Part shown: piece by piece, positions 1 to 35,312 of the stretch
Layout: every line of letters begins with the position of its first letter
Position numbering within the stretch: position 1 is the first letter of the stretch
From: an uncultured Bacteroidales bacterium
GTDB taxonomy: Bacteria > Bacteroidota > Bacteroidia > Bacteroidales > Paludibacteraceae
Assembly (NCBI GenBank): GCA_902762355.1
Contig: CACWNR010000019.1
Location: 1 to 35,312, forward strand
DNA length: 35,312 nucleotides
Direction: 5' to 3'
Position numbers and translations under genes: made by a program
The notes under the pieces: model-generated
Databases searched by the model: none
What the model was told of the DNA's origin: nothing
Seen by the model: only the letters and a program-made list of their open reading frames with translations

Positions 1-8
1 TGGTTATT

Positions 9-2762
9 GTGGATAGTTTTTTACAACAAGTAGCACGCTCCATTATCGAGCGTATTGAATGGAAGCAGTTGAGCCGCACAACCCTCGTGCTGCCGTCTCA
101 CCGTGCGGGATTGGTGCTAAAGAATGAGTTGTTGCGCCTGCAAAAAGAGCGTAACGCACAGGCTATCTGGGCTCCGACCGTTCAGACACTCACGCAGTTA
201 CAGGACAGCCTCAGTCCGCTCTATACGGAGGATGAGTTATTCACGATTGTGAGGCTCTATAAATTATATCTCCAATCACCAATCACCAATCACCAATCAC
301 CAATCATGTCCCTGGACATGTTCTATGGTTGGGGACGGCAGATGCTGGCGGACTTCACCAATGTCGATGCCTCGATGCCGGCGGAGCAAGTGCCGAATTT
401 CTTTGAGAACACGATAGCCGCCCATGAACTTAGCCAATGGAACTTAGACCCCGAAGTAGAGGAGCGGTTGAGAGGACTGATAAATGGTGCAAATGGCGCA
501 AATGGTGAAAAGGACTCCATTAAGGCGCAATACGAAGTGCTTTGGCGACAGTTGTACGAACTCTATACCGGTTTGCGGGCTCAGATGAAAGCGGAGCAGA
601 AGGGTTATGCAGGACTGCGTCAACGCGCCGTGATAGAGGAGTGGAAGAGTGAGGCGGTACAAGCGAAGATCAAAGGGCGCACGTATATCTTCGTGGGCTT
701 TAACTACCTGCTTCCCGTAGAGCGCGAGTTGATGCAGTTGCTCCGCGATCAGGATCAGGCCTTGTTCTACTGGGACTATGTGGCAGATTTTGAGACGAAT
801 GAGAAAGCGTTCTCTTTTGCCCGCCTCAACAGCGGTATTTTAGGCAGCGTGATTCCCCCGCAACAATGGACGAAAAAACGCGATGTAACCGTGATAAGTT
901 GCGTGTCGAAAGAGGCGCAGGCGCAGTACGTCCATCGGTGGTTGCAAGAGAACTACACAGCCAAGGGACAGAAAGTGGGCGTGGTGATATGCGATGAGAC
1001 GATGTTGGAGCCCGTTATCTATGCCTTACCGCCTATTCGGTTGGAGGGCGCAGACGAAGCGGAACCCATCAATATCACGAAAGGTTTTCCGTTGCGGAAC
1101 ACCGCCATCTATGCCCGCACCATCGCGTGGTTGTACGATAAGAAAAACGGTAAGGCCGAAGACCTCGTTTCGCCCGATTTCATCGACCGATTAGTAGAGG
1201 CACTCTTCCCGGTAAAGGAGGAAAATCCCGTAACCGATAACCCCTCACCCGTAACCGATAATTCCCTGACGTGGCAGGAACTGCTGATATTGGAGTCGGA
1301 GTATCAGGTGCGCAAGATAGCGAATCAGATGCGTCTACTGATCAGTACGGGTATCGGTGACGTACCGTTCACACTCAAACTGCTGCGGCTCTTGATGCGG
1401 CGCACGATGGAGAGCGTGACCATGCCTTTCCATGGTGAACCCGTGACGGACATCCAAGTGATGGGTGTGCTGGAGACACGTCTGTTGGACTTTGATCGTT
1501 TGCTGCTACTCAATGTGGACGAGGGAATCCTGCCGCAACGACAAGCCGACAGTTCGTTCATCCCCTTCTATCTGCGTAAGGCGTACCACATGCAGACCTC
1601 CGATGAGAAGGCTACTATTTATGCGTATAACTTCTTCCGTCTGTTGAGTCGGTCGGGGCATACAACCTTGCTGTACGGTCAACCGGATACGATCGGTGGC
1701 AGCAGGGGCATGTCGCGATTCATTATGCAGATGATCTATTCGGATGCGTTTGAGGTGACGCGGGCTGAGTTGCAAGAACAGAATGCCATCGCGACGGTGG
1801 AGGATATCGAGATGCCGAAGGTATCGTATCTGTCCACGAACCCGCATCGGTTATCGCCAAGTGCACTCAATACGTTTATCTCCTGCCCGCGGTCGTTCTA
1901 TTACCAGTATATCGAGCATTTGCGGCCGAAGGAGGAAGAGGGGGCGCAGTTTGAGTCCAATACCTTGGGTTCGTTCGTGCACCACGCGATGCAGTATATT
2001 TACGAACATTTCCTGCATTGCGACAATACGCATCCGACGCGTATCAACCCCGATGAGATCGAGGCAATCCGTACGAATGAAGCCAAGATGCAAGAGGCAC
2101 TCATGGCGGCCTATAAGGCGATGGAGATCGAGGAAGAAAAGGTCTATAATCCCGATGAACACGTGAGTGAGAATATAATCATCAAGGGCTACGTGCGCAA
2201 TATTCTGGAGCGTGATCGTGAGGATGCGAAAGTGGGACTGCAGGTCTATCTGCTCGAGCAAGAGCGTTCTTTCCCCGTGGAGATAGAGGGCATCGGAACC
2301 ATTCAGACGGGCGGTAAGATCGACCGACTGGATATATACGGTGCGCCGGGTAATGAGACATTACGCATCGTCGATTATAAGTCCGGCGGGTATAACGACA
2401 AGACGCATGCGGAGAAGATGTCGGCTACTTGGGACGAACTGATGGACGCCGAAGAGAAAGGGTACGTACGTCAGACGATGATATACAGCCACGCCGTCAT
2501 GACGCAGGATAAGACCGGTTTGCCGATCGAACCGAATCTCTATTTCTGCCGTCGTAAACTGACCGATATCGTGACGACACTCGATGTGGAGAATGAGACG
2601 GTGCATGATTACCGAGCGATTCAAGAGCCGTTCTACGAGGCCTTGCGCACGAAAGTAAAAGAGGTGTTAACCACCACCGACTTCCCGCGATGCGAGGAAA
2701 ATAAATGCCCGAGTTTTTGTCCGTTCTTCCGCCTGTGCGGACGACAACCGAAAGATTTTTAG
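9..2762 (+). CDS. AddB-like PD-(D/E)XK nuclease (RecB-family exonuclease)
   Basis: Probably the nuclease/inactive-helicase subunit of an AddAB-type DNA end-processing complex (double-strand break repair). The C-terminal third carries a RecB-family nuclease: LSPSALNTFISCPRSFYY (Cys near residue 625), GKIDRLD near 768 and IVDYKSGG near 789 (catalytic D and K). The tail has a C-x4-C-x3-C-x5-C cluster that, with Cys625, matches the four-Cys iron-sulfur clasp of AddB. At 917 aa it has the usual length of the Bacteroidota family. The start is taken as GTG at 9, but the frame is open to the window edge, so the true start may lie a few codons upstream. The next gene begins 1 nt after the stop, which suggests cotranscription. 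Three in-frame short tandem repeats interrupt the protein (see repeat entries). An AddA helicase would be expected just upstream, outside the window. Confidence 0.85.
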   Translation: MDSFLQQVARSIIERIEWKQLSRTTLVLPSHRAGLVLKNELLRLQKERNAQAIWAPTVQTLTQLQDSLSPLYTEDELFTIVRLYKLYLQSPITNHQSPIMSLDMFYGWGRQMLADFTNVDASMPAEQVPNFFENTIAAHELSQWNLDPEVEERLRGLINGANGANGEKDSIKAQYEVLWRQLYELYTGLRAQMKAEQKGYAGLRQRAVIEEWKSEAVQAKIKGRTYIFVGFNYLLPVERELMQLLRDQDQALFYWDYVADFETNEKAFSFARLNSGILGSVIPPQQWTKKRDVTVISCVSKEAQAQYVHRWLQENYTAKGQKVGVVICDETMLEPVIYALPPIRLEGADEAEPINITKGFPLRNTAIYARTIAWLYDKKNGKAEDLVSPDFIDRLVEALFPVKEENPVTDNPSPVTDNSLTWQELLILESEYQVRKIANQMRLLISTGIGDVPFTLKLLRLLMRRTMESVTMPFHGEPVTDIQVMGVLETRLLDFDRLLLLNVDEGILPQRQADSSFIPFYLRKAYHMQTSDEKATIYAYNFFRLLSRSGHTTLLYGQPDTIGGSRGMSRFIMQMIYSDAFEVTRAELQEQNAIATVEDIEMPKVSYLSTNPHRLSPSALNTFISCPRSFYYQYIEHLRPKEEEGAQFESNTLGSFVHHAMQYIYEHFLHCDNTHPTRINPDEIEAIRTNEAKMQEALMAAYKAMEIEEEKVYNPDEHVSENIIIKGYVRNILERDREDAKVGLQVYLLEQERSFPVEIEGIGTIQTGGKIDRLDIYGAPGNETLRIVDYKSGGYNDKTHAEKMSATWDELMDAEEKGYVRQTMIYSHAVMTQDKTGLPIEPNLYFCRRKLTDIVTTLDVENETVHDYRAIQEPFYEALRTKVKEVLTTTDFPRCEENKCPSFCPFFRLCGRQPKDF
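274..306 (+). repeat. Heptanucleotide tandem repeat AATCACC inside the AddB-like gene
   Basis: AATCACC occurs four times in full plus a partial AATCA. It encodes a 7-aa periodic insert (TNHQSPI type). Because the unit is 7 nt, gain or loss of one or two units would shift the frame. The same motif recurs in mtaB at 4494-4528. Confidence 0.9.
484..510 (+). repeat. 9-nt repeat encoding Gly-Ala-Asn
   Basis: Near-identical 9-nt units GGTGCAAAT, GGCGCAAAT and GGTGAAAAG lie in frame in the AddB-like gene and encode GAN-GAN-GEK. Length changes would keep the frame. Confidence 0.7.
1227..1261 (+). repeat. Direct repeat CCCGTAACCGATAA, 21-nt period
   Basis: The 14-nt sequence CCCGTAACCGATAA occurs at 1227-1240 and 1248-1261, offset by 21 nt, and encodes PVTDN-PS-PVTDN. 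It is an in-frame 7-aa duplication in a probable linker of the AddB-like protein. Confidence 0.85.
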
Positions 2763-2763
2763 T

Positions 2764-3633
2764 ATGAAAAAGTTTTATAAAGTAGCGGAACATATTTTTG
2801 CCATTGACGCTGCGCCTGCATTGCTGGAGCAGTTGTCTAACTACGCACCGTTTTTGACCGATGAGAACGCGGGAACTTGTTTGTTTACAATCACGGTGCA
2901 CGAGGAACCGATCCCTTCTACGGAGGGCTGGCAAACTGTCTATACTGATCAATCCGATGAGGACATGCCGCGTATCGAGATGTACCAACGGGACGAGGAG
3001 TGGTTGTTCTGCGTGTCGATGTACCGCGACAGCGCCATTGAATGTGCGATACGTTGTTCGGCGGACTGGCAAAGGGTAGAACTATACTTACGTCCGGAGA
3101 CCGCGCGTTTTGCCATTGATAACGCTGCCATGCTCGTCTATGCGTTTGCTACAGCCGACAAAGCCACGCTGCTTTTCCACTCGTCCGTGACGGTGCTGGA
3201 CGGCAAAGCGTATCTGTTCCTCGGTCATTCAGGGACGGGCAAGAGTACGCACTCGCAGCAATGGAAAGCTGCTTTCCCGCAAGCGACTCTGCTCAACGAT
3301 GATAACCCGGCGGTGCGTGTGATGGACCATCAGGTGATCGTGTACGGTTCGCCCTGGTCGGGTAAGACACCGTGCTACAAGAACGAACATGCACCTGTGC
3401 AGGCATTGGTGCAACTGGCTCAGGCACCGGAGAACAAAATAGAACGCCTGCGTATGTCGCAAGCGTATCCGCATATATTAGCATCTGTCAGTGGGCTGAA
3501 AGTGATGCCCGAGATGATGGACCGACTCTTTGAGTCAATAGCTAAGTTACTCGAACTCAGTCCTGTGTATCGGTTGGAATGTCTTCCAAATCCCGATGCT
3601 GCACGATTATGCGCTCAAACGTGTTCACTTTAG
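2764..3633 (+). CDS. HprK-like (HPr kinase/PEPCK-fold) P-loop kinase-related protein
   Basis: 289 aa. A Walker A loop GHSGTGKST lies near residues 155-163, followed by LLNDDNPAV and VYGSPWSGK. These are the landmarks of the HPr kinase/PEP carboxykinase-related fold as seen in the stand-alone HprK-like proteins of Bacteroidota. The N-terminal ~130 residues are less conserved. The substrate is not evident; no HPr, lasso-peptide or PqqD-like partner is nearby, so the kinase role is inferred from the fold. It starts 1 nt after the AddB-like stop (probably one operon) and its last 77 nt overlap the 3' end of mtaB on the opposite strand. The ending YRLECLPNPDAARLC looks family-typical, so the overlap is likely real. 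Confidence 0.7.
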   Translation: MKKFYKVAEHIFAIDAAPALLEQLSNYAPFLTDENAGTCLFTITVHEEPIPSTEGWQTVYTDQSDEDMPRIEMYQRDEEWLFCVSMYRDSAIECAIRCSADWQRVELYLRPETARFAIDNAAMLVYAFATADKATLLFHSSVTVLDGKAYLFLGHSGTGKSTHSQQWKAAFPQATLLNDDNPAVRVMDHQVIVYGSPWSGKTPCYKNEHAPVQALVQLAQAPENKIERLRMSQAYPHILASVSGLKVMPEMMDRLFESIAKLLELSPVYRLECLPNPDAARLCAQTCSL

Positions 3634-4864
3634 CGCGATCGTACGGACAGGAGACCTTGATATAATTCTCGGTGAAACCGTACATAAGCCCTTCTTTCTT
3701 GGCAGACTCCCAGAGCACCGTGGCTTCATAGCCTTGGTGCTCTTTGTAAAAGGCCTGTGTCTTACGTGCCGATATCTCATGCAGTTGCTTGCTGCGGCGT
3801 TCCCGTTCTTTCTGCGGCACGACATACAGATCCATCTCCAGCATACGCGTGTTGGCGCGCTCCGAGTAGGTGAACACATGCAGTTGGCTCACCGGTAAAG
3901 ACTCGATGAAATCGATATAATCGCGCCAGCACTCTTCCGTCTCTCCGCGTACACCCACCATACAATCGACGCCGATGAACGCATGCGGCATGACCGACTT
4001 GATATGCGCTACGCGTTCGGCAAACAGTTCGCGCGTATAACGCCGTCCCATGATCTTGAGAACCATGTTACTGCCCGACTGGAGGGGGATGTGAAAATGC
4101 GGTGCAAAATGCTGACTCTTGGCCACAAAATCGATGATCTCATCGGACAATAGATTCGGTTCACAACTTGATATACGTACGCGGTAGTCGCCGTTCAGAC
4201 CGTCAATCGCTCGCACCAGATCAATGAAATGTTCGCCTGTACTCCGCCCGAAATCACCTATGTTGACACCGGAAAGGATGAGCTCCTTGGCACCGCCGTC
4301 AATCGCTTCCTGAGCTTGCTGCACCAGCGTAGCGATCGAGGGGTTACGACTCTTGCCGCGCGCTAAAGGAATGGTGCAGTAGGAGCAGAAATAATTACAA
4401 CCGTCCTGCACTTTGAGGAAACAACGCGTGCGGTCATCCTTGCTATAGGCTCCGTAGAAATCGTCGATCTCGCGGATATGAGATGTATATATTGGTGATT
4501 GTTGATTGCTGATTGTTGATTGCTGATTTTCTATTTTCTCAACAAATGCCTCCAGATTGAATTTCTCATTTTGCCCCAGCACATAATCAACCCCGTCAAT
4601 ATGCGCGATTTCATCGGGTTTGAGTTGGGCGTAACAGCCGGTGACAATCAGGATGGCATTCGGGTTCTGCCGACGGATACGATGAATCATTTGCCGGTCT
4701 TTATGATCGGCGGCGTCGGTGACAGAGCAGGTGTTGATGATGCATATATCCGCCTCTTCGCCTTTGAGTGCACGGGTGTGTCCACGCGCAATAAGCGCCT
4801 TGCCCAAGGCACTTGACTCCGCAAAATTAAGCTTGCATCCTAATGTGGTAAACGAGATCTTCAT
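3557..4864 (-). CDS. mtaB: tRNA t6A37 methylthiotransferase MtaB
   Basis: Radical-SAM methylthiotransferase that converts t6A37 to ms2t6A37 in ANN-decoding tRNAs. Visible features are the N-terminal UPF0004 domain (TLGCKLNFAESS, INTCSVT, VTGCYAQ, supplying three cluster-binding Cys), the radical-SAM motif CNYFCSYC near residues 155-163, and a C-terminal TRAM-like region. I chose the ATG at 4864 (MKISFTTLGCKLN), not the longer frame starting at 4900, because the family begins there. This ATG overlaps the stop of the upstream DUF4421-like gene as TAATG, pointing to translational coupling. About 120 residues in, a heptanucleotide repeat adds NQQSTISNQQSPI between the first domain and the radical-SAM domain. 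The 3' end overlaps the convergent HprK-like gene by 77 nt. Confidence 0.93.
   Translation of the reverse strand: MKISFTTLGCKLNFAESSALGKALIARGHTRALKGEEADICIINTCSVTDAADHKDRQMIHRIRRQNPNAILIVTGCYAQLKPDEIAHIDGVDYVLGQNEKFNLEAFVEKIENQQSTISNQQSPIYTSHIREIDDFYGAYSKDDRTRCFLKVQDGCNYFCSYCTIPLARGKSRNPSIATLVQQAQEAIDGGAKELILSGVNIGDFGRSTGEHFIDLVRAIDGLNGDYRVRISSCEPNLLSDEIIDFVAKSQHFAPHFHIPLQSGSNMVLKIMGRRYTRELFAERVAHIKSVMPHAFIGVDCMVGVRGETEECWRDYIDFIESLPVSQLHVFTYSERANTRMLEMDLYVVPQKERERRSKQLHEISARKTQAFYKEHQGYEATVLWESAKKEGLMYGFTENYIKVSCPYDRAKVNTFERIIVQHRDLEDIPTDTQD
4494..4528 (-). repeat. Heptanucleotide tandem repeat inside mtaB
   Basis: Five consecutive GNTGATT units on the + strand (AATCANC in the coding sense) match the AATCACC repeat of the AddB-like gene. 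They encode an NQQSTIS-type 7-aa periodic linker. Confidence 0.9.
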
Positions 4865-6060
4865 TATAATCTGGGGGAGTAGAAATAATCGGTGATCCAC
4901 TTTGGTAACTTGGACGTACGAATCGGTACAGAGGGTGGAATAGGATCGTCGATGAGTGCTTCGCGAACGCGTTTCTTTCCTGCACCCAGACGTACACCTA
5001 TGTTGAGGTGCACCTGCCAGTTCCAGTTCCGCATACGGATGTAGGAGATCTCTTTATCGCGCGACTGAAAACGGATATTGTTCGCCTGTGCCCAGAGCGC
5101 CAGATGTACCCAACGGTTAATCTCCCAACTGACGGCTGCACGGAGGTTGCCCGTGACATGCACCGGGTATTGGGGTTTAATGTCAAACATCGCCTCGCCG
5201 GGCAGATAGGCTTTAAGCGAGTCGTCGAAAGCGATGCTTATCTGGTTGATGGAGTAGCACACCAACTGCAGGTTTGCCGCGGCATGTAAGATGACCTTGC
5301 CTTTGTTCGGCGTGTAGTTGATACCGTATCCCAAGCCCACCGCAATCTGCTGGGTGACGGCGCTCTTGACACCATCCATGAGCAAGGATAGCACCGGAAT
5401 TCCCGCAAGAGTGAGTGTATCCTGTACGGTCAAGTCGGTATAGAGATAGGAGAGCGAAAGCAGCAACGAACCTGCGCTGCGTTTCTGGATAAACGACTGT
5501 TTGATGGCGGCGTTATGGGAGTAGTGCCCGGAGTTGAGGGCGTACCAAATGGTCAGATTCGCATTTCTCATCCAAATTAAACCACTCGGCAACTCGCCCA
5601 AAGCGGTCTTAGGTGCGTCCGGATCGATGAATTTACCGGAGATATTGGTGCTCACCTGACGCTGAAACTCAATACCCAGACTTTTACTGCCCAGAGAGAA
5701 ACTAAGGTTGTTAGCGTACGCATGCAGAACGTCCCAACTATACCCGAATCCTAACCCCCGATAACCCGCATAAAAACCCAGATCGACGCTCGGTGTCGTG
5801 CGCGAGATAATGGCTAGTTGCTGTGTCGTACCGGGGAAGAGCGTACCATAATAAGAGTTGATGCCTACCATCGTGTTGGTATATGCAAATCGCCAGCAGT
5901 GCTCGGGGAGCGTTATGTAGTTCGTGTCCACGTTCTGCAGCAGATAGCGATCGACACGCTCTCCTATACGATAGAAGAACTTGAGTCCTTTGGTGGTCGC
6001 ATGACCCATCAAGGGAAAGGCTATCAGCAGCAACAAAAATGTAATTTTTCGGACACTCAT
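4864..6060 (-). CDS. DUF4421-like outer-membrane beta-barrel protein
   Basis: About 398 aa. The start is placed at MSVRKITFLLLLIAFPLMG (ATG at 6060; an alternative ATG lies two codons upstream at 6066), which gives a classical signal peptide ending near GHA. The DTNYITLPEH motif soon after cleavage and the alternating aromatic/polar strands (YRGLGFGYSWD, SLGIEFQRQ) resemble DUF4421 proteins of Bacteroidota, which are predicted barrels of unknown function. It is the first gene of a two-gene minus-strand operon with mtaB and shares a divergent promoter region with the nitroreductase. The family call comes from recognising pattern, not from a search; an outer-membrane location is inferred. Confidence 0.65.
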   Translation of the reverse strand: MSVRKITFLLLLIAFPLMGHATTKGLKFFYRIGERVDRYLLQNVDTNYITLPEHCWRFAYTNTMVGINSYYGTLFPGTTQQLAIISRTTPSVDLGFYAGYRGLGFGYSWDVLHAYANNLSFSLGSKSLGIEFQRQVSTNISGKFIDPDAPKTALGELPSGLIWMRNANLTIWYALNSGHYSHNAAIKQSFIQKRSAGSLLLSLSYLYTDLTVQDTLTLAGIPVLSLLMDGVKSAVTQQIAVGLGYGINYTPNKGKVILHAAANLQLVCYSINQISIAFDDSLKAYLPGEAMFDIKPQYPVHVTGNLRAAVSWEINRWVHLALWAQANNIRFQSRDKEISYIRMRNWNWQVHLNIGVRLGAGKKRVREALIDDPIPPSVPIRTSKLPKWITDYFYSPRL

Positions 6061-6085
6061 CGGCATAAATGTACAAAATCGGCTG

Positions 6086-6117
6086 CAAAGATACGATTTT
6101 TCTTGCACATATGCAAA
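6086..6117 (-). promoter_or_regulatory. Promoter of DUF4421-like gene/mtaB
   Basis: On the minus strand TTTG (6114-6117), 20 nt, then TATCTTTG (6086-6093): the Bacteroidota sigma-ABfr consensus. It is divergent from, and interleaved with, the nitroreductase promoter. Confidence 0.8.
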
Positions 6118-6133
6118 TTTTTTCGTACCTTTG
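6103..6133 (+). promoter_or_regulatory. Promoter of the nitroreductase-pdxA-alaS run
   Basis: TTG (6103-6105), 20 nt, then TACCTTTG (6126-6133), about 20 nt before the ATG at 6153. Its -33 region overlaps that of the divergent promoter. Confidence 0.8.
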
Positions 6134-6152
6134 CACGCTAATTTGGATAAAT

Positions 6153-6686
6153 ATGGATTCTTTTGAGCAATTATGCCAACATCGGCGGTCGATACGCAAG
6201 TACACGAACCGGCCGGTAGAGCAGGAAAAAATCGATTATATGTTACGCTGCGCGCTGATGAGCCCGAGTGCCAAACGCACGTGCCCGTGGGATTTTATCG
6301 TGACGCGCGATGAGGCGAAGTTGCGTCCGCTGGCGGGATGCCGTACGTACGGTAGTCAGATGTTCAACACCGCGACGGCAGCCATCATCATTGCCCTCGA
6401 TCCGACCTTATGCGATAACACTTGGATGGCGGACGGTGCCATTGCCGCGGAGCATATCCTGTTGGCGGCTGCCGAGCAGGGAGTAGGAGCGTGCTGGTGC
6501 CATGTGTACGAACGCGAAGGAGCTCCGGAGTTGACGCGGCGATTGTTCGATATCCCCGAAGATAAAGTGGTGCTCTGCGCGATTGCGCTCGGTTACCCCG
6601 ATGAAGAAAGACAGAACTACGATTTGACAAAACTGAAATACGACAAGATACATAATGAAACCTATCATTGCAATAACGGCCGGTGA
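6153..6686 (+). CDS. Nitroreductase family protein
   Basis: 177-aa FMN-dependent nitroreductase-like oxidoreductase. The N-terminal RRSIRKYTNRPV motif is the FMN phosphate-binding signature; LMSPSAKRTCPWDFIV and GVGACWCHVY follow in family order, then an ALGYPDE-like C-terminal motif. I chose ATG 6153 because it follows the promoter at a normal distance and gives the typical start MDSFEQL; a longer open frame from 6069 would begin upstream of the promoter. Its last 32 nt overlap pdxA, so the two are cotranscribed. The substrate is unknown. Confidence 0.88.
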   Translation: MDSFEQLCQHRRSIRKYTNRPVEQEKIDYMLRCALMSPSAKRTCPWDFIVTRDEAKLRPLAGCRTYGSQMFNTATAAIIIALDPTLCDNTWMADGAIAAEHILLAAAEQGVGACWCHVYEREGAPELTRRLFDIPEDKVVLCAIALGYPDEERQNYDLTKLKYDKIHNETYHCNNGR

Positions 6687-7743
6687 TACGAACGGAGTAG
6701 GATATGAAGTGATCATCAAGAGCCTGCTCAACGGCTATGTGTTCGAGGTGATGCGCCCGGTTATCTACGGTAACGCGGTGGTCGCCAAACAGCATATCCA
6801 TACGCTGGACGAGGAATACCGTAATATCACATGGAACCTCATTGACAGTCCCGAACAGGCGAAAGACGGTCGTCTGAACCTTATTACCTGCTATACCGAT
6901 AACTTGCCCGTTGAACTCGGCAAGAATACCGAGTCATCCAATAAAGCCGCCAAGGCCTCGCTTGATCGCGCGTGCGCGGACTTACAAGCAGGCAAAGTGC
7001 AGGCACTCGTGACGGCGCCCTTGAATAAGGAAGCACTCGGAGGCGGACACACGGAGTATCTGGAGAAACGTTTCCAAGGCGACGAGTTGATGATGCTCTG
7101 CAGCGGTAACCTGCGTGTGGCACTCGTGTGCAATCATGTGGCATTGGCCGATATTCCGGCGCAGATCACCGAAGAGCGTATCCTCCACAAGATGACGCTC
7201 CTCAATAACTCGCTCAAGCGCGACTTCGGTCTGGAGAAACCCCGTATCGCGGTGTTGGCGCTGAATCCGCATGCAGGCGATAAGGGCTTATTGGGAAAAG
7301 AAGAGCAAGAGATCATCGTGCCGGCGATCGAGAAAGCGAAAACGCAGGGTATATGGGCGTTTGGTCCGTATGCTGCAGACGGATTCTTCGGAACGGGACA
7401 TTTTGCGCATTTCGATGCCGTACTGGCGATGTACCATGACCAAGGCCTGATTCCGTTCAAGACGCTGGATATGAGTGGTGTGAACTTTACCGCCGGACTC
7501 AATATTGTCCGTACTTCCCCCGATCACGGCACAGGATATGATATCGCGGGTAAGAACCAGGCGGATGAGAGTTCGATGCGCAACGCCCTCTTTATGGCGA
7601 TCGATGTGCTGCGGCAACGTGAGGAGTACGATGAGCTGACGGCGAACCCGCTGCCGTTCATCGAGCGGGATGACAAAGAAGGTCGTCCGCGCCGCGAGTT
7701 CATTGATTTCAAGACGACCAAATACAACGATAATAAAGAATAA
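6655..7743 (+). CDS. pdxA: 4-hydroxythreonine-4-phosphate dehydrogenase PdxA
   Basis: 362 aa. NAD-dependent oxidation of 4-phosphooxy-L-threonine in the DXP-dependent vitamin B6 (PLP) pathway. Visible signatures: [12 protein letters not shown] at the N-terminus, [10 protein letters not shown], a metal-binding GHTEYL segment, [10 protein letters not shown], and [22 protein letters not shown] near the C-terminus. Length is slightly above the enterobacterial form, as is usual for Bacteroidota. It overlaps the nitroreductase by 32 nt, and alaS starts 7 nt after its stop. Confidence 0.95.
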
Positions 7744-7750
7744 AACAGAT

Positions 7751-10354
7751 ATGACTTCACAAGAGATTAGACAAAGTTTTTTGGACTTTATGGCATCGAA
7801 AGGACACCAAGTCGTTCCTTCGGCGCCGATGGTGATTAAGGATGACCCCACGTTGATGTTCACCAATGCAGGTATGAACCCGTGGAAAGGTATCATCTTG
7901 GGCAATGATCCGATCAAATACCCGCGTGTAGCAGACAGTCAGAAGTGTCTGCGCGTGAGCGGTAAGCATAACGACTTGGAGGAAGTAGGTCACGATACCT
8001 ACCACCACACGATGTTTGAGATGTTGGGTAACTGGTCGTTTGGTGACTATTTCAAGCAAGAGGCAATTGATTTTGCATGGGAGTATATAGTCGATGTACT
8101 GAAGATCGACCCCGCAAACCTCTATGCTACCGTCTTTGAGGGTTCGCCTGAAGAGGGTTTGGCACGTGACGACGAGGCTGCTTCTATCTGGGCGAAGCAT
8201 CTGCCGGCAGACCATATTTTGAACGGTAATAAGCACGATAACTTCTGGGAGATGGGTGACGTCGGCCCGTGTGGTCCGTGTTCGGAGATCCATGTGGACA
8301 GTCGTTCGGCTGAGGAGCGTGCAAAGGTGCCCGGTCGTGAGTTGGTCAACAAAGATCACCCGCAGGTGATTGAGATCTGGAACATTGTCTTCATGCAATA
8401 CAACCGCAAAGCCGACGGCTCGCTCGAACCGCTGGCGAAGAAAGTGATCGACACCGGTATGGGCTTTGAGCGTCTGGTACGTACGATCCAGGGTAAGACC
8501 TCCAACTACGACACCGATGTGTTCCAACCGATGCTGCGTCGTATCGGTGCTATCTGCGGATGCGAATACGGTAAGGACGAGAAGACGGATATCGCGATGC
8601 GTGTGATAGCCGATCATATCCGTACGATCGCGTTTGCTATCACGGACGGACAATTGCCGTCGAACGAGAAAGCCGGTTACGTCATCCGTCGTATCCTGCG
8701 TCGTGCCGTACGTTATGGTTATACGTTCCTCAATATGCGTAGTGCGTTCTTGTATCAATTGGTGCCGCAACTGATCGCTGACCTCGGTACCGCCTATCCG
8801 GAACTCAAAGCACAAGAGGCACAGATCACGCCGGTCATTAAGAGCGAGGAAGAGGCTTTCCTGCGTACGCTTGACAAAGGTATCACGCTGCTCGATAAAC
8901 TGATGGCGGATGCTAAGCAAGCCGGTAAGACGGAGATCTCGGGTGTCGATGTGTTCACCCTCAAAGATACCTACGGTTTCCCGCTTGACCTGACCGAACT
9001 CATCCTCCGCGAGAACGGATATACCACCAACGAGGACGAGTACAACAAAGCACTCGAGCATCAAAAGTCGATGGGTCGCGAAGCGAACAAGCAAGATTTG
9101 GGCGACTGGAACGTGCTTCGCGAAGGCGAAACGGAGTTTGTGGGCTATGACGAACTGTCCGTAGAAACACATATTCTGCGTTACCGCCAGGTAAGTCAGA
9201 AGGGCAAGACTTTCTATCAGGTCGTACTCGATAAGACACCTTTCTATGCCGAAATGGGTGGTGAGGTAGGCGATACCGGTACGCTCGGAAACGTACGCGT
9301 GCTGGATACGAAACGAGAGAACAACTTGCCTGTACATATTCTTGCAGAACTGCCGGCGGATCTAACCGGAACCTTGACTGCTATCGTGGACGCAGAGCGC
9401 CGGCAGGCTATTGCATGCAATCACTCGGCTACGCACATTCTCCATTATGCGTTACGCGAAGTGTTGGGCAAACACGTGGAGCAGAAGGGTAGTCTTGTCA
9501 CACCTGAGAGTCTGCGTTTCGACTTCAGCCATTTCCAGAAAGTGACGCCGGAGGAACTCCGCGAAGTAGAGAAACTCGCGAATAAACTCATCCGTCAGGA
9601 TATTCACCTGGAAGAAAGCCGTCATACACCGATAGCAGAAGCAAAGGCAATGGGGGCTATGGCGTTGTTTGGCGAGAAATACGGAGATGACGTACGCGTG
9701 ATTAAATATGGTCCCTCGGTAGAATTGTGCGGTGGATGTCACGTGTCTTCAACAGGACGTATCGGTTCTGTACGTATTATCATGGAAACCAGCATTGCGG
9801 CCGGAGTTCGTCGTATTGAGGCTGTCACTAGCGCAAAAGCTGACCAGTTATACTATGGTATGCAGGATATTCTCAACCATCTACGGGATATATTCCATAA
9901 TGCTCCCGATTTGGAGGGCGCAATCCTGAAGCAGATAGAGGAAAACTCCGATTTGAAAAAACGTATCGACCAATACGTGGCGGAGAAAATAGAGATGTTC
10001 CGTGATCGTATCATCGCATCAGCGGAAGATTTTGGTGATATTAAAATCGTTCGCTTGCAAGGTGATCATAACCCCGAGATGATCCGCGGTGTGATGCCGC
10101 TCTTGCGTGGCAAGTTCACTGACGTCAAGTTTGCTGTCGTTGCCGCTACATCCTGGGAGAACAAACCGACGATCGCGGTCTTCTTGAGTCAACCCCTTGT
10201 GGACGAAGGCAAGAACGCCGGCGCAATGATCAAGTCGGCAGCCAAGCATATCCAAGGCGGTGGCGGTGGTCAGCCGTGGATGGCAACAGCCGGCGGACGT
10301 GACGTCAACGGCCTGAAGGCTGCGCTGAATGAGTTGTTGGAAATGATTAAATGA
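7751..10354 (+). CDS. alaS: Alanine--tRNA ligase
   Basis: 867 aa, full length. The class II catalytic core starts [19 protein letters not shown] and includes [25 protein letters not shown] and [13 protein letters not shown]. The editing domain shows [16 protein letters not shown] and CGGCHV, the zinc-binding HxxxH and CxxxH ligands. The C-terminal DHHA1-type domain has a glycine-rich loop ([16 protein letters not shown]). I chose ATG 7751, not an in-frame start at 7670 inside pdxA, because the protein then starts exactly at the family N-terminus. A gtrA-like gene follows after 4 nt. Confidence 0.98.
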
Positions 10355-10358
10355 TGCA

Positions 10359-10790
10359 ATGATAAAACTACCCACCTCATATTTACCGGAGAAAATTCGT
10401 AGTGCCGTCCGCTTTATGGTGATCGGCTTCTCGGGTTCGTTCGTACAGACCTGGCTGTTTATGGCAGCTTTGGCGCTGTTCGACCATCCGGAGAAGGGAG
10501 TGGTGCTCTATTACGTGGCATTCGGTATAGGCTACGTGCTGGAGATGATACCCAACTACCTCTGTACGAGTTGGTACACCTTTGGCACGAAGCCCGACTT
10601 GAAGAATGCCGGCGGTTTTCTCGTAGCACGTGCTTTTAACCTCGTGATACAGTTGGGACTGCTGCCGCTGATGATCGATCTGTTGCCGAACTGGCGAGAC
10701 GATTACATCAGTTATGTGGTCATCTTCATCGGAGGATGTATCAACTACCTCGTTTGTTTAATATTTTTTAAAAAACCAAAAGAATCATGA
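10359..10790 (+). CDS. GtrA-like membrane protein
   Basis: 143 aa with about four hydrophobic segments. The first begins FMVIGFSGSFVQTWLFMAAL, typical of the GtrA family (flippase-like small membrane proteins linked to polyprenyl-phosphate sugar transfer or teichoic-acid-type glycosylation). A basic end, FFKKPKES, follows the last helix. No glycosyltransferase neighbour is present, so the substrate cannot be named. It starts 4 nt after alaS and its TGA overlaps the ATG of the LRR protein gene (ATGA). Confidence 0.8.
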   Translation: MIKLPTSYLPEKIRSAVRFMVIGFSGSFVQTWLFMAALALFDHPEKGVVLYYVAFGIGYVLEMIPNYLCTSWYTFGTKPDLKNAGGFLVARAFNLVIQLGLLPLMIDLLPNWRDDYISYVVIFIGGCINYLVCLIFFKKPKES

Positions 10791-13060
10791 AAAAATTACT
10801 TATCTCACTTCTGGCACTGCTATTCAGTGCAGGACTTTTTGCAGACGCCGTGCTGATTGACGGCTTGTACTACAACCTCGGTAACACGACGGCGCAAGTA
10901 GCACCGGACCCGACTTCCGGTAAGTCCGTTTATTCGGCTTATATAACTGTGACCATCCCGGCATCGGTGTACTATAACAACTACACCTATCCGGTGACAA
11001 CCATCGCTACTTCGGCTTTTGAGGGCTGCTCGAATTTGCAGGCAGTGACCTTGCCGAACAGTATCACAACGATCTACACGGACGCTTTCTACGGCTGTAC
11101 GAAGTTAGGCAGTGTGAACCTGCCGGAAGGCTTGACGCAGATCTACCTGCGGGCGTTCTATAACTGTAACCTCACATCGGTGACCATTCCGAGTACGGTT
11201 ACATCGATTGGTAATTCGGCCTTCAAGAGCAATCCTCTTGTTTCGGTAGTATGGAACCCTGTTACGTGCTCTATCGGTACCGATGACTCCGCGCCGTTCT
11301 ATAACACCAACTCGCAGATCACTTCGTTCACGTTCGGTGACCAAGTACAAACGGTTCCTGCTTATCTGTGCAAGAACATGAGCCAGCTGGATACGATCGT
11401 GCTGCCGCCATCCGTCAGTTCACTTGGTCAATGTGCGTTCATGTACTGTACCTCGCTCAAGTTCATCAACCTGCCTGCTACCCAGAAGACGCTGCCTGCC
11501 AGTTTCTTTGAGGGCTGTACGGCCTTGGAGTCGATTGAACTGCCGGCGACCCTCACGACCATCAACTCGGATGCTTTCTACGGCTGCTCGAACTTAAGCA
11601 ATGTCAACCTGCATGAGGGACTGACGACGATCTATATGCGTGCGTTCTATAACTGCAAGTTGGACACGATCGTTATCCCGAGTACGGTGACGTCGATAGG
11701 TAACGGAGCGTTCAAAGGCAACCCGACGACATCTGTCACGTGGCTGCCGAAGACCTGTTCTATCGGCACCGACGACAGTGCTCCGTTCTATAGCACAAGT
11801 TCCAAGATCTCCTCGTTTGTTTTTGGCGACAGCGTGCAGACGATTCCTTCCTATTTATGTAAAAACATGAGTCTGCTCGATACGGTGGTGCTTCCTCCGT
11901 CGGTGAAATCACTCGGTCAGTGTGCGTTCGCTAATTGTACGAATCTCAAATCCATCAACCTGCCGGTGACGCAGAAGACGCTGCCTGTCAGTTTCTTCGA
12001 AGGTTGTACGGAGTTGGAGTCGATCGAACTGCCGGCTACCTTGACTAAGATCAGCACGTATGCTTTCTATGGCTGCACCAAATTGGCTAATGTGAATCTC
12101 CACGAAGGTCTGACGACCATCGAACAGAGTGCGTTCTATAATTGCAAACTCACATCGTTAACGATCCCGAGCACGGTGACCAGCATCGGAAACGGCGCCT
12201 TCAAAGCCAACCCTTTGACCACCGTCGTCTGGCTTCCGGCTACATGTTCAGTCGGTACCGGTGAAAGTTCACCGTTCTACAGCACAAGTTCGCAGATCAC
12301 GTCTTTCGTCTTCGGTGACAGCGTGAAGACTATTCCTGGCTATCTGTGCTACAAAATGAGCAAACTGGACAGCGTAACGATTCCGGCATCGGTGACGAGT
12401 ATCGGTACCTACGGATTCGCCTCCTGTACTGCCCTCAAGAACTTTGAGTTCCCGAAAGGCATCAAGACGGTGGCTACCAGTGTGCTGGAAGGCTGTACAG
12501 CGCTGGAGGATGTCGTGATACCGGCATCGGTGACGACAATCGGCCAGGATGCGTTCTACAACTGCTCCAAACTGATGAGCATTCATAACTACGCTATTAC
12601 CCCGCAATCCCTTCAGTCGCGTGCGGTTTATAATGTCAACAAGCAGACCTGTATTCTCTATGTGCCGATCGATTATATCAACTTATACCGGACAGCGGAT
12701 GTATGGAAGGAGTTTACCAATATCATCGGTGTAGCGACCGACTTGCAGTTTGAAGAGCAAACGATTCAGATTAATTACCTGAAGGCCGACAGCACGCTCC
12801 ACTACATGGAGGCGCAGAAATGGCAAGTGCCGCACGAACCGTATATAGAAGGCTTCACCTTCTTGCGTTGGGAAGTGCTGCCGGGCAACTTGGCCGACGG
12901 CATCCGACTCCGGGCTGTGTATGAATCGGACACGCCTACCCAGGCACCGGAGGTCTATACGAACCCTGCCAACAAGACTCAGAAACTGATCCGGAACGGA
13001 AACGTCTATATCCTCTGGGACGATAAGATCTACACTATTCAAGGACAAACAGTGAAATAA
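10787..13060 (+). CDS. BspA-like leucine-rich-repeat (LRR_5) secreted protein
   Basis: 757 aa. A signal peptide (MKKLLISLLALLFSAGLFA) precedes many LRR_5 units of the form AFYGCTKLxxVxLPxxLTxI, as in Treponema/Bacteroidales BspA surface proteins. Three copies of a 163-aa superunit occur in tandem; AFYNC-x-L landmarks start at 11153, 11642 and 12131, exactly 489 nt apart. The last third is non-LRR with a beta-rich segment and ends NGNVYILWDDKIYTIQGQTVK-like, resembling short C-terminal domains of Bacteroidales secreted proteins; whether it is a sorting signal is not established. Likely extracellular, perhaps adhesive. It overlaps the gtrA-like gene by 4 nt, and guaD follows after 9 nt, an unexpected place between housekeeping enzymes. 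Confidence 0.9.
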   Translation: MKKLLISLLALLFSAGLFADAVLIDGLYYNLGNTTAQVAPDPTSGKSVYSAYITVTIPASVYYNNYTYPVTTIATSAFEGCSNLQAVTLPNSITTIYTDAFYGCTKLGSVNLPEGLTQIYLRAFYNCNLTSVTIPSTVTSIGNSAFKSNPLVSVVWNPVTCSIGTDDSAPFYNTNSQITSFTFGDQVQTVPAYLCKNMSQLDTIVLPPSVSSLGQCAFMYCTSLKFINLPATQKTLPASFFEGCTALESIELPATLTTINSDAFYGCSNLSNVNLHEGLTTIYMRAFYNCKLDTIVIPSTVTSIGNGAFKGNPTTSVTWLPKTCSIGTDDSAPFYSTSSKISSFVFGDSVQTIPSYLCKNMSLLDTVVLPPSVKSLGQCAFANCTNLKSINLPVTQKTLPVSFFEGCTELESIELPATLTKISTYAFYGCTKLANVNLHEGLTTIEQSAFYNCKLTSLTIPSTVTSIGNGAFKANPLTTVVWLPATCSVGTGESSPFYSTSSQITSFVFGDSVKTIPGYLCYKMSKLDSVTIPASVTSIGTYGFASCTALKNFEFPKGIKTVATSVLEGCTALEDVVIPASVTTIGQDAFYNCSKLMSIHNYAITPQSLQSRAVYNVNKQTCILYVPIDYINLYRTADVWKEFTNIIGVATDLQFEEQTIQINYLKADSTLHYMEAQKWQVPHEPYIEGFTFLRWEVLPGNLADGIRLRAVYESDTPTQAPEVYTNPANKTQKLIRNGNVYILWDDKIYTIQGQTVK
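10998..12590 (+). repeat. 489-bp tandem repeats in the LRR gene
   Basis: Three tandem superunits with a 489-bp (163-aa) period and strong similarity at DNA level, the third more diverged toward its end. The boundaries given are approximate. The third copy loses the QCAFxxCT-type landmark and turns into an ordinary LRR stretch. Confidence 0.8.
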
Positions 13061-13069
13061 CATACGGTC

Positions 13070-14347
13070 ATGAAAATCTACAAAGCGAACATTATCCACA
13101 CGCCGACTCCGGGCAAGCTGGAGATCATCCCTCACGGCTACGTAGTCGTGAAGTCCAACGGCCTGGTGGAAGGAGTCTATAAAGAGCTGCCGGAGAACAT
13201 GGACTGGCGGCGTCAGGTGATGGATTTCGGCGACAAACTGCTTATCCCGGCGTTCAACGACCTGCACATACATGCCCCGCAATATCGCAATATGGGGCTG
13301 GCGCTCGACCTCGAGTTACTGCCTTGGCTCAATACCTACACTTTCCCGGAGGAGACCAAGTACGCCGACCCGGAGTACGCGCGTCGTCTATACCGTCGTT
13401 TTGTACACGAGCTCTGGATGCAAGGCACGATGCGTAGCGCCGTGTTCGCTACCATCCATCCGGAGGCCACCCGTATCCTCGCCGACCTGTTCATCCAAGC
13501 CGGCATGGGAGCGATGGTAGGTCTGGTAGGAATGAACCGCAACAGTCCGGACACGTTGCAGAACACCACCGCCGAAGTGATGGAAGGCATGCGTATGCTT
13601 AAGGCTCATCTCGACGAGCACGGTAACGGCCTTGTGACGCCGATCATCACACCGCGTTTCGTGCCGTCATGTTCCGATAAGATGCTTACTGCGCTCGGCG
13701 AATATGCCAAGGAGACCGGTCTGCCCGTGCAATCGCACCTCTCGGAGAACAGATCGGAGATCATGTGGGTCAAGGAATTGGAACCGGACACTACCTGTTA
13801 CGGCGATGCCTATAACAAGTACGGACTCTTCGGTCAGACGCCGACACTCATGGCACATTGTTGCTATACCGACGGCGAAGAGATGGAGCTCATGCGCAAG
13901 AACGGCGTTTATGTAGTGCACTGCCCGATGTCGAACAGTAACCTCTCCTCGGGTATGGCACCAATAAGGAAATTCCTCAACGCCGGTATCAACGTCGCGC
14001 TCGGAACCGACGTTTCGGCAGGACACCATATGTCCATGCTGCGCGTGATGCAGTATGCGATCCAGGTATCCAAACTCAACTACGCCCAGACCAAAGGCGA
14101 GATGCAGTTCCTCAGCCTCAGTGAGGTCTTCTACCTCGCTACCAAAGGCGGTGGTGCGTTCTTCGGAAAGGTTGGTTCCTTCGAACCGGGTTATGAGTTC
14201 GATGCCTTGTTGGTGGACGACTCGTACCTCAACTACGACCACTATACTCTCGAGCAGCGGCTCGAGCGCTATATCTACCTCGGCGATGACCGCGATATCA
14301 AACGTCGTTTCTGCCGCGGTGTCGAGCTGACAGAACCATGCTATTAG
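13070..14347 (+). CDS. guaD: Guanine deaminase
   Basis: 425-aa amidohydrolase converting guanine to xanthine and ammonia (purine salvage/catabolism). Family landmarks in order: PAFNDLHIHAPQY (metal HxH plus PQ), TIHPEATRIL, PRFVPSCSDK, HLSEN, MAHCCYTDGEE, VVHCPMSNSNLSSG and ALGTDVSAGHHMSM (metal Asp). Length and motif order fit GuaD better than other amidohydrolases such as SsnA or MtaD. It starts 9 nt after the LRR gene and overlaps the next gene by 10 nt. Confidence 0.92.
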   Translation: MKIYKANIIHTPTPGKLEIIPHGYVVVKSNGLVEGVYKELPENMDWRRQVMDFGDKLLIPAFNDLHIHAPQYRNMGLALDLELLPWLNTYTFPEETKYADPEYARRLYRRFVHELWMQGTMRSAVFATIHPEATRILADLFIQAGMGAMVGLVGMNRNSPDTLQNTTAEVMEGMRMLKAHLDEHGNGLVTPIITPRFVPSCSDKMLTALGEYAKETGLPVQSHLSENRSEIMWVKELEPDTTCYGDAYNKYGLFGQTPTLMAHCCYTDGEEMELMRKNGVYVVHCPMSNSNLSSGMAPIRKFLNAGINVALGTDVSAGHHMSMLRVMQYAIQVSKLNYAQTKGEMQFLSLSEVFYLATKGGGAFFGKVGSFEPGYEFDALLVDDSYLNYDHYTLEQRLERYIYLGDDRDIKRRFCRGVELTEPCY

Positions 14348-14952
14348 TGCATTATCCCGAAGGCCTCACGCTCGCCGAGTATCTTGCCAAAGAGCAGGAA
14401 CTGGTGCAGCACGTGCAAGAGCCGACGCTCTTCACGTGGATCGTGTCGCCGACGGTGATCTACGGGCATCATCAGTGTGCCGAAGTGGAGGTCAACGAAG
14501 CCTACTGCGCGGAGCACGGCATTGCGGTTGTACAGCGAAAGAGCGGGGGAGGGTGCGTCTATGCCGATGAGGGCAACCTGATGATCTCGTTCGTCACGCC
14601 TTCAACGCATAGTGAGCAGGTCTTTACAGACTTCCTCTCGCTCATCGCCAAGGCGCTGCAAGCCAAAGGTCTTCCGGCTGTGACAACGAACCATAATGAC
14701 ATTCTCGTGGACAACCGCAAAGTGTCCGGCTGGGCGTGTTACACCTGTCCTACAGGTACGATCGTGCACGGTACGATGCTCTACGACGTCAACCTCGAGG
14801 CACTGACCAAGGCCATCACGCCAACTAAAGAGAAGCTCGCCAAACACGGTGTCGCATCCGTTCGGCAGCGAGTAGCCAACATCAAAGAATTAACGAGCGC
14901 GTTCGCGGATATACACGCGCTGCGCGCATATATAGAAACATATGGAGATTAG
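14338..14952 (+). CDS. Lipoate--protein ligase A-like protein (catalytic domain only)
   Basis: 204 aa of the biotin/lipoate ligase (BPL_LplA_LipB) fold. The signature VQRKSGGGCVYADEGNL matches the lipoate-ligase RRxSGGGxVxHDxGNL motif, with conserved substitutions (Q-R-K for R-R-x, A for H). Later NDILVDNRKVSGWA and HGTMLYDVNLE match the KVSG and GT-L motifs, with Lys of KVSG the expected ligand. It lacks the C-terminal accessory domain of E. coli LplA, as in the shorter ligases. Presumed role: attaching lipoate or octanoate to E2/GcvH proteins. It overlaps guaD by 10 nt and the aminotransferase gene by 11 nt. Confidence 0.82.
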   Translation: MLLVHYPEGLTLAEYLAKEQELVQHVQEPTLFTWIVSPTVIYGHHQCAEVEVNEAYCAEHGIAVVQRKSGGGCVYADEGNLMISFVTPSTHSEQVFTDFLSLIAKALQAKGLPAVTTNHNDILVDNRKVSGWACYTCPTGTIVHGTMLYDVNLEALTKAITPTKEKLAKHGVASVRQRVANIKELTSAFADIHALRAYIETYGD

Positions 14953-16129
14953 TTTACGGGCGCAATCAATGCCTGAAAGCCCGATTCGTAAATTGGCAAA
15001 GTACGCTGACGAGGCCAAACTCGCCGGTGTACACGTGTACCACCTCAATATCGGTCAGCCGGATATCAAGACCCCGCCGCAAGCACTTGATGCGGTAAAG
15101 AATTTCAGTACGGAGATTCTGGAGTACTCGCCGTCACAGGGATTGAAATCCCTGCGCACGAAGATGGTGAGTTATTATGCCAACTACGGCATCGACCTCT
15201 CGCCGGATGAGATCATCATCACTGCGGGCGGATCGGAGGCCATCATGTTCGCGTATATGAGTTGTCTTAACCCAGGCGACGAGATTATTGTGACCGATCC
15301 GAGTTACGCGAACTACATGGCGTTTGCTATCTCGGCAGGAGCGGTGGTGAAGTCCGTGAAGACCGATATCAAGAACGGCTTCAAACTGCCGCCGGTGGAG
15401 GAGTTCGAGAAACAGATCACGCCCAAGACGCGTGCGATTCTTATCTGTAACCCTAACAACCCGACGGGTTATCTCTATACCAAGCAGGAGATGCGTCAGA
15501 TACGTGACCTCGTGAAGAAATACGACCTCTATCTCATCTCCGACGAGGTCTATCGCGAGTTCATCTATACCAAATCGCCTTATATCTCCGCGTGCCACCT
15601 CGAGGGCATCGAGCAGAACGTCGTATTGGTGGATAGCGTCTCCAAGCGTTACTCGGAGTGCGGTATCCGTATCGGCGCGCTCATCACGAAGAACAAAGCT
15701 GTACGTGAGTCCGTCATGAAGTTCTGTCAGGCACGTTTGAGTCCTCCTCTCTTCGGTCAGATCGTTGCCGAAGCATCGCTCTCTACACCGGAGGAGTACA
15801 TGCAGGAGGTATATGACGAGTACCTGGGAAGACGTAATTTCCTCATCGACCAACTCAACCAGATCCCGGGCGTCTTTGCGCCCGCACCGACCGGTGCTTT
15901 CTACGTGATGGTAGAGCTGCCCGTGGACGATGTGGAGAAATTCTGCAAATGGTGTCTGACGGATTTCCAGTACGAAGGCGCAACGGTCATGATGGCGCCC
16001 GGAACCGGTTTCTACACCAACCCCGAAGACGGCCGTCACCAAGTCCGTATGGCGTATGTGCTTAATAAAGAGGACCTCGGCAAAGCAATGATTGTGCTAA
16101 GAAAGGCTTTGGAAGCTTATAAGGGATAA
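14942..16129 (+). CDS. Class I/II PLP-dependent aminotransferase (aspartate aminotransferase-like)
   Basis: 395-aa fold-type I aminotransferase. Landmarks: HLNIGQPDIKTP, YSPSQGLKSLR, ITAGGSEAI, NPNNPTGYLYT (PLP-binding Asn), LISDEVYREF (Asp/Tyr), SVSKRYSECGIRIG with the Schiff-base Lys near residue 235, and a C-terminal RMAYVL holding the carboxylate-binding Arg. The substrate cannot be fixed from sequence; aspartate or a related amino acid is most likely. It is the last gene of the forward run, overlaps the ligase gene by 11 nt and ends at the hairpin terminator at 16128. Confidence 0.88.
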   Translation: MEISLRAQSMPESPIRKLAKYADEAKLAGVHVYHLNIGQPDIKTPPQALDAVKNFSTEILEYSPSQGLKSLRTKMVSYYANYGIDLSPDEIIITAGGSEAIMFAYMSCLNPGDEIIVTDPSYANYMAFAISAGAVVKSVKTDIKNGFKLPPVEEFEKQITPKTRAILICNPNNPTGYLYTKQEMRQIRDLVKKYDLYLISDEVYREFIYTKSPYISACHLEGIEQNVVLVDSVSKRYSECGIRIGALITKNKAVRESVMKFCQARLSPPLFGQIVAEASLSTPEEYMQEVYDEYLGRRNFLIDQLNQIPGVFAPAPTGAFYVMVELPVDDVEKFCKWCLTDFQYEGATVMMAPGTGFYTNPEDGRHQVRMAYVLNKEDLGKAMIVLRKALEAYKG

Positions 16130-16159
16130 AAAAAACGGAGCATCGCTCCGTTTTTTTTT
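16128..16159. terminator. Bidirectional Rho-independent terminator
   Basis: Stem CGGAGC (16136-16141), loop ATC, GCTCCG (16145-16150), flanked by an A tract before and a T tract after, so it can work in both directions. It lies between the converging aminotransferase and glyS genes and overlaps both stop codons. Confidence 0.95.
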
Positions 16160-17729
16160 ATTCATTTGTGTCCTCGAAACTATCACCGACGATCTTGCGG
16201 TAGAGTTCCTTCGGATCGGTAGCCTTGCGGATGATCTCATGCAGGTCTTCGATTTTGACGCGGTCTTGCTCCATCGTGTCGCGATAACGAACGGTGACGC
16301 AGCCGTCTTTCTCGGTGTCGTGATCGACTGTGATACAGAACGGTGTACCGATTGCATCCTGACGACGGTAACGCTTACCGATCGAGTCTTTCTCGTCGTA
16401 AGCGACCTTGAAGTCGAACTTGAGTTCGTTCATGATCTCACGTGCTTTCTCCGGCAGACCGTCTTTCTTAACGAGCGGCATGATACAAGCCTTCACCGGA
16501 GCGAGTACTGCCGGCAAGTGCAGAACCACGCGGGTATCACCGCCTTCCAGCGCCTGCTCTTCGTAACTCGAACACATTACGCTCAGGAACATACGATCCA
16601 CGCCAATCGAGGTCTCGATGACGTACGGTGTGTAGGATTGGTTGAGTTCCGGATCGAAGTACTCGATCTTCTTGCCCGAATATTTAGCGTGGCTACTCAA
16701 GTCAAAGTTGGTACGGCTGTGGATACCTTCTACTTCTTTGAAACCAAACGGCATCAAGAACTCGATATCCGTAGCGGCATTCGCGTAGTGCGCCAATTTG
16801 TCATGGTCATGGAAACGGTATTTCTCATCGCCCAGACCAAGCGCTTTATGCCATTTGAGGCGGAATTGTTTCCAGTGCTCGAACCACTTCAACTCCTCGC
16901 CCGGACGAACGAAGAACTGCATCTCCATCTGCTCGAACTCGCGCATGCGGAAGATGAACTGACGGGCAACGATCTCGTTACGGAAGGCCTTACCGATCTG
17001 TGCGATACCGAACGGAATCTTCATACGACCGGTCTTCTGTACGTTGAGGAAGTTCACGAAGATACCCTGCGCGGTCTCAGGACGAAGGTAGATCTTCATC
17101 GCGCCGTCTGCCGTGGATCCCATCTCGGTGGAGAACATCAGGTTGAACTGACGCACATCCGTCCAGTTACGTGTTCCGCTGATCGGGCAAACGATCTCCT
17201 CATCGAGGATGATCTGCTTGAGTTCCTCGAGGTTGTTATCGTTCATCGCCTTGGCAAAACGCTCGTGCAGTGCCTCACGCTTCGCAATGTGCTCTTTCAC
17301 GCGCTCGTTGGTTGCCTTGAACATTTCTTCGTCAAAACTCTCACCGAAACGCTTGCGGGCTTTCTCTACCTCCTTGGCGATCTTCTCATCGTATTTAGCG
17401 ATCTGATCTTCGATCAGTACGTCTGCGCGGTAACGCTTCTTACTGTCGCGGTTGTCAATCAGCGGATCATTGAACGCATCAACGTGACCGGACGCTTTCC
17501 ACGTTGTCGGGTGCATGAAGATAGCAGCATCGATGCCGACGATGTTCTCGTGCAGCAGCGTCATGGAGTCCCACCAATAACGCTTGATATTGTTTTTCAA
17601 CTCAACGCCGTTTTGACCGTAGTCATACACAGCGCCCAGACCGTCGTAAATCTCACTGCTCGGAAAAACAAATCCGTACTCTTTGCAATGCGCAACGATT
17701 TTCTTAAATGTTTCTTCTTGTGTTGCCAT
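16158..17729 (-). CDS. glyS: Glycine--tRNA ligase (single-chain, dimeric type)
   Basis: 523-aa class II synthetase of the alpha2, eukaryote/archaea-like type used by Bacteroidota. Landmarks: YGFVFPSSEIYDGLGAVYDYG at the N-terminus, LRPETAQGIFVNF, motif 2 FRNEIVARQFIFRMREFEQMEMQFF, then SIGVDRMFLSVM, and an anticodon-binding C-terminal domain (LPAVLAPVKACIMPL). It is monocistronic on the minus strand with its own promoter about 40 nt upstream and shares the terminator at 16128 with the convergent operon. Confidence 0.97.
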   Translation of the reverse strand: MATQEETFKKIVAHCKEYGFVFPSSEIYDGLGAVYDYGQNGVELKNNIKRYWWDSMTLLHENIVGIDAAIFMHPTTWKASGHVDAFNDPLIDNRDSKKRYRADVLIEDQIAKYDEKIAKEVEKARKRFGESFDEEMFKATNERVKEHIAKREALHERFAKAMNDNNLEELKQIILDEEIVCPISGTRNWTDVRQFNLMFSTEMGSTADGAMKIYLRPETAQGIFVNFLNVQKTGRMKIPFGIAQIGKAFRNEIVARQFIFRMREFEQMEMQFFVRPGEELKWFEHWKQFRLKWHKALGLGDEKYRFHDHDKLAHYANAATDIEFLMPFGFKEVEGIHSRTNFDLSSHAKYSGKKIEYFDPELNQSYTPYVIETSIGVDRMFLSVMCSSYEEQALEGGDTRVVLHLPAVLAPVKACIMPLVKKDGLPEKAREIMNELKFDFKVAYDEKDSIGKRYRRQDAIGTPFCITVDHDTEKDGCVTVRYRDTMEQDRVKIEDLHEIIRKATDPKELYRKIVGDSFEDTNE

Positions 17730-18166
17730 ATAACTATATTTGTTTTGTTATTTGCGAATTTTGCCCGCAAAATTACTGCTTTTTTTTGACATATGCAAGT
17801 TTTTCTTGGGATTTTTTTCTTGGGGGATTTTTTTTCTTGGGCTGGTGAAGGAGTGCTTCGGATAGCACTCCGAGTGTCGTACCTGCAAAGTTCCCACTTT
17901 AAAGGTCTGTACGACACATAGAATAAGGTCTTCCCTTCTTTCCCTTTTTGTTGTGTGGCTCGCGGTGTAGGCAGATTACCGCTTCGCCGGTCGCTCTCCA
18001 CGTGCGGCCGATTTCTATCATCATCCGTCTCGCTCTCGCTTCGCCTGCCCGTATGACGATAGGCAAGTACCTGCGGTGCCGTCTCGTTTTTTGTTGTTAG
18101 GGGGTACCTCCGGTGGCGCGCGCCGCTGCGATTTTTTTTAGTAGGTAAAAAAAACGTACGTTTAAT
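17730..18166. other. 437-bp hairpin-rich intergenic region between core genome and island
   Basis: No convincing gene was found. It holds the glyS promoter, three copies of TTTTTCTTGGG (17800-17841), a hairpin GGAGTGC/GCACTCC (17850-17871), a hairpin GTGTCGTAC/GTACGACAC (17874-17917) with an inner AAAGT/ACTTT stem, and GCGGT/ACCGC (17962-17982). The 3' half is GC-rich and repetitive (GTACCTgCGG and GTACCTCCGG). It could be a non-coding RNA or recombination scar; transcription direction is unknown. Confidence 0.6.
17768..17798 (-). promoter_or_regulatory. glyS promoter
   Basis: Minus strand: TTG (17796-17798), 20 nt, then TAATTTTG (17768-17775), about 40 nt before the glyS ATG. Confidence 0.8.
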
Positions 18167-18571
18167 ATGAACAGTTTTAGCAAATGCATCATCGCGCTTT
18201 TGGCTCTCATCGCCCTTCTGACAATAGGTTTGGGCTACAAAGCCGGTGTTAAAAACTCCGTGCCCGATGAACCACGTCCGGTGGAAATTCGTCTCTCGCT
18301 TTATCACAACCCCGATTCGCTCGCATATTATGCGGCTCTCGCGTACAAAGACGAAGACCCCAAAGGTCTTTACGTGACGGGTGTTGCCTCGTATCTCGCG
18401 CTCTTTGACGAATGGCCGGATAGCCTGACGACTGTCTCTTATGAGGACGAGGGCTGGCTCATGATCTGGCGAGCTGCTCAATTAGGCTACCCCGACGCCG
18501 TCCAACTCATTCATTGCATGTCCGCAAGCGGCATCTGGAACCACTCCATCCCCGAACCCTTAGAAAAATAA
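18167..18571 (+). CDS. Small membrane-anchored protein of unknown function
   Basis: 134 aa. One N-terminal hydrophobic helix (CIIALLALIALLTIGLGY, residues ~7-24) anchors a soluble domain. The C-terminal WLMIWRAAQLGYPDAVQLI faintly resembles a Sel1/TPR-type helix pair, but I would not assign that family. The stop is 4 nt before the start of the WYL regulator, so the two are probably cotranscribed; this protein may be its partner or merely the first gene of the operon. The sequence TACGTTTA at 18157 resembles a -7 box but is too close to the ATG to trust. No clear ribosome-binding site. Function unknown. Confidence 0.7.
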   Translation: MNSFSKCIIALLALIALLTIGLGYKAGVKNSVPDEPRPVEIRLSLYHNPDSLAYYAALAYKDEDPKGLYVTGVASYLALFDEWPDSLTTVSYEDEGWLMIWRAAQLGYPDAVQLIHCMSASGIWNHSIPEPLEK

Positions 18572-18575
18572 TACC

Positions 18576-19580
18576 ATGGCTCAGAACAAAGGAGCAATCG
18601 TGCGCTACCGCGCCATCGACCGCTGCCTACGCAAGAAGAACGGTCGCTACGGATGGGAGGAACTTGCCAAGGCTTGTAACGAAGCCCTTTATGACGCATT
18701 CTCGGAGCATTTCTCCGTTAGTCGTCGCCAAATCTTCCTCGACCTCAATCACATGGAATCCAATGCCGGTTATCGCGCACTCATCAAGCGTACGAAAGAC
18801 GGCAAACGTACATACTATAGCTATGAGGATCCCAATTTCTCCATTGAGAAGACCCCTATCACAGAGGGTGAGGCTGAGCAGCTGAAGGAAACTATCCTTA
18901 TGCTCAACCGCTTCAAAGGTATGCCGCATTTCGAGTGGATGGAAGAACTCCTCAGCAAACTCGAAGACACCTTCCATCTAAAAGGTTCCGGCGAATCCGT
19001 CATCGGTTTTGAGCAAAATCAATATCTCAAAGGAATTGAGAACATCACACCCCTCTTTGAAGCGATTGTTAACAAGCAGGTGCTCAACATCCGCTACAAA
19101 TCCTTCAAAGCAAACAAACCCATCACCTGCGAGATACATCCGTATTTCTTGAAGCAGTACAACAACCGCTGGTTCTTGTTTGGATGGAACACGGAGTTCG
19201 GAATGATCACCAATTTCGCGCTCGACCGCATCGAGGCTATCTCGCCTATGTTCGCTGAGTATCGCGAAAAACCGGATAATATCAACTTCGATGAGTATTT
19301 CGATGACATAGTTGGTGTTACTATCCCCAAGGATAAACATATCGAACATATCGTTATGCGCGTCGCGCCCGACCGATATCCGTATATAAAGAATAAACCC
19401 CTTCACCCCTCGCAGCATTGCTATGATAAGGAGATGCGTATCACAATAGACGTCATCCCTAATAGCGAACTCATTTCGCTCCTTCTCTCGTTTGGAAGCC
19501 AAATGGAAGTGCTCGAACCGCAGTCCGTGCGCGACATGATGCGCGAGCACGTAAAAACGCTCAACAAATTTTATAAGTAA
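18576..19580 (+). CDS. WYL-domain transcriptional regulator
   Basis: 334 aa. The N-terminal ~70 residues form a winged-helix-like DNA-binding region (YRAIDRCLRKKNGRYGWEEL, SVSRRQIFLDLNHME). From about residue 145 a WYL-type sensor domain follows: ITPLFEAIVNKQVLNIRYKSF, HPYFLKQYNNRWFLFGWN and FALDRIEAI, then a C-terminal dimerisation (WCX-like) segment. Regulators of this architecture (BrxR, CapW) commonly repress phage-defence loci by binding inverted repeats. It lies directly upstream of four transcription units that each carry the same palindrome, so it is the natural candidate to bind it; that link is inferred. No copy of the palindrome was seen in front of its own operon. Likely cytoplasmic dimer. 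Confidence 0.9.
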   Translation: MAQNKGAIVRYRAIDRCLRKKNGRYGWEELAKACNEALYDAFSEHFSVSRRQIFLDLNHMESNAGYRALIKRTKDGKRTYYSYEDPNFSIEKTPITEGEAEQLKETILMLNRFKGMPHFEWMEELLSKLEDTFHLKGSGESVIGFEQNQYLKGIENITPLFEAIVNKQVLNIRYKSFKANKPITCEIHPYFLKQYNNRWFLFGWNTEFGMITNFALDRIEAISPMFAEYREKPDNINFDEYFDDIVGVTIPKDKHIEHIVMRVAPDRYPYIKNKPLHPSQHCYDKEMRITIDVIPNSELISLLLSFGSQMEVLEPQSVRDMMREHVKTLNKFYK

Positions 19581-19599
19581 TTGCATTTTTTCGTTTGCC

Positions 19600-19634
19600 G
19601 TGCAACATCCTTGCACTCCAAGGCAGTACTTTTG
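19600..19634 (+). promoter_or_regulatory. Island promoter module, copy 1 (ATPase operon)
   Basis: Perfect palindrome GTGCAA-CATCC-TTGCAC (19600-19616), 10 nt, then TACTTTTG (19627-19634). The palindrome occupies the place of the -33 box, for which no good match exists. Consistent with an operator for repression, or an activator site. Confidence 0.85.
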
Positions 19635-19684
19635 CACCGAAAAACGAAGTTAATCGTGCCCTTGTGGCTAAGAAAATCGAAAAG
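19627..19684 (+). repeat. Shared promoter/leader element, copy A
   Basis: The -7 box TACTTTTG is followed by about 50 nt nearly identical to 34493-34549, including 27 identical nt at 19649-19675. A GTG at 19664 inside the shared part is in frame with the ATPase (MAKK), so the shared block may include an alternative start. Confidence 0.85.
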
Positions 19685-19687
19685 ACT

Positions 19688-21481
19688 ATGGCAGTAAAGT
19701 TGATAAAAGCCTGTAAAGATTTGAATGTAGGAATGAAAACCGTCAGTGACTTTTGCGCATTGATGGGTTATCCGATTCCTTCAGATCCGAATTATCGTAT
19801 TGATGACGATTTATATATGCTGCTTCAGAAAGAATTCGGTTTCGACAGAAAGCCAAATCACCGAGGCATTCAGTCTATAGGTGTAGCGAATTTCCGAAAG
19901 TTCGAGAAGTTAGAGCCTGTCAGTCTTGACGGAGTTACGTATGTGGTCGGTGGTAACAACGCAGGTAAATCGACCATAGTAAAGGCTCTACGATTGGTTG
20001 TCGAGAACCTTTGCACTCTCAAGTCGGTTGGTAGCGATTATTCTCAGGCAGGTATGACTCCTCTTTTTCGTTTTGACTTAAAGGGCTTGAATATCGGTAC
20101 ATTTGAGAAAGCACTATATAGAAATGCATCTATAAAAGCAATCACATTTCGGTCGCAATTAAGCGATGATGTAAATGTGGCATTGACGGTTGAACCTACC
20201 ACAGAAAATTCGGCAATAGCAGTTGTTACATACCTTCGTATTGAAGACTCTTATGTTAAATTTGCTTTTGAATTGGATATGAAAGAGGGCAAGATGCGTC
20301 TTTTTAATATCGGAGGCTCACCCACTACGGAAGACGCTGAAGTTCGGTTGAAGAAATTGAATACGCAATTAAAAGAGACGCAAAACAAGTTGGATGATAT
20401 TCAAGCGCAACTTGAGAATAAAGTGGTAGTTTTGCCCTACGATAAGATGATGGATTTGATTAACAAGTCTACGCAATTCAATGCAGAAAAAGAGAAACAG
20501 GAAAAGATCATTAAGACGGTAGAGGTAGAGATTAAGACGCGTCAAAAAGGTGCTGGCACACCTGCCGGAGAGTTGCTCTTTGAGACAACGCCTTCACTCA
20601 ACAACGACAACCCGAGCGATAATCTATTGGTGCGTTTTATGAAGGGTATGCAAGTGCAACTATCCACGCAGAACACCAAGTCCCAATCGCAAAAGTCTAA
20701 AAGCCCGGTCTATGTAATGAACTTAGACAGGATGATTGGAAATTATCGTTGGGCACTTACATCTTCTGCAATTGAGTATATCGGCGCTCATGCTGCTACC
20801 CAAAAGACGATATTTAGCGTGGACGACTATAACGACGAGACTGTTGCTATTATCCATGAGTGGATGCAGCAACAGATTCTTCCGGGTGAACCCGAATACG
20901 AGTTTATCGATAGGTGGATGAAAACGTTGAATATCGGAATTAGGTTTGCTATCGAGAACCATTTCGGTGAGGCATACTCTGTAAATGTTACCGAACGTGA
21001 GGGCGAGAAACCCTCTTCGTTGTCCGAATTAGGTATGGGAGCAATTCAGATGATGACGTTACTTCTCCATATATCTTCTATCATGCGCAAGTATGCAGCT
21101 AGTAAGGTTAAGCCGCTTGTGGTATTCGAGGAGCCGGAGCAGAATATGCACCCGAATTGGCAGAGCCATCTTGCTGAGATCTTCAATGATATGCGTTTGG
21201 CTGGTTTCCGTGTGATGGTTGAGACCCATTCGGAATACATCATCCGCAAGTCGCAAATCCAAGTTGCCGAGATGAAATTCGTGGACCAAGACGACTTGAA
21301 TGAGAACTGTGAGATTGCGACATACTACTTCCCCGCTGATGGTGCTCCTTACAAAATGGGGTACCGCACTTCCGGTGGATTTATGAATCAATTTGGAGAA
21401 GGCTTCTTCGACGAGGCTGCCAAGTGGGATATGGCGATTATACAAAACGAAGTTAGTAACCCCGTTAGACGTAGAAGATGA
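19688..21481 (+). CDS. OLD/RecF-type AAA ATPase with N-terminal IF2_N-like domain
   Basis: 597 aa. Residues 1-55 (KACKDLNVGMKTVSDFCALM, DDDLYMLLQKEF) resemble the small helical IF2_N domain. An ABC/SMC-like ATPase follows: Walker A GGNNAGKST near 88-97, a coiled coil of about 215-290, ABC-signature-like LSELGMGAIQ near 445, Walker B LVVFEEPEQNMHP near 478-490, and H-loop VETHSEYII near 511. This is the head arrangement of OLD/DUF3696-type ATPases common in defence systems; no TOPRIM nuclease domain is visible. ATG 19688 is preferred (alternative GTG 19664). It overlaps the next gene by 4 nt, so the two are translationally coupled. Presumably it senses or remodels DNA/nucleoprotein and gates the partner; this is inferred. 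Confidence 0.85.
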   Translation: MAVKLIKACKDLNVGMKTVSDFCALMGYPIPSDPNYRIDDDLYMLLQKEFGFDRKPNHRGIQSIGVANFRKFEKLEPVSLDGVTYVVGGNNAGKSTIVKALRLVVENLCTLKSVGSDYSQAGMTPLFRFDLKGLNIGTFEKALYRNASIKAITFRSQLSDDVNVALTVEPTTENSAIAVVTYLRIEDSYVKFAFELDMKEGKMRLFNIGGSPTTEDAEVRLKKLNTQLKETQNKLDDIQAQLENKVVVLPYDKMMDLINKSTQFNAEKEKQEKIIKTVEVEIKTRQKGAGTPAGELLFETTPSLNNDNPSDNLLVRFMKGMQVQLSTQNTKSQSQKSKSPVYVMNLDRMIGNYRWALTSSAIEYIGAHAATQKTIFSVDDYNDETVAIIHEWMQQQILPGEPEYEFIDRWMKTLNIGIRFAIENHFGEAYSVNVTEREGEKPSSLSELGMGAIQMMTLLLHISSIMRKYAASKVKPLVVFEEPEQNMHPNWQSHLAEIFNDMRLAGFRVMVETHSEYIIRKSQIQVAEMKFVDQDDLNENCEIATYYFPADGAPYKMGYRTSGGFMNQFGEGFFDEAAKWDMAIIQNEVSNPVRRRR

Positions 21482-22521
21482 GCGAACCGCAAAGTAAATT
21501 TGTAGTCTATACGACTGAAGAAAATCTTATCCGGCTGTGTTCTGAAAAAGAGAATAGCTGGTATAAGATTATTATGAAAGTCGGTGAAGTTGTCATCTCT
21601 ACCACAAAGGGCGACAATTGGGATATCAACAATCCTGTCCTTCAAAAGTTGCATAGGGCAGGGGTTGATATATGTACTGGTGATAATGAGTTCATCAACC
21701 AGATAACAACTACTAATCCGGAAAACGTTTTGGAAGATCCGTGCGCTGCATACTTGTTAGATATAAAGGCAGAGACAGCTGAGAGAATCCAAACGAAGTA
21801 TGGAGTTATTTGTCAGCCTGTAGATAATCCCAATAATATTTTGGTTCAAGAAGGATGGGAGATAGATACTTCCGTATGTTCTGCCGAAGAAAAGTCGTGG
21901 AAGAATTTTTTTCAAGGTCACAATTGCCCCTTAAATTCAGTTGTTATTGTTGATCGCTATTTCTTCACTAGCGCCCCGGGTGAGAAAATTGATTATTCTC
22001 TTTTCAATTTGCGTCAGATTTTAGATGCTCTTTTGCCTCAGACAAGTCCGGATAATGTCATCCAAGTAAGCATAATATTTGACTTTACGAAGTTTAATTG
22101 TAATATTGACGGGAAATTTACTCTCCAAGCGTTAGCGGAGAAAGTTAATAAAGTAAAGCGTGGTGTGAGAGACTATTCATATACTTTAGAATTAATATCA
22201 ATAAACTCTAATTGCTTTAACTACCAAGATACGCATAATAGAAGAATCATTGCTAACTTTAGCATCACGAGTGCTCTTCACAAATTAAAAGCATTCTATG
22301 AAAATGAGAGTCTTTCGGATCAATATATCACTTTTAGACGTTTGTTCGAAAGAGGATTGAAAGAAGGGGATAAATCTACTGCACCTGCTTTCTCACAAAA
22401 GAACATTTTGGATAGATTGCAAGATATAATTGATTCAAGTAAGTCTGTGATTGAATATGCATGCAATGGACGTGTTTCTGCTCCAGGAAAGTTCGAAATT
22501 CAGAATAGAATGCTAAAATAA
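21478..22521 (+). CDS. Unknown partner of the ATPase (putative defence effector)
   Basis: 347 aa with no family I recognise. It starts by ATGA overlap with the ATPase stop, so it is produced with it. The middle contains SVVIVDRYFF, NLRQILDALLP and VQVSIIFDF-type beta/alpha segments, and later HNRRIIANF. This pattern is weakly reminiscent of the PLD-like MIT-C fold (often HDR-IITN), but the catalytic HKD motif is absent and I do not assign nuclease activity. No membrane segment or TOPRIM is visible, so it is not an obvious AriB/DUF4435 protein. The gene is much more AT-rich than the core genes, consistent with horizontal acquisition. A role as effector is inferred only from the pairing. Confidence 0.75.
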   Translation: MSEPQSKFVVYTTEENLIRLCSEKENSWYKIIMKVGEVVISTTKGDNWDINNPVLQKLHRAGVDICTGDNEFINQITTTNPENVLEDPCAAYLLDIKAETAERIQTKYGVICQPVDNPNNILVQEGWEIDTSVCSAEEKSWKNFFQGHNCPLNSVVIVDRYFFTSAPGEKIDYSLFNLRQILDALLPQTSPDNVIQVSIIFDFTKFNCNIDGKFTLQALAEKVNKVKRGVRDYSYTLELISINSNCFNYQDTHNRRIIANFSITSALHKLKAFYENESLSDQYITFRRLFERGLKEGDKSTAPAFSQKNILDRLQDIIDSSKSVIEYACNGRVSAPGKFEIQNRMLK

Positions 22522-22539
22522 GTACGATTTTTGATTGCA

Positions 22540-22574
22540 GTGCACTATCTTTGCACTCGAAAGCAGTACTTTTG
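22540..22574 (+). promoter_or_regulatory. Island promoter module, copy 2 (hsdMSR)
   Basis: GTGCAC-TATCT-TTGCAC (22540-22556, one mismatch from the palindrome), 10 nt, then TACTTTTG (22567-22574). About 50 nt of A-rich leader leads to the hsdM ATG at 22625. Confidence 0.85.
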
Positions 22575-22624
22575 CACCAGATTTGAAAACAAACCAAAAT
22601 TAGTAACTTAAAATTAGACGATAT

Positions 22625-24370
22625 ATGCAAAGTCAACAACCTAATGTGAACTTCATTTGGGACATCCTTGATAAGGTGTTGCACCTCACGTTCAAACGCA
22701 ACGAACTGGGTGACGTGCTTTTCCCATTCATTGTACTCCGACGTATGGATTGTATCCTTGCGCCGTACAATGATGCGGTTAATAAGGCATATCTTATGTA
22801 TAAGGACAAACTGGCTACCGACAAGTTGCATCCTATCTTGCGCAAGGCCGCGCATAATAATAACTTCTATAATACATCTAATTTTACATTAGATACATTG
22901 TTGGACGATGCACAGAATATCGACATCAACTTCCGCATGTACCTCAATGGCTTTAGCCATGAGATACAGGAGATATTCAATTATTTCCAACTCGATAAGA
23001 CCGTTCAGAAACTGAACCGTCATGGTTTGCTCTATCGCCTCATCGAGGAGATCTGCAAACTAGACCTCTCTCCGGAAGCCGTAGATAACCACGACATGGG
23101 ATCATTCTTCGAGGAAATCATCCGTCTCGCAAACGAGTCCTCAAATGAGACCGCCGGAGAGCACTTCACGCCTCGTGATGCCATCCGTCTTATGTCCACG
23201 ATTCTCTTCGAGCCGGACAAAGAGCAGCTTGCGCAAGACGGAATAATCCGTACTATCTTTGACCCGACATGTGGAACGGGCGGCATGGTCAATGTTGGAC
23301 GCAACTACATCTTGGAGGAAGTATGCAAAGATACTCCGAAGCCGACTATCAAGACCTACGGTCAGGAACTGAACGAGGTGGCCTTTGCTATTGCTAAATC
23401 CGAAGCCCTCATCACGGGTTCGGAAGCGGATAATATCCGTCTGGGTAACTCACTTACGCAAGATCGTTTCGAGGGAAAACGTTTCCATTACATGATGGCA
23501 AATCCGCCGTATGGTATTACATGGAAAGTTGAACAAGAGTATGTGCTCAATGAATCGCTGAACCCGAACGGCCGTTTCACAGCTGGCACTCCGCGTGTCA
23601 GTGATGGTCAGTTGCTCTTCTTGCAGCACATGATTTCGAAGATGGAATCGACTGGTTCTAAAATAGGCGTCGTAACAAACGGTTCTCCGCTTTTCTCTTC
23701 CGATACGGGAGAAACCAATATTCGTCGTTGGATTATTGAGAACGATTGGCTCGATTGTGTCATTGCACTTCCAAAGGACCTCTTCTACAACACAGGTATA
23801 GCTACCTATATTTGGATTTTGTCCAACAAGAAGTCTGAACAGCGTCGTGGTAAGATTCAGTTAATCGATGCTACATCGTTCTGCACGCCTTCCATGAAGA
23901 ATCTTGGTAGCAAGCGTAATGATATCCGCGAAGAACACATTCGGCAAGTTCTAAAACTTTACATGGATTATCAGGAGAACGAATTCTGTAAGATTTACCC
24001 AAATATGTTCTTCGGTGCTTATGAGTTGACCATCGAACAACCACAACGCAAAGATGGAAAAGTAGTAACCAAAGTAGGTAAGATTCAAGCAGATTCCAAG
24101 AAACGTGATACCGAGACTGTACCTTTGGATTGCGATATCCAAAAGTATTTTACAGAAGAGGTCCTTCCGAATATCGATCCTGAATCTTGGATTGACTATA
24201 CCAAGACTCGTGTGACGTATGCTATTAACTTCACTTCCTATTTCCATAAGGAGGCTGAGCGGGAGTCTGTTAAAATTCTGAGCGACCGTATAATAGGCAG
24301 GGATGCAGAAACCAATATGACACGTCAAGAGATGATACAACATCTTCTTGATGAGATATTTGCGGACTAA
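22625..24370 (+). CDS. hsdM: Type I restriction-modification DNA methyltransferase subunit
   Basis: 581-aa N6-adenine methyltransferase subunit of a type I system. An N-terminal HsdM_N helical region (FIWDILDKVLHLTFKRNELGD) is followed by the methyltransferase core: FTPRDAIRLM, the SAM-binding DPTCGTGGM near 212-220, and catalytic NPPYG near 293-297 (motif IV). The SAM-domain order is intact, so it should be active. It is the first gene of the hsdMSR unit; hsdS begins 2 nt after its stop. Confidence 0.96.
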   Translation: MQSQQPNVNFIWDILDKVLHLTFKRNELGDVLFPFIVLRRMDCILAPYNDAVNKAYLMYKDKLATDKLHPILRKAAHNNNFYNTSNFTLDTLLDDAQNIDINFRMYLNGFSHEIQEIFNYFQLDKTVQKLNRHGLLYRLIEEICKLDLSPEAVDNHDMGSFFEEIIRLANESSNETAGEHFTPRDAIRLMSTILFEPDKEQLAQDGIIRTIFDPTCGTGGMVNVGRNYILEEVCKDTPKPTIKTYGQELNEVAFAIAKSEALITGSEADNIRLGNSLTQDRFEGKRFHYMMANPPYGITWKVEQEYVLNESLNPNGRFTAGTPRVSDGQLLFLQHMISKMESTGSKIGVVTNGSPLFSSDTGETNIRRWIIENDWLDCVIALPKDLFYNTGIATYIWILSNKKSEQRRGKIQLIDATSFCTPSMKNLGSKRNDIREEHIRQVLKLYMDYQENEFCKIYPNMFFGAYELTIEQPQRKDGKVVTKVGKIQADSKKRDTETVPLDCDIQKYFTEEVLPNIDPESWIDYTKTRVTYAINFTSYFHKEAERESVKILSDRIIGRDAETNMTRQEMIQHLLDEIFAD

Positions 24371-24372
24371 TT

Positions 24373-25713
24373 ATGATAAGATATCCTAAATATAGAGAAT
24401 CTGGAGCACAGTGGATGGGATCTATCCCTGAGCATTGGAATGTGAGTAAGTTGGTTTGGTTGTTGGAGCATATCACAACTGGACTGAATCCTCGCGCGAA
24501 TTTTAAATTCATAGAGAACGGAGACTATTATTATGTTACCATCGCTAATTTTAAAGATGGTCAGTTGTTCCTCGATGAGAAATGTGACCGCATTGACGAA
24601 GCGGCTTGGAATGTAATTCAGAAACGTTCGGATTTGCAAGTTGGTGATATTCTATTTGCGAGTATATCAAAAGATGGTCAGGCTTATGTTGTATCTGAGT
24701 TCCCTTCTAATTGGAATATTAATGAATCCGTTTTCAAACTCCGATTTAAAAAGGATGTCATCATGCCAAGATTTGCATATTATATCTTGACTAATGAGGC
24801 GTACTACAATGAATTAAGAAAAAATGCTACTGGTTCTACTTTCCAAAGCATAAAGCAGAATAAATTGAAGTTGAGTTCCATCCCAGTCCCGCCTCTTGCG
24901 GAGCAAAATGCAATTGCAGAATATTTGGATGATAAAACTGCGAAGATTGATGAGTGTATTAAACTGCTTGAATTGCAAAAATTGGATATTCTGAAATTCC
25001 ACGATGCTGTTATTTCCGAGACTATTACGCTCGGTTTGGATAGACAAGTGAATTTAAAAGATTCTGGTCTTCGTTTTGTTGGTATGATTCCTCGGGATTG
25101 GGAAGTAAAACAGATAAAAAATGTTGCGACTTTTCACAATGGAGATCGTGGTGTTAATTATCCAAGCGGGAACGATTTAGTTGATAGCGGTGTACCTTTT
25201 TTGACATCAAACAACTTGCACCAATTAATTCTTGATGTTGATAATGCTGGTTGTAAGTTTATAACTCGCGAACGGTATGATATACTGGGCGGAGCTAAGA
25301 TTCAGATAAATGATATTGTGTATTGTTTGAGAGGAAGTGTTGGTAATTGCTCCCTTAACAAACAACTCACAGAAGGAACTGTAGCATCATCTTTGATGGT
25401 GATACGTCCGACTGATATTGTACCGGAGTATTTGAATTACTTATTACATTCTGATATCATTAAGAACCAGACGAATGTTAATATGAATGGTACATGTGCT
25501 GCTAATTTATCTGCCGATAATGTTTCTAGATATAAGATTCCCGTACCACCTGTCTCTGAGCAGAAAGATATAGTAGATTCGCTTAACAAAAAAACCGCCA
25601 AGATTGACGAGGCAATCCGTCGCATTGACGAGCAGATAAATGATCTCCGTGCGTACCGCACTGCACTCATCAGTGAGGTGGTTTCCGGTAAAATTGACGT
25701 TAGGAACAATTGA
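24373..25713 (+). CDS. hsdS: Type I restriction-modification specificity subunit
   Basis: 446 aa with two target-recognition domains, each starting with an IPEHWNVSKL or IPRDWEVKQI motif (residues ~18 and ~235) and each ending in a coiled-coil spacer: PPLAEQNAIAEYLDDKTAKIDE and PPVSEQKDIVDSLNKKTAKIDE. This two-TRD order defines a bipartite recognition site; the site itself cannot be read. The gene is AT-rich compared with hsdR. No second hsdS fragment, inverted repeats or recombinase is near it, so it does not look like a phase-variable locus. Confidence 0.95.
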   Translation: MIRYPKYRESGAQWMGSIPEHWNVSKLVWLLEHITTGLNPRANFKFIENGDYYYVTIANFKDGQLFLDEKCDRIDEAAWNVIQKRSDLQVGDILFASISKDGQAYVVSEFPSNWNINESVFKLRFKKDVIMPRFAYYILTNEAYYNELRKNATGSTFQSIKQNKLKLSSIPVPPLAEQNAIAEYLDDKTAKIDECIKLLELQKLDILKFHDAVISETITLGLDRQVNLKDSGLRFVGMIPRDWEVKQIKNVATFHNGDRGVNYPSGNDLVDSGVPFLTSNNLHQLILDVDNAGCKFITRERYDILGGAKIQINDIVYCLRGSVGNCSLNKQLTEGTVASSLMVIRPTDIVPEYLNYLLHSDIIKNQTNVNMNGTCAANLSADNVSRYKIPVPPVSEQKDIVDSLNKKTAKIDEAIRRIDEQINDLRAYRTALISEVVSGKIDVRNN

Positions 25714-25727
25714 CAAATACTATAGAT

Positions 25728-28700
25728 ATGTCCAATCGTAACACAGAAACCTTGCTTGAAGAGCATATCGTTAAGCATTTGACGGAAAACGATCACTATC
25801 ATCTTCACACTACCGATGAATATGATAGACAAGATTGTTTGCTCAAAGGTGACCTTATTGACTTCCTTAAAGCTACCCAACAGAAAGAGTACAACTCTTT
25901 GGTAGCCAACGTCGGTACGGAAGAACGCGCACAACGCTCTATCTTCGAGCGCGTCCAATCCGAAATGCGGAATGGCGGTACGCTCAACCTCTTGCGCCAA
26001 AAATCCTTTGACGCAGGTTATGGTTGCCAGTTCAAGTTGGTTTATTTCCAACCGAACAGTGGGCGTAGCGAAGCGCACCAATTGCTCTACAATGAGAACC
26101 GCATCACTGTGGTTCGCCAGCTACGCTATGGTGTTAAGCCGGAGAATGCAGGCAATGAGATAGATCTCGTTATATTTGTCAATGGTTTCCCTGTTGCTAC
26201 GATTGAGTTGAAGAACAAGCAAACCGGTCAAACGCATCTTAATGCAATCAAGCAATACATGCGTGACCGCAATCCCAAAGGTGAACCGCTGTTGGAGTTC
26301 AAACGCTGCTTGGTTCACTTTGCGGTTGGCACCGAGCAGGTTTTCATGACAACCAAACTGAACGGTTCAAGCACTCGCTTCTTCCCGTTCAACAAGTCCT
26401 TTGAGAATCTCAAAGAACCGGGCAATCCGTACCGCACTTCCTATTTGTGGGAAGAAGTGCTCACACGTAATTCCCTATTGGATCTTATCCAGAACTACAT
26501 CAACATCCAGATTAACGAGGAAAAGAAATACGATCCTCGCACTCGTCAACTGATAACCGAGAAATCGGAAGCTCTGATTTTCCCGCGTTATCATCAACGT
26601 CGCGCTGTAAAGCGTTTGGTTGCTGACACGTTCGAACGAGGTGTAGGTCACCGCTATCTCATCGAGCACTCTGCCGGATCCGGAAAGTCCAACACGATTG
26701 CTTGGTTGGCATTCCGTTTGGCTTCTCTCCACAATGGAGAAAATCGCTCCAATGCCGTTTTCGATAGCGTCTTGGTTGTAACCGACCGTCGAGTTCTCGA
26801 CCGCCAGTTGCAACGCAACCTCACGCAGTTCGCTCCGGAACTAGGAGAGATCGAGTGCATCGATTCTCGCAAGGGAATGACCTCTCAAGACCTCAAGACC
26901 GCCATTGAGAACCGCAAGAAAGTCATTGTGACTACTTTGCAGAAGTTCTCCGTCATCTGCGATGAAATCGCCCACTTCCCAGATCGTAACTACGCAGTCA
27001 TCATCGATGAGGCACACTCTTCACAAACTGGTGAGTCAGCTCGCGATATGCGTAAAACACTCTCCCTCGCTGAGGCTCAAGAGTTCGATGCTCGTTATCT
27101 TCCGTCTCGTGAGACCGAAGACGCGGTGAACTTCATGCTTGAAGAAGACGACCGTCGCGACCAGATTGATGTAATCAACAATCGCGTCCGAATCGAACTG
27201 AAACGAAAGACCGCTCGTCATAATATCTCCTTCTATGCTTTCACGGCTACGCCGAAAGCGAAGACTATCGAGATATTTTGTGAGCACGAGAATGGTTCGA
27301 AAATACCGTTCGATGTTTATTCCATGGAAGATGCTATCAAAGAGGGCTTCATCCGTGACGTGCTGGAGAACTACACCTCCTTCAAACGTTACTTCAAACT
27401 TGTGCGCGACCCGAAAGTGGATGACAAAGAGTACGAAACGAAGAAAGCAGTTCGACTGCTCACAAGCTTCGTCGATATCCAAGATGCTGCAATCGAACGC
27501 AAGTCGCGCATCATGGTAGAGCACTTCGCATCTCAGACAGCAAAGCAGATTGAAGGCCAGGCTCGCGCTATGGTCGTAACCCGTTCGCGTCTGCATGCCG
27601 TTCGTTTCAAACTGATGTTCGACAAGATCATGCAGGAGATGCGATTGCCATACGGATGTCTGGTCGCATTCTCCGGAACGGTGCATGATGATGCAACAGA
27701 TATGGACTACACCGAGACTATGATGAACCATCTCGGTGGAAATATCGACATCCCCGATGCATTAAAGATGCCGCAATACCGCATCCTCATCGTGGCTGAC
27801 AAATACCAAACCGGCTTCGATGAACCGATGCTCCATACCATGTTCGTGGATAAAGCGCTTGGCGGTACTGCAACTGTGCAGACCCTCTCGCGTCTTAACC
27901 GTACCATGCCGGGCAAGAACAGCACCATGGTTATTGACTTTGTCAACGACCCTGAGGATGTTCAGAAAGACTTCCAGATGTACTACGGTACGAATTCGAT
28001 GCTGGAGGAAGATGAGACGAACCCGAATGCACTCTATGACTTGAAATCGCAGATTTACGCATACAATGCATTCTCGCAGAATGATGTGGATGAGTTTGCG
28101 TCCGTATATTTCTCCGACCAAGATGCAAACCTTGTCTATCCGGTTCTTTACCGCGTAAGCGACTCTGTGAAACTCAATTTCGATGATGATACACGTGAGA
28201 AATTCCGGAAGACATGCAGCCAATTTGTGAAACTTTATAAGTTCCTCTGTCAGGTTATCTCGTTCGAAGATATCACCTTGGAGAAATTGTATGTCTTCTT
28301 GGCTGCTTTGGTAAAGCAATTGCCGTTCGATTCGGATACCCTTCCATATGAAATTCTCAACGAGGCGCAATTGGATAGCTACAAACTCCAGTACCAATAT
28401 ACCACGAGTCTGAAACTGCAATCGCAAGACTCTCTGATGGAAGGTCTCAAACCGGGTTCTGTGAACGGTCGTGAGGAAGAAGAGATGGAGTGGTTGAGCA
28501 AAATCATCAAGACGCTCAACGACACCTTCGGTATTGATCTATCCGATGATGACAAGGTTGACTTGCAGCACTTGCACGACCGTCTGATGAGTGACGAAGA
28601 GTTGATGCGCTACTTTACTGCCCTCAATGCACGTGACGATGTGCAAGAGCACTTCAACGAAGCAGTCGATGATGCACTCTTGGAATTCATCAACGGCAAA

Positions 28701-28805
28701 CTGGAACTGTACAACAAGTTGTCCGAAGATAAAGTAAACACCCTCTTCAAATCAACATGGTTCAATGAACTCTATGACCGCCGTGTTAGAGGTTTATATG
28801 CCTAA
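25728..28805 (+). CDS. hsdR: Type I restriction enzyme motor/nuclease subunit
   Basis: 1025 aa. An N-terminal PD-(D/E)XK nuclease domain shows EIDLVIFVNGFPVATIELKN (residues ~144-163, with D and ExK). It is followed by an SF2 translocase: motif I HSAGSGKSN near 313-321, DEAH near 426, FTATP (motif III) and a C-terminal motor motif TGFDEPMLHTMFVDK. The helical C-terminal domain binds HsdM. I chose ATG 25728; a longer frame begins with TTG at 25710, overlapping hsdS by 4 nt, and is less likely. All catalytic motifs are present, so the system appears complete and potentially active. Confidence 0.95.
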   Translation: MSNRNTETLLEEHIVKHLTENDHYHLHTTDEYDRQDCLLKGDLIDFLKATQQKEYNSLVANVGTEERAQRSIFERVQSEMRNGGTLNLLRQKSFDAGYGCQFKLVYFQPNSGRSEAHQLLYNENRITVVRQLRYGVKPENAGNEIDLVIFVNGFPVATIELKNKQTGQTHLNAIKQYMRDRNPKGEPLLEFKRCLVHFAVGTEQVFMTTKLNGSSTRFFPFNKSFENLKEPGNPYRTSYLWEEVLTRNSLLDLIQNYINIQINEEKKYDPRTRQLITEKSEALIFPRYHQRRAVKRLVADTFERGVGHRYLIEHSAGSGKSNTIAWLAFRLASLHNGENRSNAVFDSVLVVTDRRVLDRQLQRNLTQFAPELGEIECIDSRKGMTSQDLKTAIENRKKVIVTTLQKFSVICDEIAHFPDRNYAVIIDEAHSSQTGESARDMRKTLSLAEAQEFDARYLPSRETEDAVNFMLEEDDRRDQIDVINNRVRIELKRKTARHNISFYAFTATPKAKTIEIFCEHENGSKIPFDVYSMEDAIKEGFIRDVLENYTSFKRYFKLVRDPKVDDKEYETKKAVRLLTSFVDIQDAAIERKSRIMVEHFASQTAKQIEGQARAMVVTRSRLHAVRFKLMFDKIMQEMRLPYGCLVAFSGTVHDDATDMDYTETMMNHLGGNIDIPDALKMPQYRILIVADKYQTGFDEPMLHTMFVDKALGGTATVQTLSRLNRTMPGKNSTMVIDFVNDPEDVQKDFQMYYGTNSMLEEDETNPNALYDLKSQIYAYNAFSQNDVDEFASVYFSDQDANLVYPVLYRVSDSVKLNFDDDTREKFRKTCSQFVKLYKFLCQVISFEDITLEKLYVFLAALVKQLPFDSDTLPYEILNEAQLDSYKLQYQYTTSLKLQSQDSLMEGLKPGSVNGREEEEMEWLSKIIKTLNDTFGIDLSDDDKVDLQHLHDRLMSDEELMRYFTALNARDDVQEHFNEAVDDALLEFINGKLELYNKLSEDKVNTLFKSTWFNELYDRRVRGLYA

Positions 28806-28825
28806 TTAGACGATTTTTATTTATA

Positions 28826-28860
28826 GTGCAATATCTTTGCACTCTTAAGCAGTACTTTTG
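28826..28860 (+). promoter_or_regulatory. Island promoter module, copy 3 (amidohydrolase)
   Basis: Perfect palindrome GTGCAA-TATCT-TTGCAC (28826-28842), 10 nt, then TACTTTTG (28853-28860). The TATCTTTG inside it also looks like a -7 box but lacks a -33 partner. Upstream shares about 20 nt (GATTTTTATTTATA-like) with copy 4. Confidence 0.85.
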
Positions 28861-28885
28861 CAGCAGATTTTAAAAGATCTGCTGC
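28860..28885 (+). promoter_or_regulatory. 5'-terminal mRNA hairpin before the amidohydrolase start
   Basis: GCAGCAGAT (28860-28868) and ATCTGCTGC (28877-28885) form a perfect 9-bp stem with loop TTTAAAAG. It would lie at the very 5' end of the mRNA, with the ATG at 28888 just 2 nt after it. It may stabilise the RNA or limit ribosome access. Confidence 0.7.
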
Positions 28886-28887
28886 TT

Positions 28888-29601
28888 ATGTATCAAAACA
28901 TCGTATTACACATCCCGCACAACGCGAAACTTATCCCAACGACTATTGCTCGAAAGGAAGGGCACCCGCACCCAAAAGAATTGGAAGAGAAGTCGTTCTA
29001 CTTAATCGACTATTTCACATTCATTCTCTTTAGTCCCGGTATCCTTAATCCTCGAGTAAGTCGTATTATTTCACCTATCCATAGAATGCTCATCGATATG
29101 GAGCGCCTTCCTAACGATCCTTTGGAAGCCAAAGGTTTTGGCATTGTATCTCAATGGGCTCTGGATTGGTATGGTAATAGTTTCCGTAAACGTGCCATGA
29201 GCCTCTACAATGATTATCAAGACTGGGGCAAGGAAGTAATTAATTCCTTTGACCATCCGCTTCTGATAGACTGTCATTCTTTCTCGGCTCACCCGACACC
29301 CCTCTGCGAGTGCCCGCCCGATATCGACATCTGCATCGGCTGGAATGAAGATGAAACCAAACCATCTCAAGAGGTTTTGGATCTTATCGTTTCTTATTTT
29401 TCGAACCTAGGATACTTGGTTAGTCTGAACGAACCTTTCTCGAATAGCAAGACCTTCGCCGGTGCTATTAACTACCACTCGTTGATGATTGAGATTAACA
29501 AGCGATGCTATATGAATGAAGAGACCGTCGAAAAAACCGAAGGCTTCTTCAAACTCCAGAAAGAGTTATTTGACTTATATAATATACTGCTGAACGACTA
29601 A
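28888..29601 (+). CDS. N-formylglutamate amidohydrolase-like protein
   Basis: 237 aa. It resembles the FGase family (zinc hydrolases): HIPHNAKLIP near the start, DMERLPND-type and YHSLMIEINKRCYM motifs, and LLIDCHSFSAHP near the middle (the DLHSFS-like motif). In histidine degradation these release formate from N-formylglutamate, but no Hut genes are nearby. The gene stands alone with its own copy of the island operator directly after hsdR. A role in the defence unit, or a mere passenger function, is inferred. I chose ATG 28888, since a TTG start at 28858 would lie inside the promoter. Catalytic residues look conserved but the substrate is unknown. Confidence 0.7.
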   Translation: MYQNIVLHIPHNAKLIPTTIARKEGHPHPKELEEKSFYLIDYFTFILFSPGILNPRVSRIISPIHRMLIDMERLPNDPLEAKGFGIVSQWALDWYGNSFRKRAMSLYNDYQDWGKEVINSFDHPLLIDCHSFSAHPTPLCECPPDIDICIGWNEDETKPSQEVLDLIVSYFSNLGYLVSLNEPFSNSKTFAGAINYHSLMIEINKRCYMNEETVEKTEGFFKLQKELFDLYNILLND

Positions 29602-29622
29602 TATATTATATTTATTTTTATA

Positions 29623-29657
29623 GTGCAACATCTTTGCACTCCAAACCATTACTTTTG
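29623..29657 (+). promoter_or_regulatory. Island promoter module, copy 4 (small peptides and 211-aa protein)
   Basis: Perfect palindrome GTGCAA-CATCT-TTGCAC (29623-29639), 10 nt, then TACTTTTG (29650-29657). Confidence 0.85.
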
Positions 29658-29662
29658 CATCA

Positions 29663-29698
29663 GATTTCAGTAATGCACGATGCATCATCCCTGAAATC
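29663..29698 (+). promoter_or_regulatory. 5'-leader hairpin of copy 4 transcript
   Basis: GATTTCAG (29663-29670) pairs with CTGAAATC (29691-29698) around an inner ATGCA/TGCAT stem (29673-29677 and 29681-29685). It lies just after the predicted start site and ends 9 nt before the first small ORF. Confidence 0.7.
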
Positions 29699-29707
29699 AC
29701 AACCGGT

Positions 29708-29785
29708 ATGAGAGAGTTGCTTAGTATTTTAGTAGGTCTTATTGAGATTATTTTGGCTCTTTGGTTCTTAATCGAACTGGCCTAA
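29708..29785 (+). CDS. 25-aa hydrophobic micropeptide
   Basis: ATG-to-TAA reading frame of 25 codons beginning MRELLSILVGLIEIIL, a single predicted transmembrane helix with acidic and basic residues only at the ends. It follows the island promoter copy 4 and the leader hairpin, and a similar peptide comes 39 nt later. Such tiny membrane peptides can be toxins, membrane-targeting effectors or regulators; its length alone prevents a firm call. Alignment with the second peptide (LVGLIEIIxALWFLIEL against LGLIFDIIKIIFFGALAIEL) suggests a duplication. Confidence 0.45.
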   Translation: MRELLSILVGLIEIILALWFLIELA

Positions 29786-29824
29786 CTTTTCTATCACTTT
29801 ATTGTTAAATTTTCTGTCTGCCTT

Positions 29825-29950
29825 ATGAACGACTACGACAAAATCATGGAGTCCGTTAACAATATCAAAGGACTCATCCTTGGATTGATTTTTGATATCA
29901 TCAAAATCATCTTCTTTGGCGCTCTTGCCATAGAGTTGATTATGAACTAA
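29825..29950 (+). CDS. 41-aa membrane micropeptide
   Basis: 41 codons. A charged N-terminus (MNDYDKIMESVNNIKG) is followed by one strongly hydrophobic helix (LILGLIFDIIKIIFFGALAI). It is related to the preceding 25-aa peptide in its helix. It ends 20 nt before the 211-aa protein, so the three are probably one transcript under operator copy 4. Holin-like or toxin-like membrane effect is possible but unproven. Confidence 0.5.
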   Translation: MNDYDKIMESVNNIKGLILGLIFDIIKIIFFGALAIELIMN

Positions 29951-29970
29951 TATTCAATTTTAGATCTAAT

Positions 29971-30606
29971 ATGGAAACACCTATTATCACTGCGACCGGC
30001 TATGAAGAAACGGTCGGGAAGAGATTGCAGCAACTTGCAAAAGAGAAAGATTTCGATTCGCTCGGGAATGTTCTAAACAAAGTCCATGTCCCCGAAGGAT
30101 TCAAACTGGCTATTCATGCCGTCAGCGAACAAGAAGAGTGCGGCATGGGAGCCGAGAGTTATACGATGCTCGTAGCTCCGGATGGGGAAACTATCTCCGA
30201 TAAGGATAAAGAGTTCTGGAAAATGCTCAAGGTCGAAGACTCGCCGGAAGGAGCATGGCAGGTTTATCTTCTGCACAACCTCTGGCACTATCTCCCGATG
30301 TTTTGGCATGCGTTCTATGAGGAACGTCACTATGTCTATTCGATCGACCAACTGAAGATGACCCTTCGCTACCAACCGCACTTTGGTGATGAAGTAGTCC
30401 CTGCTTTTGATGTGGATCAATTCGAGATCCATCCCGTCATCAATCGAGTAGGGAACATCTGGCATGTTGGAGCGCACTTCTGGTCTGACTTTGAAGGCTT
30501 GGTGTATGAGGAACTGAAGATATCCCTCTCCGGCAAAGTGCATATTTATTCGCGTCCCGCAAGTCGTAAAATCCTCCATCACTATGACTGCGGAATCTGC
30601 TTCTGA
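29971..30606 (+). CDS. Unknown 211-aa protein of the defence island
   Basis: Not recognised. No signal peptide or transmembrane helix; predicted mixed alpha/beta. Aromatic- and His-rich centre (LHNLWHYLPMFWHAFYEERHYVY) and a second segment with GNIWHVGAHFWSDFEGLVYEEL. It is 20 nt downstream of the second micropeptide and last in the island, so it may be a partner or antidote to the peptides. The Cys at the end (CGICF) has no evident partner motif. Confidence 0.75.
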   Translation: METPIITATGYEETVGKRLQQLAKEKDFDSLGNVLNKVHVPEGFKLAIHAVSEQEECGMGAESYTMLVAPDGETISDKDKEFWKMLKVEDSPEGAWQVYLLHNLWHYLPMFWHAFYEERHYVYSIDQLKMTLRYQPHFGDEVVPAFDVDQFEIHPVINRVGNIWHVGAHFWSDFEGLVYEELKISLSGKVHIYSRPASRKILHHYDCGICF

Positions 30607-30756
30607 TGATGTCCCCCTGCTGGCTATGTGCCAGAGAGGGCTTATTGTCGCTCCTGTAATCGTGGCGAACGTGTATATTTGTGAAGAGCATCACTATCAC
30701 CGGGGCGCTATTCATATAGATATTCACAATAAATAAGTACAAAACTAAATTTTTTG

Positions 30757-30788
30757 TTTGCATATATGAGAATTATTTAGTAATTTTG
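30757..30788 (+). promoter_or_regulatory. Promoter of the structured leader
   Basis: TTTG (30757-30760), exactly 20 nt, then TAATTTTG (30781-30788), a consensus-grade Bacteroidota promoter. Transcription should begin near 30795, about 225 nt before the next clear start codon. Confidence 0.85.
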
Positions 30789-30794
30789 CACCCG

Positions 30795-31018
30795 ATTTCG
30801 TCGCGGACTCCTCGACGTTAAACTGGAGAACATATTGAAATAGCGCATCTGCGCGTAGGCATATACCTTCGAAACGAAGCGGCGAAACTTTAATGTAGCG
30901 AAAGAGATATGCCCCAACTATCTATGTCTTGGCATGGGTCGAAGGGGTATCGCTACAAAGTTCGCCGCTTTCGTTTTGTATCCCTCCGGCCTGTGCTTTT
31001 TTCAAAAACCATAAAAGC
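30795..31018 (+). ncRNA. Candidate structured leader or small RNA
   Basis: Predicted RNA with several stems. A long helix pairs 30872-30891 (AAACGAAGCGGCGAAACTTT) with 30957-30976, near-perfect with two single-base bulges. Inside it TGTAGCGA (30894-30901) pairs with TCGCTACA (30950-30957), and ATGCCCC (30909-30915) with GGGGTAT (30944-30950, one G-U). Alternative stems exist: CTTCG-AAA-CGAAG (30867-30879) and GGCATAT/ATATGCC, so the fold could switch. GCGC-ATCT-GCGC (30843-30854) precedes it. Function and boundaries are unknown; no reverse transcriptase is nearby. Confidence 0.5.
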
Positions 31019-31453
31019 ATGTCAACCTATAACTACGCACCCGGAGCGGTGCACCTTGATTTTCATCATAATAATATCTCCATGTCGGCTTCTACAATCA
31101 CCGACCTCGTCCGCTCTTTCATGTCCGACAAAAGTACCGAAGACATCACCCCCTCCGAAGATTCTTCCTTTCCGTCCGACAACTTGTCGGACATCTCCAA
31201 TTCCATCATCTTCACCAAGAAAGCCAAACTCGAACACAAAGAACCGTATATCATCCAAGCCCTGCAAAAGTCCGTACTGGGCAGAAAAGACAAAACCCGT
31301 GCCTTCGTCCAAGAACTGCACGATTGGCAGAAACAAGCCTACGTCGATGCCCACTATAATGCACGTGTGATGTACGACGAACTGGAAAAACTGATGCCGA
31401 TTTCGTTCGGCTATGATGTGTTTAGACGCCTCTATAACAGCTCGAGAAACTAA
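31019..31453 (+). CDS. Unknown 144-aa accessory protein
   Basis: Starts MSTYNYAPGAVHLDFHHNNI, a kind of N-terminus seen in recurring hypothetical proteins of Bacteroidales mobile elements (my recollection, not a search). A Ser/Asp-rich linker follows, then a helical C-terminal half (LEHKEPYIIQALQKSV, KTRAFVQELHDWQKQ, LMPISFGYDVFRRLY) that might bind DNA or protein. The start ATG 31019 is chosen because upstream sequence is the structured leader. Stop is followed at once by a phased TCCCA array and a terminator. Confidence 0.65.
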   Translation: MSTYNYAPGAVHLDFHHNNISMSASTITDLVRSFMSDKSTEDITPSEDSSFPSDNLSDISNSIIFTKKAKLEHKEPYIIQALQKSVLGRKDKTRAFVQELHDWQKQAYVDAHYNARVMYDELEKLMPISFGYDVFRRLYNSSRN

Positions 31454-31531
31454 TCCCATTTCATTCCCATTTGAGTCCCATTTCAGTCCCAAAAATCCCA
31501 AAATAGTCCCGTCAATCCCAAACGAGTCCCG
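31454..31531 (+). repeat. Phased TCCC(A/G) array
   Basis: Eight TCCCA/TCCCG pentamers begin at 31454, 31465, 31476, 31487, 31496, 31507, 31516 and 31527, spaced 11, 11, 11, 9, 11, 9 and 11 nt. They start right after the stop of the preceding gene. Spacing close to one helical turn suggests binding sites on one face of DNA, or a C-rich RNA. Confidence 0.75.
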
Positions 31532-31553
31532 AAATTCGAGGCTCGTTTTTTTT
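31520..31553 (+). terminator. Rho-independent terminator
   Basis: AAACGAG (31520-31526) pairs with CTCGTTT (31542-31548), followed by a T run to 31553. It overlaps the end of the TCCC array and the -33 region of the next promoter. Confidence 0.75.
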
Positions 31554-31566
31554 ATACCTACCTTTG
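31535..31566 (+). promoter_or_regulatory. Promoter of the HNH gene, inside the terminator
   Basis: TTCG (31535-31538, imperfect -33), 20 nt, TACCTTTG (31559-31566). The -33 lies in the loop of the preceding terminator. Confidence 0.6.
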
Positions 31567-31570
31567 CACT

Positions 31571-31610
31571 CGGATTTGAGCTGTAGCAACGTCGCTGCAC
31601 TAAAGATCCG
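31571..31610 (+). promoter_or_regulatory. 5'-leader hairpin of the HNH gene
   Basis: CGGAT (31571-31575) pairs with ATCCG (31606-31610), around an inner TGTAGC/GCTGCA stem (31582-31587 and 31594-31599, one G-U). It ends 5 nt before the ATG. Confidence 0.7.
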
Positions 31611-31615
31611 ATGTT

Positions 31616-32263
31616 ATGAAAAATTCAAAATCACAAACTCCGCTCAACCGTCTTTGGTTCCTATCCAGAGGCTATCGCAAACACCCTCGTCTTAACCTTT
31701 GGGCACACGAAGGATGCTCATGCTTCTTCAATGCGCACGGACAAAAATTAGCGCACAATTACTCCCCCGCGCGGCGCGCTAAATCTGTCGGTCGAGGGTA
31801 CAGAGCCCCCTCTACGAATTGTCGGGAAGGAAACAAAGCCTGCCATGTCCTCATGGGCGAGATTTTCTACGGAGAACGCAAGATCTTCTTTGACAGCAAA
31901 GGGAAACCTTATTTCGGTCACTGTCATCACCTCATCAATGATCCGCTCAACTATGCCCCGGAGAACCTCCTCTGCTGGCTTACTTATTCCGAGCACAGCA
32001 AAGCTGACAAACGTCGCTGTGCCCTCGAAGACATCGTCCCAGATGGCAATCTCGTTGGTTTCGATTATGCCATCCTCCGCGAACTCCAAGACCCGCGCAC
32101 GATGTCCGATGCCGAGTTCCAATCCCGCCTCGAATACATCCGTTTCATGCGCGAGTGCGACTTCGATCCCCGCATCTTCACCGCTGCCGACTTCCACCAC
32201 TGGTTCTCCATGCCCCTCGACGACTTCAAATCCTTCTTCTCCCACTATGCGAACAAGTCCTAG
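31616..32263 (+). CDS. HNH endonuclease-like protein
   Basis: 215 aa. The motif GKPYFGHCHHLINDPLNYAPENLLCWLTYSEHSKADKRR (in parts) shows the HH-x-N-x-N-xxNL pattern of HNH/HNH_3 nucleases (His pair, Asn, Asn, His), preceded by an RKIFFDSKGK strand and followed by a C-terminal helical region of about 90 residues. HNH proteins of this type include homing and phage-borne nucleases. No intron or target gene is evident here. The catalytic residues look intact. Confidence 0.75.
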   Translation: MKNSKSQTPLNRLWFLSRGYRKHPRLNLWAHEGCSCFFNAHGQKLAHNYSPARRAKSVGRGYRAPSTNCREGNKACHVLMGEIFYGERKIFFDSKGKPYFGHCHHLINDPLNYAPENLLCWLTYSEHSKADKRRCALEDIVPDGNLVGFDYAILRELQDPRTMSDAEFQSRLEYIRFMRECDFDPRIFTAADFHHWFSMPLDDFKSFFSHYANKS

Positions 32264-32286
32264 CTTGTATTGTACTTGTATTGTAC
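32264..32286 (+). repeat. CTTGTATTGTA direct repeat (x2)
   Basis: Two adjacent 11-nt copies directly after the HNH gene stop. Confidence 0.7.
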
Positions 32287-32328
32287 TGCCCACTTGGCGT
32301 GTTTTACTTAATCATTCCCCTCTTTACT

Positions 32329-32376
32329 TGTTCCCTTTTTAGGATATTTTTTGCAATTTTTAGCAAAAAGGGAACA
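32329..32376. promoter_or_regulatory. Perfect 12-bp inverted repeat with 24-nt spacer
   Basis: TGTTCCCTTTTT (32329-32340) and AAAAAGGGAACA (32365-32376). Long for chance. It may be a terminator after the HNH gene, an operator, or a recombination site. Confidence 0.65.
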
Positions 32377-32413
32377 TGCTTAGATGCCCATAAAAATCTT
32401 TCTTTGTATTACA

Positions 32414-32430
32414 GGGCTATCAGATAGCCC
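32414..32430. promoter_or_regulatory. 17-bp palindrome upstream of the 103-aa gene
   Basis: GGGCTATC-A-GATAGCCC, perfect 8-bp arms around one base, about 48 nt before the next start codon. Size and place fit an operator or a short hairpin. Confidence 0.6.
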
Positions 32431-32477
32431 GCCCAAAATTTGATCACTTTTGTTTTATACTTAAAACAACCAACATT

Positions 32478-32789
32478 ATGAAAAATTTCGAAGAAATTAA
32501 TCGTGCCCAAGGGGCTAAGAAAACTGAAAATCTAAAACTCCTGCGCGAACTGCGCACCCAAGAAAAAGCCCTCAAGGCTCAAATCGATTCCATTTCCGAC
32601 GCTGCCACCACCGAAGCCGTCGCCATCCTTGCCATCCGCTGGAGGCAGAAGAACGAACAGAAAGAGCAGAGTCGCAAGTACCAAGCCGCTCTGACGCGTG
32701 AGATGAAAGGTATCACCGACGGCTTCGTCGCCACGCACCCCGATTGGACCCCCGACGAGATCAAACTCACCGTCAAAGTCATTGATTAA
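32478..32789 (+). CDS. Small helical protein of unknown function
   Basis: 103 aa, predicted almost all helix with an Arg/Lys/Glu/Gln-rich coiled-coil middle (NLKLLRELRTQEKALKAQID) and an IRWRQKNEQKEQSRKY basic stretch. Function unknown. Its first codons (INRAQGAKKTEN) share DNA with the promoter/leader element at 19649 and 34516: ATTAATCGTGCCC and GGCTAAGAAA are conserved, so that leader sequence is part of the coding region here. Confidence 0.65.
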   Translation: MKNFEEINRAQGAKKTENLKLLRELRTQEKALKAQIDSISDAATTEAVAILAIRWRQKNEQKEQSRKYQAALTREMKGITDGFVATHPDWTPDEIKLTVKVID

Positions 32790-32798
32790 ATAATGGGG

Positions 32799-32895
32799 CC
32801 CCCGGAGAATCTGTAATTCTCTGGGGAGAGCGGAGCTGCTCCGAGTACTCCCTACTAAATAATCGTTTGAGTTTTTTACGAAAAAAGAAAACGAT
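32799..32895. promoter_or_regulatory. Cluster of three hairpins in the intergenic region
   Basis: CCCC-GGAGAAT pairs with ATTCTCT-GGGG (32799-32826); CGGAGC-T-GCTCCG lies at 32831-32843; ATCGTTT pairs with AAACGAT around TTTTTT/AAAAAA (32862-32895). The first two follow the stop of the 103-aa gene at 10 nt and may terminate or stabilise its transcript. No clear promoter was found before the next gene. Confidence 0.6.
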
Positions 32896-33023
32896 ATTTG
32901 GTACATGTACGAGGAGTTTGCCCGCGAAAAAGAGAAAAGAACCAAAAGAGAAAACCATTCGGTTAGTACCTTAATCTTTATCTAAAAATAATTTATTTTA
33001 TAAATTTAAAAGGGTTTTTCTTT

Positions 33024-33404
33024 ATGGAAAAGGCAGAAACCATAGATGATGTATTGAGCAAGAAAGGCAGCCTCGCGTACGTTTGGGCAATCATCGACCC
33101 CGAGAACAAATACGCGTATAGCACGGCTATCAAGGAGTGGTATCGACTCTCTCTCCTGCAGCAGCGACGGCTCTACCTCTACTGCCTTTACCGCAAATGG
33201 CGCGGCGAAGGTTTCTATGGTACGCCTTACGACATCATCTCCAACTGCCATCCGTACCCCACCAACTGGGATGGACGACTGCTGGTCGACAAACTCCTCA
33301 AAGAGGGCAAAATCGTCTCGGCTAAGTTCAACGGCTCCTATGGTCTCTACACCCGCGACGAGGCACGTGTATGGCAGATGGAGGATGTCCAACCCCGCAA
33401 ATAA
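33024..33404 (+). CDS. Unknown 126-aa accessory protein
   Basis: Mixed helical protein beginning MEKAETIDDVLSKKGSLAYVW, with an aromatic helix (RLYLYCLYRKWRGEGFYGTPYDI) and a DGRLLVDKLLKEGKIVSAKF segment that could be a winged-helix-like fold. Not recognised. It is probably transcribed with the gene cluster that follows, though a strong palindrome at 33422 separates it from the next one. Confidence 0.65.
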   Translation: MEKAETIDDVLSKKGSLAYVWAIIDPENKYAYSTAIKEWYRLSLLQQRRLYLYCLYRKWRGEGFYGTPYDIISNCHPYPTNWDGRLLVDKLLKEGKIVSAKFNGSYGLYTRDEARVWQMEDVQPRK

Positions 33405-33421
33405 TAATCTATGTTTATTAC

Positions 33422-33438
33422 GCCGGATACTATCCGGC
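33422..33438 (+). terminator. Palindromic hairpin after the 126-aa gene
   Basis: GCCGGATA-C-TATCCGGC, perfect 8-bp arms; a T run follows 17 nt later (33455-33462), so termination efficiency is uncertain. A palindromic operator is the alternative. Confidence 0.5.
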
Positions 33439-33468
33439 ATTGTATAACCCTCAATTTTTTTTACAACT

Positions 33469-33819
33469 ATGGCAAAACAATCATTTAAATCCAAAGCAAT
33501 CAACGCGGTTATTTCCGCTATCGTTCGTACACTCCTCGGTTGGGCGGAAGAGTGGGGCAATGATGCCTTTTTCTTCCTCGTTATCGGCGACAAAACATGC
33601 ACCGATGTCGCGTGGCACAACACCGAGGATCTTGCCTGTAATGGGGCTTGGGCGATTACACGCGATGTTCCCGCATCTGGTGCGTTCCAAGACATCGCCA
33701 CCTCGTTTGACATTCTCATCGAGGACCAACTAAAGGAGAACGAGCAGTTCAAAGAGGCTTTTGAAAAAACCTCCCCCTCTAAATCAGATACTGGCTGGTA
33801 TAGCAACGAATACGCATAG
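33469..33819 (+). CDS. Unknown 116-aa accessory protein
   Basis: Begins MAKQSFKSKAINAVISAIVRTLLG, an amphipathic basic N-terminal helix, followed by a compact segment (ADAFFFLVIGDK-like, CTDVAWHNTEDL, GAWAITRDVPASG) and an acidic C-terminus. Not recognised. Ends before an 11-bp tandem (TATGTTTTACG twice, 33841-33862). Confidence 0.6.
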   Translation: MAKQSFKSKAINAVISAIVRTLLGWAEEWGNDAFFFLVIGDKTCTDVAWHNTEDLACNGAWAITRDVPASGAFQDIATSFDILIEDQLKENEQFKEAFEKTSPSKSDTGWYSNEYA

Positions 33820-33840
33820 TCTTAAAACATATCTATTACC

Positions 33841-33862
33841 TATGTTTTACGTATGTTTTACG
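33841..33862 (+). repeat. TATGTTTTACG tandem repeat (x2)
   Basis: Two adjacent 11-bp copies in the 65-nt gap before the next gene, possibly a regulator-binding pair. Confidence 0.65.
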
Positions 33863-33884
33863 TGTTCATTCAAATTTTTAGCAT

Positions 33885-34208
33885 ATGAAAGTTATATTAT
33901 CAGACATGTGTTTATCCCTCGTGGGAATGATTAACACAGATCTCGGCTACTACCTCCGCAAGAAAGGAAATTCCTTCTTCTCGCAACGATCCGCACAAGG
34001 CGCGCCCCCTGACGGTCATTGGCGTTTTCTCGTCCTCTGTGCCGAACTCGTCCAAAACCACCTCTACCTCTCCGACATCGAGGTCTCTCGCAATGAACTT
34101 CGATCCGCCTTGCGGGAAACCCGTCAGTTTGTCGCGGCAAGACAACTCAAACTGGAGACCTATCACGCCCGTGACATCCTCAACCTCAAAACAACATTTG
34201 GCCTATGA
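33885..34208 (+). CDS. Unknown 107-aa accessory protein
   Basis: Begins MKVILSDMCLSLVGMINTDLGYYLRKK and contains a helical C-terminal half (IEVSRNELRSALRETRQFVAARQLKLE). Predicted soluble. Not recognised. It overlaps the next gene by 4 nt (ATGA), so the two are coupled. Confidence 0.65.
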   Translation: MKVILSDMCLSLVGMINTDLGYYLRKKGNSFFSQRSAQGAPPDGHWRFLVLCAELVQNHLYLSDIEVSRNELRSALRETRQFVAARQLKLETYHARDILNLKTTFGL

Positions 34209-34435
34209 AAGAACGTTATAATTTTTCGCAGTTAGCGGCTGCCCTTGAACGCGCGCTGCAGTGCGATGTCGGTCTGGAAGGATTAAAAGCACTCGTCCAT
34301 GGATGGATCCGCAAAGGCGGCATCAGTCGTGAAACGCTTCGCACAAGACGAAAACGCGACGGAGAAGAATGGCTAACACTCTACGAAGCCAAATCCCTCT
34401 CCGAATATGCAGGTTACGACCTTACGGTTGACTAA
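34205..34435 (+). CDS. Small basic DNA-binding-like protein (76 aa)
   Basis: Short protein with helices around LAAALERALQCDVG and LHGWIRKGG-like, then SRETLRTRRKRDGEEWLTLYEAKSLSEYAGYD. The SRETLRTRRK turn may be a helix-turn-helix, so a regulator or small DNA-binding protein is possible. Coupled to the preceding gene by ATGA overlap and followed by a strong terminator. Confidence 0.55.
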   Translation: MKERYNFSQLAAALERALQCDVGLEGLKALVHGWIRKGGISRETLRTRRKRDGEEWLTLYEAKSLSEYAGYDLTVD

Positions 34436-34437
34436 AC

Positions 34438-34488
34438 GGTTCATTGAACCACGAACGGAGCCCCATTTCTTGGTGGCTTCGTTTTTTT
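34438..34488 (+). terminator. Rho-independent terminator
   Basis: AACGGAGCC (34454-34462) pairs with GGCTTCGTT (34475-34483, one G-U) before a T run (34482-34488). A preceding small hairpin, GGTTC-ATT-GAACC (34438-34450), is included. Confidence 0.85.
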
Positions 34489-34500
34489 GTTGTACTTTTG
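34470..34500 (+). promoter_or_regulatory. Promoter inside the terminator (holin-like gene)
   Basis: TTG (34470-34472), 20 nt, TACTTTTG (34493-34500). The -33 lies within the terminator loop. Confidence 0.7.
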
Positions 34501-34549
34501 CACTCGAAAAACAAAGTTAATCGTGCCCTTGTGGCTAAGAAATCAAAAA
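34493..34549 (+). repeat. Shared promoter/leader element, copy B
   Basis: Nearly identical to 19627-19684 (27 of 27 nt from 34516 to 34542, plus flanking bases). It includes an in-frame GTG (MAKK) for the holin-like gene. Confidence 0.85.
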
Positions 34550-34551
34550 CA

Positions 34552-34755
34552 ATGAACAACAAACAGGTAAATATCATCCAACTGATCATCGCGACTGTTG
34601 TCGTCCTCTGCGGGGTCGCGCTTCTCTTTGTCGGCATCAAATACGATCCGGCTGGACAAATTCACGATTCCGTTCTCGTCGCCTTCGGTGAGGCTGCAAC
34701 GTTTGCCGGATCGATCATTGGCATTGATTACCACTACAAAAATCGTGGAAAATGA
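34552..34755 (+). CDS. Holin-like small membrane protein
   Basis: 67 aa. One strong transmembrane helix (IIQLIIATVVVLCGVALLFVGI) followed by a polar loop and a weaker second hydrophobic stretch (LVAFGEAATFAGSIIGI), then a basic tail, as in class II holins. Function inferred from shape and from the next gene, which resembles a phage lysis-associated DUF5675 protein. ATG 34552 is preferred; a GTG at 34531 would add MAKKSKT. It overlaps the next gene by 11 nt. Confidence 0.6.
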   Translation: MNNKQVNIIQLIIATVVVLCGVALLFVGIKYDPAGQIHDSVLVAFGEAATFAGSIIGIDYHYKNRGK

Positions 34756-35131
34756 AATCAATCATAGTTATCGGCTCTACCGTCAACCTGCGGACGGGAA
34801 ACGCGTCTTCGGAAATCTGTATATATGTACGGGCAACCGTCAAGAACACGTCTGTGTCACACTCGAAAACCAAGACTACATCATCCCCCGTGGTCGTTAT
34901 GCCGTTGAAGTGACATGGAGCCCCCGCTTCAAGAGATTGCTGCCCATACTCAAGAATGTTCCCGGCAGAGACGGCATCAGAGTTCATCGCGGAACAAAAC
35001 CGGAACACTCCATGGGCTGCATCCTTGTAAGCGCTGACAACGAAAATAAACTTTGTGCCATAATACTCAAACACCAACAGAACAATGAGAAAACATGTAT
35101 CGAAATTATTGATCCTTACGCTCGTACTTAG
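34745..35131 (+). CDS. DUF5675-like protein (phage-associated)
   Basis: 128 aa with a GTG start inside the holin-like gene; no in-frame ATG upstream is usable. Signature segments TLENQDYIIPRGRYAVEVTW, RLLPILKNVPGRDGIRVHRGTK and MGCILVS match the DUF5675 pattern known from phages and mobile elements of Bacteroidota. The GIxxHxG and GCI motifs suggest an L,D-transpeptidase/endopeptidase-like fold, but activity is not established. Together with the holin-like protein and the lipoprotein downstream it forms a lysis-cassette-like trio. Confidence 0.7.
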   Translation: MENEINHSYRLYRQPADGKRVFGNLYICTGNRQEHVCVTLENQDYIIPRGRYAVEVTWSPRFKRLLPILKNVPGRDGIRVHRGTKPEHSMGCILVSADNENKLCAIILKHQQNNEKTCIEIIDPYART

Positions 35132-35279
35132 CGCTTTCGCAGTCGGCGTCTGTAGTTGCAAGGCTTGGAGAACCATCTCTACTACCGCAACTTACGTTCA
35201 GTCAAACGACTCAACGAAAAGCTCCGCGACCATCACCACCAAGACGGTCGAAGAGTATCAGGGCGTGAAAAAGAAATAA
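35085..35279 (+). CDS. Small lipoprotein
   Basis: 64 aa. Signal peptide with hydrophobic core (LLILTLVLSAFAVGVCSCKAW) and Cys residues fitting a lipobox (GVCSC); the mature part is Ser/Thr-rich and short. It overlaps the 3' end of the DUF5675-like gene by 47 nt in another frame, an arrangement resembling nested Rz1-type lipoproteins of phage lysis modules. No further gene is seen before the window edge. Confidence 0.6.
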   Translation: MRKHVSKLLILTLVLSAFAVGVCSCKAWRTISTTATYVQSNDSTKSSATITTKTVEEYQGVKKK

Positions 35280-35312
35280 TCTTCTCTCTCCCCTCCGGTG
35301 AGTGTATGTACT

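Follow-up and report, generated by a model that had tools for sequence, protein, structure and literature searches.

The defence island in the stretch of DNA analysed here (35,312 nucleotides of contig CACWNR010000019.1 from an uncultured Paludibacteraceae bacterium, hereafter the window) is probably a regulon run by a WYL protein, with a DriD-like activator more likely than a BrxR-like repressor. Four copies of one palindrome-plus-promoter module lie in the window on the forward strand, and the same module recurs in relatives, where its operator bases co-vary with the WYL protein.

Promoter modules and cassettes

In all four copies a GTGCAA-N5-TTGCAC dyad is followed, after exactly 10 nt, by the -7 box TACTTTTG, with one cassette behind each. 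The dyads lie at 19600-19616, 22540-22556, 28826-28842 and 29623-29639 and the corresponding -7 boxes at 19627-19634, 22567-22574, 28853-28860 and 29650-29657. The palindrome is perfect in three of the four, the 22540 copy having one mismatch (GTGCAC). Together the copies make up a single repeat family of 66 nt, with a conserved dyad and -7 box and a partly conserved linker. The first-pass annotation had placed the modules at these positions, in front of an ATPase pair, hsdMSR, an amidohydrolase and a micropeptide unit, with a WYL gene directly upstream and no copy before that gene; all of this was confirmed, module 1 beginning 20 nt past the WYL stop and no site preceding the WYL gene in the window. 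With up to 3 mismatches allowed, the window has no fifth full module, and Rfam at gathering scores returned 0 families for the window. Across the genome (1.94 Mb, 76% complete) there are three exact matches to the palindrome, all within these modules, and none to its reversed control. With 2 mismatches allowed, the dyad by itself exceeds the chance expectation for the window by little (5 matches as against 1.43 expected, with 2 of 100 shuffles reaching 5; one 2-mismatch match is at 7128). The evidential weight lies on the full module, which at up to 1 mismatch was found at 78 places in 178 genomes of the same genus, as against 1 for the reversed pattern.

Cassette 1 has an AAA_15 ATPase (AriA/NsnB-like, 19688-21481) of family c1, which stands first behind 13 of 90 sites, and a 347-aa partner without assigned family (21478-22521), whose slot is occupied in relatives by the separate sequence families c7, c29 and c82. 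Cassette 2 is a type I restriction-modification system (22625-28805; hsdM 22625-24370, hsdS 24373-25713 and hsdR about 25728-28805), and cassette 3 an N-formylglutamate-amidohydrolase-like protein of 237 aa (PF05013, 28888-29601) with no PADLOC match at E 0.001. Cassette 4 encodes two hydrophobic micropeptides, of 25 aa (29708-29785, similar to one in G188, locus L070) and 41 aa (29825-29950, whose similar G188 micropeptide has its own site), and a 211-aa protein (29971-30606) without assigned family (c63), which is also found behind sites in G188. All these genes are on the forward strand. The cassettes found behind the modules include type I and type IIG restriction, defence reverse transcriptases, ShosTA-like genes and proteins of no assigned family, several of the tagged proteins having no match to any family scanned. 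The co-location with defence systems that marks BrxR and CapW is also seen here, with cargo that varies between species.

The WYL regulator and recurrence of the module

The gene at 18576-19580 on the forward strand encodes 334 aa with a winged-helix-like N-terminal part followed by WYL and WCX domains (Pfam, 1e-14 and 1.6e-11, respectively). Its AlphaFold model (mean pLDDT 79.8, pTM 0.52) has N-terminal helices and wing-like strands and matches DriD and BrxR over the whole chain; by domain matches and predicted fold, the product is a WYL transcription factor (wHTH-WYL-WCX).

A WYL homologue was present on the same fetched stretch for 64 of the 78 sites, and 62 of these sites lie downstream of it on the WYL strand, only 2 being upstream; a divergent site was found at three further WYL loci. 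The remaining 14 sites have no WYL gene on the fetched stretch. In 10 of these cases there is less than 4 kb of contig upstream, and the other 4 (G015, G113 and G163 twice) have more; the c3 gene, which often lies behind WYL, is present in G113 and G167 with no WYL before it. Counted by genome, 31 of the 178 have both WYL and site, 6 only WYL, 8 only the site and 133 neither (Fisher p = 2e-21 with shared ancestry ignored); this value and the Mantel result overstate the evidence, as the genomes, being related, are no independent samples and the ancestry of WYL may in part mirror that of the host. A same-strand site within 2 mismatches is missing in 7 of 42 WYL loci, three of which have a divergent variant operator and one a contig ending just past WYL; no such site was found at the WYL loci of G011:C45 (84% identical), G108:C22 and G193. 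The recurrence in relatives supports the proposal that the modules would define a regulon.

In a wider contig scan at least 117 loci with the pattern were listed, 27 of them being DNA of the genus loci already counted. Among the other 90 listed loci, which include some Paludibacteraceae, a WYL relative was found in the piece (up to 8 kb) in 22 and none in 68, and some of the WYL-less loci carry other recurrent inner sequences. At genome level, with sites not paired by contig, 26 of 41 genomes had WYL matches (of the 42 behind the listed loci), a count from which no conclusion is drawn, and of the 10 viral contigs with the exact pattern none had a WYL relative at E 1e-20. The first-pass annotation had asked whether the motif is common in unrelated promoters: this is not so in this genome and genus, but among the loci of the wider scan the bare pattern does occur without WYL nearby.

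The sites without WYL, both the 14 in the genus and the 68 of the wider scan with their other inner sequences, are what one would expect if another, unlinked regulator bound the dyad and the WYL gene were merely a neighbour. We hold this to be very improbable, as the operator bases co-vary with the regulator: the inner bases of the dyad track the WYL clade and not the cassette cargo, diverged WYL proteins come with variant operators, and one genome has two types of operator, each paired with a WYL of its own. Of the 72 matches listed from other genomes, the survey of variant operators took in 40, namely the 39 best and G218; five of the 40 loci come from one genome, G511, with the dyad in none of the five, and the GTTCA half-site entered the survey post hoc, once it had been seen. 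The mean identity of the linker depends less strongly on WYL and to a small extent on cargo (0.72 vs 0.653 within clade), and the linker may travel partly with the cargo. Taken with the co-occurrence across genomes, the clade-tracking inner bases and the paired variants argue that this WYL protein is the likely regulator, as had been suggested.

Promoter geometry

Bacteroidota promoters are described as having -33 and -7 boxes, the latter being TAnnTTTG. The distance from the dyad to the -7 box is exactly 10 nt in 68 of 84 dyads and 17 nt in 1, with no box in 15; a dyad over the -33 position thus stands at a near-invariant distance from the -7 box, as for DriD-type activators. With a 20-nt spacer, TTTG is present at -33 in 80 of 232 non-site promoters (a set that includes chance TAnnTTTG matches and rests on a crude gene caller) vs 0 of 62 site promoters, the latter count being nearly inevitable because fixed dyad bases occupy that position. 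Targets without a good -35/-33 box, another mark of DriD-type activators, are therefore found here, though the position of the dyad nearly implies it. The palindrome thus appears to replace the -33 box, as had been proposed, and of the two options then left open, blocking or substituting for the sigma contact, substitution (i.e. activation) is favoured.

The same geometry bears on whether the repeats are operators at all. The copies sit between cassettes, at a median of 22 nt past the preceding stop, and with a cargo that differs from species to species they could be taken for cassette-boundary or recombination sites, which we consider highly improbable: some copies lie within divergent promoters, the inner bases follow WYL and not cargo, and conservation reaches as far as the -7 box, whose distance is almost constant. 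On this last ground the recombination-site reading was set aside, and with it a terminator reading.

Comparison with known WYL regulators

A PDB search with the model ranked DriD, a WYL activator of Caulobacter, first, followed by PafBC, BrxR and CapW. The DriD dyad also has N7 between its half-sites, overlaps the -35 element at one distance from the -10 and serves promoters with a poor -35 (preprint PMC12340889); the differences are in the half-sites (ATACGAC), the DNA-damage gene targets and the host, and DriD is about 16-20% identical to the protein here. PafBC, a mycobacterial WYL activator, shares the WYL fold, and its sigma adaptation replaces a -35 contact (PMC11804915), but it is a heterodimer with a -26 motif and a DNA-damage regulon rather than a defence island. 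The dyad here is symmetric, and one WYL match was found in this 76%-complete genome.

BrxR likewise combines a winged helix with WYL and C-terminal domains and heads defence islands, and its repression acts via inverted repeats (R-BOX1 and R-BOX2) at two places of its island (PMC9122601). CapW resembles the protein here in fold and defence association, with an ssDNA-bound structure in the PDB (9c5g), but is tied to CBASS and termed a repressor (PMC12255303). RptR is similar in that a single regulator heads a defence island that includes type I restriction (PMC12255303), but it is a helical non-WYL repressor acting on three 6-bp palindromes at one promoter. With BrxR and CapW, the best-studied defence WYL regulators, both being repressors, the regulator and sites could work with the opposite sign, a phage-derived signal releasing the promoters; a dyad over the promoter would obstruct RNA polymerase, and toxic defence genes are commonly kept silent. 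We nevertheless consider repression rather unlikely. The site first described for BrxR lies between promoter and gene, ahead of the regulator itself, whereas here up to four sites precede the cassettes and seldom the regulator: the inverted repeat of an autoregulator is absent before WYL in the window, and the two upstream sites and three divergent loci given above are the exceptions elsewhere. Also, the near-invariant 10-nt spacing and the lost -33 box exceed what a blocker needs, and the fold search puts DriD first, though CapW and BrxR share the fold.

Proposed mechanism and significance

In the activator reading that we prefer, the WYL protein would act as the local regulator of the island, binding as a dimer to the 17-bp dyad (core RTGCA-N7-TGCAY), which covers the -33 position in every cassette promoter. 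Since a -33 box is absent there, the bound protein would most likely provide the missing contact, like DriD and PafBC, and turn on all cassettes simultaneously. As the likely trigger, the WYL domain would sense ssDNA that arises when phages replicate or DNA is damaged. The cassettes would be interchangeable, any defence gene set with the dyad-promoter module entering the regulon.

For a still wider reading we judge the case for and against to be evenly balanced: an operator-addressed immune regulon across Bacteroidales, with a portable dyad-promoter tag and with defences co-fired by an ssDNA-sensing, -33-replacing WYL activator, in which operator and regulator co-evolve and cargo is exchanged. 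Such co-evolution with cargo exchange would make the tag usable for finding unknown defence systems. No description of this module was found in the literature searched, whose coverage leaves out most subscription journals. To our knowledge, the regulation of whole defence islands is poorly known. Here one regulator seemingly addresses many swapped-in cassettes by a standard module, and this would account for the immediate control of new arrivals; the module may also serve as a sequence handle for new defence genes and would permit a direct and cheap test of activator versus repressor in Bacteroidota.

Putative operator modules in the defence island

Judged from sequence, to which the whole analysis is confined, the defence regulon is a real one, conserved and linked to the WYL regulator, with one putative operator-promoter module for each cassette. 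As placed by the first-pass annotation, the four modules of the window begin at 19600, 22540, 28826 and 29623, each with the dyad GTGCAA-N5-TTGCAC (one mismatch in the copy at 22540), 10 nt and then TACTTTTG, and they form a single 66-nt repeat family there. In the genome-wide palindrome search that it had proposed, the perfect dyad was confined to the window (1.94-Mb genome, 76% complete). With two mismatches allowed, the window has 5 bare dyads vs 1.43 expected, no more than a mild enrichment, and therefore the case stands on the full module and on the relatives. The WYL gene (18576-19580, forward strand) does lie directly upstream, its stop 20 nt before module 1, and the gene sets fronted by the modules are those originally named: an ATPase pair (AAA_15 ATPase and a 347-aa partner), hsdMSR, an amidohydrolase-like PF05013 protein, and a micropeptide unit of two micropeptides and a 211-aa protein. 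The micropeptides (25 and 41 aa; window 29708-29950) are small and hydrophobic, and their sequence is conserved with genome G188 (L070:13905-14320), where each has its own site, a single common site serving both in the window.

Past 30.9 kb, phage-family matches were obtained for 2 of 9 proteins scanned, both weak (holin family phrog_881, E 3e-4; phrog_1501, 1e-7). These small genes (window 30900-35312) adjoin the island, which may border a prophage or prophage remnant. It may also be noted that a leader-like element, TTAATCGTGCCC-N4-GGCTAAGAAA, is repeated at window 19650-19675, 32497-32522 and 34517-34542, and occurs at 8 places in the genome (up to 2 mismatches) vs 0 for the reversed control. 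The middle of the element could fold into a small GCC/GGC hairpin, as judged by eye; an Rfam scan of the window, element included, gave no match.

Recurrence in relatives and association with WYL

In a survey of 61 genomes the module was present in 10 of the 37 from the same genus, 8 of these having 2-4 copies on a single contig and strand. The 24 other-genus genomes gave two lone one-mismatch matches, one of which (G053) sits right after a WYL gene. Across 178 genus genomes, allowing one mismatch, 78 modules were found in 39 genomes, vs 1 for the reversed pattern; full-length WYL homologues occur in 37. WYL and site coincide in 31 genomes, with WYL alone in 6, site alone in 8 and neither in 133, these being incomplete MAGs from related, hence not independent, genomes. 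A WYL gene lies in the same fetched stretch for 64 of the 78 modules, 62 of them downstream on its strand. For the 14 WYL-less modules, the upstream contig is shorter than 4 kb in 10 and longer in 4 (G015, G113 and G163 twice). Both G113 and G167 have the gene often seen after WYL, with no WYL ahead of it.

By our own gene calls, sites lie a median of 22 nt past the previous stop and 51 nt ahead of the next start, and only 1 of 90 (up to 2 mismatches) falls inside a called gene of at least 100 aa. Of the 35 WYL loci that have a same-strand site, 19 have the first downstream one no more than 30 nt past the WYL stop; in 15 it comes 0.8-1.7 kb later, and in the remaining locus 4.4 kb later. One gene without its own site (families c3, c10, c16) intervenes directly behind WYL in 14 of those 15 (e.g. 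L078, L083, L089), and as it lacks a site it may be co-transcribed with WYL. A mini-cassette recurs in three genomes (L024:11638-11860, L074:4438-4660 and, on the minus strand, L076:17501-17726): a site, a conserved acidic 42-43-aa protein, a second site some 207 bp further along, and a defence reverse transcriptase.

Promoter geometry and dyad bases

Since some genus loci were picked by the pattern itself, spacing is given for the 84 dyads around all 42 full-length WYL matches: the -7 box stands exactly 10 nt from the dyad in 68, at 17 nt in 1, and is missing in 15. Dyad-less promoters of the same loci show a sharp peak of TTTG at a 20-nt spacer (80 of 232; TTG in 124), vs 0 of 62 site promoters. 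As the fixed dyad bases nearly preclude TTTG there, this comparison shows only where the dyad sits, on the -33 position, the place that the palindrome had been said to take over. The dyad centre is about 3-4 bp downstream of that of the -33 box. In the window's clade the right half-site contains TTTG, yet at 13 nt, the wrong spacing.

Locus-to-locus agreement of the inner seven dyad bases is 0.776 for related WYL and 0.418 otherwise (Mantel r 0.611, reached by 0 of 5000 permutations; 35 loci from related genomes, 76 sites), where WYL ancestry may run parallel to host ancestry. Sharing a cassette has little effect, within a clade (0.756 vs 0.778 when not shared) or between clades (0.373 vs 0.421). 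Inner sequences are AATAGGT-like in one of the two main WYL clades (17 loci) and xYATCTT-like in the other (12 loci), and G177 holds one locus of each. The genes of one WYL sub-branch (G013, G018, G137) are oriented divergently from a GCGCAA-N5-TTGCGC module limited to these 3 of the 178 genus genomes.

Beyond the genus

At order level, WYL matches at E 1e-40 occur in 66 of 393 genomes drawn. We took 40 other-genus loci out of 72 listed matches (the best 39 and G218), 39 being from other families. Sixteen of the 40 have a dyad no more than 60 nt from the WYL stop (0.19 expected), that is 14 of 20 at WYL identity of at least 40% and 2 of 20 below. Complete TAnnTTTG follows at 10 nt in 9 of the 16 and partially in the other 7. 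GTTCA/TGAAC half-sites, a form counted only after having been noticed, appear in 2 of the 16, and G297 has three such modules. Among the loci listed in a wider scan and distinct from the genus loci above, 68 of 90 have no WYL relative (piece up to 8 kb) and some of these share other inner sequences, e.g. in Tannerellaceae; on these grounds the bare pattern is no specific marker there. The dyad-box geometry with inner GTGCAATTTCATTGCAC, GTGCAAGGAAGTTGCAC and near variants (L186, L215, L221, L278; L228, L233, L245), with no WYL relative within the fetched piece, perhaps marks sites of other regulators.

Cargo behind the sites

One representative per family was scanned. Type I restriction lies behind sites in the window (profile match) and in relatives (by clustering), and a MmeI-like type IIG enzyme behind a WYL-less site of G015. 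Other families behind the sites match defence reverse transcriptases, ShosA with a HAD partner, RmuC, a PD-T4-6-like kinase with a PP2C phosphatase, PDC-M16A/TOTE and PIF1 helicase; six (c4, c39, c29, c82, c18, c63) gave no family match with the one representative scanned for each. Between WYL and the first site, c3 matches PDC-S02 (YhcG nuclease), c16 PDC-S27 and c10 a DUF4062/HATPase protein. Relatives of several cargo families reappear in the order-level loci. WYL-linked defence regulation is itself already known in kind, and the arrangement predicted here is a variant of it.
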